Origin: Aurantiacibacter rhizosphaerae
Lineage (GTDB): Bacteria; Pseudomonadota; Alphaproteobacteria; Sphingomonadales; Sphingomonadaceae
Direction of reading: 5' to 3'
Assembly (NCBI RefSeq): GCF_009807005.1
Contig: NZ_WUBR01000003.1
Coordinates: forward strand, 124,001 to 188,000
Length of the DNA stretch: 64,000 bases
Position 1 is the first letter of the stretch, and every line of letters begins with the position of its first letter. Under the pieces are notes generated by a model. The model was not told where the DNA came from. It was given only the letters and a program-made list of their open reading frames with translations, and did not search any database. Positions 1 through 64,000 of this stretch are shown one piece after another. The translations under genes were made by a program, and so were the position numbers.

Positions 1-1924
1 CAAACAGCCGCTGACCGCAGGCGATCTGGTGGCCACGCACGGGCAGCAGCCGGTGCAGAACGTGCCGCCAGAGGTTCGCCGCATGTTCAACGCGCCCGCC
101 TATGCGCTGACGCAGATCCGCCTGCAGGTGGTGAGCACGGTGCCCAAGGGCTTTGTCCATATCGACGAGAATACCGAAGTTGAATTGCGCGCCGAATTCG
201 AAGAGCCGCGCGATGCCCGCGGCATGATCAATTACGATGACGTGGGCGGCATGGCAGACACCATCACCGCTCTGCGCGAAATGGTGGAACTGCCGCTGCG
301 CTATCCGGAGCTGTTTACCCGCCTTGGCGTAGACCCGCCCAAGGGTGTGTTGCTGCATGGCCCGCCCGGCACTGGCAAGACCCGGCTGGCGCAGGCCGTG
401 GCGAACGAATCGGATGCGCAATTCTTCACCATCAACGGCCCGGAAATCATGGGCAGCGCCTATGGCGAATCGGAAAAACGCCTGCGCGAGGTTTTCGAGG
501 AAGCCGAGCGCAGCCAGCCCGCCATTGTCTTCATCGACGAGGTCGATTCCATCGCGCCCAAGCGTGAACGCGTGCAGGGCGAGGCGGAGAAACGCCTCGT
601 CGCCCAGCTCCTCACCCTGATGGACGGGTTGCAGGCGCGCGCGAACCTGGTGGTGATCGCCGCCACCAACCGGCCTGACGCCATTGACGAGGCGCTGCGC
701 CGTCCCGGCCGTTTCGATCGCGAAATCGTGATCGGTGTGCCTGACGAGGGCGGTCGCCGCGAAATTCTGGCCATTCACACGCGCGGTATGCCGCTGGGTG
801 AAGGGGTGGATCTGAAGGAACTGTCCCGCGCCACGCACGGATTTGTGGGAGCAGACCTTGCCGCCCTGACGCGGGAGGCCGCGATCGAGGCGGTGCGCCG
901 CATCATGCCCAAGCTGGATCTGGACGAACGTGAAATTCCGTCTGCCGTGCTGGAAGAGCTGTGCGTGGAAAAGAACGACTTTCGCGAGGCGCTGAAACGC
1001 GTGCAGCCAAGCGCCATGCGCGAAGTGATGGTGCAGGCGCCAACCGTCGGCTGGGACGATATCGGCGGATTGGACGATGCTGCGGAGAAGCTGAAGGAGG
1101 GCGTGGAACTGCCCCTGAAGAACCCGCGCGCGTTTGAACAATTGGGCATACGCCCGGCCAAGGGCTTTCTCCTTTATGGCCCTCCCGGCACCGGCAAAAC
1201 CTTGCTGGCCAAGGCCGTGGCGAAGGAGGCAGAGGCCAACTTCATCTCGATCAAGAGCAGCGATCTCCTGTCCAAATGGTATGGCGAGAGCGAGCAGCAG
1301 ATCGCCAAGATGTTCGCCCGCGCCCGTGCCGTGGCGCCGTGCGTGATCTTCATCGACGAGATCGACAGCCTGGTGCCCGCGCGCGGATCATCCGCGAACG
1401 AGCCGCAGGTGACGGCCCGCGTCGTGAACACCATTCTCGCCGAGATGGACGGGATGGAGGAAATGTCCTCCATCGTGGTGATCGGGGCGACGAACCGGCC
1501 AACGCTGGTAGACCCTGCATTGCTGCGTCCGGGCCGGTTTGACGAATTGGTGTATGTCGGCGCGCCCGATCAGAAGGGGCGTGAGCATATCCTTGGCATC
1601 CACACCTCTGCCATGCCGATGGCGGACGATGTGGACCTTGCAGCGATTGCGAAGGAAACCGAACGCTTCACCGGTGCTGACCTGGAGGATGTGGTGCGCC
1701 GCGCTGGCCTCAACGCCATCCGCCGGGCCAAGGGCTCTCCTGACAAGGTGACCAATCAGGACTTTACTGAGGCGCTGGAAGACAGCCGCGCCACGGTGAC
1801 GGAAAAGATGGAAGCCGAGTACAAGAAGATGAAGGGCGAGCTGAAGAAGCGCGCGATGGAAGTGAACCCCATTGGCTTCATCACCGATGGCATGGTGGAA
1901 AGCACGCGCGAATCGAAACACTGA
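1..1924 (+). CDS. CDC48/VCP-type double AAA+ ATPase (5' end cut by window)
   Basis: AAA+ unfoldase of the CDC48/p97 type, which uses ATP to pull apart or extract protein substrates in the cytoplasm. The frame is open to the left edge: bases 2-28 read KQPLTAGDL in frame. The GTG at 29 is therefore not the true start and the gene is 5'-partial. What remains is the end of the N-domain followed by two AAA modules. Each has Walker A GPPGTGKT, a Walker B (IVFIDEVD, then VIFIDEID) and an RPGRFD arginine-finger motif. Full-length family members are about 750-800 aa; 640 codons are present here. It faces the MscS gene tail to tail. Family assignment is secure; substrates in bacteria are not known. Confidence 0.95.
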
Positions 1925-1945
1925 TCTCGTGAGTTTTTGAATCAA

Positions 1946-1971
1946 GGGGCGGTCGCAGCTGCGGTCGCCCC
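1946..1971. terminator. hairpin between convergent genes
   Basis: GGGGCG and CGCCCC arms flank an inner self-complementary CGCAGCTGCG. It lies 22 bases after the CDC48 stop and 9 bases before the MscS stop. No T-run follows on either strand, so termination is only probable. Confidence 0.4.
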
Positions 1972-1979
1972 CGCGCTGT

Positions 1980-3089
1980 TTAACGCCCGCTATCCATTCC
2001 GGCCTCGCCCGCTTCCCACAACGCCTCCGTCGCGGAGGTGACGCGGCGCACGGCAATGGCTTCGGGCATGTGTTCACGGATGAAGGCCAGCATCCCCTCG
2101 CGGATCTGGCATCGCAGTTCAAATGCCTCGCCTGCATTGCGCGCGCTCATCAGCAGGCGCAGTTCCATGGAATCGAGGGTGGTATCGGTAACCTGCACCG
2201 CCTTTGCGCGCTTGTCCCACAGGGGATTGGCCGCCACCAGCCTATCGAATTCTCCGCGCAGGCGATCCACTTCGGCCAGCGGGTCTAGGTGCAGGAACAC
2301 CGTGCCCAGCAGTTCTGATCCCTTGCGCGTCCAGTTCTCGAATGTCTCTTCCAGGAATTTGTTGACCGGCACCACCAGCCGCCGCTCATCCCAGATCTGC
2401 ACCACGACATAGGTGGTGCGAATATCCTCGATCTTGCCCCATTCGCCATCCACGATCACCACGTCGTCAATACGAATAGGCTCCGTCAGCGCCATCTGCA
2501 GCCCGCCGATCAGCGCCTTCAGGGCAGGCTGCGCAGCGGCGCCCACGGCCAGCGCGGCAAGCCCGGCAGACGCCATCAGCGTAACGCCGATATCGCGCAC
2601 GCCGGGTATGGACAGCAGCATCAGCCCGATGGTGACGAAAACGATCACGAATGTGCCGATGCGGCTGAAAATGGCCAGACGGGTGCGGCGGCGGCGTGCC
2701 GCCAGATTGTCCGTGACGCTGATATCGGCTTTCAGCTCCATCGCCGCGACAAGGGCGCGCATGATCGACAATGCGATCCAGCCGATCAGTGCGGGCATTA
2801 CGAAACCGGCGATCTTCTCCCATGCGGTATCGAGGATGGGCACTTCGCGCGCGGCCAGCACCACGCCCAACGCCACCATCGCCCATTTGGAGGGCCGTGC
2901 CAGATGCCGCACGACGATATTGTCGGCATCGCTTTCGCTAGATTTGGCCACTTTCTTCAGGATGCCGAACAGGATGCGGTGCGCCAGCAGCGCCACAAGC
3001 ACACCGACGAAGACGGCCAGCGCCGCCACCAGCCATGCCTGCAGGTGATCGGGCACGGTGTCGCGCATGGATGACAGGGCTTCGTTCAT
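1980..3089 (-). CDS. MscS-family mechanosensitive ion channel
   Basis: Small-conductance mechanosensitive channel (369 aa) of the inner membrane, expected to release solutes under hypo-osmotic shock. Four or five hydrophobic segments occupy roughly the first 200 residues. The Gly/Ala-rich pore helix (around GVTLMASAGLAALAVGAAAQ) is followed by the beta domain (RIDDVVIVDGEWGKIEDI), which is the MscS signature. The ATG overlaps the polA stop by one base (TGATG), so the two genes are translationally coupled. Such a pairing with polA is unusual functionally but is probably just operonic. Confidence 0.9.
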   Translation of the reverse strand: MNEALSSMRDTVPDHLQAWLVAALAVFVGVLVALLAHRILFGILKKVAKSSESDADNIVVRHLARPSKWAMVALGVVLAAREVPILDTAWEKIAGFVMPALIGWIALSIMRALVAAMELKADISVTDNLAARRRRTRLAIFSRIGTFVIVFVTIGLMLLSIPGVRDIGVTLMASAGLAALAVGAAAQPALKALIGGLQMALTEPIRIDDVVIVDGEWGKIEDIRTTYVVVQIWDERRLVVPVNKFLEETFENWTRKGSELLGTVFLHLDPLAEVDRLRGEFDRLVAANPLWDKRAKAVQVTDTTLDSMELRLLMSARNAGEAFELRCQIREGMLAFIREHMPEAIAVRRVTSATEALWEAGEAGMDSGR

Positions 3090-5941
3090 CAGTGCGCCGC
3101 GTCCCAGCTTGCTCCTGTGCCGATCTCGATACCCAGCGGAACGCTCAGCTCCACGGTGGGCAGGGCAGCTTCGGCCATCACCTTCTCGATAATGGGGGAG
3201 GCGGCTTCAACATCGCCCTCGGGCACTTCGAACACCAATTCGTCATGCACCTGCAGCAGCATGCGCACATTCGGCAGGTCCGCTTCTGCCAAGGCTGGCA
3301 GCATGCGGGCCATCGCGCGCTTGATGATATCGGCGCTGCTGCCCTGGATCGGCGCGTTGATGGCTGCGCGTTCGCTGCCCTGCCGCTCAGCCTGGTTCTT
3401 GGACTTGATGCGCGGGAACCACGTCTTGCGGCCAAACAGGGTTTCGGAATATCCCTTGGCTCGCACGCTCTCCAGCGTCTGGTGCATGTAGTTCTGGATG
3501 CCGGGGAAACGCTTGAAATAGGTATCGATCACCTCCTGCGCCTCGTCCGGCTCCACACCCAGCCGGCCGGCAAGGCCCCAGCGCGAGATGCCATATAGGA
3601 TGGCGAAATTGATCGTCTTGGCCGCCGCGCGCGTATCGCGATCCACCTCGCCGTACATTTCCTTTGCCGTGCGGGCGTGGATGTCCTCACCCTGTGCAAA
3701 GGCTTCCTTCAGTTCGGGCACATCGGCCATGTGCGCGGCAAGGCGCAGTTCGATTTGTGAGTAGTCGGCGGCCAGCAGCACATTACCGTCCTCTGGCACA
3801 AAGGCCTTGCGGATTTCGCGGCCGATCTCTGTGCGGATGGGAATGTTCTGCAGGTTCGGATCGGTGGAGGAAAGGCGACCCGTCTGCGCACCCACCAGCG
3901 AATAGGAGGTGTGCACGCGGCTGGTTTGAGCGTTGATCGCCTGCTGCAAGGCATCGGTATATGTCGATTTCAGCTTCGAAAGCTGGCGATATTCCAGCAC
4001 CTTGTCAGCGATGGTCGCGCCCGATGCGCTCAGCTTTTCCAGGATCGCCTGATCGGTGGAATACTGCCCGCTCTTGCCCTTGCGGCCGCCCTTGTAGCCC
4101 ATCTTGTCGAACAGGATATCGCCCAATTGCTTGGGGCTGCCGATGGTGAATTCCTCGCCCGCCTGCTCGTGGATTTCCTTCTCGATCCGCGCAGTGGTTT
4201 CGGCAAATTGTTCGGACAGGCGCGACAGTGCGGCACGGTCCACCTTGATGCCCTCGCGCTCCATTGCGGCAACCACGGGGATCAGCGGGCGATCCACCCG
4301 CTCGTAAATGCGCGTGGCGCCTTCCAGCGGCAGGCGCGGGTGCAGGTGCTGATAGAGGCGCCAGGTTACATCCGCGTCCTCTGCTGCGTATTCGGTCGCC
4401 TTGTCCAGCGGCACCTGGCCGAAGGGGATGGCCTTCTTGCCAGTACCGCAGATATCCTTGAACTTCAGGCAGGTGTGGCCAAGGTGGCGCTCTGCCAGCT
4501 CGTCCATGCCGTGCCCGCCGCCGATACCATCCAGCGATCGGCCTGCATCCATGGCGAAGCTGATGATCATGGTATCGTGCACCGGCGCAAGATCGATACC
4601 GGCGCAGCGTTTCAGCACGTTGATATCGTACTTGATGTTCTGCCCCACCTTCAGCACCGCATCGCTTTCAAACAGCGGCTTCACCATGGCGAGGGCGGCC
4701 TTGCGGTCCACCTGCGCGGGCCGTTCGGCGAACATGTCGTCACTGCCGCCGTCGCCGCCGAAATGCTCCAGCGGGACGTAACAGGCATCGTTCGGGCCAA
4801 GGGCGAGGCTGAAGCCGACGAGATCGCAGGCCATCGCATCCAGATCGCTGGTTTCGGTGTCCACCGCCACAAGCCGAGCTGCAAAGGCACGCTCAACCCA
4901 TGCTTCCAGCCGTTCCAGCGTCTGCACGCATTCATATTGCGAACGGTCGACCGCGGGCCAATCGGGCAAGGGCTGGCGGTTGCCCTCGGTGGAGGCTTCG
5001 GCGCCCTTCTTGTCTGCCTTGGCGGGGTTCAGGTCATTGGTGCGGTCAGGGCTGCCGTTTCCGGCATCGAGGCGGCGCAGCAGGCTGGAAAAGCCATGCG
5101 TTTGCAGAAATGCGGCCAGCGGTTCGGGCGGAACGCCATCCAGTGCAAAATCGTCCAGCGGTTGGGGAAGTTCGCAATCTTCCTTCAGCGTCACCAGCAC
5201 GCGCGAAAGCTCGGCATCCGCGCGATGCTCTATCAGCCGTTCCTTCAGCTTGGACTTCTTCATCCCTTCCGCCGAATCGAGCGCCGCGGTCAAATCCCCA
5301 TGCTCGGCAATCAGCTTGCTGGCGGTTTTCGGGCCGACGCCGAAGATGCCGGGAATATTGTCCACCGAATCGCCCATCAGCGCGAGGACATCGCCCACCT
5401 TTTCAGGCGGAACGCCGAATTTCTCCTCGACCTCCTCGATATAGATGCGGGCGTTTTTCATCGTATCGAGCATGTCGATCTTCGCGCCGTCGACTTCGCC
5501 CACCAGCTGCATCAAATCCTTGTCCGATGAAACGATGGTGACGTCCCAGCCCTCGCGCTGTGCGGCGCGCGCATAGGTGGCGATCATGTCGTCCGCCTCC
5601 ACATCGGGTTCTTCTATGCAGGGCAGGCTGAAGGCACGCGTGGCATCGCGAATCAGCGGGAATTGCGGCACCAGATCATCGGGCGGGGGCGGGCGGTTGG
5701 CCTTGTATTCGCTGTAGATTTCGTTGCGAAAGCTCTGGCTGGACTTGTCGAGAATCACCGCCAGGTGCGTTGGCCCCTCCGCCTTGTCCAGATCCTCCGC
5801 CAGCTTCCACAGCATGGTGGTGTAGCCATACACCGCGCCCACCGGCGTCCCTTCGGGATTGGTGAGCGGCGGAAGGCGATGGTAAGCGCGGAAGATATAG
5901 GCCGAACCATCGACCAGGTAGAGATGCTGTTTGTCGGCCAT
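3089..5941 (-). CDS. polA: DNA polymerase I
   Basis: Repair and Okazaki-fragment polymerase, 950 aa, close to the family length. Domains in order: N-terminal 5'-3' exonuclease (opens LYLVDGSAYIFRAYH), a 3'-5' exonuclease with its acidic motif intact (VAVDTETSDLD, so proofreading is likely active, unlike Taq), and a C-terminal family A polymerase with motif A DYSQIELR and motif C QVHDELVFE. An acidic/lysine-rich linker of about 50 residues near residue 300 separates the first two domains. It is the first gene of a polA-mscS unit. The start is the ATG at 5941. Confidence 0.97.
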   Translation of the reverse strand: MADKQHLYLVDGSAYIFRAYHRLPPLTNPEGTPVGAVYGYTTMLWKLAEDLDKAEGPTHLAVILDKSSQSFRNEIYSEYKANRPPPPDDLVPQFPLIRDATRAFSLPCIEEPDVEADDMIATYARAAQREGWDVTIVSSDKDLMQLVGEVDGAKIDMLDTMKNARIYIEEVEEKFGVPPEKVGDVLALMGDSVDNIPGIFGVGPKTASKLIAEHGDLTAALDSAEGMKKSKLKERLIEHRADAELSRVLVTLKEDCELPQPLDDFALDGVPPEPLAAFLQTHGFSSLLRRLDAGNGSPDRTNDLNPAKADKKGAEASTEGNRQPLPDWPAVDRSQYECVQTLERLEAWVERAFAARLVAVDTETSDLDAMACDLVGFSLALGPNDACYVPLEHFGGDGGSDDMFAERPAQVDRKAALAMVKPLFESDAVLKVGQNIKYDINVLKRCAGIDLAPVHDTMIISFAMDAGRSLDGIGGGHGMDELAERHLGHTCLKFKDICGTGKKAIPFGQVPLDKATEYAAEDADVTWRLYQHLHPRLPLEGATRIYERVDRPLIPVVAAMEREGIKVDRAALSRLSEQFAETTARIEKEIHEQAGEEFTIGSPKQLGDILFDKMGYKGGRKGKSGQYSTDQAILEKLSASGATIADKVLEYRQLSKLKSTYTDALQQAINAQTSRVHTSYSLVGAQTGRLSSTDPNLQNIPIRTEIGREIRKAFVPEDGNVLLAADYSQIELRLAAHMADVPELKEAFAQGEDIHARTAKEMYGEVDRDTRAAAKTINFAILYGISRWGLAGRLGVEPDEAQEVIDTYFKRFPGIQNYMHQTLESVRAKGYSETLFGRKTWFPRIKSKNQAERQGSERAAINAPIQGSSADIIKRAMARMLPALAEADLPNVRMLLQVHDELVFEVPEGDVEAASPIIEKVMAEAALPTVELSVPLGIEIGTGASWDAAH

Positions 5942-6157
5942 TTGCGCCTGCTAGCACGGCATCGCGCGCCTGTAAGCACGAATGATTATACGGATGATTC
6001 TGCCTTATTCCTGCCCTCGGTTCGCCGCATTTGTGCCACATTCTGCTTGCGCATGGGCAATTGTGGCCTTATTTAGGCATCAGAGCCGACGGAGAGGTTG
6101 GCTTCGGGAAAGGCAATAGCCGGACCTACAAACAAAGTAATTCAAGGATTTAAACCT

Positions 6158-6415
6158 ATGCGTAAGATCGTTCTCGTCGCTGCCGCAGCTGCTGGCGCCC
6201 TCACCCTGGCCGCTTGCTCGGAAGGCACCCAGGACGCTGCAGACGCAACTGCTGAATCCGCAGCTGCCGACACCGAAGCCAACATGGAAGCCATGGAGCA
6301 GAACGCTGAAGAAGCTACTGCTGAAGCTGAAGCTACCCTGGACGAAGGCATGGCCGAAGCTGGCCAGGAAATGCAGGAAGCTGGCGCCGAAGTCGAAGCT
6401 GAAGCTAACGACTAA
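6158..6415 (+). CDS. small acidic Ala/Glu-rich lipoprotein (paralogue 1)
   Basis: 85-aa predicted lipoprotein of unknown function. An N-terminal signal (MRKIVLVAAAAAGALTL) ends in a lipobox LAAC, and the mature part is almost only Ala, Glu, Asp, Met, Gln and Thr. It reads as one long, strongly acidic amphipathic helix. I chose the ATG at 6158 because AAGGA lies nine bases upstream and the signal peptide starts there; an in-frame upstream ATG lacks both. A strong terminator follows, so it is monocistronic. A clear paralogue with the same design is encoded at 23190-23432. No enzymatic motif is visible. Confidence 0.8.
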   Translation: MRKIVLVAAAAAGALTLAACSEGTQDAADATAESAAADTEANMEAMEQNAEEATAEAEATLDEGMAEAGQEMQEAGAEVEAEAND

Positions 6416-6445
6416 TCGTCCAAGCTTTCGAGCCTGAACAAAGAA

Positions 6446-6480
6446 GGGCGCTGCCAGCAATGGCAGCGCCCTTTTTCTTT
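6446..6480 (+). terminator. rho-independent terminator of the small lipoprotein gene
   Basis: An 11-bp perfect stem (GGGCGCTGCCA / TGGCAGCGCCC) with a GCAA tetraloop, followed by CTTTTTCTTT. It sits 30 bases after the stop codon. Confidence 0.92.
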
Positions 6481-6513
6481 GCCTGACCGGAGGGTTGGTG
6501 AAGCGCCGACTGT

Positions 6514-7602
6514 CTAGCGGGCGTTTGCTGCCCCGCCGGTTGAATATCGCGCATTGGCAAAGCGGCGCGCCTCGGCCTGCTCTGCAAAGCCATCGTACAA
6601 GGCGCGCGCGATCGAAGCGATGCGGGCATCGCGGCGGCGGCGGGCTTCTGCCTTGTTGCGGTTCTCATCAGCCTGAGACGCGCTCTGCCCGGTCACAAAG
6701 ATGGCTAGCGCAATCGCGCGGCCGTCGGGCATTTCGACAATGCCGATATCGCCAGCCATGCGGTTAAGCGTGCCGGTCTTGTGGGCAACGGTTGCACCCG
6801 CCGGGATCATCGCCGGAATACGGCGGCGACCGGTGCGGCAGCGTTCCATGGCATCAAGGATGACCTCGCGGCTCTGCGGGCTTAGCCACTCACCCTGATA
6901 GATGCCTGCCAGCAGGCGAACCATCGCCTGCGGGGTTGCGCTGTCACGCCCGTCGATATGGTAGGTGGGATCAAACTCGCCATCATCGCGAACAAGCGTG
7001 GCAATATCCCGGTCTAGGCTGAAATCCTTCAGGCCTGCGCGCCGTGCCCAGTCATTCACGGCAGAGGGGCCACCCACTGCAGCCAGCAAGGCATCGGTTG
7101 CAGAATTGGAGCTGCGGGTGATCATCAGATCGATCAGCTGGTGCGCGGGCATGTGCTGCCCGGCACGCACCGGCGCTACACGGGTGGAAAAACGCGGGGA
7201 TCGAACTGCCAGCATCAGCGGAAATTCGCTGGTCAGGCTCCAGCGGCCCTTGTCCACGCCTTCCAGGAATGTGGCGGCAATGGCGATCTTGCTGGTGGAT
7301 GCCATGGGGAAGCGCTGGTCCCCCAGAACGGAAACCTCTTCGCCGCTGACAAGGTCAATCGCGGCGACACCGATCCGGCCATCGCTGCCATCGGCAATCT
7401 GCGCAATGCGCCGTTCCAGCGGGGTGCTGGGCCGGGCGATGATTTCGGGTGGTTCGCGCAATTCCGTACCAAAGGCACTGTCGAATGCGGATTCAAGCTG
7501 TTGGGCACTCGCCGGTGTTGCCGCCGCCAGCGGGGCGAGCATCAGGGCGAGTAGTGCAATAATTCGTGCGATCACCGATTTTTCCATGAAGCGAAGTTGC
7601 AT
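6514..7602 (-). CDS. class A beta-lactamase-fold serine hydrolase, deacylation Glu missing
   Basis: Periplasmic serine hydrolase of 362 aa with a signal peptide ending near ASAQ (residue 34). Beta-lactamase motifs: nucleophile S102-T-S-K105, an SDN-like S164-S-N166, and K275-T-G277. RDSATPQAM matches the RDTTTPxAM stretch that follows the omega loop. In the omega loop, DRDIATLV aligns with the DRWEPELN block of true class A enzymes. The general base Glu166 is then replaced by Ile200 and Asn170 by Val. Such a protein could acylate but should hydrolyse beta-lactams poorly; a penicillin-binding or other esterase role is possible. A second ATG at 7587 is an alternative start. Confidence 0.8.
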   Translation of the reverse strand: MQLRFMEKSVIARIIALLALMLAPLAAATPASAQQLESAFDSAFGTELREPPEIIARPSTPLERRIAQIADGSDGRIGVAAIDLVSGEEVSVLGDQRFPMASTSKIAIAATFLEGVDKGRWSLTSEFPLMLAVRSPRFSTRVAPVRAGQHMPAHQLIDLMITRSSNSATDALLAAVGGPSAVNDWARRAGLKDFSLDRDIATLVRDDGEFDPTYHIDGRDSATPQAMVRLLAGIYQGEWLSPQSREVILDAMERCRTGRRRIPAMIPAGATVAHKTGTLNRMAGDIGIVEMPDGRAIALAIFVTGQSASQADENRNKAEARRRRDARIASIARALYDGFAEQAEARRFANARYSTGGAANAR

Positions 7603-7634
7603 GAAACGTGCTTAGCAATTGCTTAATCGCATAG

Positions 7635-7671
7635 GAAAAAGCAATTCCGCGCGACGAATCGCGCGGAATTG
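7635..7671 (-). terminator. terminator of the host-attachment gene
   Basis: A 13-bp perfect stem (CAATTCCGCGCGA / TCGCGCGGAATTG) with a 4-base loop, then GCTTTTTCC on the minus strand. It lies between the attachment gene and the beta-lactamase-fold gene and separates their transcription. Confidence 0.92.
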
Positions 7672-7717
7672 ACGGTGTGTCGAGTAAAAAGGGCCGATTT
7701 GGAGGAACCAGCGCGGC

Positions 7718-8125
7718 TTACGCGTTGGCGAGAACCTCCCCGATCTTCTCAAGCGGTTCGTGGGTCAGCGCCTTGTCAACTTCACCAACCAGCCGTTTTT
7801 CCAGCTCCTTGTGATAGTGTCGGCGCATCTCCCCCAATGTTTTGGGATCGGCGACGACCACCAGTTCATCGAACGCATTGGCCAGCGCCTTTGCATTCAG
7901 CCATTCGGCGGCTGCCGCTGCATGAGCCAGTTCGTTAAGATCGGTGCTGCCGGAAATTTGCCCGCCCTGATCCTGGTGCTTCACACCGGCGCTGAAATTG
8001 GTGGCTTCCAGATCGGGTTCTTCCACCTTTGAAAGCTTGGGATCGAAAATCTGGCCGTCGTTCCGCAGGAACAGGAAACGCTCTCCATCTACGAGTGCGA
8101 CATGGGCCTTGTGCGGGATTTTCAT
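7718..8125 (-). CDS. host attachment family protein (PF10116-like)
   Basis: 135-aa soluble protein. It opens with MKIPHKAHVALVDGERFLFLRN, followed by a statement-like acidic linker and the C-terminal KELEKRLVGEVDKALTHEPL block typical of the family annotated as required for attachment to host cells (related to the baeRF/eRF1-like fold). The name comes from an Agrobacterium phenotype; the biochemical role is not established. It has its own terminator and follows the methyltransferase gene in the same direction. Recognition is from sequence pattern only. Confidence 0.8.
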   Translation of the reverse strand: MKIPHKAHVALVDGERFLFLRNDGQIFDPKLSKVEEPDLEATNFSAGVKHQDQGGQISGSTDLNELAHAAAAAEWLNAKALANAFDELVVVADPKTLGEMRRHYHKELEKRLVGEVDKALTHEPLEKIGEVLANA

Positions 8126-8187
8126 TCTTTGCTCTCCTGCAATTGAAGTGTTTCATCACCAACGGGCAGGCAGTGGAATGGTGCCGG

Positions 8188-8210
8188 AAAAAGCCGCTGT
8201 TTCGGCCTTA
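8188..8210 (-). terminator. probable terminator overlapping the methyltransferase stop codon
   Basis: On the minus strand, AAGGCCG and CGGCTTT can pair (7 bp, one wobble) around a 6-base loop, followed by TTCC. The stem starts in the TAA stop codon. Confidence 0.55.
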
Positions 8211-8999
8211 TTCGGGCTTTCGCAAGCGCCATGCGAATTGATCGGAGTTCCCGCGAATGGAATCGTCGAACACATTGGCATCGCGCGGATCGTCGGGGCG
8301 GGAATAGAGGTCTGCTTCCTCCTCCAGCACGAAGCCCACGCCGGTCAGCGCATCGAGCGCAAGCTGGCGGTCCATCCGGTGCAGTTCATCCGCTGCGTCC
8401 AGCCCGCCGTCCTCTGCCGCCAGGTGATCCACCACCACCAGCGTGCCGCCGGGTTTCAGCGCATCATACAGCATCTGAACGGCCGTATTCGCGGTGCCAT
8501 CGGGCATTTGCGAGATGAAAAGATCATGGAAATTCATCACGGTGATGATGGTGTCCAGCGGTTCTGGCCATCCCGGCGCTGCAATCGGACCGCGCAGGGG
8601 GATAACGCCCACCGGATTGCCCTGATCATCGGAATAGGGCGCGACGGCGGCGTCCTGCTCCTCGGCATATTCCGGCCTGAAGGCGATGAATTCTTCGGGC
8701 TGGAAGGCATAGACCTTGCCATTGGCGCCCACTGCCGTGGCCAGCAGCCGGGTGAGATAACCGCCGCCCATGATATAGTCGCCCACCTTCTCGCCCTTGT
8801 CGATCTGGGCGAAGGCCAGCAATTCCCCCGGCTTGCGGGTCTCGTCATACTGGCGATCATCCATGCGGGCGATATCGTTGACGGCCTGCATATATTGGCG
8901 CGGCGAGTATGCGGCGGTTTCGGTTTCGGCTTCCTGCGGCTCTGCTCCGCATGCTGGCAGGGCCAGCAGCAGGGCGCCTGCGATGATGGCATTGCGCAT
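8208..8999 (-). CDS. lipoprotein with a SAM-methyltransferase-like domain
   Basis: 263-aa protein with a lipoprotein signal (MRNAIIAGALLLALPAC, Cys17) in front of a class I methyltransferase-like domain. The glycine-rich loop reads GDYIMGGGYLTRLLATAVG. Later strands include VYAFQP, TIITVMNFHD and LKPGGTLVVVDH, the last being a typical motif with the GG turn. The ATG at 8999 is chosen because GGGGAGA lies just upstream; a longer in-frame extension has no such site. The predicted exported location is odd for an enzyme that would need S-adenosylmethionine, so catalytic activity is uncertain. The nearest plus-strand neighbour is divergent. Confidence 0.75.
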   Translation of the reverse strand: MRNAIIAGALLLALPACGAEPQEAETETAAYSPRQYMQAVNDIARMDDRQYDETRKPGELLAFAQIDKGEKVGDYIMGGGYLTRLLATAVGANGKVYAFQPEEFIAFRPEYAEEQDAAVAPYSDDQGNPVGVIPLRGPIAAPGWPEPLDTIITVMNFHDLFISQMPDGTANTAVQMLYDALKPGGTLVVVDHLAAEDGGLDAADELHRMDRQLALDALTGVGFVLEEEADLYSRPDDPRDANVFDDSIRGNSDQFAWRLRKPE

Positions 9000-9132
9000 T
9001 TCAGTTCTCCCCTCGATCCTCTGGCGTAGGAGGCTACGCCCAAGAGGCGGGGCCGTGCAAGCGGCTTGACCGGGCAGCAATTTCTGCCACCAATGAGGTA
9101 ACACAGGAAATCAAAACCGGGATCGCACCTCC

Positions 9133-11403
9133 ATGATTTATCGTCTCCGCCTGTTTTCGGGCGCTTCGCTCGCGGCCATCCTCTTCGCCAGCGCGGCCAC
9201 TGCATCGGCGCAGGACGTTACCATCGTGCAGCCCGGTGCGGTGGGCCAGACACCGCGCACCCTGAGCGAGGACGAGGCGACGCGATTGGCGCGCAATGCC
9301 TACTCACCGGCGGACGTTGCCTTCATGCAAGGCATGATTGTGCACCACCAGCAGGCCGTGGACATGGCGGCGCTGGTGGGAGACCGCACCAATACAGAAG
9401 AAATCATGGCGGTAGCGGGCCGGATCGACGCCTCGCAGGAAGACGAGATTGCATTCATGCGCGGCTGGCTGTCCGATCGCAGCGAGCCCGTTGAAATGGC
9501 GGGCATGGGCCACGCCGCGCATTCCGGCATGGAGGGCATGGCAACGCCAGAGCAGATGGAGGCGCTGGCCGCCGCGCGCGGCACCAATTTCGATCGCCTG
9601 TTCCTGGAACTGATGGTGCGCCATCACCAGGGCGCGGTGACGATGGTGGAGGAATTGCACAAACAGCGCGGCACCGCCGCCGATCCGGTGATGTATGAAT
9701 TCACCAGCGAAGTGGTGAACGACCAGAACGCCGAGATCGAGCGAATGAACGCATTTCTCGCCAGCCTTTCCGACGATCCGCGCGCCACCTTGCGTGCCGG
9801 CATTTTCGATGCGGAGGAGGCCATCAGCAACCTTCGCCACGTGGCCTTCCTGCGCAAGCCTGCGGGTTTCTTCGATCCTGAAAACCCGGCTGGCCTGCGC
9901 CCGGAAATACCTGCCGACGATAAAGCCGAGGACGCGCAGGCGGACGAGCATGCGGGCCATGCCAATCACGCTGATCATGCCGAAATGCCCAGTGCCGCAA
10001 TACGCGATCCCGAAGTGGAGGAAGAGGAACGCCGCTATGCCCAGCGCGGCGGTATGCTCAGCTTCTCCAACACCGATCTTGCCTTTGCGGGCGACCTGAT
10101 GGTGGCGGGCAATTATCACGGCTTCAACGCCTATCGCCTGGGTGAGGACGGCGTGCCGCGTCTGGTCAGTTCGGTCGTGTGTCCCGGAGGGCAGGGGGAC
10201 GTCTCCATTGCGGGCGATCTGCTGATCATGAGCGTGGAGGAAACGCGCGGCCGCACCGATTGCGGGCTTGAAGGCGTGACCGACCGCGTGAGCGAGGACC
10301 GTTTCCGCGGCCTGCGCATCTTCGACATCTCCGACATTACGCGCCCCGTTCAGGTGGGCCAGGTGCAGACCTGCCGGGGCAGTCACACCCACTCCATCGT
10401 GACGCAAACCGATGACAGCCTGATCGTCTACAATTCCGGCACCGGCTCGGTTCGCGAGACGGACGAGCTGGAAATCTGCATCGGCGATGTGCCGGGCGAT
10501 GATCGCACTGCGCTGTTCCGTATCGACGTGGTGGAAATTCCGCTCGCCGATCCATCGCTGGCGCGCATCGTATCAAGCCCCGCCGTCTTCGCCGATCCGG
10601 AAACCGGGCGGCTGGCTGGCCTCTGGCAGGGCGGCGATCATGGTGACAACACGCAGGATACCCGCCGGACGGACCAGTGCCATGACATCACCGTGTTCCC
10701 CAGTCTGAACCTGGCGGCGGGCGCATGTTCGGGCAATGGCATCATCTTCGATATTTCGGACCCGCTGAACCCTGTTCGCAAGGACGAGGTGGTGGACCCC
10801 GGCTTCGCCTATTGGCACTCCGCCACGTTCAACAATACCGGCGACATCGTTCTGTTTACCGATGAATGGGGCGGCGGCGGTCGCCCGCGATGCCAGGCCA
10901 CCGATCCGCGCGAATGGGGCGCCAACGCCTTCTACGCCATCGAGGATGGCCAGCTGGAATATCGCGGCACCTTCAAACTGCCCGCACCGCAGGGCGATAC
11001 CGAGAACTGCGTGGCGCACAACGGCTCCATCATTCCTGTGCCGGGGCGCAATATCTTCGTGCAGGCGTGGTATCAGGGCGGCGTGTCGGTGATCGACTTT
11101 ACCGATCCTGCCAACCCGTTCGAGATCGCCTATTTCGACCGTGGTCCGGTGGATGCCGATCAGCTGGTGACCGCCGGATACTGGTCTGCCTATTGGTACA
11201 ATGGCCGCATCTACGCCACCGAGATCGCGCGCGGGATCGATGTCTTCGCGCTGGAGCCGAGCGAGCACCTGTCCGCAGCGGAAATCGCCGCGGCAGAGGC
11301 CGCCAGCTATCAGGGCGATGTGTTCAACCCGCAAACGCAATATCCGGTCACCTTCAGCCAGGAAACGCTGAACGCAGTCGAGGATAGCCGCGTCGGCGGA
11401 TGA
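9133..11403 (+). CDS. exported DUF305-LVIVD beta-propeller fusion protein
   Basis: 756-aa exported protein with a signal peptide cut near ASAQ (residue 27). Two DUF305-type His motifs follow: MIVHHQQAVDM near residue 71 and MVRHHQGAVTM near residue 164. A His-rich linker (residues 273-283, EHAGHANHADH) comes next, then about 450 residues of LVIVD-like beta-propeller repeats (FSNTDLAFAGDLMVAG, LRIFDISDITRPVQVG, IFDISDPLNPVRKD, VSVIDFTDPANPFEI). DUF305 proteins such as cyanobacterial CopM bind copper in the periplasm. I infer metal binding here; the fusion to a propeller is uncommon. It is the first of three same-strand genes. Confidence 0.8.
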   Translation: MIYRLRLFSGASLAAILFASAATASAQDVTIVQPGAVGQTPRTLSEDEATRLARNAYSPADVAFMQGMIVHHQQAVDMAALVGDRTNTEEIMAVAGRIDASQEDEIAFMRGWLSDRSEPVEMAGMGHAAHSGMEGMATPEQMEALAAARGTNFDRLFLELMVRHHQGAVTMVEELHKQRGTAADPVMYEFTSEVVNDQNAEIERMNAFLASLSDDPRATLRAGIFDAEEAISNLRHVAFLRKPAGFFDPENPAGLRPEIPADDKAEDAQADEHAGHANHADHAEMPSAAIRDPEVEEEERRYAQRGGMLSFSNTDLAFAGDLMVAGNYHGFNAYRLGEDGVPRLVSSVVCPGGQGDVSIAGDLLIMSVEETRGRTDCGLEGVTDRVSEDRFRGLRIFDISDITRPVQVGQVQTCRGSHTHSIVTQTDDSLIVYNSGTGSVRETDELEICIGDVPGDDRTALFRIDVVEIPLADPSLARIVSSPAVFADPETGRLAGLWQGGDHGDNTQDTRRTDQCHDITVFPSLNLAAGACSGNGIIFDISDPLNPVRKDEVVDPGFAYWHSATFNNTGDIVLFTDEWGGGGRPRCQATDPREWGANAFYAIEDGQLEYRGTFKLPAPQGDTENCVAHNGSIIPVPGRNIFVQAWYQGGVSVIDFTDPANPFEIAYFDRGPVDADQLVTAGYWSAYWYNGRIYATEIARGIDVFALEPSEHLSAAEIAAAEAASYQGDVFNPQTQYPVTFSQETLNAVEDSRVGG

Positions 11404-11469
11404 TCATTGAAATTGCAGCGATATGGCAATTGCCTCTCTGAAACACGCGGACTAGAGGCGGGGCCGATC

Positions 11470-11877
11470 ATGCCCCGCCAATTGCCGATCTTCCTGCAAG
11501 TCATGCTGCTCGCCTCATTGGCCGTGCGGCTGGCGGTGGGTGCGCCGTGCTGCTGGTCTTCGGATATCGAGCAGGTCGAAGCCGAGCCGGTGCACCATGC
11601 GATGGCAGGCATGCAGCACGACATAGCCGACCATGGCGGTGATACCGATGTCGGCCATGATGGCCACGATGATGGCCACGATGATGGCCACGATGATGGC
11701 GACAACACCGCCGGGCCATGCTGCTCTGCCTGCGGACCGATACTGGCCAGTGGCAATCCCCCCGTCCTGACGGCTGCACTTGCCCCGCCGGTGCCGCTTG
11801 TCTTCACGCTGGATGACCTGCCGCAGCGTGACCTGCTGCGCCTTTATGAGGCAACCGGACCACCTCTCCACGTCTGA
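11470..11877 (+). CDS. small Cys/His/Asp-rich exported protein (DUF2946-like)
   Basis: 135-aa protein with an N-terminal hydrophobic segment (MPRQLPIFLQVMLLASLAV), a CC pair, a GHDD-type repeat made by a 12-base tandem duplication, then CCSACG and a hydrophobic C-terminal part. The architecture resembles DUF2946-like proteins found in copper clusters. I chose the ATG at 11470 because the signal segment begins there; an upstream TTG at 11407 in the same frame would give 156 aa. It lies between the DUF305 fusion and the outer-membrane barrel gene, which supports a metal-handling role. No enzyme motif is seen. Confidence 0.65.
   Translation: MPRQLPIFLQVMLLASLAVRLAVGAPCCWSSDIEQVEAEPVHHAMAGMQHDIADHGGDTDVGHDGHDDGHDDGHDDGDNTAGPCCSACGPILASGNPPVLTAALAPPVPLVFTLDDLPQRDLLRLYEATGPPLHV
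11659..11700 (+). repeat. 12-bp tandem repeat, 3.5 copies, coding
   Basis: Unit GATGGCCACGAT repeated three and a half times in frame, encoding repeated Gly-His-Asp-Asp. Slippage would add or remove four residues at a time and tune the metal-binding tail. Confidence 0.9.
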
Positions 11878-11909
11878 TCGCAACAGCATTCAGACAATGG
11901 AGAATTTCA

Positions 11910-12968
11910 ATGACACGTTTTCGTGCGGCGCTTTGCGTCGCCACTATGCTCGCCTGCGCGCCGGGCACCGTCCACGCGCATGATGTAAACGCACTCGACC
12001 ATGCACCCATCGGCGTGATGGGCGATCACCGCCATGCGCAGGGTGAATGGATGGTAAGCTATCGGCTGATGCACATGGAGATGGGCGGGGTGCAGATCGG
12101 CACCGACGATGTCGATCCCGACACTGTCGTGACCACCGTTCCGAACCGCTTTGCCGGAATGCCGATGCAGCCCCTTAGCCTGCGGATCGTGCCCGACACC
12201 ATGCGCATGGATATGCACATGCTGGGCCTGATGTACGGCGTTTCGGACGATATCACGCTGATGGCGATGGCCAATTACGCCGCCAAGGAAATGGACCACA
12301 TCACCTACCAGGGCGGCATGGGCACCAACGTGCTGGGCGAATTTCGCACCGCGCCCGATGGCTTTGGCGATACGAAGCTGGCGGCACTGGTGGGCCTGAC
12401 GGACAATGTGCACCTCAACGTGGGTATCTCCATCCCCACCGGATCGATCGAGGAGACGGGAGAGGCGCTGATGCCGATGGGCATGACCATGCCCGTGCGC
12501 CTGCCTTACCCGATGCAACTGGGATCCGGCACCTGGGATCTGGAACCGGGCATCACCTGGCGTGGCCAGTCCGAACAGCTAGGCTGGGGCGCGCAGGTGA
12601 AGGGCGTGGTGCGCATGGGCCGGAATGATGCAGGCTATGCGCTGGGCGATTCGGCGGCGGCCACGGCGTGGCTGGCCTATTCGCTGGATCAGGCGCTGGC
12701 CCTGTCTGCCCGCGTGGAAGCAAAAACCACGGGCCGGATCGACGGGATCGACCCTGCCATCATGGGGCCGGTGCAAACCGCCAATCCCGATTTTTCGGGC
12801 GGAGAAAGCGTGACGGGCTTCATCGGCGCGAACACCGTGTTCACCCACGGGGGGCTGGCCGGATGGCGCATCGGTGTGGAGGCAGGCCTGCCGCTGGTGC
12901 AGGATCTGAACGGACCGCAGATGCCGAATGACTGGTCCATGACGCTGGGCGTGCAAAAGGCGTTCTGA
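11910..12968 (+). CDS. predicted outer-membrane beta-barrel, Met/His-rich, metal-cluster associated
   Basis: 352-aa exported protein (signal peptide to about AHA, residue 24). The rest looks like a transmembrane beta-barrel: alternating strands, Gly/aromatic turns and a C-terminus ending in Phe (LGVQKAF). It is unusually rich in His and Met near the front (LMHMEMGGVQ, MRMDMHMLGLMYG), which are candidate copper ligands. It resembles barrel proteins annotated as transporters of the phenol-degradation type. It starts 33 bases after the His-rich protein gene, so the three genes from 9133 probably form one operon. Substrate unknown. Confidence 0.7.
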   Translation: MTRFRAALCVATMLACAPGTVHAHDVNALDHAPIGVMGDHRHAQGEWMVSYRLMHMEMGGVQIGTDDVDPDTVVTTVPNRFAGMPMQPLSLRIVPDTMRMDMHMLGLMYGVSDDITLMAMANYAAKEMDHITYQGGMGTNVLGEFRTAPDGFGDTKLAALVGLTDNVHLNVGISIPTGSIEETGEALMPMGMTMPVRLPYPMQLGSGTWDLEPGITWRGQSEQLGWGAQVKGVVRMGRNDAGYALGDSAAATAWLAYSLDQALALSARVEAKTTGRIDGIDPAIMGPVQTANPDFSGGESVTGFIGANTVFTHGGLAGWRIGVEAGLPLVQDLNGPQMPNDWSMTLGVQKAF

Positions 12969-12990
12969 CGGCACCGTCATCATGGGGTAG

Positions 12991-13026
12991 GCCCGGCGGG
13001 AGCGATCTCGCCGGGCTTATCCTTTT
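12991..13026 (+). terminator. terminator after the metal-cluster barrel gene
   Basis: Stem GCCCGGCG / CGCCGGGC with a 10-base loop, followed by TTATCCTTTT. It lies 23 bases past the stop codon and separates the convergent permease gene. Confidence 0.85.
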
Positions 13027-13033
13027 GCAGCGA

Positions 13034-14335
13034 TCAGGCAGGCCGTACCTCTACGGCTTCGATGTCCCGTCCGTTGCGATGGGCGATCAGGAATACCGCG
13101 CCGCCCACCAGCAGCATGCCCAGCGTGGGGAGGGCGGCGTTCAGGGGAAGCTGCGCCATCATCCACAGTGTGAATGCCCCGGCGATCACGGTGATCACGC
13201 CCCAGCCGAACCCGAGTTCCTTGGCAATGCCGCCGGTACTGCGCCGCCACATGGCTATGAAGGTGGCAAAGACCCCCAGACTCACCAGCGATTCTGCCGC
13301 CACCAGCATATTGGCCAGCGTCTGGAACGTACCGCTGATCGCCAGCGCCGCGGCAACAAGGCCGTAAACGGAAATGGCAAACCACGGCGTTTCAAAGCGG
13401 GAGAGGCTGGCGCACTTTGCCGGCAGCAGCCCACGCCGCCCCATCGCGTAAATCAGCCGCGGCATCGCCACGAAATAGGTGAGCTGGCCGGAGCCGATGG
13501 AGAAGATCGCCGCCAGCGCAATCATCACGCCGCCCCATGGGCCGAACACCGTATCTGCCGCCGAAGCCAGCGGCCGGTCAACATTCGCGGCATCGGGTGC
13601 GATGGCGACGAAAGCCAGTTGCACCAGCGTATAAAGCGCCGCGATGATGGCAATGTTGATATACATGGACCACAGAACGGTGCGCTGGGCATTGCGCGTT
13701 TCCCCGGCGGAAATCGAGGAAACCGCTCCGCCGGAAAAGGCATAGGCCAGCAGCAGGGCGGTTGCCTCTATCTCGCTGAATTGCGGAGGCGCGAATTCTC
13801 CGGGCAGGCCGTTCACCGCCAGTCCCACTACGCAGAGCAGCAGGATAGGCCCGATTTTCAGCGCCGTGCCCACCCACAGCGCGCCGATGGATCGGCGGGT
13901 GCCGGAAATGGCGAGCAGGGTGAACAGGACGATCAACGCCAATATCGTGGCCATGCGTATAACCGGTTGATCGAATATCGGAAAAATCGCCGCCAGATAT
14001 GACACCATGACGTGGAAATTGGCTGCCCGCGCCGCAAGGTTCGCGCCAAGGATGCACCAGCCCGCCAGAAAGCCTGCAAACCGCCCGAAGGCTTGCTCGA
14101 TATACAGCTGCGGACCGCCCGACTGGTTGAACTTCGTGCTGATCTTGGCGACGATGGAAAGGTCAGCGGCCACCAAGGCTGCGAACGCGAATATTGCCAG
14201 CGGGGCATAGCTGCCTGCCCCCGCATAAAGCAGCGCGGGCAGGGCGAATATGCCTGCGCCCACCACGCCATTGAGGTTGAGCAGCACGGCACCTGGCAGC
14301 CCGATAACACGCGGCGGCTTGCGATCTGCGGTCAT
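13034..14335 (-). CDS. APC-family amino-acid permease
   Basis: 433-aa inner-membrane transporter with about 12 hydrophobic helices. The N-terminal block VLLNLNGVVGAGIFALPALL is the unwound TM1 motif of the APC superfamily; SAGETRNAQRTV and AIFSIGSGQLTY are further family-like blocks. It likely moves an amino acid or polyamine by proton coupling; the substrate cannot be read from sequence. I start at the ATG at 14335, with GGGGGA eight bases upstream. An in-frame extension of 16 codons has no ribosome site. It is a single gene between two terminators. Confidence 0.88.
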   Translation of the reverse strand: MTADRKPPRVIGLPGAVLLNLNGVVGAGIFALPALLYAGAGSYAPLAIFAFAALVAADLSIVAKISTKFNQSGGPQLYIEQAFGRFAGFLAGWCILGANLAARAANFHVMVSYLAAIFPIFDQPVIRMATILALIVLFTLLAISGTRRSIGALWVGTALKIGPILLLCVVGLAVNGLPGEFAPPQFSEIEATALLLAYAFSGGAVSSISAGETRNAQRTVLWSMYINIAIIAALYTLVQLAFVAIAPDAANVDRPLASAADTVFGPWGGVMIALAAIFSIGSGQLTYFVAMPRLIYAMGRRGLLPAKCASLSRFETPWFAISVYGLVAAALAISGTFQTLANMLVAAESLVSLGVFATFIAMWRRSTGGIAKELGFGWGVITVIAGAFTLWMMAQLPLNAALPTLGMLLVGGAVFLIAHRNGRDIEAVEVRPA

Positions 14336-14407
14336 AGTATTTCCCCCGGCAGCAAGGCTTGGGCAAGCCGGGAGACAAGTCAAACGCTATCGCCGTGCGT
14401 TATCACG

Positions 14408-14440
14408 AAAAAGGCCCGGCAGAATCGCTCCCGCCGGGCC
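14408..14440 (-). terminator. terminator of the DUF885 gene
   Basis: Stem GGCCCGGC / GCCGGGCC around 12 bases, followed on the minus strand by TTTTTCGTG. It lies 28 bases past the DUF885 stop. Confidence 0.88.
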
Positions 14441-14467
14441 TCTCGATTTTCAGGACGGGTGGGGCGC

Positions 14468-16318
14468 CTAGCCTGCCTTTACACTGGCAATCCAGGCATC
14501 CACGCGCGATTCCAGGATGTTGAGAGGCATCAGACCGCCACCCAGCACCACATCGTGGAAGCCGCGAATGTCAAAATCGTCGCCCAGCTCCTCTTCAGCG
14601 CGGGCGCGCAGCTGCTGGATGCGGATCTGGCCGATCTTGTAGCTGGTCGCCTGCCCCGGCAGCACGAAATAGCGCTGCACCTCGCTGCGGGCGACAGTTT
14701 CCGGGTTGGGAGAGTTTTCAAGGGCGTATTGCACCGCCTCATCCTCGGTCCACCCCTTGGCATGAATGCCGGTGTCGACCACCAGGCGGATGGCCCGCCA
14801 CATCTCGCTCTGCAACATGCCGAAACGGGAATAGGGATCTTCATAACCGCCCATCTCGTCCGCCAGCGATTCTGCATAGAGCGCCCAGCCCTCGCCAAAG
14901 GCCGAAATGAACTCGCCCTGCGCGCGGAATTGCGGAACGCCCTGCAATTCCTGCGCGATGCTGATCTGCATGTGGTGGCCGGGATTGCCTTCGTGATAGG
15001 CAATCGCCTCCAGCGGCGGGATCGGCATTGCCGTCATGTCAGAGAGATGCGCGTAATAGATGCCGGGACGCGATCCGTCGGGCGTGCCGGGATAATAGTG
15101 CTGCGCGGCGCCCGGCTGTTCGCGGAACGGCTCCACCCGGCGCACCTCCAGCGGTGCGCGCGGCAGGGTGCCGAAGAATTCGGGCAGCCGCGCGTTAAGC
15201 GCCTCGATATGCATGGTGGCGCGGTCGATATAATCCTGCGCGCCTGCCTCGTCGTTAGAGAAGAAGAACTGCGGGTCTTCGCGGGTGAAGACAAAGAACT
15301 CCTCCAGCGTCCCGTCGAAGCCGACTTCCTCGATCACCTGTTCCATCTCGGCGCGGATCCTTGCGACTTCGGCAAGGCCGAGCTCGTGGATCTCGTCCGC
15401 GGTCATGTCGGTGGTGGTCATCTGCTCAAGACTGTGGGCGTAGAAAGCCTCCCCATTGGGCAGGGTGGTCACGCCCTTGGCGACGGCATCTGTATTGGGC
15501 AGGTCTGCGGTGAACCAGTCGATCACGCGCTGATAGGCAGGCGCCATGTTCTCGACCAGCGCGGTACGGGTGGCTGCACGCAGTTCATCGGCGCGGGCTT
15601 CCGTGATGGTGCCCGCTGCCACGAGGGCGGCGATCCGCTCTTCCGCTCCGGCCATCAGGTCCGACGGATCGCCATTGTCGAATGGCGCGCCGGAAATCAG
15701 GCCCTGCGATTCGCGGATGACAGCGTCGTAGGAGAAGCGCGGCGGGCGTACGCCCTTTGCGGCATTCGCCTGCGCGCGCACCAGCAACTGATCCATCGCT
15801 GTGCCGATGCCGCTGATGCGAGAGATGAAAGCGACCATGTCCGCATCGCTCTCCACCTTGTGCTGACCAAGCAGGAAGCTGGGCAGATAGGCATGCGTGC
15901 CGCCCATCTGGTGCAGGATATAGGCCTGGTCCATGAATTCGCCCTGCGCTGCGGCCTGTTCTGCGCGCCACAGGAACATGTCGTAGGAAAGCTGCGCGTC
16001 CTCATCCAGCGCGTCGTAATCGAAGCTGGCCTGCAATTCGGCCGCGGCGTTCTGCCACCAGTCGTACCGTGCGCGCTCTGCTTCGGCGCTGAGATCATCG
16101 ATCTCGCCATAGTTGGTCTTGAGGCCAAGGCCGGTCTGGCGCATCGGACTGAAGGCGAGTTCTTTCTCCCACTTGTCCGCAAACCACGCGTTGATGCACT
16201 CCGTCTGCGTCTGTGCGCATTGTGTGGTGGCGACGTTTGCAGGCGCGCTGTCGATGTTGGCGGTGGCGCAACCGGTGAGCGCGGCGGAGGCAAGCAAGAG
16301 CGCGGCGAGGCGTTTCAT
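14468..16318 (-). CDS. DUF885 lipoprotein, predicted metallopeptidase-like hydrolase
   Basis: 616-aa lipoprotein: signal MKRLAALLLASAALTGC with lipobox Cys17. The core matches DUF885 proteins, including the zinc-site block AYHEGNPGHHMQISIAQEL (an HExxPGHH motif) and downstream GEGWALYAESLADEMG. These motifs place it near M2/M3-like zinc peptidases. It is expected in the periplasm, anchored to a membrane; the substrate is unknown. The ATG at 16318 gives the complete signal peptide. It is transcribed alone, with its own terminator and the groEL terminator upstream. Confidence 0.88.
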   Translation of the reverse strand: MKRLAALLLASAALTGCATANIDSAPANVATTQCAQTQTECINAWFADKWEKELAFSPMRQTGLGLKTNYGEIDDLSAEAERARYDWWQNAAAELQASFDYDALDEDAQLSYDMFLWRAEQAAAQGEFMDQAYILHQMGGTHAYLPSFLLGQHKVESDADMVAFISRISGIGTAMDQLLVRAQANAAKGVRPPRFSYDAVIRESQGLISGAPFDNGDPSDLMAGAEERIAALVAAGTITEARADELRAATRTALVENMAPAYQRVIDWFTADLPNTDAVAKGVTTLPNGEAFYAHSLEQMTTTDMTADEIHELGLAEVARIRAEMEQVIEEVGFDGTLEEFFVFTREDPQFFFSNDEAGAQDYIDRATMHIEALNARLPEFFGTLPRAPLEVRRVEPFREQPGAAQHYYPGTPDGSRPGIYYAHLSDMTAMPIPPLEAIAYHEGNPGHHMQISIAQELQGVPQFRAQGEFISAFGEGWALYAESLADEMGGYEDPYSRFGMLQSEMWRAIRLVVDTGIHAKGWTEDEAVQYALENSPNPETVARSEVQRYFVLPGQATSYKIGQIRIQQLRARAEEELGDDFDIRGFHDVVLGGGLMPLNILESRVDAWIASVKAG

Positions 16319-16371
16319 GGTCTGGAACTTCTCCTGAAGATTGGTGATGCGCAGCCTAGTGGAGTGCGGGC

Positions 16372-16408
16372 AAAAGAAAAGGGCCGGAAGGATTGCTCCT
16401 CCCGACCC
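16372..16408 (-). terminator. terminator of the groES-groEL operon
   Basis: On the minus strand, GGGTCGGGAGGA pairs imperfectly with TCCTTCCGGCCC around a GCAA loop, then TTTTCTTTTG. Confidence 0.85.
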
Positions 16409-16441
16409 TGTTTCTCGTGTCGGTAGTTCGGTAGCGCGGGC

Positions 16442-18136
<1,695 letters not shown>

Positions 18137-18156
18137 TCAGGTCGTGCGCGGGCAGA

Positions 18157-18444
18157 TCAGCCCAGCACACCCATGATGTCGCTTTCCTTCATGATGATCA
18201 GGTCTTCACCGTCGATCTTTACCTCGGTGCCGGACCATTTGCCGAACAGTACGCGGTCGCCGGCCTTGACGTCGAGAGTGACGCGGTTGCCGGAATCGTC
18301 GCGAGTACCTTCGCCAACGGAGACGATTTCGCCTTCGCTCGGCTTTTCCTTGGCGCTATCGGGGATGATGATGCCACCGGCCGTCTTTTCTTCGGCCTCG
18401 AGGCGGCGGACCAGTACGCGGTCGTGCAGCGGACGGAATGCCAT
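18157..18444 (-). CDS. groS: co-chaperonin GroES
   Basis: 95-aa lid of the GroEL chamber. It starts [18 protein letters not shown], contains the mobile-loop block [20 protein letters not shown] and ends [10 protein letters not shown] chose the ATG at 18444: AGAGG lies just upstream and it matches the family N-terminus. The in-frame extension to 18534 would run through the CIRCE operator. First gene of groES-groEL. Confidence 0.99.
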
Positions 18445-18481
18445 ATGTATGACCTCTTCCATAATGAGTGTTGTTACAGTT

Positions 18482-18508
18482 TTGGCACTCTCCGACCGAG
18501 AGTGCCAG
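18482..18508 (-). promoter_or_regulatory. CIRCE operator (HrcA site) of groESL
   Basis: TTGGCACTC, nine bases, then GAGTGCCAG: the CIRCE layout TTAGCACTC-N9-GAGTGCTAA with matching changes in both arms (G for A, C for T), which keep the dyad. It lies 38 bases upstream of the groES ATG. A possible -35 (TTGACT, minus strand 18544-18539) lies further upstream. This predicts repression by HrcA, whose gene is not in the window. Confidence 0.93.
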
Positions 18509-18622
18509 CGAGGCGCATTTGGTGCGCCGTACATGTGGAGTCAATGGCCAGGGCGGAGAAAAGTTTGCGCCTGTTCGGCGAGGCGAGAGCCGCGTGCGTC
18601 AGGCCACACCCGGGGCCAGGGC

Positions 18623-20017
18623 TTACACCACGCCTGCCTGCGTCAGCCCCAATTCCTCTCGCCGGTGCCAGCGCCATGTGAGGAGCGCTGCGGCAACTAC
18701 AAGGCCTGTGGCAAGACCCAGCCACACGCCAAACCCTTCCAGCGGAGTGTAGAAGCCCAGCAGCACCGCCACGCCCATGCCCGGCACCCAGTAGGAAAAG
18801 ATCGCGATCCACATCGGCATGCGCGTATCCTTCAGCCCGCGCAGGGCACCCGCAGCCACCACCTGCAGCCCGTCGAACAGCTGGAAAAACGCTCCCACGG
18901 CGAGGAAGGACAGCGCGTATTCCACCACGCGCGGGTTCTCCGGGTTCCACGGATCGATATAGATCGCCAGCATGTAAGAGGGCGCAAACAGCAGCAGCAG
19001 CGCCGTCATCGTCATGAAGCCTCCACCCATCACGATGGAAACCGCACCCGCCCGGCGAATGCCTTCCTTGTCCTGCGCGCCAAAGAAATAGCCGACGCGG
19101 ATGGTGGCAGCCTGGCTGACGCCGAACGGCACCTGGAACATGGTGGCCACGATTTGCAGGGCGATGGCATGGGCGGCAAGCTGATCTGCCCCCAGCAGGC
19201 CCAGCAGGAACGGCGCAGTGGCGAAGATGCCTGCCTCTGCCACGATGGTAAGCCCGATGGGCGTGCCGATGCGCACGATTTCTGCCAACCGCGCCCAGTC
19301 CGGCCGCCAGAAGAAGCCAAACACGTGATAGCGATGGAGCCGCGCATCGCGCCTGATGGCAATCACATAAGCCAGCAGCATCGCCACGGTGGTGATGATC
19401 GTGGCAATCGCCGCGCCCTGCAGACCAAGTGCGGGCGCGCCCCAGTTTCCGAAAACGAAGGCATAATTGCACAAGCCATTCACCACGATGCCCAGCGCAG
19501 TGATTGCCGTGGCAAATATCGGCCGACCCAGGGTGGATACGAAATTGCGCAGCACGCCAGCCGCGATCATCGGGATGACGGAAAACAGCAGCAGGTTTGA
19601 ATATTCGCCCGCCAGCGCGGCGATGCGCGGTTGCTGCCCTGCTGCCAGCATTAGCTGTTCGGCAAAGGCACACATCGCCATCGCCACCAGCCCTGTTCCA
19701 ACAGACAGCCACAGCGCCATGCGCACCGCGCGGCGAACAGGCCGCAGCGCCGGGCCACGTGCGCCCAGCTCTGCCGCCATGATGGGGGCAACGGCGCCCG
19801 TCAGCCCGCTGAGTGACAAGATCAGCAGCCCGAAGACCGACACCGCGAGAGAGGATGCGGCGAGTTCGTCTGCCCCCAGTCGCGCGATGAAGATCACGTC
19901 GATCGAATAGATCGCCATCTGCAGAATATTGGCAAGCGCCAGCGGCCCCGCGAGGCGGAAGGTCTCTATACCTTCGGCTTTCCAGCCGGGCGTTGAAGGA
20001 TGTGCAACGGGTCTCAT
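18623..20017 (-). CDS. MATE-family efflux transporter (NorM type)
   Basis: 464-aa inner-membrane antiporter with 12 predicted helices in two related halves, as in NorM. Blocks include LALANILQMAIYSIDVIFIARLG, LTGAVAPIMAAELGA and, in the second half, GTPIGLTIVAEAGIFA and VPFGVSQAATIRVG. It probably exports cationic drugs or metabolites with Na+ or H+. The ATG at 20017 (MRPVAHPSTPGW) is chosen to give the usual length; a further in-frame ATG at 20146 adds 43 unlike residues. It is divergent from the cytochrome c gene. Confidence 0.88.
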   Translation of the reverse strand: MRPVAHPSTPGWKAEGIETFRLAGPLALANILQMAIYSIDVIFIARLGADELAASSLAVSVFGLLILSLSGLTGAVAPIMAAELGARGPALRPVRRAVRMALWLSVGTGLVAMAMCAFAEQLMLAAGQQPRIAALAGEYSNLLLFSVIPMIAAGVLRNFVSTLGRPIFATAITALGIVVNGLCNYAFVFGNWGAPALGLQGAAIATIITTVAMLLAYVIAIRRDARLHRYHVFGFFWRPDWARLAEIVRIGTPIGLTIVAEAGIFATAPFLLGLLGADQLAAHAIALQIVATMFQVPFGVSQAATIRVGYFFGAQDKEGIRRAGAVSIVMGGGFMTMTALLLLFAPSYMLAIYIDPWNPENPRVVEYALSFLAVGAFFQLFDGLQVVAAGALRGLKDTRMPMWIAIFSYWVPGMGVAVLLGFYTPLEGFGVWLGLATGLVVAAALLTWRWHRREELGLTQAGVV

Positions 20018-20195
20018 CGGCTTTTGCCATCCAGAGATGACAGCAGCGCGGATAGGCGTGGCTGCCACGCGGCGAAAGCTTTTCGCCGCCACTCTCCCCC
20101 AAAAGCGAAGCTGTGCGGCGCTGTGGTAACAGCACTTGCCGATCATGGCACTGCGCGCCTAAAGGATATTGTCAAAGTTTCAGCGGAAGGACCTT

Positions 20196-20789
20196 ATGCG
20201 TAATCAGCTTGCCCTTGCCACCACCACTGCCCTGGCCATGATGCTTTCAGCCTGCGGCGGCGCGGATGACGATGCACCCGAAATATCGCCCATCGATGAA
20301 GTCGTGACAGCCGAGCCTGCTGATGAAGCGGCTGTAACTGGCGACACGGAAGCAGCCGAAATGACCGAGGAACAGGCGGACGCAGCCGAGGATGCAGATG
20401 CGGATGATGCGGAAGATTCAGCGCCGGAGCCTGTCGCCAGCGCTTCTGCAACGCCCAAACCCACACCCACGCCGCGCGCTACGCCCACGCAGGTTGCCAG
20501 CATGGAACCGCCTGCTGCATTCACCACCTGCGGCGTGTGCCATGCGGTTGAACCCGGCAAGAACATGATCGGCCCGTCGCTGGCGGGCGTTGTCGGCCGC
20601 AAGGCGGGCACCGTGTCCGGCGCGAATTACAGCCCGGCAATGAAATCCGCGAACCTCACCTGGAACGAGGCGAACCTGCGCCGTTACTTGCGTGATCCCG
20701 GTGCCGTTGTGCCCGGTGGCACCATGCCGAACCCCGGCCTGGATGCTGCACAGACGCAGGCTATCGTGAACTACCTCAAGACGCTTTGA
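20196..20789 (+). CDS. lipoprotein class I cytochrome c
   Basis: 197-aa lipoprotein (lipobox Cys near residue 19, LSACGG). A long acidic/Ala-rich and then Pro-Thr-rich linker (to about residue 105) comes next, then a single cytochrome c domain. The heme motif is CGVCH, with GPSLAGVVGRKAG behind it and an axial Met in GTMPNPG. It is a membrane-tethered electron carrier like the CycM/c-552 type, probably feeding a terminal oxidase. The start at 20196 has GGAAGGA eight bases upstream. The following PagL-like gene lies 69 bases downstream on the same strand. Confidence 0.9.
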   Translation: MRNQLALATTTALAMMLSACGGADDDAPEISPIDEVVTAEPADEAAVTGDTEAAEMTEEQADAAEDADADDAEDSAPEPVASASATPKPTPTPRATPTQVASMEPPAAFTTCGVCHAVEPGKNMIGPSLAGVVGRKAGTVSGANYSPAMKSANLTWNEANLRRYLRDPGAVVPGGTMPNPGLDAAQTQAIVNYLKTL

Positions 20790-20858
20790 TCCTACAGCCG
20801 CAAGCGGGCCGAATTTTCGGTCAGCTTGCGGAAAGCCGGGACCTGGCAAAGGGTTTGC

Positions 20859-21404
20859 ATGTTCAAACCATTTGCCATCGCTGCGGCAGCCATTTCGCTG
20901 TGCGCAATTCCCGCTTCTGCCAGCGCGCAGGAAGTGTTCGGCGGCGTCTATGCGCATGCCGTGGACACGCCTTTCACTCTGGAAACCACGGAAAGCGGCT
21001 CTATCGATATTGCCGCGGGCGTGCGCTTTGGCGGGATAGAGGCGCTGGATTTCATCGGCTCTCCCGAACCCTACATCGTGGGCTCTCTCAACACGTCGGG
21101 CGATACGTCCTTTGCCGGGGCGGGCCTCTCATGGACGATCGGCAAGGGGCCCTTCTACGTGCGGCCCGGCATTGGCCTGGTGGTGCATGACGGGCCGGAA
21201 CTGCGGGTAAATCCTGCCACCGGCATTCGCACGGATCTTGGCAGCAGGGTGCTGTTCGAACCCGAAATCGGCGTGGGCTATCGGGTCAGCGAGCGGGCAT
21301 CGGTGGAGGCGCACTGGATGCACATCAGCCAGGGCCAGATCTTCGACAGTAACCAGAACCCCGGTATCGACATGATCGGGGTGAGGGCGAACTGGAAGCT
21401 GTAA
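20859..21404 (+). CDS. acyloxyacyl hydrolase / PagL-like lipid A 3-O-deacylase
   Basis: 181-aa outer-membrane barrel enzyme predicted to remove an ester-linked acyl chain from lipid A. It has a signal peptide (to ASAQ, residue 23) and the C-terminal family block DLGSRVLFEPEIGVGYRVSER...HWMHISQG...NPGIDMIGVRANWKL. The catalytic His and Ser are present (HIS). The position usually occupied by the acidic triad residue falls in NPGID, where Asp is the nearest acid. Such changes alter outer-membrane stability and immune recognition. Start ATG at 20859 begins the signal peptide. Confidence 0.75.
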   Translation: MFKPFAIAAAAISLCAIPASASAQEVFGGVYAHAVDTPFTLETTESGSIDIAAGVRFGGIEALDFIGSPEPYIVGSLNTSGDTSFAGAGLSWTIGKGPFYVRPGIGLVVHDGPELRVNPATGIRTDLGSRVLFEPEIGVGYRVSERASVEAHWMHISQGQIFDSNQNPGIDMIGVRANWKL

Positions 21405-21432
21405 ACCGGCAGCTTGCCGTGTTGCCAGTAGC

Positions 21433-21699
21433 CTACAGCAGGAAATAGCCAACCAGAGCCCCGATTTGCAGCGTGAAGATCACCTGCAGATAGGTTGAGA
21501 ATGGCTCCTTGCGGGTCTTGTGGCGAAACAGGTGCCTAGCCAGAAATGCGCCGGGCGATCCGCCCATCACGGCCAGCCCCAGCAGGTCCGCTTCGGGGAT
21601 CCGGCGCCTGCCATTCACCGCGCGCGCCTTGTCATCCCAGAACCTGTACACCGTCCAGATGTTGATCATCAGCAGGGCGCAGAGGGCATATTGCAGCAT
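21433..21699 (-). CDS. DUF1294 small membrane protein
   Basis: 88-aa inner-membrane protein with two or three hydrophobic segments and the DUF1294 block DKARAVNGRRRIPEADLLGLAVMGGSPGAFLARHLFRHKTRKEPF. Function unknown. It stands convergent to the PagL-like gene and downstream of the rplJ-rplL terminator, so it likely has its own promoter. Confidence 0.88.
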   Translation of the reverse strand: MLQYALCALLMINIWTVYRFWDDKARAVNGRRRIPEADLLGLAVMGGSPGAFLARHLFRHKTRKEPFSTYLQVIFTLQIGALVGYFLL

Positions 21700-21768
21700 T
21701 GGCAGCCTCTAGGTGGCGCGATGTTATCAAGCGGTTACCGGCGCCATCCGGGCCACCGTTGGCAGATG

Positions 21769-21798
21769 CAAAAAGGGCGGCACCTTGCGGCACCGCCC
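21769..21798 (-). terminator. terminator of the rplJ-rplL operon
   Basis: A 10-bp stem with two G-T wobbles (minus strand GGGCGGTGCC / GGTGCCGCCC), GCAA loop, then TTTTTGC. It ends transcription about 50 bases after rplL, so rpoB is not in this operon. Confidence 0.93.
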
Positions 21799-21845
21799 TC
21801 CTATCCGCAGGCGCTTCAAGACACCCACGAAATTTGCATAAAGGC

Positions 21846-22220
21846 TTACTTCAGCTCGACGGTGCCGCCGGCAGCTTCGATCTTGCCCTTGATTTCTTCG
21901 GCTTCAGCCTTGTTCACGCCTTCCTTGACGGCCTTGGGCGCGCCTTCGACGAGAGCCTTGGCTTCGGTCAGGCCGAGACCCGTGATGCCACGGACTTCCT
22001 TGATGACCTGGATCTTCTTGCCACCGTCGCCGGTCAGGATGACGTCGAATTCGTCCTTCTCTTCGGCTGCGGGGGCATCGCCACCACCGGCAGGACCGGC
22101 AACAGCCACGGCAGCAGCGGCGCTAACGCCCCACTCTTCTTCCAGGGCCTTGGCGAGTTCAGCGGCTTCCATAACGGTAAGCGACGACAGTTCTTCTACA
22201 AGCTTGGCAATATCAGCCAT
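21846..22220 (-). CDS. rplL: 50S ribosomal protein L7/L12
   Basis: 124-aa stalk protein that recruits translation factors. N-terminal dimerisation block ([19 protein letters not shown]), Ala/Gly-rich hinge near residue 40-55, and the C-terminal domain with [20 protein letters not shown]. Follows rplJ in the usual order. A terminator follows directly, so the next genes are not rpoB-rpoC. Confidence 0.98.
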
Positions 22221-22295
22221 GATGTTTCACTCCAAATTGGGCGGGGCGGTAAAATTGCCCCTGAATGTTTCGTCTCGAATGCGAGAATGCGTCTC

Positions 22296-22811
22296 TTATG
22301 CGGCATCCTTGGCGCCATAGGCACCGAAGACACGAGCAAGCTTGGCTGCCGGCTCGTTGACAACGCGGGCGATTTTCGTCGCCGGTGCGTTGACGAGGCC
22401 AACAATCGTGCCGCGCAGTTCGTCGAGGCTGGGCATCGAGGCCAAAGACCGGATACCTGCTTCGTCGAGCACCTGCGCGCCCATCGATCCACCGACGATT
22501 TCCAGCTTGTCGTTCGTTTTCGCGAAATCGACAGCAACCTTGGCGGCTGCAACCGGGTCTACAGACCAGGCCAGTGCTGTGGGACCGGTGAGGTATTCAT
22601 CGATCCCGACATAATCGGTGTCTTTCAGGGCGAGCTTGGCGAGACGGTTCTTCGCAACCTTGTAGGACGCACCGGCTTCACGCATCTTGTTCCGCAAGTC
22701 GGTGGACTGATCCACCGTCAGGCCGAGGTTGCGGGTGACAACCACCACGCCAACTTCGTTGAACACTTCGCTGAGCTGGGCGACCGCTTCGGTTTTCTGC
22801 GAACGATCCAT
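22296..22811 (-). CDS. rplJ: 50S ribosomal protein L10
   Basis: 171-aa stalk base protein that anchors L7/L12 dimers. It starts [19 protein letters not shown], with the family core [19 protein letters not shown] and [12 protein letters not shown]. The ATG at 22811 has AAGGAG ten bases upstream; an in-frame start 5 codons earlier does not. About 75 bases separate it from rplL. A leader of roughly 260 bases precedes it and probably hosts L10 feedback control. Confidence 0.98.
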
Positions 22812-23072
22812 GCCGTACTCCTTCACTATGGCTGCGGATGGCCTGCCAAACGCTGGCAGACTGGCCGCAACCGGCTCAAAATCATCTCGCCGCTCATGCG
22901 ACGAGACAAAGTCCGTTGATGGGGAAGGAGGTGCGTGAACATCACGCTGAAGGCAGGACGAAAAATCGGCCTGCGAAAACTCTTTTCCCCGCCTAGGCTG
23001 GAAATTAAGACCGGCAAATCCCGGTCACCAACTGTCTCGGACGGATGACGACCTGTAAGCCGTCAGGGCGGG
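22812..23072 (-). promoter_or_regulatory. probable rplJ leader (L10 autoregulation region)
   Basis: About 260 bases with no ORF lie between the predicted promoter and rplJ. They contain several inverted repeats: CTGCCA/TGGCAG with a 5-base loop at 22843-22859, TCTCG/CGAGA around 22885-22907, and GCGTGA-ACA-TCACGC at 22933-22947. This fits an L10-binding leader that represses its own operon. I cannot fold it reliably by eye, so the match to the known L10 leader family is unproven. Confidence 0.4.
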
Positions 23073-23100
23073 CCAATAGCTTTTGTGCCCGCAGAGTCAA
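23073..23100 (-). promoter_or_regulatory. candidate rplJ-rplL promoter
   Basis: Minus strand TTGACT, 16 bases, TATTGG. A second TTGACC lies 14 bases further upstream because of the tandem repeat at 23097-23123, so the -35 element is doubled. The -10 is weak. Confidence 0.4.
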
Positions 23101-23123
23101 GGCTGGATGGTCAAGGCTGGATG
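23097..23123 (+). repeat. 14-bp tandem repeat, two copies
   Basis: TCAAGGCTGGATGG followed at once by TCAAGGCTGGATG. It doubles the -35-like TTGAC sequence of the rplJ promoter. Confidence 0.85.
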
Positions 23124-23160
23124 CAAAGCGGCCGCGCGTTCCGGTGGAGCGCGCGGCCGT
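23124..23160 (-). terminator. terminator of the second small lipoprotein gene
   Basis: A 10-bp GC-rich stem (CGGCCGCGCG / CGCGCGGCCG) around 11 bases, then CTTTGC on the minus strand. The T-run is short. Confidence 0.65.
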
Positions 23161-23189
23161 ATCTCTATTCGGCAGATGCCGAAAGCGAA

Positions 23190-23432
23190 TTAGATTTCGT
23201 CGGCAGTCTGTTCCAGCTGCTCAGCTTCGGCTTCAGCCGCTGCTTCTGCAGCTTCGTCGCCCATCTCGTCAGCCAGGTCAGCTTCTGCTTCGGCAACACC
23301 GGCCTGGGCGTCCATCACTTCAGCTTCAGCTTCGGCAACGTCACCAGCATCTTCTGCTGCTTCTTCTGCCGGGCTGTCACAAGCGGCCAGACCGAAGATC
23401 AAAGGAGCGGCGACAAGCATGATTTTCTTCAT
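23190..23432 (-). CDS. small acidic Ala/Glu-rich lipoprotein (paralogue 2)
   Basis: 80-aa predicted lipoprotein with signal MKKIMLVAAPLIFGL and lipobox LAAC. The mature part is a single acidic Ala/Glu helix with heptad-like spacing (AEAEAEVMDAQ, AEAEADLADEM, AEAAAEAEAEQ). It has the same plan as the lipoprotein at 6158, so the two are paralogues. The ATG at 23432 is chosen for the signal peptide and an AGGAC upstream. No function can be read; a periplasmic spacer or chaperone-like role is a guess only. Confidence 0.75.
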   Translation of the reverse strand: MKKIMLVAAPLIFGLAACDSPAEEAAEDAGDVAEAEAEVMDAQAGVAEAEADLADEMGDEAAEAAAEAEAEQLEQTADEI

Positions 23433-23510
23433 TTTAAAGTCCTGTAATTTGCGCCCGCGAAACCGGGGCCGCGGCATCTTTGCCACAGTCTTGCCACAAT
23501 TCCAAATGTT

Positions 23511-23717
23511 TTACTCGTCTTCATAGCCCAGCAGGTCACCCGGCTGGCAATCGAGTTCGCGGCAGATCGCCTCCAGCGTGGAGAATCGAATGGCCTTGGC
23601 CTTGCCGGTTTTCAGGATCGAAAGGTTGGCCAGCGTCAGGCCCACGCGGTCTGCCAGTTCGGTGAGTGTCATGCGCCGTTCGTGCAGCAGATCGTCAAGT
23701 TTCACACTGATCGGCAT
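23511..23717 (-). CDS. small XRE-family HTH regulator paired with DUF2975
   Basis: 68-aa DNA-binding protein made of one Cro/CI helix-turn-helix: MTLTELADRVGLTLANLSILKTGKAKAIRF with a C-terminal CQPGDLLGYEDE, the YozG-like type. Its ATG overlaps the DUF2975 stop by one base (TAATG), so they are translated together. These small regulators typically sit with DUF2975 membrane proteins, probably as a membrane-linked sensor and repressor pair. Likely acts on the palindromes upstream of this operon. Confidence 0.88.
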   Translation of the reverse strand: MPISVKLDDLLHERRMTLTELADRVGLTLANLSILKTGKAKAIRFSTLEAICRELDCQPGDLLGYEDE

Positions 23718-24268
23718 TACACCGTCCCTTCCAGGTCTTCGCGCATCGCGGCCCCGTGGCGGAACACGCGGGCGAGGATGAACAGGATGATGACGAGCAG
23801 GATGCCGGTAACATCCGTTCCCCCGTCGACCGTCACGTTCACGTCTTCCAGCTCATCCGCAAATTGCGCAAGGTGGACACCCAGAGCGACGGCAGGGATC
23901 ATGGCCAGTTGCACGCCGAGCATCAGCCATCCCATGCGCGAAAGGCGATCCGCGTTGGCAGGGGCGAAGGGGTCTCGATCACCCACAGTGCGGATGATCT
24001 TGCGCAGAATTCCGAAGAACAGGAACAGCATCGCGACAATCGCCAGCCCGATCAGCATTACGCCCAGCAATGTATAGACCGGGAACACGGCATCGGGATC
24101 GCCGATTTCGGCGGCGTATTCGGCAATGATCGTACCTTGCCAGATCAAGAGCGCGGCTGCCGCAACGATCAGCGCAACGGCGCCAATCGCCATGATGGCC
24201 TGCATGATTACGCACAGGACCTTTCCGGCCAATAGCAGCAGATCGTTCGGGCGGGTGTCGTGGTTCAT
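23717..24268 (-). CDS. DUF2975 membrane protein
   Basis: 183-aa integral membrane protein with four hydrophobic helices (for example MQAIMAIGAVALIVAAAALLIW and FPVYTLLGVMLIGLAIVAMLFLFF) and the block RDPFAPANADRLSRMGWLML of DUF2975. Function not established. I chose the ATG at 24268 because AGGAGA lies eight bases upstream; the in-frame start at 24289 does not have one. It is the middle gene of the peptide-DUF2975-HTH operon. Confidence 0.87.
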   Translation of the reverse strand: MNHDTRPNDLLLLAGKVLCVIMQAIMAIGAVALIVAAAALLIWQGTIIAEYAAEIGDPDAVFPVYTLLGVMLIGLAIVAMLFLFFGILRKIIRTVGDRDPFAPANADRLSRMGWLMLGVQLAMIPAVALGVHLAQFADELEDVNVTVDGGTDVTGILLVIILFILARVFRHGAAMREDLEGTV

Positions 24269-24294
24269 GGGAACTCTCCTGTCATTCAATGCGA

Positions 24295-24423
24295 TCAGGC
24301 CAGCAGCGGCGCAGCGGTAACCGCATCGCTATGGTCGGGAACGGTGACGATGGCAGACAGCGAGGTGAGCGCGATCAGTACGGCGGCCACGGCGGCGAGG
24401 CTGTTGTTGAGGAAGGTGGACAT
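24295..24423 (-). CDS. 42-residue membrane micropeptide
   Basis: Very short gene: ATG at 24423, TGA at 24295-24297. The product opens MSTFLNNSLAAVAAVLIAL, continues hydrophobic for about 25 residues and ends in a polar tail (DHSDAVTAAPLLA), so it is one membrane helix or an uncleaved signal-like segment. A perfect AAGGAGA sits eight bases upstream, which is strong support for translation. It lies 27 bases ahead of the DUF2975 gene and heads the operon. No relative recognised; it may modulate the DUF2975 protein. Confidence 0.7.
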   Translation of the reverse strand: MSTFLNNSLAAVAAVLIALTSLSAIVTVPDHSDAVTAAPLLA

Positions 24424-24457
24424 TTATCGATCTCCTTGATTGGGTTTGTTGATAATC

Positions 24458-24507
24458 GATATGTCTGTGGCGAGGTTTATTGTCAAACAATAATATCGAA
24501 AAACGAT
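24458..24507 (-). promoter_or_regulatory. promoter and overlapping palindromes of the micropeptide-DUF2975-HTH operon
   Basis: Minus strand TTGACA (24486-24481), 17 bases, CATATC. The perfect -35 lies inside an inverted repeat TTATTG-TCAAA-CAATAA (24477-24493). A second one, ATCG-AAAAA-CGAT (24495-24507), is immediately adjacent. The surrounding 100 bases are AT-rich and carry more ATCGAT-like words. A repressor bound here would block RNA polymerase; the small HTH protein is the obvious candidate. Confidence 0.55.
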
Positions 24508-24584
24508 GTGGCTTTTATCGTTTATCGCTTGAAAATATGTGGGAAGACATTGTAAATCAGTGTCTTGCGCAGATGCCCATGCAT

Positions 24585-24620
24585 GAAAAAAGTGCGCCGC
24601 AACATTCGCTGCGACGCACT
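24585..24620 (-). terminator. terminator of the TonB receptor-phytase operon
   Basis: A 13-bp stem with two wobbles (minus strand AGTGCGTCGCAGC / GTTGCGGCGCACT), 4-base loop, then TTTTTC. It lies 42 bases after the phytase stop. Confidence 0.92.
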
Positions 24621-24661
24621 CGAATTTCGGGACTTTCCCAAATGCTGGCTGCGACTCGGCC

Positions 24662-25681
24662 TTAATCCAGGTTGAGCGCACCCAGGATATCGGCCCAGCT
24701 TGCCAGCTTGAAGTTCTGCGCCGCGGGCGGGTTGATGCCGTCCTGCGCCACGAACAGGCCCTGCGGATATTCGGGGCCGAAGCCTTGCGTGCTCAGCGCA
24801 ATACCGTCCGTCTCCTCGGTAGCGCCGAATGTGCCCGCCGCGATGCCGAAGCGGCCAAGCGGCGCCATGTCGGGAAGCGAATAGACGGCATAGGCATTGT
24901 CGCCTTGGCTGGACGCGATCAGATAGCCCCCGCTGGCACCCTGCGGCGCAATCGCCAGTCCTTCCACATCGGCAACAAGGTACTGCTTGTCGATCGGCGC
25001 GACCAGTTCGCCCTGGGTCTGCCCATCGCGGAACCGCCAGATGCCGGCCACTTCCTCGCCCACGTAAAGCGTGCCATCGCGATCGTCGTAGACGCAGCCT
25101 TCCGGCTGGGTGGGGACGGACATTTCCCGCACCAGGGTCGCACGCGGAGTCTGGCCGGGAGTGACCACCGCAATCTCATACTCGCGCAGGCGACCGTCCT
25201 TGATGACGGCAAGCGCCTTCAGCCCGCCGTGCTGGCCAAGGCAGAAGCCATACCCTTCGCCCGGCCCGCTGGCGATGCGGCCCAGGGGTGAGAGTTCACC
25301 GCTGGCAGTATCGAGGGTGAAGGTGGAGATGTGAGAATTGGCAAGGTCGATCCGATCACTGGCGGCCACGAATACCGTGCCATCCGCCAGCGTCACCAGA
25401 TCCACATTGTTCACCGCGCCAGCGTCGCTGAAGCTGCGCACCTGCCCGTCCAGCCCATAGACATAGAGGCCGACCTTTTTGTCTGTGGCTACGATCAGGC
25501 TTTGTGACGGGTCATCCGCATTGTGCCAGATGGCCGGATCGTCTGCCGCATCCTCGTTGGCGGTGCCCACCGGCTCCGTCTCGCCAATGGCGACGACAGA
25601 GACGGGCGGCAGTCCGGTGGGCGTGGTGGCACAGCCGGCCAAAAGCGCGGAGATGCCGATGGTAAGTGTCTTGCAGCGCAT
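24662..25681 (-). CDS. beta-propeller phytase, lipoprotein
   Basis: 339-aa phytase predicted to release phosphate from phytate using calcium. Lipobox LLAGC (Cys17), then the six-bladed propeller with family motifs DDPAIWHN (residue 48), NNVDLV, GEGYGFCLG, QPEGCVYDDRDGTLYVGEE and the DVEGLAI block. It is tethered to the outside of a membrane, probably the outer membrane. Its ATG overlaps the TonB-receptor stop by one base (TGATG). This receptor-phytase pairing is known in alphaproteobacteria and suggests that the receptor takes up phytate or its products. Confidence 0.93.
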   Translation of the reverse strand: MRCKTLTIGISALLAGCATTPTGLPPVSVVAIGETEPVGTANEDAADDPAIWHNADDPSQSLIVATDKKVGLYVYGLDGQVRSFSDAGAVNNVDLVTLADGTVFVAASDRIDLANSHISTFTLDTASGELSPLGRIASGPGEGYGFCLGQHGGLKALAVIKDGRLREYEIAVVTPGQTPRATLVREMSVPTQPEGCVYDDRDGTLYVGEEVAGIWRFRDGQTQGELVAPIDKQYLVADVEGLAIAPQGASGGYLIASSQGDNAYAVYSLPDMAPLGRFGIAAGTFGATEETDGIALSTQGFGPEYPQGLFVAQDGINPPAAQNFKLASWADILGALNLD

Positions 25682-28581
25682 CAGAATGTCACCTTGACGC
25701 CGCCCTTGAAGGTGCGGCCATAGACTTCGTACTGATAGTTGTTCTGCCGCCCACCCACGGTGTTGTAGGCGAAATATTCGGCATCGGTGAGATTGACCGC
25801 TTCGACGTAGAGCTGGACGCCCTCGGTCACGGTGAAGCGTGCGCTGGCGTCCAGCTGGAAGTGGCTGTCGACAAAGCGGTACTCCGCCGGATCGCCGCCC
25901 AGTTCATCCAGATAATCGTCGCGGTACGTTCCCGCCAAACGCAGGCTTACCGGACCCTTCTCATAACCCAGCACGCCGTTCAGCGTGTGCTTGCTGCTGG
26001 CGGGCAGCGGAATTTCCCGCGTGCCGCCTGCAAAACCCTGCCCGAACAGGTCAATCGCATTGTCAGAGATTGTGGCGCTGGCATCGGTGTAGGTGTAGTT
26101 GGCCTGCGTGATGAAGCCGTCGAACGGTGCGGGCAGCATGTCCCACTGCATGGCGAAGCCAAGCTCCACGCCCCAGACTTCCGCACTGTCACCGTTCACC
26201 GGGATTTCCGCCTCGTTGAAGGGGATGCCGTTGAAGGCCAGCAGTTCATCGGCAGTGATCGCGTCATCGCCGTTCAGGTCTTCCGCTTCATAGGCGACTG
26301 TCACGATGTAATCGGAGATATCCTTGTAGAAGACCCCGGCGCTCAGCGCGCCATTGCCGCCAAAGTAATATTCCACGCCTGCATCCAGGTTCCATGCCTT
26401 GTAGGGCTGGAGATTGGGGTTGCCGAATTCGCCCTCCACCTCGTCATCATCATTGCGTTCGGTGATGAAGCGCGGGGCGAGCTGGGAAAAGCCCGGCCGC
26501 ACCAGGCTGCGATAGCCTGCTGCGCGGAAAACCAGATCGTCCACAGGCTCGAAACGCACGTTCAGGCTGGGGAGCCAGAAGCCGTAATTGGAAGGCGTTG
26601 TCTGCGGGGTAACAATCACCGTGTCATCGGTGGCGGTGGTGCCATCGGGCAGGGTGCCGTCCTCTTCCACCAGCAGGGTGAAATTGCCGATGATGTCGGT
26701 CTGCGTGTGCTCGTAACGCACGCCGCCGATCACGGTCAGGCTGTCATTTTCCCAGCGGCCCAGCAGGTAGCCGGCGTAGATGTCTTCCTCAATGGTGTAA
26801 TCCTGCGCCGCGCTGTCGAACAGGCTGTCGGCCTCCTGCAGCTCGAAACTGGCAAAATTGTCGAAGAAGAAATCGGATGCGCCGGTGTAGCTGGCGACGG
26901 GGCCGATATCGGTGATGCGATAGGTCTGCTCCCCCACCACATCGGCCAGCGTCAGCCCGTCCAGCTCGTAGAAGCGAATTTCGCCGTCATACCTTTTCTC
27001 GCGCCACCGGCCCTTGAAACCGGTTTGCAGGGAGAACACGCCGCTGTCCGATGCAAACTCGCGCGCCACGTCGAAGCGGGCGGAGTATTCGGTGTCCTCG
27101 GCATCGGAAAGCTGCGTCAGCTCGATGTCCTTCAGCCCGTAGGTGGAGGCATCCGAGAAGTCGCCCACGCCGCTGATGGAATAGAGCGGGATGCGCGGGT
27201 TGGAATAATCGACGGTTGCGACAAGGCCTTCGCCTTCGAACTCGCGCTCAAACTGCGTGGGATCGACGCTGTTGTCTTCCTTCTCACTCGATTGTGCCCA
27301 GCTGCCCATGTATTCGATGGTCCAGGGCCCGGTCACGGTCTCGCCGCCCAAGCTGAACGAGTAGATTTCCTGCCGCTCGAACCGGTCCTTCACATCACGC
27401 TCCACCGTGATGGCATATTCCTCGCCCGGATCGGACGGATCGGCATCGGCAAAGCTGGCGGTCAGCCCGCTGCCGGTGACGAAGGCATCGCCAAGGTCGA
27501 AGGTGGTGCGGCGGCGATATTCCTGATCGTCAAATCGGCTGTAGAGCCCGCGGACGTAAAGGTCCGTGGTGTCGGATGCGCGAACATCGAAGCCGAGCGA
27601 GGCGCTGATCCGCTCACGCTCCACGTCGTAGTCGCGATACTGGACCTCCTCGGCATAGATGAGGCCATTGTCCTCTTCCCAGTCGTCAGCCTCGATATTG
27701 TCGGTTTCGAAGAAGCGGTTGTAATAGCTCAGGCCGCCCGAGACGCCGAGGTTGTCGGCCAGGCGATAGGCGAAGTTGACGCTCGCCTTGGGGTTCACTT
27801 CCTCGGCGTACTCATTGTAGCTGCCCTCGGCAGAGATGGTGACGAAATTGCCGCGCCGGTCGAAGGCGGAAACGGTGTTGATCTCGATGCTGGCGCCGAT
27901 GGTGTCACCATCCATGTCGGGCGTCAGAGACTTTTTCACCTCGATGCTCTCGATGATGTCGCTGGCCACCACGTCCAGCGCCACGGCGCGAATGTCGCCT
28001 TCGGGAGAAGGCAGGCGAACGCCGTTGATCGAGGTTGCGTTGAGGCTGGGATCAAGCCCGCGCACCGCCACGAAGCGGCCTTCACCCTGGTCGTTCAGCA
28101 CGTTGATGCCCGGCAGGCGGCGCAGGCTTTCCGCCACGTTCTGATCGGGGAACTGGCCGATGGCATCGCGCGTCAGCACGTCCACGATGGTGTCGCTGCC
28201 GTATTTGCGGGACAGGGCGTTCGCCTGGTTGGCGCGCTGACCGTAGACAAGGATGTTCGATGCATTCTCGCCGCCTAGCATGAAGTTGGCGGCGACCGTT
28301 CCCTGCGCAGGCACGATCAGGGTCTGCGTTTCGGTGGGTACGCCGATATAGCGCGCCTCGATCGTGTATGTGCCTTCGGGCAGGTCCGCGATGCGGAAGG
28401 AGCCGTCGCGTTCGGTGGTTACAGAGCGCCCCAGCTCGGGGATGCGAACCACAGCCGATTGCAGGGCAACGGTATCGGTTTCATCGATGACGACGCCGGT
28501 GACGTCTCCGGCCAATGCGGGCGAGGCGACAAGTGCGAGGGCGGTAATGCTGGCAGAGCCGAGCAGGCGAACAGGTTTCAT
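25681..28581 (-). CDS. TonB-dependent receptor (phytate-linked)
   Basis: 966-aa outer-membrane receptor. Signal peptide ending SPALAG, then a carboxypeptidase-regulatory-like domain (GDVTGVVIDETDTVALQSAV to about residue 95), then a plug (ATSINGVRLPSPEGD) and a large 22-strand barrel ending GRTFKGGVKVTF. Receptors with this front domain are SusC-like or sphingomonad oligomer receptors. The ATG at 28581 has GGAGG nine bases upstream. It is first in the operon with the phytase, and a Pho-box-like site lies about 95 bases upstream. The likely cargo is a phosphorylated inositol. Confidence 0.92.
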   Translation of the reverse strand: MKPVRLLGSASITALALVASPALAGDVTGVVIDETDTVALQSAVVRIPELGRSVTTERDGSFRIADLPEGTYTIEARYIGVPTETQTLIVPAQGTVAANFMLGGENASNILVYGQRANQANALSRKYGSDTIVDVLTRDAIGQFPDQNVAESLRRLPGINVLNDQGEGRFVAVRGLDPSLNATSINGVRLPSPEGDIRAVALDVVASDIIESIEVKKSLTPDMDGDTIGASIEINTVSAFDRRGNFVTISAEGSYNEYAEEVNPKASVNFAYRLADNLGVSGGLSYYNRFFETDNIEADDWEEDNGLIYAEEVQYRDYDVERERISASLGFDVRASDTTDLYVRGLYSRFDDQEYRRRTTFDLGDAFVTGSGLTASFADADPSDPGEEYAITVERDVKDRFERQEIYSFSLGGETVTGPWTIEYMGSWAQSSEKEDNSVDPTQFEREFEGEGLVATVDYSNPRIPLYSISGVGDFSDASTYGLKDIELTQLSDAEDTEYSARFDVAREFASDSGVFSLQTGFKGRWREKRYDGEIRFYELDGLTLADVVGEQTYRITDIGPVASYTGASDFFFDNFASFELQEADSLFDSAAQDYTIEEDIYAGYLLGRWENDSLTVIGGVRYEHTQTDIIGNFTLLVEEDGTLPDGTTATDDTVIVTPQTTPSNYGFWLPSLNVRFEPVDDLVFRAAGYRSLVRPGFSQLAPRFITERNDDDEVEGEFGNPNLQPYKAWNLDAGVEYYFGGNGALSAGVFYKDISDYIVTVAYEAEDLNGDDAITADELLAFNGIPFNEAEIPVNGDSAEVWGVELGFAMQWDMLPAPFDGFITQANYTYTDASATISDNAIDLFGQGFAGGTREIPLPASSKHTLNGVLGYEKGPVSLRLAGTYRDDYLDELGGDPAEYRFVDSHFQLDASARFTVTEGVQLYVEAVNLTDAEYFAYNTVGGRQNNYQYEVYGRTFKGGVKVTF

Positions 28582-28674
28582 AAAAAGGACCTCCAAATCC
28601 AAGAATTGAAGGTCCCGCTAGGGGCGACGTATGACAGGCTTTGGTCTTGGCGGTGACCTCTGGGTTACGCCGCG

Positions 28675-28702
28675 ATGACAATTGCATGACGTTGCATGAT
28701 AG
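28675..28702 (-). promoter_or_regulatory. Pho-box-like triple repeat upstream of the TonB receptor-phytase operon
   Basis: Minus strand CTATCAT-gca-ACGTCAT-gcaa-TTGTCAT. The PhoB consensus is CTGTCAT-N4-CTGTCAT; the two downstream repeats match it at 5 and 6 of 7 bases with exactly the 4-base gap, and the upstream one at 6 of 7 with a 3-base gap. It lies 94-121 bases ahead of the receptor ATG, a normal distance. It predicts induction by phosphate starvation. Confidence 0.65.
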
Positions 28703-28832
28703 CCACGGTGAAGGCCGCACTGTCTGCCATGTGGCGCAGCGTGGATCGGGGGTGCTTTGCCTGCCTGCAATTACATCTTGAAAAGCGGAATCGCGACGGT
28801 AATCCTGAACAAAGGATAGGGAGAAGAACCTC

Positions 28833-29798
28833 ATGGGGAAAGTCGAGACGTCATTCGCGGCGCTGGTCGCTGCTGCATTGCTTACATCCTGCGGTGGCGG
28901 TTCCAGTTCGCCCACACCGACGGCAACAGCCACGCCAACGCCTTCCCCAAGCCCAACTCCCACTCCGACACCAACGCCCACGTTTTCTTACGATAAGTTC
29001 GATGAACTGAGCGGTGACCAGCAGTTCGCCACGGGTTGTGTCGAATTTGCCCCGGCCAATGGTGGCGCGTTCCAGGCCATGCTTGTCAGCAGCCTGGGGC
29101 AGTTCAGGCAGATCAGCTATGTCGAGGGGAGCGAGACCTGGACGGTCGCGACAATCGACGGCAGCGCTTCGGACAGCTTCGGCCCTGCCGAGTTCGTAGA
29201 GCTGTCGGGCACTGTGAACATCTATCGGAACACCACCACCAGCCCGCCAAATTCATTCCAATTCATCCAGCTGGAGATTGATGGACAAAGAGCCGGTTAT
29301 ACGCGCGCGGCGGCCTATTTTCTTGGCGGACAGAACGCCCTGTGCACTTTCGGAGTGCCGACTGTCCCGGATGATCTGCCTTCAGCGGGAACTCTCACCT
29401 TCAGCAATCTTGTACTGGGCGGATCATATGCGGAATGGCCGGGAGGCGGAGCCGCACCGACGCTGACAGCCAGCATTGCCGGCGGATCGGGCACGATCAG
29501 CGGCGACACGGCAACCGGCGATTTTACTGTTGAGGTGACGCTGACCCTGCGCGAGCAAAGCGGCACGGAGTATACGCGCGGCCCATTCCGGGTTGCCGGC
29601 TCAGCCGATGTCGGATCCGATGCGATCGGCTTCCTGGGGAGGAGCGATGCCAACGCCTCTTACGTCGCAGAACTGACAGGTGGTCTCTACGGGCCACAGG
29701 GCGACGAAGCTGGCTTTGCCATGGTGATCACGGAAGATCTCAATAACGATGGCGTGCCGGATCGCTCCTACGTAGTTGGCGGCGCTGCCGACAACTAA
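28833..29798 (+). CDS. surface lipoprotein with TbpB-like C-terminal barrel
   Basis: 321-aa lipoprotein: signal ends LLTSC, followed by a Gly/Ser and Thr-Pro-repeat linker (about residues 25-50, TPTPSPSPTPTPTPTP). The C-terminal block AELTGGLYGPQGDEAGFAMVI matches the last strands of transferrin-binding-protein-B and factor-H-binding type barrels (GxFYGPxAxExGG). These are usually carried to the cell surface. The ligand is unknown, and no Slam-type exporter gene is next to it. It is divergent from the phytate operon and convergent to putA; GGGAGAAG lies upstream of the ATG. Confidence 0.68.
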   Translation: MGKVETSFAALVAAALLTSCGGGSSSPTPTATATPTPSPSPTPTPTPTPTFSYDKFDELSGDQQFATGCVEFAPANGGAFQAMLVSSLGQFRQISYVEGSETWTVATIDGSASDSFGPAEFVELSGTVNIYRNTTTSPPNSFQFIQLEIDGQRAGYTRAAAYFLGGQNALCTFGVPTVPDDLPSAGTLTFSNLVLGGSYAEWPGGGAAPTLTASIAGGSGTISGDTATGDFTVEVTLTLREQSGTEYTRGPFRVAGSADVGSDAIGFLGRSDANASYVAELTGGLYGPQGDEAGFAMVITEDLNNDGVPDRSYVVGGAADN

Positions 29799-29808
29799 AC
29801 GCTGCAAT

Positions 29809-29838
29809 GCCAGCGCCCGGCCGATGCCAGGCGCTGGC
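29809..29838. terminator. bidirectional hairpin between convergent genes
   Basis: A 9-bp stem (GCCAGCGCC / GGCGCTGGC) with a 12-base loop fills the gap between the TbpB-like gene and putA. No clear T-run on either side. Confidence 0.5.
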
Positions 29839-32800
29839 TCAGCCGGCAGCCAGTAGCGAGGCGTTGCCGCCCGCTGCCGTGGTGTCGATCGTGGTCACAC
29901 GTTCCGTGGCAAATCGCGTTACGTAATGCGGGCCGCCGGCCTTGGGGCCAGTGCCCGACAGGCCTTCGCCGCCGAACGGCTGGCTGCCGACCACGGCGCC
30001 GATCTGGTTGCGATTGACGTAGAAATTGCCGACCTTGGCGCGTGCTTCCACGAAATGGCGTGTCTCGTCGATGCGGCTGTGCAAGCCCAGCGTCAGGCCG
30101 TAACCCGTCGCGTTGATGTCATCCAGCACCTTGCCCATGCTGCCCGCGGGGAAGCGGCAGATGTGCAGGATGGGTCCGAACTGTTCTTCATCCAGATCGA
30201 GGATCGATCCGATCTCCACGATGGTGGGAGAGAAGAAATTGCCGTGCTCGCATTCTGTGGGCATGGATCGGCGCCAGACGGGGAAACCGTCCTCGATCAT
30301 CTCGGCCACGTGATCCTGCAATTTCTCGCGCGCCTCGGCATCGATCACTGGGCCGACGTCGGTTTCCAGGTTTGCCGGATCGCCGATCACCAGCGCCTTG
30401 AACGCGCCCTTGATCATTTCCAGCATTTCGTCCGCCACGTCTTCCTGCAGATAAAGCACGCGCAGGGCAGAGCAACGCTGGCCCGCGCTCTGGAAGGCGG
30501 AGGCAACCACATCGCGCGTCACCTGTTCGGGCAGGGCGCTGGAATCCACGATCATGGCGTTCATGCCGCCGGTTTCTGCGATCAGCGTGCCGATGGCACC
30601 GTCGCGCGCGGCGAGCGAGCGGTTGATGGCATGCGCCGTATTGGTGGAGCCGGTGAAGGCCACGCCGGTAATGCGCGGGTCGGAGGTGAGCGCGGCGCCC
30701 ACCTTGCCGTCTCCCGGTACCAGTTGCAGCACATCCTTGGGGATGCCCGCCTCGTGACACAGGTCAATCGCCAGCGCGGCGATCAGCGGCGTTTGTTCGG
30801 CAGGCTTGGCCAGTACGGTGTTGCCCGCGGCCAGCGCTGCGGCGGCAGGGCCCATGAAGATCGCCAGCGGGAAGTTCCACGGGCTGATCGTGGCGAACAC
30901 GCCGCGCCCGTGCAGGCGCAGCAGGTTCTGTTCGCCCGTTGGGCCGGGCAGCGGCTGCGGCGCGCCGAACAGCATGCGGGCCTCGCACGCGTAATAGCGC
31001 AGGAAGTCCACCGCTTCGCGCACTTCCAGCACGCCGTCCATCATGGTCTTGCCCGCCTCGCGGCGGCACAAATCCATGAAGCGGGGCATGTTTTCTTCAA
31101 GCAGGTCCGATGCCTTGATCAGCAGCGCGGCGCGTTCTTGGCCGCCCAGCGCATCCCACATCGGCTGCGCGGCAACGGCGCGTGACATGGCAAGATCGAG
31201 ATCGCGCTCTGTCGCCATGATCTGGTGGCCCACCACCTTGCCCGATTGCGGGGCGTGGACTTCGATCTTCTCGCCCTCCAGATCCGCCATCAGCGTGGGC
31301 CGCGCAACGGGATGATCCTGCCGCCAATAGGCCAGCTTCTCTCGCAATTCCGCCATTTCGGGCGGGTGCGCAAGGTCAACGCCCATGGAATTGCGGCGGT
31401 TGGGATAGATGTCGATAGGCAAGGGGATGGTGGGGTTGCGATAGGGTACGCAGGCGGCAAGATCGCTGACCGGATTGGTCACCAGCTCCCCCACGGGCAC
31501 ATCGGCATCGGCCATGCGGTTGACGAAGGAGCTGTTGGCCCCGTTTTCCAGCAGGCGGCGCACCAGATAGGCCAGAAGTTCCTTGTGCCCGCCCACCGGC
31601 GCATAGATGCGCACAGGCGTTTTCTTCTGGCCTTCCAGCTTGCTGAGGGCGCCGTAAATATCCTCCCCCATGCCGTGCAGGCGCTGGAATTCGAACGGGG
31701 TATCGCCCGCCATCGCCTTGATGGCGCCGATGGTATAGGCGTTGTGCGTGGCAAAGGCGGGGTAGATCGAATCCTCCGCCTTTAGCAGCTCTGCCGCGCA
31801 GGCGAGGAAGGAAACATCGGTGCCCACCTTGCGGGTGAAGACCGGGAAATCCTTGTATCCGCCAATCTGGCTAAGCTTGATCTCGGCATCCCAATAGGCG
31901 CCTTTCACCAACCGCACGAACAGCTTGCGCTCATGCCGGCGGGCCAGCTTGGCGATCCAGCGGCACAGCGGCACGCCGCGCTTCTGATAGGCCTGGATGG
32001 CGAGGCCAAAGCCCTGCCAGCCCTCTTCGGTGCCATCGTCGAACAGCTCGTCATCGGCCATCAGTTCTTCGATGATGTCGAGGCTCAGCTCAAGCCGCTC
32101 CGCCTCTTCGGCGTCGACGGTGAAATGGATATTCGCCTCGCGCGCCTTCATCGCCAGTTCGCGCACGATGGGCACGATGGTCTTTCGCGCAGCTTCGGCA
32201 TGGAAGAAATCATACTTGGGGTAAAGCGCGGACAGTTTTACCGAGATGCCGGGGCCGCTGTGAACGTCGCCCGGTTCCTGCGCCAGCCGCTCAATCGCGT
32301 CCCAATAGGCGCGGGCGTAGCGATCGGCATCGTCGAAAGTCATCGCCGCTTCGCCCAGCATGTCGAAACTGTGGGTCAGGCCGCGCTTCTTCTCCGGCTT
32401 GGCGCGGCCCATCGCTTCCTCGATCGTGCGGGCATAGACGAATTGCCCGCCGATGATGCGCATGGCCTGCCCGGTGGCGTTACGGATAACCGGTTCACCA
32501 ACGCGCCCCGTGGCGCGGCGCAGTGCGCTGGCAAGGCCCTTTTCCTTGGTCTTGCCGCCCTTGATAACCTCGCCTGTCAGCATCAGGGAGAAGGTGGCCG
32601 CGTTCACGAACACGCTGCCGCTTTCGCCGATATGTTCGGCCCAGTCCTGCGATGCCACCTTGTCGCGGATCAGCGCGTCTCGCGTCGCCTCGTCCGGCAC
32701 GCGCAGCAGCGCTTCTGCCAGGCACATCAGGGCGATGCCTTCATCGGTGTTCAGGCCGTATGAATGCAGGAATGCGTCAAGGCCGCTGCTCTCTCGCTTG

Positions 32801-32946
32801 CGGGCCTCCAATATCAGTTTTGCCGCAAGATCTGCCGATTTTTCATGCAGCTGGTTGACGGCGGAAGCTTGCTCCATCCGTTCAGCCAGGCAGGTGTCTT
32901 CATCAAGGCGATAAGCGTTTCTGAGCGCGGTTCTGTCTAATGCCAT
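29839..32946 (-). CDS. putA: bifunctional proline dehydrogenase / glutamate-semialdehyde dehydrogenase
   Basis: 1035-aa enzyme converting proline to glutamate through P5C. The FAD-binding proline dehydrogenase barrel covers about residues 170-470 (VKLSALYPKYDFF, RLVKGAYWDAEIK, YAPVGGHKELLAYLVRRLLENG). The NAD aldehyde dehydrogenase covers about 530-1000, with AETGGMNAMIVD and the catalytic Cys in SAGQRCSAL. It lacks the N-terminal ribbon-helix-helix of long PutA proteins (about 1300 aa), so it does not regulate itself as E. coli PutA does. Bacteroides/Bradyrhizobium-type short PutA. Single gene. Confidence 0.96.
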   Translation of the reverse strand: MALDRTALRNAYRLDEDTCLAERMEQASAVNQLHEKSADLAAKLILEARKRESSGLDAFLHSYGLNTDEGIALMCLAEALLRVPDEATRDALIRDKVASQDWAEHIGESGSVFVNAATFSLMLTGEVIKGGKTKEKGLASALRRATGRVGEPVIRNATGQAMRIIGGQFVYARTIEEAMGRAKPEKKRGLTHSFDMLGEAAMTFDDADRYARAYWDAIERLAQEPGDVHSGPGISVKLSALYPKYDFFHAEAARKTIVPIVRELAMKAREANIHFTVDAEEAERLELSLDIIEELMADDELFDDGTEEGWQGFGLAIQAYQKRGVPLCRWIAKLARRHERKLFVRLVKGAYWDAEIKLSQIGGYKDFPVFTRKVGTDVSFLACAAELLKAEDSIYPAFATHNAYTIGAIKAMAGDTPFEFQRLHGMGEDIYGALSKLEGQKKTPVRIYAPVGGHKELLAYLVRRLLENGANSSFVNRMADADVPVGELVTNPVSDLAACVPYRNPTIPLPIDIYPNRRNSMGVDLAHPPEMAELREKLAYWRQDHPVARPTLMADLEGEKIEVHAPQSGKVVGHQIMATERDLDLAMSRAVAAQPMWDALGGQERAALLIKASDLLEENMPRFMDLCRREAGKTMMDGVLEVREAVDFLRYYACEARMLFGAPQPLPGPTGEQNLLRLHGRGVFATISPWNFPLAIFMGPAAAALAAGNTVLAKPAEQTPLIAALAIDLCHEAGIPKDVLQLVPGDGKVGAALTSDPRITGVAFTGSTNTAHAINRSLAARDGAIGTLIAETGGMNAMIVDSSALPEQVTRDVVASAFQSAGQRCSALRVLYLQEDVADEMLEMIKGAFKALVIGDPANLETDVGPVIDAEAREKLQDHVAEMIEDGFPVWRRSMPTECEHGNFFSPTIVEIGSILDLDEEQFGPILHICRFPAGSMGKVLDDINATGYGLTLGLHSRIDETRHFVEARAKVGNFYVNRNQIGAVVGSQPFGGEGLSGTGPKAGGPHYVTRFATERVTTIDTTAAGGNASLLAAG

Positions 32947-33033
32947 TGGGGGCTCACATGCACATCGTTTCGCCTGTTATCAAGCGAAGTCGGGGGTTGG
33001 GGCTAGCGGGCTGGGGGCGCTAGGGGACGAGTC

Positions 33034-33765
33034 ATGAGAATGGTTTTCAGCCGCAAAGGTTTCGATTCTTCCGCTGGCGGCGGGCCTTCGCCCATTGTCG
33101 ATGGCCGCCCGATCAGCCTGCCAATTCCTGCCAGCGCGGGGCTTTCGCGCACCAGCTATGGCGAACTTGGATTGGCCGAACATGCTGCGGCGGCCAGCCG
33201 GGGGAAGCTGGGCGCGGCGGATCTGTGTCACCACGATCCGATGTTTCTTCCCGGCAAGCGGGCCGTGCTGGGCCAGTGCGGCGCGGCGCAGACGCATCTT
33301 GAACGCCAAGGCGTTGGCGTGGGCGACTGCTTCGTATTCTTCGGCCTGTTTCAACAGCAGGGCGAAAGGCCGCACCATCGCATCTTCGCTTACCTGCAAA
33401 TTGAAGAGGTATTGCCACTTACCGATGCGCCGCCTGCCCGGCTGGCGGAGCTGGCCAAGGTGGGCATGCCGCACGCCATCGGCCTGCACGCAGCGAATGA
33501 CACCGCCTATATCGGCACGGGGCAGGTGGCACAGCGGGCCAGCGACAGCCTGCGCCTCACCGTGCCGGAGGGGCCGCCCAGCCTGTGGCAGGTGCCGCAA
33601 TGGCTGTTTGGAATAGGCTTGTCCTATCACCACCGTGCGGATCGCTGGCGAGATGACAATCGCTTGCAAAGCGTGGCGCGGGGGCAGGAATTCGTGGCCG
33701 ACGCCGGGAAGCGCAAGGATGCGCGCGACTGGCTGGCAGGCGTTATTGCAGAGATTGCGGGCTAG
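33034..33765 (+). CDS. Nmad3-like putative DNA-modification-associated protein
   Basis: 243-aa protein with the block MVFSRKGFDSSAGGGPSPIVDGRPISLPIP at its N-terminus, the signature of nucleotide-modification-associated domain 3 (Nmad3). A second conserved zone is DLCHHDPMFLPGKRAVLGQCGAAQTHL, followed by VGDCFVFFGLF. Nmad proteins were predicted to help make or recognise hypermodified bases, mostly from phage neighbourhoods. Here the neighbours are putA and plsC, with no phage genes. Biochemical role unknown. The start has AGGGGACGAG upstream; M3 (33040) is an alternative. Confidence 0.7.
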   Translation: MRMVFSRKGFDSSAGGGPSPIVDGRPISLPIPASAGLSRTSYGELGLAEHAAAASRGKLGAADLCHHDPMFLPGKRAVLGQCGAAQTHLERQGVGVGDCFVFFGLFQQQGERPHHRIFAYLQIEEVLPLTDAPPARLAELAKVGMPHAIGLHAANDTAYIGTGQVAQRASDSLRLTVPEGPPSLWQVPQWLFGIGLSYHHRADRWRDDNRLQSVARGQEFVADAGKRKDARDWLAGVIAEIAG

Positions 33766-34481
33766 CCAGGTTGCCCTTGCGGCACGCGCTGCACGCCGCC
33801 GCCATTGTTAAGTGCATTCATGGCCGAATGGACGCGTGCCTCGATCTCCGGGCGCGGCAGGCCGGGCTCTATCACTTCGCCGAAGTGAATGGTGATCGTG
33901 CCGGGCGTTTTCCATAGTTTGTGATAGTTGGGCGCGCTGTTCACCGCCACCGGCACCACCGGCAGGCCTACCAGCTTGTACAGGGCGGCAAAGCCCGCGC
34001 CCAGCGGGGGCCGCTGGCCATGCGGCACGCGCGTGCCTTCGGGAAAGATGATGATCGGCCTGCCCGCATCTACATGGGGCCGGGCTTCGCGGATCATCGT
34101 GCGCAGCGCCTTTGCCCCTTCCTCCCGCGCAACCGGGATCACGCCATATTGGCGCGCGGCACGGCCCCAGCCGGGAATGTCGAACAGCTCCTGCTTGGCG
34201 AACAGCGCAGGATAATCGAACAGGTGGGGCAGGCCGATCGCTTCGAAAAAGCTTTCATGCTTGATCGCGTAAAAGGCTTGGAAATCGGGGCGCTGCCCGG
34301 TCTCCACGATGCGGATGCCCAGCATGTTCTCAACACACCAGTGATGCAGGCCAGACCACACATCGCACACCCGGCGCACCCACAGGGGAGAAACATATCC
34401 GCCCAGCAAGGCAGCCAGCACCAGGAAGATGGAGCTGCCGTAGAAGGTCAGATAAAAGGCGATGTTGCGAAGGTAGATCAC
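33762..34481 (-). CDS. plsC: 1-acyl-sn-glycerol-3-phosphate acyltransferase (PlsC-like)
   Basis: 239-aa inner-membrane acyltransferase that adds the second fatty acid in phosphatidic acid synthesis. One N-terminal membrane helix, then the catalytic block IKHESFFEAIGLP (the HxxxxE variant of HxxxxD) and FPEGTRVPHGQRPPLGAG for substrate binding. It starts at a GTG (34481) that overlaps the ydcF stop by four bases (GTGA). Last gene of ftsE-ftsX-ydcF-plsC. Confidence 0.9.
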   Translation of the reverse strand: MIYLRNIAFYLTFYGSSIFLVLAALLGGYVSPLWVRRVCDVWSGLHHWCVENMLGIRIVETGQRPDFQAFYAIKHESFFEAIGLPHLFDYPALFAKQELFDIPGWGRAARQYGVIPVAREEGAKALRTMIREARPHVDAGRPIIIFPEGTRVPHGQRPPLGAGFAALYKLVGLPVVPVAVNSAPNYHKLWKTPGTITIHFGEVIEPGLPRPEIEARVHSAMNALNNGGGVQRVPQGQPG

Positions 34482-35008
34482 CCCAGGGCCTGCAATAACC
34501 AGACTGCTATCAGCTTGTGATATTCCACGAACAGCGTGCCAAGGCTGGGTTGCGAGCGCACTGCATCGTGGATGACGGATATATCATCGGGCAACTGGTC
34601 CTGCAATTCCAGTGCGGCACGGCGCATGTGCCAGTCTGCGGTGACAAGGCGCAGCGAGTTATACTCACGCTCTTCCAGCCACTGCGCCGTTTCGCGCGCA
34701 TTGCCGCGCGTATCCAGCGCGGAAAATCCCAGCGTAACGCAGCAATCCATCACCCGCTGCGGCACTTCGAATTCCTTCACGAATTCATCCGGCTGCACGG
34801 CGGCATCGACGCCCGTCACCAGCATCTGCTGCGCTGCGCCCGTTTGCAGCATTTCCAGCCCGCGCTGGATGCGCCCGCCGCTGCCCGTGGGCACAACGAT
34901 GGCATCGGTTTGGGACAGCGGCAGAGGTTGGGGCAGGGCGATGGCAAACCAGATAAAGCCCAGCGCCCACGCCACAAGCGGCAGGGCAAGGAGGCGGCGC
35001 ACGGTCAT
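34478..35008 (-). CDS. YdcF/SanA-like (DUF218) membrane-anchored protein
   Basis: 176-aa protein with one N-terminal membrane helix (LALPLVAWALGFIWFAIAL) and a DUF218 domain: TDAIVVPTGSGGRIQRGLEML, DTRGNARETAQWLEE and VTADWHMRRAALEL. DUF218 proteins are linked to cell-envelope polysaccharide or barrier function. The ATG at 35008 has a perfect AGGAGG seven bases upstream and overlaps the ftsX stop by four bases (ATGA). Coupled between ftsX and plsC, so an envelope role at division is plausible. Confidence 0.87.
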   Translation of the reverse strand: MTVRRLLALPLVAWALGFIWFAIALPQPLPLSQTDAIVVPTGSGGRIQRGLEMLQTGAAQQMLVTGVDAAVQPDEFVKEFEVPQRVMDCCVTLGFSALDTRGNARETAQWLEEREYNSLRLVTADWHMRRAALELQDQLPDDISVIHDAVRSQPSLGTLFVEYHKLIAVWLLQALG

Positions 35009-35925
35009 AACATCCTCCTGAGCGCTGCAATCACGGTGAAGCGCGCCGTCAATACGGCAAGCACGATGCCCGCCACTGGGACAGCGGCAATAGCCAGCCA
35101 ATCGCGCCAGTCCAGCGTGCCGCCCGCCACAAGGCCGGATCCCAGCGCCGCGAACTGCTGCCCCAGCACGAAGATCGCACCGATGCCCAGCATCAGGCCT
35201 GCCAGGCCGCCCAGCGCCGCATCAATGCCGATGGACCGCTGAAAAATCCGCGCGATCTGGCCATCCGTGCCACCCAGATGATGGATCACCTCTATCGTAT
35301 CGCGATTGGTGCCCAGCGCGCTGCGGGCAGCCAGCCATACTGCCGCCACGCTGGTGGCTGCCAGCAGCAGAACCAGCCCGATGGCGAGGTATTGCAGGGA
35401 TCGCAGCGCCTCGAACACCGGGGCGAGCCAGCCTGCCTGCGCATCCAGCCGGGCAGCAGGCACCTGCGCCAGCAATTGGGCGCGCAATTCGCGCAGCCGC
35501 GGCGCGGTGACAGGGCCGGACAGGCGCACATCGATAAGGGCGGGCGTGGGCACTGCGTCTGCATCATTGGCGGCCTCCCCCAGCCAGGGTTCCAGCAGGT
35601 CTGCCAGCTCCTCGTCAGGAACGCGGCGGACGGAGGCGACATCGTCGCGCGCGCGCAGCAGCGATACAGCGGCGCGGGCCTGACGCTCTCTGGAAGCAGG
35701 CGCACCTTCCACCACCTGCACGGTGATGCCGCCCGAAATCTCGTCCCTCGCGTTGGTCGCGACATTGTTCAGGGCCAGCCCGGCACCAGCTGCCATCACG
35801 GTGAGTGCGATCATGATCGCCATCACCCACGGCATTGGCCCGGCAATGCGCGTTTGCGGCAACATGCGCGCGCTCTCGCTGCCGAAGCGCGGCGCCGTGC
35901 GACGGACAAGGGGATCAAGCGCCAT
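35005..35925 (-). CDS. ftsX: cell-division ABC transporter permease FtsX
   Basis: 306-aa inner-membrane protein that, with FtsE, controls septal peptidoglycan hydrolases. One helix near residues 33-50 (MPWVMAIMIALTVMAAGAG), a periplasmic domain of about 120 residues, then three helices (LQYLAIGLVLLLAATSVAAVWL, AALGGLAGLMLGIGAIFVLG, WLAIAAVPVAGIVLAVLTA), the FtsX topology. It starts 4 bases after ftsE. Confidence 0.92.
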   Translation of the reverse strand: MALDPLVRRTAPRFGSESARMLPQTRIAGPMPWVMAIMIALTVMAAGAGLALNNVATNARDEISGGITVQVVEGAPASRERQARAAVSLLRARDDVASVRRVPDEELADLLEPWLGEAANDADAVPTPALIDVRLSGPVTAPRLRELRAQLLAQVPAARLDAQAGWLAPVFEALRSLQYLAIGLVLLLAATSVAAVWLAARSALGTNRDTIEVIHHLGGTDGQIARIFQRSIGIDAALGGLAGLMLGIGAIFVLGQQFAALGSGLVAGGTLDWRDWLAIAAVPVAGIVLAVLTARFTVIAALRRML

Positions 35926-35929
35926 CAGC

Positions 35930-36646
35930 CTACATCCCGCGCCTGGGGGGATAGCGCAATGCGCCGGTGGGATCGGACAGCGCGCCCTTGTCCAGCCGCA
36001 TGATCAGCGAATCCGGCACCTTGCGCAGCAATTGCACATCATGCGTGGCCACCACCACTGTCGTGCCCAGCCGATTGAGGGCTTCAAACAGGCGCAGCAG
36101 TTTCACGGCCATGTCTGGATCGACGTTGCCCGTCGGCTCGTCCGCTACCAGGATTTCGGGCCGGGCGATCACGGCGCGGGCGATGGCCACGCGCTGCTGC
36201 TCTCCGCCAGAAAGCGTGGCAGGACGCGCATCGCGCCGATGATCCAGCCCCACCCAATCCAGCATGTCTGAAACGGGTTTCTGGATATCGCTTTCGCTAA
36301 TGCCGCTCACCCGCAGGGGCAGGGCGACGTTGTCGAAGGCAGAGAGGTGCGGGATCAGGCGGAAGTCCTGAAACACCGTGCCGATGCGCCGCCGGAATTC
36401 GGGCAGGGCATGGCGCGGCTGGGTAATTAGGTCATGCCCGAACATGCGAATGGCGCCGCGCGTGGGCCGCTGGGCCAGGTACAGCAGCTTCAGCATGGAT
36501 GTCTTGCCCGCGCCGCTGGCGCCGGTGAGGAAATAGAAGCTGCCGGGGTACAGCGTGAAGGAGATATCGCTCAACACCTCACGATCGGTGCCGTAGCGAA
36601 GTCCGACATTATCGAACTGGACAATGGAATCTTCGCTTCCGCTCAT
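35930..36646 (-). CDS. ftsE: cell-division ABC transporter ATPase FtsE
   Basis: 238-aa ATP-binding partner of FtsX. Walker A GASGAGKTSMLKLL, signature LSGGEQQRVAIARA, Walker B ILVADEPTGNVDPD, then the H-loop in VVVATHDVQLL. First gene of the four-gene unit, divergent from the zinc-ribbon gene, with about 160 bases of shared promoter region. Confidence 0.95.
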   Translation of the reverse strand: MSGSEDSIVQFDNVGLRYGTDREVLSDISFTLYPGSFYFLTGASGAGKTSMLKLLYLAQRPTRGAIRMFGHDLITQPRHALPEFRRRIGTVFQDFRLIPHLSAFDNVALPLRVSGISESDIQKPVSDMLDWVGLDHRRDARPATLSGGEQQRVAIARAVIARPEILVADEPTGNVDPDMAVKLLRLFEALNRLGTTVVVATHDVQLLRKVPDSLIMRLDKGALSDPTGALRYPPRRGM

Positions 36647-36809
36647 GGCCGTGTGCTAGTGCCTGTGAACGGCGCGGGGAAGGGCTTTGCGGGCATTTGG
36701 GGGCGCTATAGACGCTGGTGCTTGTGGAAAAAAGGTGGAACCGCACGCTTGTTGGGGTCAGGTATGCTTGCCCACGCATATCCCCTGGGCGTAGGGACAG
36801 GGAAGTCAG

Positions 36810-37874
36810 ATGATTTTACAATGCCCCGCCTGCTCGACGCGTTATGTCGTGCCCGATACCGCCGTTGGCGTGGAAGGCCGCACCGTGCGCTGTGCCAAAT
36901 GCAGGCACAGCTGGTTTCAGGAAGGGCCATCCCTGCCTACGCCAGCCAAGGCCAAACCCGCGCCCACTCCGGCGCCACCACCACCACCTCCTCCTCCTCC
37001 TCCTCCTCCGCCCCCACCACCGCCCCCGCCCCCGCCAGCGCGGCCCTCTGCGCCTGGGCAGGACATGCTGGATGCGGTGGACGGCGGCAGAACGGCCAGC
37101 CTGCATAACCCGTCGCACAAGGTCGACATTTCATACAATGTGGACAGCCCCAAGGTCATCAGTCCGGGCGTTGCCAGTTCCATTCCTTCCGCCGCCGCAG
37201 TGGCGCACGAAGCCGAGGAACACACTGATGAGCAGGCCGAAGAACAGGCCGGGGTCGAGCACCCTGACGAGGCCGATGATAATCGGGGATACGAAGCCGA
37301 GGTAGAACCAGCTGCCGATCACTCCGAAGCGCTGGATGAATATGATCCCGCTACGGACCGTGTGGAGGAACCGCTGGGCTACGCCGCGCTGGCCGATGAC
37401 GGGGAAGACTATTCTCCCTTCGATTCAGAGCCGCCCTTCCGCGCGCGCCGCAATCCGCTGAAGATGTGGACCTGGGCCGCGGCGATCTTTGCCATCGTGG
37501 TGGCCGGTACGATCTTTGCCGTAAGCTATTGGGGGCTGCCCGCATGGGTGCCGGTGGAACGGCCAACCTTCGCCGCCGCCCAGCCGGATCTGCAACTGGA
37601 TTTCCCGCAGGAGGAGCAGGAACGCCGGACCTTGCCGAACGGCACGGAATTTTTCGGTGCCAGTGGCCGTATCACCAATATCGGCACACAGACGCGCAAC
37701 GTACCCACGATCCTGATCGTGCTGCGCGATGCCCGCGATGCCATCGTCTACAGTTACGAGGTGTATCCGCCGAAACGTGAACTGGCGCCGGGAGAGACGG
37801 TGACGATCAACGAAGCGGTCACCGATATTCCCAAGCGCGCGGCCTATGCCGAATTCGGCTGGAATCCAGAGTAA
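36810..37874 (+). CDS. zinc-ribbon (MJ0042) membrane protein with long polyproline tract
   Basis: 354-aa protein. An N-terminal zinc ribbon (C5-PA-C8, then C28-AK-C31), then 21 consecutive prolines (residues 56-76), an acidic region of about 120 residues, one membrane helix ([22 protein letters not shown]) and a C-terminal domain ([28 protein letters not shown]) like DUF3426. So a cytoplasmic zinc sensor domain is joined to a periplasmic domain. The function is unknown; the gene is commonly found beside ftsEX in sphingomonads. The proline run should make translation dependent on EF-P. Confidence 0.85.
36975..37037 (+). repeat. 21-codon proline repeat
   Basis: Four CCA, seven CCT, then mixed CCG/CCC/CCA codons, all proline. 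It starts as trinucleotide repeats and could vary in length between strains. Confidence 0.95.
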
Positions 37875-37993
37875 GCCACGCGAAATTCGCCCACCGGGCA
37901 ATTGGCCTCATTTGATTGCTTGCAGCGGGATAACCTTCTTGCTAGTGGCGCGCTCCTACCACGGCGGGCTGCGGCTCGCCTCTGTATCGATGT

Positions 37994-38080
37994 GCGGTCG
38001 TGGCGGAACTGGTAGACGCGCAACGTTGAGGTCGTTGTGGCCGAAAGGCCGTGGAAGTTCGAGTCTTCTCGACCGCACCA
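37994..38080 (+). tRNA. tRNA-Leu (anticodon GAG)
   Basis: 87-base class II tRNA with encoded CCA. Acceptor GCGGTCG/CGACCGC, D arm TGGCGGAACTGGTAGACGCG, anticodon stem CAACG/CGTTG with loop TTGAGGT, long variable arm TGGCCGAAAGGCCGT, and T arm around GTTCGAG. It reads CUC/CUU leucine codons. Confidence 0.97.
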
Positions 38081-38287
38081 TCCAATTCGACAAAAGAACA
38101 ATTTTCGCCTTCGGGCGAACCGCAGCTGGCGGCTGATTCAGGCTTTTGCAGGCGCGCCGACTGATTCGGCAATGCAGTGATGCACGACGGGATCGAATTG
38201 AACGGCCTGTACAATCGGCAAAGCCTTAGTGCGGATTGGCATACGCTTTGATACTGCGTTGCCGCGCTCGGCACGTCATAACGAGGC
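38081..38287 (+). other. intergenic region after tRNA-Leu, no gene seen
   Basis: Between tRNA-Leu and the esterase gene there are 207 bases. I see no ORF, no copy of the tRNA 3' end, no integrase site and no copy of the CCTAT-N3-ATAGG dyad found elsewhere in the cluster. Confidence 0.7.
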
Positions 38288-39772
38288 ATGGATACAGATT
38301 TGCCCACCGACACGGTTACGATCTCCGGCGGAAAGGTGCGGGGACAGTGCTCTGGCACCATCAGGACCTTCCTTGGCGTGCCCTACGCCAATCCGCCGCA
38401 GCGGTTCGAACTTCCAGAACCCCGCACCCCGTGGCAGGATGTGTTTGACGCAACCGATCCCGGGCCCAGCGCGCCGCATCGGATCAGGCCGTTTCCTGCC
38501 ATCAATGTTGCCCCGTTGGTGGGGACGGGAAGCGATGGCAGCGACGGCGACTATCTCAGGCTGAACATCTGGGCCCCGCGCGAGGCCGAGAACGCACCGG
38601 TCATGGTATGGGTGCATGGCGGGGGTTTCGTGGTTGGCAGCAAGGACGCCGCGATCAGCGATGGAAGCGCATTCGCGAAAAGCGGCGTTATCTGCATCGC
38701 GATCAATTACCGCATGGGCATCGACGGCTTTCTGCCCGTGCCGGGTGCGCCCACAAACCTGGGACTGCGAGATATCCTGTTCGCGCTGCAATGGGTGCAG
38801 GACAATGTCGCCGCTTTCGGCGGCGATGCCGATAACGTCACCATATTCGGAGAGAGCGCGGGGGCGATGGCAATTGCTGACCTGATGACGTCTCCCCTGA
38901 CAAAAGGGCTATTCCGCAGGGCCATTGTGCAAAGCGGGCACGGTGCGATGGTGCGCGACATTGGTGTAGCGCAAAAACTTGTCACGAAACTCGCCGCCAA
39001 GCTGAGAGTGACGCCGGACGCCGAGGGTTTTCGAACGGTAGGCCATGATGCTGCGGCGGACGCTATCGATGCGCTGGCAAAACCCAATGCGATTGACCTT
39101 CGCGATGCCGATGGCTTCGAACCTGTGTTCGGCATCAGCCGGTTCATCCCCGTCTATGGAGACGACGTCCTTCCGCAAAAGCCCATCGACGCCTTGCGGC
39201 AGGGGGCAGGCTCCGAGATCGACCTGCTGATCGGAACCAATGCGGACGAGATGAACCTCTATTTCGTGCCCACGGGCGTGCGATCGAAACTGCCACACCT
39301 GATGGCATGGTGGCTTCTTTCCAGATCGCTGCCCGACGCGCGCAAGGCGCTCAAAGCGTATGGCCTGGGCCAGATAGGAAAGCGCGCTGGCGAAGCATTT
39401 ACCGAAGCGACGACCGATCTGGTTTTCCGCTCTCCGGCCCGGCAGTTTGCCGAGGCGCATCAGGGCAACACCTGGATGTACGAAATGGAATGGCAATCGC
39501 CCGCTTGCGGCGGCCGACTCGGCGCGTGTCACGGCATCGAAATGCCATTCGTGTTCGACACACTCGACACGGTAACCGGGCCGCGCGGTCTGGCGGGGGA
39601 AGATCCACCTCATGCGCTGGCGCGCCGCGTCCATAAGATTTGGGCAGACTTCGGGCGCGATGGAACGCTCCCTTGGCCCAGGTGGAATGGCGAGAAGCTG
39701 GTTTACCAACTGGCAGCAGGCAAGGCGATCACCGAACCGGCGATGCCCGCCGCGGCTTTCCTCCCGGACTGA
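38288..39772 (+). CDS. carboxylesterase family hydrolase (type B, cytoplasmic)
   Basis: 494-aa alpha/beta hydrolase of the carboxylesterase type B family. The nucleophile elbow is GES190AG, the oxyanion loop is H110-GGGF, and the acidic and His parts lie further on (GTNADEM, ACHGIEMPF). There is no signal peptide, so it should act in the cytoplasm on an imported ester. It opens the accessory cluster and is followed 10 bases later by the SDR gene. The substrate is unknown. Confidence 0.88.
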   Translation: MDTDLPTDTVTISGGKVRGQCSGTIRTFLGVPYANPPQRFELPEPRTPWQDVFDATDPGPSAPHRIRPFPAINVAPLVGTGSDGSDGDYLRLNIWAPREAENAPVMVWVHGGGFVVGSKDAAISDGSAFAKSGVICIAINYRMGIDGFLPVPGAPTNLGLRDILFALQWVQDNVAAFGGDADNVTIFGESAGAMAIADLMTSPLTKGLFRRAIVQSGHGAMVRDIGVAQKLVTKLAAKLRVTPDAEGFRTVGHDAAADAIDALAKPNAIDLRDADGFEPVFGISRFIPVYGDDVLPQKPIDALRQGAGSEIDLLIGTNADEMNLYFVPTGVRSKLPHLMAWWLLSRSLPDARKALKAYGLGQIGKRAGEAFTEATTDLVFRSPARQFAEAHQGNTWMYEMEWQSPACGGRLGACHGIEMPFVFDTLDTVTGPRGLAGEDPPHALARRVHKIWADFGRDGTLPWPRWNGEKLVYQLAAGKAITEPAMPAAAFLPD

Positions 39773-39782
39773 AGGATAAGAC

Positions 39783-40556
39783 ATGTACCTTGAAAAATTG
39801 CGCCTGGACGGGCGGACGGCCTTCGTGACCGGTGGCGCGCAGGGCATCGGCCTCGCCTGTGCGGAAGCCTTGGGAGAAGCGGGCGCGCAAGTGGTGATCG
39901 CGGATCGCGATGCGGATGGGCTGGAGCGGGCCGTCATGCACCTGCGCGGAAAGGATGTGTCCTGTTGTGGCCAGCTGCTCGATGTCACCGATCCGGCGGC
40001 AGTCACTGAAGCTGCCGATGCCATGATGCAGCAGGAGGGCCGCATCGATATTCTCGTCAACAATGCCGGCATCGCGCGCAGCGATACCGCTGCGGAGGAT
40101 GTGGGCGACGAGCTGTGGCTGAATGTGCTCGACGTCAATCTCAACGGCAGCTTCTGGTGCGCACGCGCATTTGGCAGGCACATGCTGGCCGCGGGACAGG
40201 GCGCCATCGTCAACGTCGGATCGATGAGCGGTTTCATCGTCAACCGGCCGCAGGCCCAGAGCTATTATAACGCATCAAAGGCGGCGGTGCACCAGTTGAC
40301 AAAGAGTCTTGCCGCAGAGTGGGCGGATCGCGGAGTGCGCGTCAACGCCATTGCCCCGACCTATATTGCCACGCCGCTCAATGCCTTTGCCGACAAGGAC
40401 AGCGAAATGTACCGGCGCTGGATCGACGGAACGCCGCAGGGCCGGCTGGGAGAGCCGGAGGAGGTCGCGTCGATTGCGCTGTTCCTTGCATCCGACATGG
40501 CATCCCTGATGACGGGCAGCATCGTCCTGGCAGATGGCGGATACACCTGCTGGTAA
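39783..40556 (+). CDS. SDR-family oxidoreductase
   Basis: 257-aa NAD(P)-dependent short-chain dehydrogenase. Cofactor loop TGGAQGIG (residues 16-23), NNAG at 93-96, catalytic S147 or S149 (GSMSG) and Y162-N-A-S-K166. Acidic residue at the end of strand 2 (VVIADRD) suggests NAD preference. It follows the esterase by 10 bases, so it probably oxidises an alcohol released by that enzyme. Ends CW, as many glucose/gluconate-type dehydrogenases do. Confidence 0.9.
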   Translation: MYLEKLRLDGRTAFVTGGAQGIGLACAEALGEAGAQVVIADRDADGLERAVMHLRGKDVSCCGQLLDVTDPAAVTEAADAMMQQEGRIDILVNNAGIARSDTAAEDVGDELWLNVLDVNLNGSFWCARAFGRHMLAAGQGAIVNVGSMSGFIVNRPQAQSYYNASKAAVHQLTKSLAAEWADRGVRVNAIAPTYIATPLNAFADKDSEMYRRWIDGTPQGRLGEPEEVASIALFLASDMASLMTGSIVLADGGYTCW

Positions 40557-40598
40557 GCCAATCGGCACAGGGTTCCTGACATTCGGCAAACTCTCCAA

Positions 40599-40654
40599 CC
40601 TTTCAGATAGGTTGAAAAGCTGTAAGATAGGTCGTCTAAGAACTATAAGATGAC
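40599..40654 (+). promoter_or_regulatory. three operator-like dyads over the TonB-receptor promoter
   Basis: Copies of the dyad CCTAT-N3-ATAGG at 40599-40611 (CCTTTCAGATAGG, 11 of 13 match), 40619-40631 (GCTGTAAGATAGG, 11 of 13) and 40642-40654 (weaker, 9 of 13). Spacings are 20 and 23 bases. The first lies on the -35, the second in the spacer and the third near the start point of the promoter TTGAAA-N17-TCTAAG (40612-40640). The layout predicts repression by the cluster's GntR protein. Confidence 0.65.
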
Positions 40655-40668
40655 CTTTGGAGAGGCCA

Positions 40669-42873
40669 ATGAAACTGACACCCTGCCACATGCTGTTCGC
40701 CAGCGCAGCCGTACTTGCCATTTCACCCGTTTGCGCGGTTGCGCAAACCTCGCTTGGTGACGATGCGAATGCCTCGGGCGAGGTGACTGATAACCCCGTG
40801 ATGGCGCAGGACATGGGCGGCAATACCATCGTGGTAACCGCTCGCAAGCGTGAAGAAACGCTGCAGGATGTGCCGATTGCAGCCACCGCAATCGATGGCG
40901 ATGTGCTGTCGGCGCGTGGCATCAATTCGGTGCGAGAGGCAGCTTCACTGGCGCCCGGTCTCAACATAAACAGCGACGGCGGCGGGCGTGCGTTCGTGGC
41001 CATTCGCGGCGTGGGTGTCACGCTGGTGCAATCGGTTCAGCCGGGCGTCGGCCTGTTTGTCGATGGCATCTATCGGCCCAACACCGGCTATCTCAACAAC
41101 CCGCTGCTGGATGTCGAACGCATCGAGGTTCTGCGCGGGCCGCAGGGGACGCTTTACGGCAAGAATACGCTTGGCGGCGCGATCAATGTCATCACGCGCC
41201 AGCCCGGCAACAGCTTTGAAGCGCGCGCGAGCGCCAGCTACGCCGGACCCGACGATCAGCTTGTCCTCGCCGGTTCGGTTTCCGCGCCGCTGGTGGACGA
41301 TCTTCTCGCGGTGCGCGTTGCCGCATCCCATCTGGAGCAGGATGGATTCATCCGTAACACGCTGCTGGACATTGACGGCAATCCGCTGAAATCCGATTCC
41401 GTGAACGCGTCGATTCGCTTCACGCCGGACCCGTTAACGCTGACGGTGAACGGCTATTACGACTGGATCGACACGGTGAATACGCCCTATTCATCAGTCG
41501 CCAATCCGGACGACTATTCCCGCGAGATCCGGTTCAACGCGCCGGGCCGCGTCGAATACAAATATCGCGGCATAAATGCGAAGCTGGAGGCGCCCATCGA
41601 TGGCCTCGACAGCACGCTGACGCTGATCGGAGCGCTGGATGCGCGCGACAGTGACAGCCCGGATGCCGATGCAGACTTCGGGTCCGGCGATTTCGTCCGC
41701 TCCACCGGCGGAGATGATCTGCGCACCCGCACCGCCGAACTGCGCCTCGACAGCCAGATCAGCGACAATATTTCCACCCTCATTGGTCTGTTCTACAGCA
41801 ACGAGAAAGTCTCGGCCCGCGATGTCTCACTGATCAAGGGGGCTTTTACAGGCCTGCCGTTCGATATCGAGCGGACCTCCACAAGCGAAACGCGCGCCAA
41901 CACCTATGCGGTGTTCGGGACAATCTTCTGGGAGCCGACGCCCGACCTGGAAGTGGCCCTGGGCCTTCGTTACGACCATGAAAACCGCACAGCCAATGGA
42001 ACGGTCATCACGGTCCTGGGTCCGCTCGGCGCATCAGGTGGTCCATTGCCCGAAGCGCAGATCAAGTCGGACGAATTCCAGCCCAAGCTGACCGTCACGC
42101 GAAACTGGTCGCCCGATTTCATGACCTATGCCTCGGTCGCGCGCGGTTATCGCGGCGGCGGCTTCAACGCGCCCACCGCGCCTTTCCGCACATACCAGGG
42201 TGACAGCGCATGGACATATGAAGTGGGTGCCAAAGTCGCGTCCCCTTCGAACGACTTCAACCTGGCGGCGGCCATCTTCTACAATGACTACTCCGACTAT
42301 ATTGGCCTCAACTCGATTGCCCCTGCCGCTGGTGGCGGGCTGGTGACGGTCGATCTGAACAGCGGCGATGTCGAATCCTATGGCCTGGAGCTGGAGGGGC
42401 TTTTCAGGCCCACCCCGGCCTGGTCGATCTCCGGCGGTCTGACGCTGCTGCATGCTCGCCTCACCAATTCGGACGCCTACACGCAGACCACCGGCCGCAC
42501 GCTCTCCTCCGACCGGCTGACCTTCCAGCCCGACTGGATGGCCAATCTCGCGACTGACTATGTTTTCGAACTTTCGGGTGACAGCGAGTTCGTGCTGAGC
42601 GCGAATGTGACGGGCAAGGGGAAGCGGCTGGCCGCCACGCTGAACGAAACAACGCCAACGTTCCTCGACAGCTACTGGCTCGTCGGCGCGTCTGCCACCT
42701 ATCGCAACGGGCCGTTCGAAATTGCCGCCTTCGTGCGTAACGCATTCCAGGAAGATTACTGGGAAAGCTATATCGAAAAGACCACGCTGCTTCTCGCCGG
42801 ACTTCCGGGGACCGATCTTGGCATCATGGGCGATGCGCGCCGCTACGGCATTCGCGCCAGCTTCCGGTACTGA
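40669..42873 (+). CDS. TonB-dependent receptor of the esterase/hydroxyacid cluster
   Basis: 734-aa outer-membrane receptor. Signal peptide (to VCAVAQ), TonB-box-like/plug start NTIVVTARKREETLQDVPIAATAI, plug blocks RIEVLRGPQGTLYGKNTLGGAINVI, and a barrel ending RYGIRASFRY. This is the sphingomonad type with VTARKREE front and no carboxypeptidase-like domain. The ATG at 40669 begins the signal peptide; GGAGAGG lies just upstream. Five dyad-flanked bases upstream mark it as regulated. It should bring the cluster's substrate across the outer membrane. Confidence 0.92.
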   Translation: MKLTPCHMLFASAAVLAISPVCAVAQTSLGDDANASGEVTDNPVMAQDMGGNTIVVTARKREETLQDVPIAATAIDGDVLSARGINSVREAASLAPGLNINSDGGGRAFVAIRGVGVTLVQSVQPGVGLFVDGIYRPNTGYLNNPLLDVERIEVLRGPQGTLYGKNTLGGAINVITRQPGNSFEARASASYAGPDDQLVLAGSVSAPLVDDLLAVRVAASHLEQDGFIRNTLLDIDGNPLKSDSVNASIRFTPDPLTLTVNGYYDWIDTVNTPYSSVANPDDYSREIRFNAPGRVEYKYRGINAKLEAPIDGLDSTLTLIGALDARDSDSPDADADFGSGDFVRSTGGDDLRTRTAELRLDSQISDNISTLIGLFYSNEKVSARDVSLIKGAFTGLPFDIERTSTSETRANTYAVFGTIFWEPTPDLEVALGLRYDHENRTANGTVITVLGPLGASGGPLPEAQIKSDEFQPKLTVTRNWSPDFMTYASVARGYRGGGFNAPTAPFRTYQGDSAWTYEVGAKVASPSNDFNLAAAIFYNDYSDYIGLNSIAPAAGGGLVTVDLNSGDVESYGLELEGLFRPTPAWSISGGLTLLHARLTNSDAYTQTTGRTLSSDRLTFQPDWMANLATDYVFELSGDSEFVLSANVTGKGKRLAATLNETTPTFLDSYWLVGASATYRNGPFEIAAFVRNAFQEDYWESYIEKTTLLLAGLPGTDLGIMGDARRYGIRASFRY

Positions 42874-42877
42874 TCCG

Positions 42878-44293
42878 ATGCCGCAGGAGCACGCAACAGA
42901 TAGCGCTGGGGCTAGTCCGCCCCCGCTACCCCAAGGCTTCCTGGAAACCTTGCGCAGCCAGTTTGGTGACAAGGTGGAAAGCGGGCAGGCGATCCGCGAG
43001 GAGCACGGTTCGAGCGAAGCACATTACAAATCGATGTTGCCTGATGCTGTCGTCTTTGCCGAGGACACCGACGATGTCGTGGCGCTGATGAACCTGTGTG
43101 TCGAACACGGTGTGCCGCTAATCCCCTTCGGTGCGGGCACTTCCATCGAAGGCAATGCGGCGGCGGTGCGGGGAGGCGTGTCACTTAATATGACGCGCAT
43201 GGACAAGATCGTCGCGGTTCATGCCGAAGATTTCGATTGTGTGGTGCAGCCGGGCGTGCGGCGCGAGGAACTGAACCTGCACCTGCGTGATCAAGGGTTG
43301 TTCTTCCCCATCGATCCGGGCGCAAATGCCACGATCGGCGGAATGGCGTCGACACGGGCCAGCGGCACCAATGCCGTGCGCTATGGCACTATGCGCGATG
43401 CGGTGCTCAGCCTGAAAGTGGTGACGCCGCAGGGCAAGGTCATTCGAACGGCAAGAAGGGCGCGCAAATCGGCTGCGGGCTACGATCTGACACGGCTATA
43501 CGTCGGATCGGAAGGCACGCTTGGCATCATCGTCGAGATCACGCTTCGCCTGTATCCCATTCCCGAAGCGATTTCCGCCGCGGTGTGCAGCTTCGAAACG
43601 CTGGACGGAGCGGTGGATACCGTCGTCCAGTCCATCCAATGCGGCGTTCCGCTGGCGCGGGTCGAAATCCTCGACGCGTTGCAGATGAAGGCGGTCAACG
43701 CATGGTCCAAGATGGATTACCGCGAAGCGCCGACGCTGTTCTTCGAATTTCACGGCAGCGAAAGCTTCGTCGCCGAGCAGGTGGAGACGGTAAAATCCTT
43801 GGCGCAGGACAATGGTGGCGGTGAATTCGCCTGGTCGAACCTGCCGGAAGAGCGCAACAGACTGTGGCGCGCGCGGCACGAGGCCTATTATGCGGCGGTC
43901 AATCTGCGCAAGGGTGCGATCGGATGGGCCACCGATGTCTGCGTTCCGATGAGCCGGCTTGCCGAATGCATTCGCGAAACGCATGCCGAACTGGAGAAGA
44001 GCGCGATACCCGCCACGATCCTGGGGCATGTGGGCGATGGAAACTTTCACGTCGTTTTCTCCATCGACCCCGATGCGCCGGAGGAAATGGACGAGGTCGC
44101 CGCGATCAACCAGAAGATGGTGGAGCGTGCGCTGGCAATGGACGGCACCTGCACGGGCGAACATGGCGTGGGTCTGGGCAAGCAGAACTCGCTGGTTGCC
44201 GAACTTGGTGACGCGGTTGAACAGATGCGGATGATCAAGCGGGTTTTTGACCCGCAGAACATTCTCAATCCGGGAAAGATCTTCGCGCTGTGA
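42878..44293 (+). CDS. FAD-binding D-2-hydroxyacid dehydrogenase (D-lactate dehydrogenase, cytochrome type)
   Basis: 471-aa flavoenzyme of the DLD/VAO family. FAD-binding PCMH part with PFGAGTSIEGNAAAVRGGVSLNMTRM and GVRREELNLHLRDQGLFFPIDPG, then the C-terminal GHVGDGNFHVVFSID and NPGKIFAL blocks typical of D-lactate dehydrogenases. It would oxidise a D-2-hydroxy acid to the 2-oxo acid, passing electrons to a cytochrome or quinone. It starts 4 bases after the receptor stop and its own stop overlaps the next GTG start by four bases (GTGA), so the genes are tightly coupled. Confidence 0.85.
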   Translation: MPQEHATDSAGASPPPLPQGFLETLRSQFGDKVESGQAIREEHGSSEAHYKSMLPDAVVFAEDTDDVVALMNLCVEHGVPLIPFGAGTSIEGNAAAVRGGVSLNMTRMDKIVAVHAEDFDCVVQPGVRREELNLHLRDQGLFFPIDPGANATIGGMASTRASGTNAVRYGTMRDAVLSLKVVTPQGKVIRTARRARKSAAGYDLTRLYVGSEGTLGIIVEITLRLYPIPEAISAAVCSFETLDGAVDTVVQSIQCGVPLARVEILDALQMKAVNAWSKMDYREAPTLFFEFHGSESFVAEQVETVKSLAQDNGGGEFAWSNLPEERNRLWRARHEAYYAAVNLRKGAIGWATDVCVPMSRLAECIRETHAELEKSAIPATILGHVGDGNFHVVFSIDPDAPEEMDEVAAINQKMVERALAMDGTCTGEHGVGLGKQNSLVAELGDAVEQMRMIKRVFDPQNILNPGKIFAL

Positions 44294-45603
44294 CCACCGT
44301 TACGGCGGTGGATGCGCGGCAATCTGCGGCAGGCGAGGACACACCGCCCGCGCCGTGGAAGGCGTTGCTGATCCTTCTCGTCCTCGCTGTTGCGATGGCG
44401 GTGGGCAATATACTGCTCGGCGTTTTCAGCGCGGTGCAGGAGCAGGCGAAGGCCGAACTCGGCTTCAGCGATTTTCAGATGAGCCTGCTGAATGGCCTTG
44501 CGGTATCCATTCCGCTGGCTGCATTTGCTATCCCGGTTGGTCTGCTGGTCGATCGCAGCGTGCGCGTGCGTCTGCTGTTCTGGACTGCGGTCGCCTGGAC
44601 CATCGGCACGCTGCTGACCGCCTTTGCCTACAGCATGCCATTGCTGTTCTTCGCGCGCATGCTGGGCAGCGTGGGCGCGAATATTTCCACCACGATTGCT
44701 ATCTCGCTTGCCGCAGACCTGTGCCTGCCGGAAAAGCGAGGCCGATCACTGCTGTTGCTGACCATTGGCAAATATGCAGGCGCTGGCCTAGCCTTCGCGC
44801 TTGGCGGGTGGCTGCTGGGTTATTTCATCGAGAGCGGCGGTCTGATCGGACTGGCTCCGTGGCGCAGCATCCATCTTGTGCTGGGCCTAGCCAGTCTTGG
44901 GATCGTAGCCGTGCTTGCATTCCTGCGAGAGCCGAAGCGCATGGAAACGCGCGTCGGGCCGCAGGCACCGCTGCGCGAGGTGTTCCGCGAATTGCTCAGC
45001 TACTGGCGCTTCCTCGTGCCGCTGTTCATGGGGCAGATCGGCGTGCTGATGGCGGATGCCGCGGCAACAGTGTGGGCGGCACCCGTGCTGGCGCGGTCCT
45101 ATAACGTTACGCCGCAGGAATTTGCCGGATGGATGGGTGCGGTCATATTCGGGGCAGGCATCCTGGGCGCGATAATCGGAGGTATCGCGGCGGACGCCGG
45201 CCATCGGACGGGCAAGCGCGGGGGCATTCTCATCGCGGCCATCATCGGCTCGATCATTGCGCTGCCTGCCGTGCTGTTTCCCCTCGCGCCCGACACGACC
45301 ATGTTCGCAATCGCCCTGTTCGTATTGCTGGCGGGCGGCACTGTTACCGGACTGGTAACGGCAACTGCGCTGGCGGTGCTTTTGCCGAACGAGCTTCGCG
45401 GGCTTTCGATCGGGACTTTCCTTGCCGTTGGCGGACTGATCGCCTTTGGCGCGGCGCCTACGCTGGTGACACTGGTCAGCGGATGGCTTGGCGGGGAGGA
45501 CCAGCTGCCGATGGCGCTGGCGTTGGTGGGCGGCGTCGTCAGCACCTTGGGTTGCGCCGGCTTCATCATCGCCTATCGCACGGCGCCGCAGCCTATAAGA
45601 TAG
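44290..45603 (+). CDS. MFS transporter
   Basis: 437-aa inner-membrane major facilitator with 12 hydrophobic helices. Motif A is the block PVGLLVDRSVRVRLLFWTAVAWTIGT and its mirror sits in the second half (AADAGHRTGKRGGILIAAIIG). It starts at a GTG (44290) overlapping the flavoenzyme stop by four bases. It should carry the acid or intermediate across the inner membrane. The TAG stop lies inside the first arm of the inverted repeat at 45592-45626. Confidence 0.88.
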   Translation: MTTVTAVDARQSAAGEDTPPAPWKALLILLVLAVAMAVGNILLGVFSAVQEQAKAELGFSDFQMSLLNGLAVSIPLAAFAIPVGLLVDRSVRVRLLFWTAVAWTIGTLLTAFAYSMPLLFFARMLGSVGANISTTIAISLAADLCLPEKRGRSLLLLTIGKYAGAGLAFALGGWLLGYFIESGGLIGLAPWRSIHLVLGLASLGIVAVLAFLREPKRMETRVGPQAPLREVFRELLSYWRFLVPLFMGQIGVLMADAAATVWAAPVLARSYNVTPQEFAGWMGAVIFGAGILGAIIGGIAADAGHRTGKRGGILIAAIIGSIIALPAVLFPLAPDTTMFAIALFVLLAGGTVTGLVTATALAVLLPNELRGLSIGTFLAVGGLIAFGAAPTLVTLVSGWLGGEDQLPMALALVGGVVSTLGCAGFIIAYRTAPQPIR

Positions 45604-45626
45604 GTATTGCCGACCTATCTTATAGG
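45592..45626 (+). promoter_or_regulatory. perfect 14-bp inverted repeat: double operator before the regulator genes
   Basis: CCTATAAGATAGGT, seven bases, ACCTATCTTATAGG: 14-bp perfect arms. Each arm is itself a CCTAT-N3-ATAGG dyad, so two operators lie 22 bases apart (two helical turns). The same dyad is found over the TonB-receptor promoter at 40599. No T-run follows, so it is not a normal terminator. It suggests that the regulators control both themselves and the receptor. Confidence 0.75.
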
Positions 45627-45658
45627 TGATAGCTCTCCGTTCGGAGGAGAGATCGGCA

Positions 45659-46414
45659 ATGAAGATCGAGATTCGTGTGTCTGAAGATATGGTCAGCTAT
45701 ATCGGCCAGGGGCCGTTCCCCGATGGTGAGCCCATGAAGGACACGGTTGTATTCGCATTCTTTGTCACCGGGCAGCAGGGATTGCCCTGGGTCGCCTATC
45801 GCGATGCGCCGGATCTGGATGGTCTGGAAGGCAGCCAGCTCGTCTTCATGGTTCGCGCCGAGGCTTGCCAGCGGGTCTTCTCCCGTTCGCGCGGCCCGTC
45901 GGCGAACTGGCACTTGCCCGAAGCACTGCACCGCGTCGCGCTGTCGATCACCGATTGCGAGGGGCAGGGCGAAGCGAGAAAGACCCTTCGCCTTGCGCGC
46001 AGCATCGAATTGCTGTGCCAATTGCATGCGCATCTGGATGCTGGCGATCTGGTGACTGTCGATTGCGATACCGATATCACGGCGCGGGAGATTGAAAGCA
46101 TCGTGCGCGCGCGCCGCATCATCGATCAACGCTGGCGCGAAAAGCTGACCATCCCCCTGTTGGCGCGCGAAGTGGGCGTGAACCGCGACAAGCTGGTCCG
46201 CCGCTTCCGCGAGGTTTATGGAGAGACCATTCACAATGCGCTGAGCGAACGGCGCCTGGATGAAGCGCGAACGCTGCTGCTATCGAGCGATCTGCCCGTA
46301 TCCAGCGTGGCGCATCGATGCTCCTACATGAGTAACGCCAGTTTCACCCGTGCTTTCAGCCGCCGTTTCGGGCTTGCGCCAACAGCATTGCGCCATCAGG
46401 GGATCGCGGCATGA
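45659..46414 (+). CDS. AraC-family transcriptional regulator
   Basis: 251-aa regulator. The C-terminal double HTH (about residues 155-251) reads LTIPLLAREVGVNRDKLVRRFREVYGETIHNALSERRLDEARTLL and VSSVAHRCSYMSNASFTRAFSRRFG, a typical XylS/AraC pair. The N-terminal 150 residues have no recognised ligand domain. The ATG at 45659 follows GGAGGAGAG; the longer in-frame start at 45626 lies in the operator. Its stop overlaps the GntR start by four bases (ATGA), so the two regulators are made together. Confidence 0.85.
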   Translation: MKIEIRVSEDMVSYIGQGPFPDGEPMKDTVVFAFFVTGQQGLPWVAYRDAPDLDGLEGSQLVFMVRAEACQRVFSRSRGPSANWHLPEALHRVALSITDCEGQGEARKTLRLARSIELLCQLHAHLDAGDLVTVDCDTDITAREIESIVRARRIIDQRWREKLTIPLLAREVGVNRDKLVRRFREVYGETIHNALSERRLDEARTLLLSSDLPVSSVAHRCSYMSNASFTRAFSRRFGLAPTALRHQGIAA

Positions 46415-47118
46415 ACAATCCGCAGATCCGCGCCGAAAAGGGCGGCCTTGTCGCCTCCGCCACCGCTGCCGTTCGCGAGTACATCAGCGAACATGGCCTG
46501 AAGGTGGGCGATAATCTGCCCAGCGAAGGCAGTTTCGCAAGCGAGGTGGGCGTCAGCAGACCCGTGATGCGAGAGGCGTTCCACGCGCTGTCGGCACTGA
46601 AGGTGATCGATGTTGGCAATGGCCGTCGGGCACGCGTGGCGGCCATTGATGGCTCGGTGATGGGGTCTTCCATCAGCCACGCGATCAGCACGTCGCAGGT
46701 TAAACTTTCAGACGTCTGGGAAGTGCGCCGCACGCTGGAATTGCGCACCGCCGAATTGGCGGCAAATCGCCGCAGCGAGGAACAGGCCGATACGATCCTG
46801 TCCTCTGCACACGCGCTTTCGCTCAGCCGGGACGACCGATCACGCACCGCATCCGACACCCAGTTTCACCAGGCTATCGCACTGGCGAGCGGCAACCAGC
46901 TTTACTACCAGATCGTGCGTTCTTTCGAACAGATGATGGAAGTGGCGATCCCGAAAGCCTGGGCGGGCCGCAAGACCGAGGAAGAGCACAGCGAAACTCT
47001 GAGGCTGCACATGGCAGTTGCCGAAGCGATCGCGGATCAGCAGCCCGACAAGGCAAGACAGGCGATGGAGGCGCATTTCGCGCGCTCTATCGGAGATTTG
47101 TTTTCCAGGGACGCGTAG
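46411..47118 (+). CDS. GntR-family regulator with FCD domain
   Basis: 235-aa repressor-type regulator. The winged-HTH block LPSEGSFASEVGVSRPVMREAFHALSALKVI lies at about residues 38-70; an all-alpha FCD ligand domain follows, with DTQFHQAIALASGN and LHMAVAEAIADQQPDKARQAMEAHF. FCD regulators such as LldR, PdhR and GlcC sense small organic acids and bind short dyads with a 3-base centre. The CCTAT-N3-ATAGG sites are therefore its likely targets. Confidence 0.9.
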   Translation: MNNPQIRAEKGGLVASATAAVREYISEHGLKVGDNLPSEGSFASEVGVSRPVMREAFHALSALKVIDVGNGRRARVAAIDGSVMGSSISHAISTSQVKLSDVWEVRRTLELRTAELAANRRSEEQADTILSSAHALSLSRDDRSRTASDTQFHQAIALASGNQLYYQIVRSFEQMMEVAIPKAWAGRKTEEEHSETLRLHMAVAEAIADQQPDKARQAMEAHFARSIGDLFSRDA

Positions 47119-47127
47119 GGCCGCCCG

Positions 47128-47146
47128 GCTTCGCAGATGGCGAAGC
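47128..47146. terminator. short hairpin between convergent genes
   Basis: GCTTCGC / GCGAAGC stem, 7 bp, 5-base loop, 10 bases past the GntR stop. No T-run. Confidence 0.3.
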
Positions 47147-47161
47147 GCAAATATGTGGCGG

Positions 47162-47533
47162 TTACTGGCCGCCCCACCACACCCAGATGAACAGTGCTGC
47201 CAGCACCCATTCGCCAACAGCGGCAATCAGAATGCCGCGACCGGCCCGGCGCGCGAGATATTCGAACAGGCCCAGGAAACCCAATATCGCGATCGCGCCC
47301 GCCATTACCAGACATACGGCCGAGCGGAAATCCGAAGGCGCTGCATCGCGCGCCAAGAAAAACACCAGCCCAAGGGCGAGGTAGACCACTCCGAGACGGC
47401 GAAACAGGATCACCGCGCCATCGCTGACCTCGATACCCCATTCGCGCAACATGCCTGCGCCGCCGAAGATGAAGCGCAGGCCCAGAAGGCTGCCGGCCAC
47501 CGTCATCACCCAGGCCATAATGTGAAAAGTCAT
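47162..47533 (-). CDS. small four-helix membrane protein, function unknown
   Basis: 123-aa inner-membrane protein with four hydrophobic helices (MAWVMTVAGSLLGLRFIF, LGVVYLALGLVFFL, AVCLVMAGAIAILGFLGLF, GILIAAVGEWVLAALFIWVWW). I do not recognise a named family with certainty; it looks like DUF4345-type proteins. The ATG at 47533 has GGGGAA nine bases upstream; ATG 47548 is an alternative. It ends convergent to the GntR gene and has no visible link to the cluster. Confidence 0.65.
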   Translation of the reverse strand: MTFHIMAWVMTVAGSLLGLRFIFGGAGMLREWGIEVSDGAVILFRRLGVVYLALGLVFFLARDAAPSDFRSAVCLVMAGAIAILGFLGLFEYLARRAGRGILIAAVGEWVLAALFIWVWWGGQ

Positions 47534-47645
47534 TGCCGCATTCCCCATCCAAGCCTGCAAGTATCAGGCGTAGTCGTACGCTAATGAACCATTTCGCTCA
47601 AGCGATCAACTCGCATGGGAAGCGGCGCTCAATCGGCGGGGGAGT

Positions 47646-48711
47646 TTACAGCACCTCGTCTTCATCCAGCATGGGGTCGGCAAAGGCGGCCTCTTCAAAC
47701 TGGTTCAGCCTGCGCGCGGCGGTTTCCACCCTACGCACCTCTGCCACATGCATCAGCGCGTCACCCTGGTTGACGACGGGCAGGTTGGTCTTGCCGATGA
47801 TCACGCCATCCATCTGCGCGCGTACCTTGAAATCCACATCGCCGAACGGGTCTGACACCATGCCCACAATTTCATCAGCCATCACCAGATCGCCGGCCTT
47901 CTTGCGGGTGCGGAAGATGCCGCCTTCGGGTGCGCGCAGCCAGCTAGACCGGCTGGATCGCACGGGATCGGCGGCAGGCTTCATACCTGCGGCAGGCGCG
48001 CTCATGCCCAGATGCGCCATCACGCGCATGATGCCCTTCACGCCCACGCGGATGGCAAACTCGTCAAACCGCAAGGCCTCGCCTGCTTCGTAAAGGAGGA
48101 CATCGGTGCCTTCCTTCAGGGCGGTTTCGCGCAGCGTGCTTGGCCTGAGGGGCGCGGTCAATATCGCGGGCGCGCCAAAGGCCATGGCCAATTCCTCTGC
48201 CTTGGGCCGATCCTTGCAGATGCGGATTTGCGGCAGATTGGTGCGGTGAACGGCGGCAGAGTGCAAATCGATGCCGTAATCGCTGCGGCAGATGATTTCC
48301 CTGGTGAACACGCTGGCCAGTTGCGCGGCCAGCGATCCCGATGCCGATCCGGGGAAAGAGCGATTGAGATCGCGGCGATCAGGCAGGTAACGCTGGTGCT
48401 GCACAAATCCGAATACGTTCACCACCGGGATGCAGATCAACGTTCCTGACAGGGATCGTGCGCGCACCTTGCCCAGCAATCGGCGGATGATTTCCACCCC
48501 CACGATCTCATCCCCGTGCACGCCAGCGCTGACGAACAGCGTGGGGCCGGGCTTTGCCCCGTGCAGCACGCGGATCGGAAGCGATATTTCCGTATGGGTG
48601 GACAGCCTGCTGATCGGCAGTTCCACGGTCGCCATCTTGCCGCGCGGAATGGATCGATCGGCCAGGATAAAGGGATCGCGCGCTTCCTGCCCGGCACCTG
48701 CAGAAGTTGTG

Positions 48712-48725
<14 letters not shown>
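47646..48725 (-). CDS. succinylglutamate desuccinylase/aspartoacylase-like zinc hydrolase
   Basis: 359-aa M14-type zinc hydrolase with the metal motif [13 protein letters not shown] and DLHSAAV, and a C-terminal lipoyl/biotin-like block ([23 protein letters not shown]). It starts with a GTG (48725) that overlaps the rimK gene by 14 bases. Members beside rimK may remove glutamyl groups or act on a related N-acyl substrate; that link is inference from context. Last gene of the rim operon. Confidence 0.85.
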
Positions 48726-49617
<892 letters not shown>

Positions 49618-49633
49618 TCGAATTACTCCTGGT

Positions 49634-50089
49634 TCAAGCCTGGCGGCTTTTGATTTTGTGGGCGTCCGGCGTCTGCAGCCATGAGTGGCCGCTATCGACA
49701 AGGAAACGGCGCCGTAAAGAGGTGCGACCGATCAGCATCGGAAATTTCATCTCGGACCGGTCGGCAAGGCTGATGTCGGTGCGGATCTGCGTGTCACCGA
49801 TTTGCAGCTGCGTCTTGATGACATAGCGGCTTTGCGTCTCTCCGTTTGAACTGGTGATGCCGCGAATATCGACGTGAACGGCTTCGCATTGATGACGAAC
49901 GCCATCCCAATCGACGGCGAACTGGACGAAACGCTGCCCGTCCCGCTCAAATTCATCCAGCACATGGGCATGGAGCGACGATGTGCGCGCGCCGGTATCG
50001 ATCTTGGCCGGGATGCCGGACAGTCCCAGCTCTGGCAGGCCGACAAGCTCGCGCCAGCCGACGACGGGTTTGGGCTTTATCTTACGAAT
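49634..50089 (-). CDS. rimB: RimB, ATP-dependent zinc protease family, with probable AUU start
   Basis: About 151-aa aspartyl-protease-fold protein of the RimB type, which trims or controls S6 modification with RimK. The family opening ([34 protein letters not shown]) is fully in frame. Upstream of it there is no ATG, GTG or TTG before an in-frame TGA at 50104-50102. The best start is ATT at 50089, with AAGGA eight bases upstream, reading (M)[10 protein letters not shown]. Catalytic DTGA is present, and [16 protein letters not shown] follows. An ATT start or an undetected frameshift are the two explanations. Confidence 0.85.
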
Positions 50090-50243
50090 GAATCGCGTCC
50101 TTCAGATGGCCGTGTTGCATCGGGGTGTTTTCTCGATTTGCGCCCCTTGTCGCACAATCCTTGCGCATCTTCCATGCGAGAGGGCATGGCGTGGCGATGT
50201 ATCAGTTTGCGCGGGCAAGCACGCCCGAATTCTCTATGTGCCG

Positions 50244-52772
50244 CTATATGTCCGGCAGCGATTGCTCTGCAAAGCCCCAGCCGGACAACGTCTTGCTGCT
50301 GGCGCGGTCCTGCAGGCGTTTCGCATCGTCGATGGAGAAGGGCTGCGTGTTGTCCATCTTCTTCAACTCGTTCCAGCCGATCGGCACCGCCACGGGCGCG
50401 CCGGAGCGGGCGCGGGCGGAATAGGGCAGTACGGCGGTGCTGCCGCGCTGGTTGCGCAGCCAGTCGATGAAGATCTTACCCTTGCGCTTCGCCTTGCTCA
50501 TGGTGGCGGTGAAGCGATCCGGCTCTGCAAGGCTCATCGCCTCGGCAAAGCGGCGGGAAAAATCCTTGTGCGCCTCCCATGAATGGCCCGGGACAAGCGG
50601 CACCACCACGTGCACGCCCTTGCCGCCAGACAGCATGGCAAAGCTGACCAGCCCGATATCGGAAAGCCGCGCCCTGATGTCGCGCGCGGCCGATTTCACA
50701 TCGTCGAAGTCCAGCCCCTCGTCCGGGTCCAGATCGAACACCATGCGATCCGGCAGTTCCACGTCATCGGTTCTCGATCCCCAGCCGTGAAATTCGATCG
50801 TGCCCATCTGCACGCATTGCAGGATGCCGCGCGCATCCTCGATATAGAGGTAGTCCTCGGTCCCGCCGTCCTTCTCCTTGATCGGCACGCTGTGCACGCC
50901 ATCGCCGAACGCGCCGCTATCGTGTTTCTGAAAGAAGCATTTCTTCGCTCTTCCCTGCGGACAGCGCACCAAGCTGGCAGGACGGCGCGCGGCGAACGGC
51001 AGCATGATCGGCGCGACGGCCTCGTAATAATCGGCCAGCTGCCCCTTGGTCTGACCGCTATCAGGAAAGACGACTCGGTCCCGGCTGGAGATCTTAACCT
51101 CCGCTTCCGCCTTCGGGGTGCTGGACGGTTTCTCCGGCTTCACGGCGCTGGCAGGCTTGTCCGCGCGCAGGCCTAGATAGCTGCCGTGACGGATGTTTCC
51201 GTCTGCTGTAAATTCGGCAAAGCCCACTTCGGCCACCAGCTTGGGCGTCAGCCATGTTACGCCGCGCGCATCGGCTTTTGTCACCTCGACGGGAGCAGTC
51301 TTGCGCTCAAGGCGCCGCATCTTGGCGGCCAGCGAATCCATTTCCTCCTCGGTAAAGCCGGTGCCCACGCGGCCTTTGTAAACCAGCTCGTCGCCCTCGT
51401 GCTGCGCCATCAGCAGGGAGGCGAAGGGACGGCCCTTGGCGGAGCTATCCTTCAAGCCGACGATCACGAATTCCTGCCGCCGGGTGCATTTCACCTTCAC
51501 CCAGCTTTTTGATCGGGAATGGCGATAGGGTGCGTCCATCTTTTTCGAGATGATGCCCTCCTGTCCCGCGCTGCACATGGCGTCGAACAGCTTCTCGCCT
51601 GCGCCGATAACGTGATCCGCCAGATGAACAGGCGGCTCTGCGTTTGCCAGCAGTGCCTCCAACCTCTCCTTGCGCTCTATATTCGTAACCTTGGCCAGAT
51701 CGTCCCTTGCAAGCTCCAGCAGATCGAAGGCGTGGAAGGCCAGCTTGTCGGATTTGGACTGGCTGCCGTGGCCGCGTTTCAGCACCTGTTGCAGGGTGGA
51801 GAAATCGGGATTGCCCTTCGCATCATAGGCGATGATCTCGCCATCTATCAGGCAGGCGGGCAGGTCCATCGCGGCGATAGCGTCTACCAGCGGTGCGAAT
51901 TTCTCCGTCCAGTCCTTCCCGCTGCGGGTGTAGACGCGCACCTTGTCACCGCTGACCGCGATCATGGCGCGGTATCCGTCGAACTTTATCTCGTGCATCC
52001 AGCCATTGCCGGTGGGCACATCATCCACCAGCGTGGCGAGCTGCGGCTTGCGGAATTTGGGCAGCGCCGCCGATTTGCTTCTGCGGGCCGGTTTAGCCTT
52101 GGTGGCATTGCGGGCAGATGCCTTTTCCATCTGCGCAAGGAAGGCATCGTCCTTCTTGCCTGCCAGCGGATATTCGCCGTCCTTATCAGCCGCGATTTCG
52201 GCCATGGATCGACCGGTCAGCACGCTGGTGAGTTCGCGCTCGACCAGCGCGTCACCCCCTTCGGCATGCTCATCCTGCAATTTGCGCAGCAGCCAGTTCT
52301 CGCGCTTTTCGCCGGGCTTCTTCTTCAGACGGATCAGCAGCCATTCGCCCTTCATTCGCTCCCCTTCGAGGATGAAATGCAGATGGCCCTTGTCGATATC
52401 GCTGGCGCTCTTGCCCTTGATCGGAGCCCAGCGCCCGCGATCCCATAGCATGATGGTGCCACCACCATATTCGCCCTTGGGGATGGTCCCCTCGAATTCG
52501 GCATAGGACATGGGGTGGTCTTCGGTGCGCACCGCCAGCCGCTTTATATCGGGATCGGGGGAGGGTCCCTTGGTGACGGTCCAGCTTTTCAGCACCCCGT
52601 CTATCTCCAGCCGCAAGTCCCAGTGCAGCCGCGTTGCATCGTGTTTCTGGACGATGAAAAGGTCGCCGCTCTTGCTGCTTTGCGCCTTGCCCGATGGTTC
52701 GGGCGTCTTTTTGAAATCGCGCTTGGCGTTATAGGTTGCAAGCGGATCGTCGGCCTTGCGCTTGCTGGCCAT
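50244..52772 (-). CDS. ligD: DNA ligase D (non-homologous end joining)
   Basis: 842-aa multifunctional repair enzyme. Domain order: 3'-phosphoesterase (residues about 35-190, FIVQKHDATRLHWDLRLE), ATP ligase with nucleotidyl-transfer Lys263 (EIKFDGYR), then a C-terminal primase-like polymerase from about residue 565. This order differs from mycobacterial LigD, where the polymerase is first. The ATG is one base from the ku stop (TGAcATG), so ku and ligD are translated together. It seals double-strand breaks. Confidence 0.95.
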   Translation of the reverse strand: MASKRKADDPLATYNAKRDFKKTPEPSGKAQSSKSGDLFIVQKHDATRLHWDLRLEIDGVLKSWTVTKGPSPDPDIKRLAVRTEDHPMSYAEFEGTIPKGEYGGGTIMLWDRGRWAPIKGKSASDIDKGHLHFILEGERMKGEWLLIRLKKKPGEKRENWLLRKLQDEHAEGGDALVERELTSVLTGRSMAEIAADKDGEYPLAGKKDDAFLAQMEKASARNATKAKPARRSKSAALPKFRKPQLATLVDDVPTGNGWMHEIKFDGYRAMIAVSGDKVRVYTRSGKDWTEKFAPLVDAIAAMDLPACLIDGEIIAYDAKGNPDFSTLQQVLKRGHGSQSKSDKLAFHAFDLLELARDDLAKVTNIERKERLEALLANAEPPVHLADHVIGAGEKLFDAMCSAGQEGIISKKMDAPYRHSRSKSWVKVKCTRRQEFVIVGLKDSSAKGRPFASLLMAQHEGDELVYKGRVGTGFTEEEMDSLAAKMRRLERKTAPVEVTKADARGVTWLTPKLVAEVGFAEFTADGNIRHGSYLGLRADKPASAVKPEKPSSTPKAEAEVKISSRDRVVFPDSGQTKGQLADYYEAVAPIMLPFAARRPASLVRCPQGRAKKCFFQKHDSGAFGDGVHSVPIKEKDGGTEDYLYIEDARGILQCVQMGTIEFHGWGSRTDDVELPDRMVFDLDPDEGLDFDDVKSAARDIRARLSDIGLVSFAMLSGGKGVHVVVPLVPGHSWEAHKDFSRRFAEAMSLAEPDRFTATMSKAKRKGKIFIDWLRNQRGSTAVLPYSARARSGAPVAVPIGWNELKKMDNTQPFSIDDAKRLQDRASSKTLSGWGFAEQSLPDI

Positions 52773-52773
52773 G

Positions 52774-53610
52774 TCAGGCGGATTTCTTGCGCTTAGCTGC
52801 GGTTTTCTTCGCCGGCTTCTTCTCGCCGACGGATTTCTTCAGCGCGGCCATCAGGTCAATCACGTTGCCGCCCGAAGCGCTGTCAGGATCGTCGACATCC
52901 TCGATAATGGCTTTCTTGCTCTTGGACTTCGCTTTTTTGTCGATCAGCTTGCGCAACGCATCGGCATAGCGATCCTCAAACTCGCTGGCATCGAAGGGGG
53001 CGCTCCGGTCGTCGATCAGCGTTGTGGCAAGGTCGAGCAGTTCCTTCTTCGGCTTGCTCTCGTCGATTTCGCTGAAGAACTCCTGCCCCTTGCGAACCTC
53101 GTCGGCGTAGCGCAGCGTTTCCATCAGCAGGCCTTTCCCGCACGGCCGGATCGCCACCAGTTTCTCGCTGCCGCGCATCGACAATTGCCCCAGCGCCACC
53201 TTTTTCGACTTTCGCAGCGCCTCTCGCAACACGACGAAGGCCTCCTCGGCCAGGTCGTCCTTGGGCGCGATGTAATAGGGTTTTTCGAAGTAGAGCGGGT
53301 CAATCTCGCAAGTGTCGACGAACTGCACCAGCTCGAGCGTCTTCTTGCTCTCGATCTTTACGGCTTCGATCTCTTCTTCTTCCAGAAGCACGTATTCACC
53401 CTTGGAAATCTCGTATCCCTTGATGATCTCATCGCGATCGATGGGGCCGATGCCTTCCACCACCTTCTCGTATGAAACCCGCTTTCCGCTGGGTTCGTGG
53501 ATCTGGTTGAAACGGATTTTCGCACCCGATTTGGATGCAGAAAAAACCTCCACCGGGATCGATACGAGGGCAAGCCTGATCTGACCCTGCCAATATGCAC
53601 GTGCCGCCAT
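52774..53610 (-). CDS. ku: Ku homodimer, end-joining protein
   Basis: 278-aa bacterial Ku that holds broken DNA ends and recruits LigD. Starts MAARAYWQGQIRLALVSIPVEVFSA with the family block IRFNQIHEPSGKRVSYEKVVEG, and ends in a Lys-rich tail (KKPAKKTAAKRKKSA). Operon ku-ligD. The small glycine-rich gene next door is divergent. Confidence 0.96.
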   Translation of the reverse strand: MAARAYWQGQIRLALVSIPVEVFSASKSGAKIRFNQIHEPSGKRVSYEKVVEGIGPIDRDEIIKGYEISKGEYVLLEEEEIEAVKIESKKTLELVQFVDTCEIDPLYFEKPYYIAPKDDLAEEAFVVLREALRKSKKVALGQLSMRGSEKLVAIRPCGKGLLMETLRYADEVRKGQEFFSEIDESKPKKELLDLATTLIDDRSAPFDASEFEDRYADALRKLIDKKAKSKSKKAIIEDVDDPDSASGGNVIDLMAALKKSVGEKKPAKKTAAKRKKSA

Positions 53611-53736
53611 TTCTCACCTCCGTTTGGACAATCAGCGTTTATCGCCGCATTTCGTTTCGCGCTCCACGGCAAAATGACCGTGGCAGTACCGGAACATCGC
53701 GCCTGCTTATCCGTTATTCGGGCAAAGGAGATTCAC

Positions 53737-53967
53737 ATGATTGGTAAGCTTATTGGCGCCGGCGTTGGCGCAGCACTCGGCAAGGAAACCCGCAAGATCG
53801 GTGGCCCGACCGGCGCAATTCTTGGCGCGGTCGCCGTTCCATTGGTAACCCGCCTGCGCATTCCGGCACTGCTGGCACTGGCCGGCGGCGGCTATCTGGC
53901 AAAGCGCTTGGCGGACAAGTCCACGGCGCCCGCTGCGCCGACGACGCCGACGACCCCAGCGGTCTGA
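53737..53967 (+). CDS. small glycine-rich membrane-like protein
   Basis: 76-aa product, MIGKLIGAGVGAALGKETRK at the front and two Gly/Ala-rich hydrophobic stretches (IGGPTGAILGAVAVPLVT, IPALLALAGGGYLAKRL), then a Pro/Thr tail. The spaced glycines look like a glycine-zipper membrane protein. AAAGGAG lies seven bases before the ATG. Not recognised; it has its own terminator. Confidence 0.7.
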   Translation: MIGKLIGAGVGAALGKETRKIGGPTGAILGAVAVPLVTRLRIPALLALAGGGYLAKRLADKSTAPAAPTTPTTPAV

Positions 53968-53990
53968 TAAAACACCATTGATTTCGAGAA

Positions 53991-54015
53991 GGGCGGTCCG
54001 TGTGGCCGCCCTTTT
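53991..54015 (+). terminator. terminator of the small glycine-rich gene
   Basis: Stem GGGCGG(TC) / (GG)CCGCCC with a short loop, then CTTTTC, 23 bases past the stop. Confidence 0.85.
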
Positions 54016-54134
54016 CATATGTGCGGCAATACTGCGCGGCGCGGCATCGGCCCGTTGAGAAGCGGAGGCTCTCGCTTGCACGCCGCGCCCCCTGTTCCTA
54101 CGTCGGTTCCTCAATCAGCGAATCGAGACAATCC

Positions 54135-55106
54135 ATGACCACCCATCGCACCCGCATGCTCATCATCGGCTCAGGCCCCGCAGGCTATTCCGCTGCCATT
54201 TACGGCGCGCGTGCGGGGATGGAGCCGATCGTCGTGCAGGGCCTGCAGCCCGGCGGCCAGCTGACCATCACCACCGACGTGGAGAACTATCCCGGCTTTG
54301 CCGACGTGATCCAGGGCCCGTGGCTGATGGAGCAGATGCAGAAGCAGGCAGAGCATGTTGGGACCCGCATGATGTGGGACACCATCGTGGACGTGGACAT
54401 GGAAGGCGGATCGCCGTTCACCGCAACCGGTGACAGCGGCGATCAATATGTGGGCGATGTGCTGGTGATCGCCACCGGCGCGCAGGCAAAATGGCTTGGC
54501 GTTCCGGGGGAGCAGGAACTGGGCGGCAAGGGCGTGTCCGCCTGCGCCACGTGTGACGGGTTCTTCTATCGCGGCAAGAAGGTGGCCGTGATCGGCGGCG
54601 GCAACACCGCCGTGGAAGAGGCGCTGTACCTCACCAACCATTCCGACGATGTGACGTTGATCCACCGCCGTGATGAATTGCGCAGCGAGAAGATCCTGCA
54701 GGAACGCCTGTTCAAGTCCGACAAGATCTCCACCCTCTGGAACAAGTCGGTGGAGCGGTTTGTGGCGGGTGAAAACGGCGCGCTTGGCAAGCTGGAACTG
54801 GTGGACACGGTGACCGGCGAAAAGAGCGAGCTGGAAGTGGACGGCGCATTCGTTGCCATCGGCCACGCCCCTTCGACAGAGCTGTTCAAGGGCAAGCTGC
54901 CGATGGACGATGGCGGCTATCTGCTGGTGGAACCGGGCACGCCAAAAACAGAGATTCCCGGCGTGTTTGCCTGCGGCGACGTGATGGATCACACCTATCG
55001 CCAGGCGGTGACGGCGGCTGGCACCGGCTGCATGGCCGCGCTTGATGCCGAACGCTTCCTCGCCACGCTGGAGTTTGCCGAAAAGGAAGCCGAAGCGGCG
55101 GAATAA
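54135..55106 (+). CDS. trxB: thioredoxin-disulfide reductase
   Basis: 323-aa NADPH flavoenzyme that keeps thioredoxin reduced. FAD loop IIGSGPAGYSA (residues 10-20), redox centre C137-ATC140-D, NADPH loop VIGGGNTAVEEAL, and the C-terminal GVFACGDVMDHTYRQAVTAAGTG. The ATG at 54135 begins the canonical N-terminus; a longer in-frame ORF runs into the neighbouring terminator. Confidence 0.97.
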   Translation: MTTHRTRMLIIGSGPAGYSAAIYGARAGMEPIVVQGLQPGGQLTITTDVENYPGFADVIQGPWLMEQMQKQAEHVGTRMMWDTIVDVDMEGGSPFTATGDSGDQYVGDVLVIATGAQAKWLGVPGEQELGGKGVSACATCDGFFYRGKKVAVIGGGNTAVEEALYLTNHSDDVTLIHRRDELRSEKILQERLFKSDKISTLWNKSVERFVAGENGALGKLELVDTVTGEKSELEVDGAFVAIGHAPSTELFKGKLPMDDGGYLLVEPGTPKTEIPGVFACGDVMDHTYRQAVTAAGTGCMAALDAERFLATLEFAEKEAEAAE

Positions 55107-55139
55107 TTCCGCAGCGAAAACCCGCGGCTAGAACGTCGG

Positions 55140-55901
55140 TTAGAACTGGGAAAAGTCGGGCGCGCGCTTTTCCATGAAGGCTGTGAAGGCCTCGCGCGCC
55201 TCTGCACTTTGCAGGCGCTGCGCGAAAATCTCGATCTCCGCTTCCATCTTGGCGGCCACGAGGCCGGGATCACGCATCAACGTCTTGCTGGCCTGAACCG
55301 CGCCCGGTGGTAGCGCCGCGATGCGGGCCGCAGCCTTTGCGACGCTTCCTTCAAGATCGGCGTTTGCCACAACCTCATTGGCCAGCCCGCACGCAAGCGC
55401 ATCGCTGGCTTCCATCCGCTCTCCCATCGCCAACATCGCGAAGGCGCGCTGGTGGCCAATGGCAACGGGCAGCAGCAGGCTGGAGGCAGCCTCTGGCACC
55501 AGGCCCAGCGTGGTGAAAGGCGTGCTCAGCTTCGCGTCCTGCGCCAACACCACGTAATCGCAATGCAGCAGCATGGTGGTGCCGATGCCCACGGCATGAC
55601 CTTGCACCCCTGCCAGCAGCGGCTTTGTAAAACTGCCGAGCAGGCGGATAAAGCGGAAGACATTCGCCTCTCCGACATTTCCCGATGATTTCAGAAAATC
55701 GCCGATGTCGTTGCCCGCGCAGAACAGGTCGCCCGCACCGCGGATGACGACTGCCCGAACGGCAGCGTCTCGTTCGGCGCTCTCCATGGCATCGGCCAGC
55801 GCGCCATACATTGCATCGGTGAGGGCATTCTTCTTGTCCGGCCGGTTCATCAGCAGCGTCAGCACGCCGCCATCCTGCGTGATATCTACAGTGCCGCTCA
55901 T
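55140..55901 (-). CDS. enoyl-CoA hydratase/isomerase family protein
   Basis: 253-aa crotonase-fold enzyme. CoA-binding block NRPDKKNALTDAMYGAL, oxyanion block GAGDLFCAGNDIGDFL and VQGHAVGIGTTMLLHCD. One catalytic Glu position reads GLVPEAASSLLLP. It probably acts on fatty or branched acyl-CoA. It is only 9 bases from the tyrA gene upstream and likely cotranscribed. Confidence 0.9.
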   Translation of the reverse strand: MSGTVDITQDGGVLTLLMNRPDKKNALTDAMYGALADAMESAERDAAVRAVVIRGAGDLFCAGNDIGDFLKSSGNVGEANVFRFIRLLGSFTKPLLAGVQGHAVGIGTTMLLHCDYVVLAQDAKLSTPFTTLGLVPEAASSLLLPVAIGHQRAFAMLAMGERMEASDALACGLANEVVANADLEGSVAKAAARIAALPPGAVQASKTLMRDPGLVAAKMEAEIEIFAQRLQSAEAREAFTAFMEKRAPDFSQF

Positions 55902-55910
55902 GCCCGTCTC

Positions 55911-56819
55911 CTATTCGTGATCGTGCCGCCCGAAATCGGGCCGTGCATCGTCCTGCCCCTGTTCCACGATCCGCCGCCGGATAGCACGGGTTTTCGAGAA
56001 TTGGTCGAACATCATCTCGCCGTCGCCGGCCCTGATCGCCTCTCGCATCAATGCCAGATCGCCCAGAAAGCGATCAAGCATGTCGAGCACCGCGTCGCGG
56101 TTGTTCAGGAAAACATCGCGCCACATCACAGGGTCACTGGCGGCAATGCGGGTGAAATCGCGGAAACCACCGGCGGAATATTTGATCACCTCGCCCCGCG
56201 TCACCTCTTCCAGATCGCTGGCGGTGCCCACGATGGTGTAGGCGATGAGGTGGGGGATGTGGCTGGTTACGGCCAGCACCAGATCGTGATGCTTCGCATC
56301 CATGATCTCTACCGTCGATCCCAGACCCTGCCAGAACGACTTCAGATTGGCGATCTGGCCTTCTGCCGCGCCATCGGGCGGGGTGATGATGCACCAGCGC
56401 TGATGAAACAGGCTGGAAAAGCCTGCGTCCGGCCCGGATTCCTCCGTGCCCGCAACGGGGTGCGCGGGGATGATCGTGTGATCGGGCAGGGCCTTTGCCA
56501 GGCTTTGTGAGACACTCAGCTTGGAAGAACCGACGTCGCTGATAACCGCTTCTGGTAAAAGGCCGGGGGCAAAAGCCTTTGCCGCGGCATCCATCGCGCC
56601 CACGGGCACGCACAGGATGACGAGATCGGCATCGCGCACAGCCTCCACCGGGTCATCCGCGATGGTGCCGCACAGATTGCGCGCCCGCGCCCGCTCACGA
56701 ACCGCAGGATCGGCATCGTAACCTGTGGTTTTCACATCGGGCAGGTGCGCTTCCACGGCCAAGCCGATGGACCCGCCCAGCAGCCCGAGGCCGATGATGG
56801 CAACATGCTGGAAGCTCAT
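55911..56819 (-). CDS. tyrA: prephenate/arogenate dehydrogenase family protein
   Basis: 302-aa NAD(P)-dependent dehydrogenase making the tyrosine precursor. Dinucleotide loop [27 protein letters not shown], and the family blocks [19 protein letters not shown] and [17 protein letters not shown] with catalytic His. Its ATG overlaps the hisC stop by four bases (ATGA). The hisC-type aminotransferase upstream may also serve aromatic amino acids. Confidence 0.92.
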
Positions 56820-57922
56820 CGTGCGGCCTCACACAGTTGGCGCAGTGTCTCTGCAATTTCGGCCATCTGCCGGTCCGTTCCGATGGTGATGCGCAGCGCA
56901 TGGGGCAGGCCCTGACTAGGGAGGTGCCGCACCGCATATCCCGCCTGCGCAATCCCGCGCAGCGCGGCATCGGCAGTCAGCGCGCCTTCGAAAAGCACCA
57001 GCAGGAAATTCGCTTCGCTCGGCAATGCGCGCAGGCCGTGATTGCCTAGCGCCTCTATCGCCGTGGCAAAGCGGGCGCGGGCGGCGGCGTTATGCGTGCG
57101 GCTGCTGTCTACGAAAGACTGGTCTTCCAGCGCCGCGATGGCCGTGCGTTGGCCGCTGGTGGTGACGTTGAACGGTCCGCGCAGGCGGTTCAGGGCATCC
57201 ACCAGATGCGGCGCGCCGGTGCCCCAGCCAATCCGTTCCCCCGCAAGCCCATAAGCCTTCGAAAAGGTGCGCGTTACCAGCACGTTATCTTGCGTGGCGG
57301 CAAGTTCCAGCCCGCCATCGTCATCCGCGGCATCGACATATTCGGCATAGGCCTGATCCACCACCAACAGCACATCGGGTGCCAGCCCGGCATGCAGGCG
57401 CGCGACTTCTGCGCGGGGCAGGAATGTGCCCGTTGGGTTGTTGGGATTGTCCAGCAGCACCACTTTCGTGCGCGGGGTGACGCTGGCCAGCATGGCATCC
57501 ACCGATGCAGCGTAATCGTGATCCTCGGCCAGAACGTGATCCGCCCCCACCTTTTGCGCCAGCAGCGGGTAAAGCGAGAAGGCGAAGCGCGAGAACAGGA
57601 TCTCGTCACCGACGCCGGCAAAGGCCTGCACCGCGCAGTTCAGCAATTCGCCGGAGCCTGTGCCGCATACGATGCGCGCAGGGTCAATGCCGTGCACCTT
57701 GCCGATGGTTTCACGCAGCAGCGTGGCATCGGGATCGGGATAGCCTGCGGGCGAGGCCACCTCGGCTAGCGCGTCCATCGCCTTGGGCGAGCAACCCAGC
57801 GGGTTCTCGTTGGCGGAAAGCTTGACCAGCGGCTTGCCGTCGTCTCCCGCGCTCTTGCCCGGCACATAGGCGTGGATCGCCTCGATATAGGGCTTCATCT
57901 GCGGGCGGGAGCTTGGGGGCAT
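56816..57922 (-). CDS. hisC: histidinol-phosphate aminotransferase
   Basis: 368-aa PLP aminotransferase for histidine synthesis, possibly also aromatic amino acids given coupling to tyrA. Blocks [36 protein letters not shown] and the PLP lysine in [16 protein letters not shown]. The ATG at 57922 gives [19 protein letters not shown] and the family length; a second in-frame ATG at 57955 adds 11 residues. Longer readings overlap metX antisense and are not real. Confidence 0.92.
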
Positions 57923-58030
57923 GGTCGAAGTCTCGTCAGTTGCGAAAGCGCGCATAGCTGCCCTTTGCAGCGATTGACAGCCCGCGATTGACACGCGCGC
58001 AAGCGACGCCCAAGTCCGCAGGCCGAGATC

Positions 58031-59134
58031 ATGGCCACAACAACCGCAATAGACTTCCGCACCCTCACGCTGGACGCGCCGTTGCCACTGGACAGCGGGC
58101 GCGCGCTGGCGGGTGTGGAAATGGCGTATGAAACCTATGGTGAACTGGCGGCGGACAAGTCCAACGCCGTGCTGGTGTGCCATGCGTTGACGGGGGACCA
58201 GTTCGTGGCGGGCACCAACCCCGTTACCGGCAAGCCCGGCTGGTGGGAACGCATGGTCGGCCCGGGCAAGCCGATCGACACGGATCGCTTCCACGTGATC
58301 TGCGCCAATGTGATCGGCAGTTGCCTTGGCTCCACCGGCCCTGCCAGCGCGGGTCCGGACGGGCAGCCCTATGCAATGGAATTCCCGGTCATCACCATTC
58401 GCGACATGGTGCGCGCGCAGATGGCCATGCTGGATGCGCTGGGCATCGGGCGGCTGCACGCCGTGGTGGGCGGATCGATGGGCGGGATGCAGGCCTTGTC
58501 CTGCGCGGCCAACTTCCCGGAACGCACGGACCGTGTGCTGGCCATTGCCACCACCGCGCGCCATTCCGCGCAGAACATCGCCTTTCACGAGATGGGGCGA
58601 CAGGCCATCATGGCGGACCCTAACTGGCAGGGCGGCAATTATTACGCTGGCGAAACGCCTGCAAAGGGGCTGGCCGTGGCGCGCATGGCCGCGCACATCA
58701 CCTACCTATCCGAAGAAGGGCTGACCGAGAAATTCGGCCGCCGCCTGCAGGACAGGGACGCCAAGAGCTTCGGCTTCGATGCCGATTTCCAGGTGGAAAG
58801 CTATCTGCGCTATCAGGGCCTCAGCTTCACCGATCGCTTCGATGCCAACAGCTATCTCTACATCACCCGCGCAATGGATTATTTCGATCTGGCGGAGGAG
58901 CATGGCGGATTGCTGGCCGATGCATTTCGCGGCGCGAAGGACACGCGTTTCTGCCTCGTCAGCTTCGACACAGACTGGCTTTATACCACTGCCGATATGC
59001 GCGAAGTGGTGCACGCGCTGAATGCCGTTGCGGCACCTGTCAGCTTTGTGGAACTCAGCGCACCATATGGCCACGACAGCTTCCTGCTGGATGTGCCAGC
59101 GCTGGACCGGGTGGTGAAGGGGTTCCTGGTATGA
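58031..59134 (+). CDS. metX: homoserine O-acetyltransferase
   Basis: 367-aa alpha/beta hydrolase-fold acyltransferase in methionine synthesis. Nucleophile loop [12 protein letters not shown]-terminal [17 protein letters not shown] and GCLGSTGP-like block ([14 protein letters not shown]), and C-terminal Asp/His in SFDTDWLYT and APYGHDSFL. metW follows, overlapping by four bases (ATGA), the usual metXW pair. Substrate acyl donor (acetyl or succinyl) cannot be read for certain. Confidence 0.96.
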
Positions 59135-59721
59135 GCGCGCTGCGCCCCGATCTTGCCAAAATCGCCTATATGGTGCCCGCAAGTTCCCGCGTGCTGGATG
59201 TCGGCTGCGGGGAAGGGGACCTGATGGAAGTCCTGCAACTGCAAAAACAATGCGATGCGCGCGGGATGGAAATCGATGCCGAACAGGTGGCAAAGGCCGT
59301 TTCGCGCGGGCTTTCCGTGGTGCAGGGTGATGCCAATCGCGATCTTGCAGATTATCCCAATGGCGCGTTCGACGTTGCCGTGCTGAGCCAGACCCTGCAG
59401 ACCGCGCAGCGCCCCGACTGGCTGCTGGAACAGCTTTTGCGCGTTGGGCGGGAGGCTTTTGTCAGCTTCCCCAATTTCGCCTATTGGCGCATGCGCCTGT
59501 CGCTGCTGCGCAATGGCCGTATGCCGATCTCTCGGCACCTGCCGGGCAGCTGGTATGAAACCGCCAATATCCACCATCTGACCATTGCCGATTTCCGCGA
59601 ATTCCTGTCGCAGCGCGGGGTGAACATCAGTGGCAGCTGGTTTTTTGCCGATGGCCGGGAAATAGGCGGACGCAACGCAAACTGGCGCGCCGAACACGCA
59701 GTCTTCCAGTTGAGTCGTTAG
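59131..59721 (+). CDS. metW: methionine biosynthesis protein MetW
   Basis: 196-aa protein with a SAM-methyltransferase-like core ([31 protein letters not shown]) that partners MetX in methionine synthesis. Blocks [22 protein letters not shown] and [11 protein letters not shown] are family markers. Coupled to metX; it ends 9 bases from the convergent diguanylate cyclase gene. Confidence 0.94.
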
Positions 59722-59730
59722 CCCCTGTCG

Positions 59731-60951
59731 TTAAGCGGCGGCGCGTGCGCGCTCCCGTTCGCGTTCTGCCTGCCGCGCGGCTTCGCGGCCTGCCGATGGA
59801 TCCCCATCCACGCAAACGCGATTGCGGCCGGAATTCTTCGCCAGGTAAAGCGCCATGTCAGCCGTTTGCAGGGCAACGCGCAGCGGGGTGAACCTGCCGT
59901 ATGCAGCGATGCCGAAACTGGCGGTGATCACGTGATCGTCCGTCAGTTCTACCAGGCGCAGCGTCATCAATTCGCGGCGCAATTGCTCTGCGTGGCGGCG
60001 CGCCATCTCTACGTCTGCGCCCGGCAGCCAGATGGCAAACTCCTCCCCGCCGATGCGGGCAGGCTGGCCCATGCAATCCAGCAGGCTGGCAACCGCGCGG
60101 ATCACCGCGTCGCCTGCCGCATGGCCGTACTGATCGTTGATGCGCTTGAAATTGTCGATATCGCAGATCACCAGTGAGCCACTGCCACGATCGGGCTGGT
60201 TTGCCATTGTCTCAAAGGCGCGGCGATTGGGCAGGTTCGTGAGGAAATCATGCTCCGCCCGCATGCGATAAAGGTGCAGGGAATCGGTCACCAGGCGGGT
60301 GATTGTCAGCAGCACGACCGCGGGCACTAAAATCGCGAACAGGAAGACGAGAATGTCCTGCAGATCCTGACGCGAAAAATCGGCAAATGGCACATCCCGT
60401 CCCACCAGCACCGGAAATACAGGAATGCGCAGGATATAGATCGCACTTACCAACGTAAGGGCGCAGATCAAGGCGGTATCAATCTGGTCCCCGCGCCTGC
60501 CTGCCCGCTGCACGGCGATGACGGCCCTCATCATCGCTGCGGCACCTGCAAGCTGGGACGGCAAGAATTGCAGCACATGCGGCACCGGCAGCTGCAGCAG
60601 CGCCAATGAGGTAAGGATCGCAGCGCCGCAAATGGCGAAAAATGTGCGGCTGGAGCGCCTCTGGCCGTAGGCGATACGCACCGACTCGCCGACGCAGACA
60701 TAGGACAGCACAACTGTCGCCGTGGTCACCCACAGGTCTAGCTGGGTGATGCTGTTATCCTTCAGCGCCAGGCTTTCTATAATGCCGAACAACAGCGCTA
60801 CGCCCATCCAGATCAGCGCCGCATGTCGTTGTAATGATGCACAGATTACGGCGCAGAATACGCACAGTCCTGCCACAAGTGCAGTCATCGCGAAGATTGC
60901 GCTCACGGTCATGATTAGGGGCGGCCTGGCAGTTGCATGGCCCACAGCCAT
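59731..60951 (-). CDS. membrane GGDEF diguanylate cyclase without inhibitory site
   Basis: 406-aa protein with six hydrophobic segments (about residues 13-225) and a C-terminal GGDEF domain (HDFLTNLPNRRAFE at about residue 234, GGEEF at 301-305). It should make cyclic di-GMP. The usual inhibitory RxxD five residues before the active site is replaced by LLDCMGQPARI, so feedback control by product is probably absent. No sensor domain apart from the membrane part is seen. An alternative ATG lies at 60912. Confidence 0.9.
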   Translation of the reverse strand: MAVGHATARPPLIMTVSAIFAMTALVAGLCVFCAVICASLQRHAALIWMGVALLFGIIESLALKDNSITQLDLWVTTATVVLSYVCVGESVRIAYGQRRSSRTFFAICGAAILTSLALLQLPVPHVLQFLPSQLAGAAAMMRAVIAVQRAGRRGDQIDTALICALTLVSAIYILRIPVFPVLVGRDVPFADFSRQDLQDILVFLFAILVPAVVLLTITRLVTDSLHLYRMRAEHDFLTNLPNRRAFETMANQPDRGSGSLVICDIDNFKRINDQYGHAAGDAVIRAVASLLDCMGQPARIGGEEFAIWLPGADVEMARRHAEQLRRELMTLRLVELTDDHVITASFGIAAYGRFTPLRVALQTADMALYLAKNSGRNRVCVDGDPSAGREAARQAERERERARAAA

Positions 60952-61005
60952 AGAGACGCGAGGTAAAAACTCGTTAAATTCTAAAAATCTATTGCAATAT
61001 TTCTT

Positions 61006-61521
61006 TTAGAACGCCGCGAGACCTGATCCCGCCAGTGCGGAAAGTGATATTGCCGGCAACATCCCCAGCAGGCTGGCCGAAAGAAATGCGCGGGCGCCGA
61101 TCGGCGTGGCCGCGCAGCCAGCGGTGACGATCACGTTGGGAAGTCCGCCGATCCTTGCGCCCACCACATACAGCGGGCCGCGGCGTCCAAGATGATCCTG
61201 AATGCCATCCATGCGCGCGCCAAACCGACGGCGCAGGCGCGGCCCCAACCAGCGGCGGGAGGCGAGGAACAGCAAATGCGTGCCGATGGTGACGCCAAGT
61301 GCCACCACCAATATTCCGGCAATGCCAAGCACCAGACCGCTGAGGAACGACATGGTGTTCACCGCGCCGGGAACCGACATGGCAACCAGTGAGGCGGTGA
61401 CCGCTGCGAGGATTGCGGGGAGTGCGAACGGGCCAGCCGGCATTGCTGCCAGGCTATCCAGCATGGCCATCGGAAAGATCGATGAAATCAGCGCGTCCAC
61501 ATAGAACTGACGCAGGTTCAT
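61006..61521 (-). CDS. VTT-domain (TVP38/DedA-like) membrane protein
   Basis: 171-aa inner-membrane protein with four or five hydrophobic helices, including MSFLSGLVLGIAGILVVALGVTIGTHLLF and the block RRGPLYVVGARIGGLPNVIVTAGCAA, which resembles the conserved VTT turn. These proteins are linked to phospholipid flipping and membrane homeostasis. ATG at 61521 chosen as the start of the first helix. Function otherwise unknown; not obviously in the fds operon. Confidence 0.7.
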   Translation of the reverse strand: MNLRQFYVDALISSIFPMAMLDSLAAMPAGPFALPAILAAVTASLVAMSVPGAVNTMSFLSGLVLGIAGILVVALGVTIGTHLLFLASRRWLGPRLRRRFGARMDGIQDHLGRRGPLYVVGARIGGLPNVIVTAGCAATPIGARAFLSASLLGMLPAISLSALAGSGLAAF

Positions 61522-61581
61522 GGTTCGGGTTCCCGATGCGACCGGATGTTGCGCAAAAGCGTTGCGCCGTTGCAACACTTG

Positions 61582-62364
61582 TCAGCGCGTGTCTGACCCA
61601 TCGTTGACGCACAGCACGCTGTCTTCACGCGCCAGGCACCACAGGCTTAGGCCCGCCGCACGTGCACGGTCCACCGCCATGCTGGTGGGCAATGATATGG
61701 TGACAAGCCGCGTCGCGCCCGCGCGCACGGCCTTCTCCACGATCTCGTAAGAACACCGCGCGCTGGAGAGGATGTAGCCTTCGGCCGCATCCTGGGATGC
61801 ATGCGCCATGGCGCCCACCAGCTTGTCCATCGCGTTATGCCGGCCAACATCTTCGCGGGCGTGCAGGATGGTGCCGTCCAGCGTGCAGAAGGCGGCGGCA
61901 TGGGCAGCGCCTGTCTCACGGGTCAAAGGCTGGTGATCGCGCAAGGTGCCCAGCGCGGCGAAAATCGCTTGCGGGTCCAGCGTGTGATGCCGTGCAACCG
62001 GCGGCAGGGGCTTGCTGACCGCTTCAAGGTTCTCGATCCCGCACAAGCCGCAGCTTGATTCCGCCACTCGCGTGCGAACGCGATCGGTCAGTTTTTCTAT
62101 GCCCAGCCCGGTCAATTGCGCTCGCGCGATCCAGCCATGCTCCACCTCCACCACGGCGATGTCGTCGATATCGGCGGGAGTTTTCGCCAGCCCTTCGGTC
62201 AGCGCAAAGCCGCGCGCGAAATCTTCCAGATCGTGCGGGCTGGCCATCATCACAGCATAGGAGAGGCCGTTATATTCCAGGGCAACAGGCACTTCAGGAA
62301 CCCATGCCCGCTCCAAAGAGCGCGTGGTTCCGTCCGCCCCGAACTGTAGCGGCTTATCCGGCAT
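61582..62364 (-). CDS. fdhD: formate dehydrogenase accessory sulfurtransferase FdhD
   Basis: 260-aa sulfurtransferase that sulfurates the molybdenum cofactor of formate dehydrogenase. The Cys pair C105-GLC108-G is the active motif; GREDVGRHNAMDKLVG and LSSARCSYEIVEKAV are family blocks. The ATG at 62364 lies inside the fdsD gene (overlap of 11 bases); an upstream in-frame extension overlaps fdsD and is not used. Serves the alpha subunit encoded next to it. Confidence 0.93.
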   Translation of the reverse strand: MPDKPLQFGADGTTRSLERAWVPEVPVALEYNGLSYAVMMASPHDLEDFARGFALTEGLAKTPADIDDIAVVEVEHGWIARAQLTGLGIEKLTDRVRTRVAESSCGLCGIENLEAVSKPLPPVARHHTLDPQAIFAALGTLRDHQPLTRETGAAHAAAFCTLDGTILHAREDVGRHNAMDKLVGAMAHASQDAAEGYILSSARCSYEIVEKAVRAGATRLVTISLPTSMAVDRARAAGLSLWCLAREDSVLCVNDGSDTR

Positions 62365-62638
62365 CCGAATTGTGCAGCCCGCCCGCCTTGGAAAAATCGG
62401 TGGCGCGGGTTTGCGAACCGGGGTGCGCGCCTTGGGCCAGCTGCTCGATGGCTTGGGCGGCAATCGGGTCCAGCCCGCTGCGATCGCCGGTGAATATGCA
62501 TTGCTTCATCCGCGGATCCCAGAAGCTTTCGATATGGTCTGCCGTGGCCAGCACCGCCTTGTCGTGCCCGATGGCGACGAAGTTCTTGGCGATCTGGTTG
62601 GCAAAGCGCGTCAGCGTTTCGAGCTGGCTCTTGCTCAT
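62354..62638 (-). CDS. fdsD: formate dehydrogenase subunit delta
   Basis: 94-aa subunit found only in NAD-dependent molybdenum formate dehydrogenases. Opens MSKSQLETLTRFANQIAKNFVAIGHDKAV, then ATADHIESFWDPRMKQCIF and DRSGLDPIAAQAIEQL. It overlaps fdsA by four bases and fdhD by eleven, so all are coupled. Confidence 0.92.
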   Translation of the reverse strand: MSKSQLETLTRFANQIAKNFVAIGHDKAVLATADHIESFWDPRMKQCIFTGDRSGLDPIAAQAIEQLAQGAHPGSQTRATDFSKAGGLHNSDAG

Positions 62639-64000
62639 TCCGCCGGCTCCATCGTGTCTTCACCCGCAATGCGGCGGCTGCGTTCGCTGAGTTCCTGGTA
62701 GTCTTCCTGCCAGTCCGTCGGCCCGTTGCTGGGCATCACCTGCACCGCCGTCACCTTGTATTCCGGGCAGTTGGTGGCCCAGTCGGAGTAATCGGTGGTG
62801 ACGACGTTGGCCTGCGTCGCAGGGTGGTGGAAGGTGGTGTAGACAACGCCGGGTGCCACGCGATCGGTTACCTTCACACGCAGGGTCGTTTCGCCTGTGC
62901 GGCTGGCAAGCTTCGTCCAGTCGCCATCCTTCAGGCCGCGGTTTTCGGCATCTGCGGGGTGCATTTCCAGCAGGTCCTCCTCATGCCACACGGTGTTGGC
63001 CGTGCGCCGCGTCTGCGCGCCGACGTTATACTGGCTGAGGATGCGGCCCGTGGTCAGCAGCAGCGGGAAGCGCGGGCCGGTTTTCTCATCGGTGGGGACG
63101 TAATCCGTCACCACGAACAGGCCCTTGCCGCGCACGAAGCCTTCCATGTGCATCACGGGCGATCCATCCGGATGCGTCTCGTTCACCGGCCATTGCACGC
63201 TGCCGCGTTCCTGCAGCATGTCCCAGCTTACGCCGGCAAAGCTGCCGGTAAGGCGCGCGATTTCGTCCAGGATTTCGCTCGGATGCTCGTACTGCCACTC
63301 CGCGCCCAGCGCGTTGGCCAGCAACTGCGTGACTTCCCAGTCCTCATAGCCATTGGCCGGTTCCATCACCTTGCGCACCGGCTGGATGCGGCGCTCGGCA
63401 TTGGTGAAGGTGCCGTTCTTCTCCAGGAAGGTGGAGCCGGGCAGGAAGACGTGGGCGTAATTCGCCGTCTCGTTCAGGAAGAGATCGTGCACGATCACGC
63501 AGTCCATCGCGGAAAGGCCATCGGCCACGTGCTGCGTGTTGGGATCGGATTGCAGGATATCCTCGCCCTGGATGTAGATCGCCTTGAAGGTGCCATCCAC
63601 GGCGGCATCCAGCATGTTGTTGATGCGCAGGCCGGGGTTGGGATCGAGCGAAACGCCCCAGTCCTTCTCGAACATTTCACGCGTCACGCTATCGGACAGG
63701 TGTCGATAGCCGGGCAGTTCGTGCGGGAAGCTGCCCATGTCGCAGGCGCCCTGCACGTTGTTCTGGCCGCGCAGCGGGTTCACGCCCACACCCTTGCGGC
63801 CGATATTGCCGGTGACCATCGCCAGATTGGCAATCGCCATCACGGTGGATGAACCTTGCGAATGCTCTGTCACGCCAAGGCCGTAATAGATCGCGCCATT
63901 GCCGCCGGTGGCATAAAGCCGCGCGGCGGCGCGCAGATCGTCGGCAGGAACGCGGGTTACAGGCTCCAGCGTTTCGGGGCTGTGGCGTTCGTCGGAAACG
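62635..64000 (-). CDS. fdsA: formate dehydrogenase subunit alpha (5' part beyond window)
   Basis: Molybdenum-containing catalytic subunit that oxidises formate to CO2. The gene runs off the right edge; about 455 C-terminal codons are in the window. Molybdopterin blocks: TVMAIANLAMVTGNIGRKGVGVNPLRGQNNVQGACDMG, YIQGEDILQSDPN, and the C-terminal dinucleotide-binding FHHPATQANVVT. Ends SRRIAGEDTMEPAE, overlapping fdsD. Beta and gamma subunit genes would be expected upstream, outside the window. Confidence 0.94.
   Translation of the reverse strand, partial: VSDERHSPETLEPVTRVPADDLRAAARLYATGGNGAIYYGLGVTEHSQGSSTVMAIANLAMVTGNIGRKGVGVNPLRGQNNVQGACDMGSFPHELPGYRHLSDSVTREMFEKDWGVSLDPNPGLRINNMLDAAVDGTFKAIYIQGEDILQSDPNTQHVADGLSAMDCVIVHDLFLNETANYAHVFLPGSTFLEKNGTFTNAERRIQPVRKVMEPANGYEDWEVTQLLANALGAEWQYEHPSEILDEIARLTGSFAGVSWDMLQERGSVQWPVNETHPDGSPVMHMEGFVRGKGLFVVTDYVPTDEKTGPRFPLLLTTGRILSQYNVGAQTRRTANTVWHEEDLLEMHPADAENRGLKDGDWTKLASRTGETTLRVKVTDRVAPGVVYTTFHHPATQANVVTTDYSDWATNCPEYKVTAVQVMPSNGPTDWQEDYQELSERSRRIAGEDTMEPAE

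Follow-up and report, generated by a model that had tools for sequence, protein, structure and literature searches.

In Aurantiacibacter rhizosphaerae, seven genes encoding a carboxylesterase, a short-chain dehydrogenase (SDR), a TonB-dependent receptor, a D-2-hydroxyacid dehydrogenase (DLD), an MFS transporter and two regulators form a conserved module, and their order is conserved far beyond chance. We put at roughly even the chances that this is a mobile module through which an ester joining a sugar alcohol of the mannitol or arabitol type to a small hydrophobic D-2-hydroxy acid (e.g. D-lactate) is imported and cut, both halves then being oxidised. The window referred to below is the whole analysed stretch of 64,000 nucleotides.

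Gene arrangement

Inspection of the open reading frames agreed with the preliminary description: all seven are intact, on the plus strand and within positions 38288-47118 of the window, and Pfam assigned each to the family named for it (COesterase, SDR, TonB receptor, FAD_binding_4/FAD-oxidase_C, MFS_1, AraC and GntR plus FCD; Table 1). The junctions had been described as mostly tight, and this stood for four of the six: esterase to SDR (10 bp), receptor to DLD (4 bp, taking the ATG at 42878 as the DLD start; the ORF as listed begins upstream of it, within the receptor gene), and the 4-bp overlaps of DLD with MFS and of AraC with GntR. It did not stand for the SDR and receptor genes, which are about 112 bp apart with the ATG at 40669, or for the MFS and AraC genes, with a gap of 22 or 55 bp set by the choice of AraC start.

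Table 1. Features of the cluster and its left flank (window positions)
Feature	Position	Strand	Basis or remark
tRNA-Leu(GAG)	37994..38080	+	Left border of the variable genomic spot; flank, outside the system
Tandem box pair 1, TCGGCA-N15-TTGGCATA, 21-bp spacing	38215..38243	+	5' of esterase; probable AraC operator 1
Carboxylesterase (COesterase), 494 aa	38288..39772	+	Pfam
SDR dehydrogenase (adh_short_C2), 257 aa; probably alditol (polyol) dehydrogenase	39783..40556	+	Pfam, solved relatives
Tandem box pair 2, TCGGCACA...TCGGCAAA, 21-bp period	40562..40590	+	Probable operator of the TonB-receptor unit
TonB-dependent receptor, Plug and barrel; signal peptide by eye	40669..42873	+	Pfam
DLD, FAD-dependent D-2-hydroxyacid dehydrogenase, LDHD type	42878..44293	+	FAD_binding_4/FAD-oxidase_C
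MFS transporter (MFS_1), probable inner-membrane importer (presumed direction)	44290..45603	+	Pfam
AraC-family regulator (HTH_18)	45626..46414; alternative ATG 45659	+	Pfam
GntR/FCD regulator	46411..47118	+	Pfam GntR and FCD

Regulatory boxes

In the window, tandem 21-bp boxes lie ahead of the esterase gene and again ahead of the TonB receptor gene. Because the 112-bp gap between SDR and receptor bears its own box pair, a single operon was rejected; the promoter sequences suggest that there are probably two transcription units which share one operator type, with two putative promoters under the AraC-type regulator. Among the 80 loci described below, box pairs were detected upstream of 23 of 56 TonB receptor genes and 10 of 64 esterase genes, compared with 2 of 214 other genes and 35 of 3200 at random; the esterase count is partly circular because the single-box pattern was derived from esterase upstream regions, a circularity that does not touch the receptor count (the two window promoters supplied the tandem core). 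No pair was seen in the other 33 receptor and 54 esterase upstream regions of these loci. The only enriched box spacing was 21 bp.

The exact tandem pattern occurs six times in the genome. The two matches in the cluster alone fall outside predicted ORFs; since the other four all lie inside them, a wider regulon was rejected for this pattern. Allowing one mismatch gave 56 further matches. Four of the 13 exact single-box matches were inspected: one was the cluster's own and three were inside predicted ORFs, one of these belonging to a pair at C1:26361. The GntR protein is a less likely owner of the boxes: the pairs are direct repeats with a 21-bp spacing, and in three loci with DLD and no AraC match (L049, L050 and L056, a small sample) no box was found ahead of the esterase even with one mismatch allowed. 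Two loci whose stretches end before AraC (L048 and L068) have a box before the esterase. The GntR/FCD regulator was nearest to the named models NanR, LldR, GlcC and PdhR, all below cut-off.

Conservation of the module

A scan of named genomes kept the best 80 loci; locus counts throughout refer to these, with identity cut-offs applied afterwards. An esterase at least 50% identical was present in 69 loci, and DLD accompanied it in 63 of these. Absence of a conserved gene order had been set beforehand as refuting the proposed system, and conservation was instead found by a wide margin: the exact seven-gene order is present in 32 of these 63 loci and the same order minus SDR in 7 more, and the same-order cluster is common to many soil, leaf and water bacteria. 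For the other six loci DLD was not found in the stretch. In three (L040, L058, L079) the stretch stops shortly after the esterase; a whole-genome search located DLD elsewhere for L061 and L085 and did not find it in the genome of L092.

This co-occurrence supports the proposed link between the esterase and the flavoenzyme, as do two minimal loci made up of esterase, DLD and GntR (L050, L056). When 20 genomes with an esterase locus that was odd or had no SDR were searched, DLD was present in 19. Among 148 relatives, an esterase orthologue (at least 58% identity) occurred in five and DLD (at least 72%) in the same five, with SDR (at least 81%) in three of them; part of this scoring took in no more than 18 initial candidates from each genome, among the matches listed. 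Pairwise identities of the seven proteins were correlated at 0.64-0.87 across 41 loci, which fits a travelling unit, with species relatedness as a confounder. Actinobacterial esterases (41-49%) were rejected as an alternative form of the module, as a DLD or TonB receptor match occurred in none of nine stretches (neighbours read in eight).

The hydroxy-acid arm

Both FAD_binding_4 and FAD-oxidase_C exceeded the Pfam cut-off in DLD, which belongs to the LDHD type. It aligned with mammalian LDHD (8jdc) at 531 bits over ORF residues 67-520, and R385, H436, H443, E480 and H481 correspond to mouse Arg347, His398, His405, Glu442 and His443, identical in 5 of 5 (catalytic/Mn residues and mouse numbering from the available part of PMC10589216). 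These five residues are kept in 67-68 of 69 tblastn matches of at least 50%. The side pocket of this bacterial cluster protein differs from that of LDHD (Val101 to Ile, Trp351 to Tyr, Ser365 to Ala, Ile407 to Val) and is hydrophobic; LDHD-type pockets can hold hydrophobic side chains as large as the one in 2-hydroxyoctanoate (PMC10589216, same part). The glycolate oxidase subunit model GlcD was not reached (TIGR00387, 336.6 versus 567.9 bits). We propose that DLD would convert a D-2-hydroxy acid to the 2-keto acid, pyruvate in the case of lactate. Of 69 loci, 18 also have an L-lactate-dehydrogenase-type gene in the stretch; its product carries the FMN_dh domain and scored below cut-off for PRK11197 (342.8 versus 376) and LldD (309.5 versus 550).

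The polyol arm

The best solved relatives of the SDR are the polyol dehydrogenase 3awd (294 bits) and the galactitol dehydrogenase 2wdz (247), which stand 127 and 80 bits above the third (167). Unlike those enzymes, the cluster SDR lies behind an esterase and has no polyol ABC transporter. Among the best 25 of 234 NCBIfam rows, the SDR reached no named equivalog cut-off and passed only the broad subfamily PRK07231 (227.3 versus 215). Plasmid-borne SDR relatives (59-65%) were among sugar or polyol genes in 7 of 7 regions read, hand-picked from 40 records and with two from one genus; in S. meliloti the context, with a xylulokinase, points to a pentitol.

A mannitol-dehydrogenase-family gene replaces the SDR in some loci: among the 63, 46 have only SDR, 7 only the mannitol dehydrogenase, none both and 10 neither (Fisher p 3.5e-5, indicative only, as the loci are related and thus non-independent). 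Genome-wide, members at least 53% identical to that of L057 occurred in 8 of 44 genomes, 8 of 8 without SDR, at an orthologue cut-off chosen after the gap between 53% and 45% had been seen; more distant members (38-45%) also occur in SDR-bearing genomes, and some member is present in 30 of 44. This protein, absent from the window cluster and of a different family from the SDR, has the Mannitol_dh and Mannitol_dh_C domains and matched the long-chain mannitol 2-dehydrogenase 1lj8 best (389 bits). Its top NCBIfam model was fructuronate reductase (368 bits, cut-off 603), with D-arabinitol 4-dehydrogenase at 294 (cut-off 600). A fructokinase homologue recurs as well, in 15 of the 69 stretches; it carries the ROK domain, has ScrK as its top model (232 bits, cut-off 400), and its best solved relatives, 1xc3 and 3ohr, are both named fructokinases. 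No fructokinase gene was found in the window's own cluster, and the genome has a homologue elsewhere. In NCBIfam, among the matches listed, no named equivalog cut-off was reached by the cluster proteins or by the example fructokinase, L-lactate dehydrogenase, mannitol dehydrogenase and ABH3 proteins.

The swap, together with the recurrent homologues of fructokinase and L-lactate dehydrogenase and the recurrent second esterase, suggests that the SDR is probably an alditol dehydrogenase. A related SDR, galactitol-2-dehydrogenase, formed no ketose from D-mannitol in the available part of PMC12193009, so mannitol is only one of the candidate alditols. The polyol arm is not obligatory, because 10 of 63 loci have neither enzyme in the stretch; one of them (L060) retains an SDR remnant of 82 aa.

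That absence, the variable presence of extra lactate-type enzymes, and the position of the genome's own fructokinase homologues in loci resembling sucrose loci (by sequence look) would suit co-regulated scavenging, in which lactate and sugar alcohols are separate nutrients left over from fungal or lactic fermentation and the esterase and TonB receptor serve an unrelated acylated compound. We regard this as rather unlikely, since the esterase is common to the minimal DLD loci and the esterase-SDR unit, and DLD persists where SDR is missing or the locus is odd. Free lactate or mannitol should not require a TonB receptor.

Such receptors do suit larger molecules, as would be expected if the substrate were a rosmarinate-like aryl-lactate ester or an enniatin-like depsipeptide, in which the alcohol would not be a sugar alcohol and the SDR would act on a different hydroxyl. 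The side chains accepted by LDHD-type pockets also accord with such a substrate. We give it little credence, given the mutual exclusion of SDR and mannitol dehydrogenase, the co-occurring fructokinase homologue and the sugar-cluster contexts of SDR relatives; no aromatic-ring gene was found among the annotated part of the recurrent neighbours.

Esterases

The cluster esterase is a clear COesterase member (PF00135, 298.5 bits, cut-off 27). Its S190, E321 and H415, which we assign to a Ser-Glu-His triad, are invariant in five orthologues, and no signal peptide was seen by eye. The best solved relative is the carboxylesterase 7w1j (330 bits), of the same family; by analogy, the cluster protein would cleave an ester in the cytoplasm. 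A second esterase gene recurs next to the cluster in relatives, of the ABH3 type in 26 of 69 loci and of the GDSL type in 7, and an acyl-CoA ligase gene lies upstream in four (L040, L044, L075, L095).

These accessory esterases would suit multiply acylated substrates such as the yeast polyol esters (Rhodotorula PEFA, Aureobasidium liamocins), from which the esterases would free mannitol or arabitol, with DLD in another step. The acyl-CoA ligases and the several hosts that are leaf or root isolates by strain name also agree with such a source, and PEFA do exist as acetylated esters of mannitol and arabitol (PMC5749799). The acids of the yeast polyol esters that we found, those of PEFA included, are 3-hydroxy acids (PMC5749799); LDHD, whose catalytic residues DLD shares, had no activity on D-3-hydroxybutyrate in the available part of PMC10589216, and a beta-oxidation set was not found among the annotated recurrent neighbours. 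We therefore consider a yeast ester improbable.

Genomic setting

The cluster occupies a variable spot beside tRNA-Leu. In 3 of 6 relatives, the zinc-ribbon gene with tRNA-Leu and the 54000 gene enclose 4.4-9.4 kb of other DNA. No duplication of a tRNA-Leu attachment site was found within the window. Elsewhere the cluster is on plasmids, one copy being flanked on each side by IS6100, with Tn3 beyond; DNA comparison found no close plasmid copy of the whole cluster, and matched two Rhizobium records only along an SDR stretch. Promiscuity is frequent among COesterase enzymes, and this and the IS6100-flanked copy might suggest detoxification or chance hydrolysis of foreign esters. Many genomes, however, keep a dedicated receptor, an importer, two oxidases and two regulators in a fixed order, which points to nutrition and makes this explanation very improbable.

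Relation to known systems

The TonB-receptor catabolic clusters of sphingomonads and Caulobacterales group a receptor, an inner-membrane importer, a hydrolase, oxidases and local regulators, and the window cluster has the same general make-up. Combined-term queries of open PMC papers found no described cluster that joins a COesterase, alditol-type and LDHD-type dehydrogenases, AraC and FCD regulators, nor any naturally occurring ester between a polyol and a D-2-hydroxy acid, lactyl-mannitol and polyol-lactate esters included. The pathway had been called possibly undescribed, and within these queries no counterpart was found for the gene set, the ester or bacterial polyol-ester breakdown.

Proposed pathway and implications

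In the pathway that we favour, the TonB receptor would carry the ester across the outer membrane and the MFS protein across the inner membrane, as their families suggest. After cleavage by the esterase, the SDR would oxidise the alditol to a ketose, a substrate class supported by its relatives, and a fructokinase would phosphorylate the ketose, as DLD oxidised the acid. The AraC-type regulator probably acts at the boxes before esterase-SDR and before receptor-DLD-MFS-AraC-GntR, and the hydroxy acid is probably the signal for the FCD regulator. Of the import, hydrolysis and oxidation of an ester in the preliminary description, the link between esterase and DLD gained support and the alcohol was narrowed to a sugar alcohol, a refinement absent from that description; that the substrate is an ester, and that one molecule feeds both arms, we infer.

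More tentatively, and with doubt, sugar-alcohol esters of D-lactate-like 2-hydroxy acids may be an undescribed compound class, common enough in soil, leaves and the sea to sustain a transferable module dedicated to their uptake and breakdown across Sphingomonadales, Caulobacterales and Hyphomonadaceae. If so, the module could be used as a probe for such compounds. The substrate range is already limited to what a handful of growth tests could cover by the gene swaps: SDR for mannitol dehydrogenase, and the gain of an L-lactate-type dehydrogenase and of further esterases. A nutrient pathway that occurs in dozens of alphaproteobacterial genomes would, if this reading is right, reveal an overlooked natural product class or a food link between fungus and bacterium, and give functions to genes recorded merely as 'carboxylesterase family protein' or 'FAD-linked oxidase'.

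Gene content and conservation of the cluster

The seven ORFs reported in the preliminary description (table of locations) are all intact and co-directional on one strand, and Pfam returned the families named there: a COesterase carboxylesterase, an SDR, a TonB receptor, an FAD-dependent D-2-hydroxyacid dehydrogenase of the LDHD type (DLD), an MFS transporter, and AraC and GntR/FCD regulators. Its statement that most junctions overlap or measure 4-10 bases is true of four of the six, but the SDR/TonB receptor junction is about 112 bp and the MFS/AraC junction 22 or 55 bp. G+C across the cluster region (0.605-0.625 in 2-kb bins) lies inside the window range of 0.590-0.651.

Named bacterial genomes were scanned with an alignment of five esterases, and the best 80 loci were used. 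In 69 of these the esterase reaches 50% identity or more; 63 of the 69 have the DLD in the same stretch and 41 have all seven families. The gene order that was to be sought in other sphingomonads recurs exactly in 32 loci, and the same order minus the SDR in 7; two further loci (L044 and L095) miss the strict order test solely through other homologues upstream. The hosts among the best 80 include Aurantiacibacter, Tsuneonella, Croceicoccus, Sphingopyxis, Sphingomonas, Novosphingobium, Sphingobium, Brevundimonas, Caulobacter and Hyphomonadaceae; the last three mostly have MFS after GntR, or DLD, GntR and AraC on the opposite strand.

Some carboxylesterase match occurs in 132 of 148 relatives of the window genome, and esterase orthologues (at least 58%) in 5, the next best match being 38% over equal length. 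The same 5 relatives carry a DLD of at least 72%. The next DLD matches are 68% in G146, which lacks an esterase orthologue, a partial 65% in G108, and at most 62% elsewhere; 27 of the 148 give a DLD match at E 1e-120. SDR orthologues were found in 3 of the 148, every one inside the cluster. Among 40 genomes of the genus, own genome included, the cluster is patchy, being present in the own genome, G011 and G019 only. A congener without it, G013, has an isolated 73-residue esterase start (77% identical) that is likely a deletion remnant.

In four actinobacterial loci (L103, L106, L107, L112) the esterase homologue, of 45-49%, is followed by the same type of small protein; these may perhaps be another, unrelated esterase system. 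In the genomes of both L101 (G187) and L102 (G188) the DLD gene has one in-frame TAG and would be either broken or recoded; G188 has two DLD copies on a single contig.

Locations of the cluster, its boxes, its neighbours and related remnants (window positions unless a locus is named)
Location	Strand	Feature	Remark
36810-37874		zinc-ribbon-like protein	long proline run; by sequence look
37994-54000		tRNA-Leu(GAG) to conserved gene at 54000	contains the cluster
38215-38243		tandem box pair	window promoter
38288-47118	+	seven-gene cluster	
40562-40590		tandem box pair	window promoter
47646-49963	-	AstE/AspA-like, RimK-like ATP-grasp and small ORFs	adjoin cluster; AstE domain alone confirmed (Pfam); resemble a peptide-ligase/desuccinylase module
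50244-53610	-	adjacent LigD-like and Ku-like genes	non-homologous end-joining pair by sequence look
L035 9846-10061 (G013:C1:541845-542063)		esterase start	
L060 11492-11740		82-residue in-frame SDR remnant	middle missing; stretch without SDR or mannitol dehydrogenase

Genomic position and mobility

The interval between tRNA-Leu(GAG) and the conserved gene is a variable spot. Of six relatives compared, G014, G018 and G019 share these borders around 9.4, 7.1 and 4.4 kb of DNA, respectively, in which no cluster gene lies; the compared stretches of G030, G011 and G013 contained none of the downstream window genes, and in G011 the cluster and this tRNA-Leu are on different contigs. Esterase orthologues were present on 3 of 72,556 plasmid records. 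Novosphingobium ES2-1 p1 has the full cluster order, with the esterase annotated as two overlapping CDS, and match positions place an SDR immediately behind the esterase orthologue on PP1Y Mpl. The mobilizable pYT40 carries a cluster copy minus SDR and GntR, with an IS6100 copy on either side and Tn3 beyond them.

Putative regulatory boxes

The box TGCCGNNCGGCA was derived from esterase upstream regions and, at no more than one mismatch, precedes 31 of 64 esterase genes, 9 of them with an exact copy; among random stretches 130 of 1280 have it, 7 exactly. As an independent test, it was found upstream of the TonB receptor in 44 of 55 regions; the other cluster genes gave 3/65 (DLD), 0/58 (MFS), 1/49 (AraC) and 3/49 (SDR). 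A core, TCGGCAnA, was taken from the two window promoters and recurs as a direct repeat for which 21 bp is the sole enriched spacing. This tandem precedes 23 of 56 TonB receptors and 10 of 64 esterases, against 2 of 214 other genes and 35 of 3200 random stretches, and a pair is present at both window promoters. The exact pattern has six matches in the own genome, namely these two promoters and four sites within predicted ORFs. With one mismatch allowed there are 62 matches in all, and the pattern reversed as a control gives 10, so that single matches of this kind say little. We read the cluster as two predicted transcription units, esterase-SDR and TonB receptor-DLD-MFS-AraC-GntR, with the AraC protein as the putative regulator; the boxes support joint control of both.

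The acid and alcohol arms

Among solved structures the DLD is closest to mouse LDHD (531 bits), followed, as the next different protein, by a glycolate oxidase (232). The Mn- and hydroxy-carboxylate-binding residues of LDHD, as given in the available part of PMC10589216, are all identical in the window DLD and in 67-68 of 69 related matches. The side-chain pocket positions across related DLDs are mostly hydrophobic (I/V/L; Y/F; A/T/P/S/I; V/I). According to that part of the same source, the substrates of LDHD are D-lactate and larger hydrophobic D-2-hydroxy acids; malate, 2-hydroxyglutarate, glycolate and D-3-hydroxybutyrate are not used. The window DLD is the sole LDHD-type gene in its genome (next relatives 30-32% or less). 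A hydrophobic D-2-hydroxy acid is supported as its predicted substrate.

Clustering of neighbouring ORFs gave true families mixed with antisense frames and flank genes, and five families in or beside the cluster were picked by hand (table of accessory families). The L-lactate-type enzyme would fit a lactate-like acid of either hand.

Accessory families in stretches of up to 10 kb on each side, and their TGCCGNNCGGCA boxes
Family	Loci (of 69 among best 80)	Box upstream
Abhydrolase_3 esterase (ABH3)	26	0/28
FMN-dependent L-lactate-dehydrogenase-type enzyme	18	1/19
ROK kinase, closest to fructokinases	15	1/14
GDSL hydrolase	7	1/7
long-chain mannitol-dehydrogenase-family protein	7	3/7

Across 63 loci among the best 80, the SDR and the mannitol-dehydrogenase-family gene never occur together (SDR only, 46; mannitol dehydrogenase only, 7; neither, 10). 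In 44 whole genomes picked from the best 80 loci, members of at least 53% were found in 8; all 8 belong to the 15 genomes without the cluster SDR, and the 29 that have it carry no such member. In the L059 genome the gene is located away from the cluster, and in that of L043 it has an in-frame stop. Members of at most 45% are widespread, SDR-bearing genomes included, and 30 of the 44 have some member. A search of 20 genomes with an SDR-less or odd cluster for an SDR orthologue at another site returned none, the best being a 49% match in one. Such a distribution is what two unrelated enzymes filling one role would show. The mannitol-dehydrogenase-family protein comes from the alditol/aldonate dehydrogenase family; among solved structures it matches a mannitol dehydrogenase best, and its top NCBIfam model, below cut-off, is fructuronate reductase. 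Independently of this, the two solved structures closest to the SDR are polyol dehydrogenases, and in each of the 7 regions read, a selection from 40 records, sugar or polyol genes surround its plasmid relatives (59-65%). Together these observations support an alditol as the likely SDR substrate.

A single ester as the proposed source of both substrates

We infer that a single imported ester would supply both the alditol for the SDR and the D-2-hydroxy acid for the DLD, since the esterase shares a unit with the SDR and pairs with the DLD in minimal three-gene loci (L050, L056). Uptake of free lactate or mannitol should require neither a TonB receptor nor an esterase, which also favors an ester. 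Counting against this reading, 10 of the 63 loci among the best 80 are without a recognized alditol enzyme, and a related SDR of the galactitol-2-dehydrogenase type did not oxidize mannitol (available part of PMC12193009). Also against it, no natural polyol ester of a D-2-hydroxy acid was found in open-access PMC full text. The yeast (Rhodotorula) polyol esters known as PEFA are natural, but their acids, in the available part of PMC5749799, are 3-hydroxy acids and do not fit the DLD.

Combined-term queries of open PMC full text, outside which most subscription literature lies, returned no paper that describes this set of genes, the ester or the degradation of liamocins (Aureobasidium polyol esters) by bacteria. 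We rate the cluster as a form of TonB-receptor catabolic cluster with an undescribed pathway.
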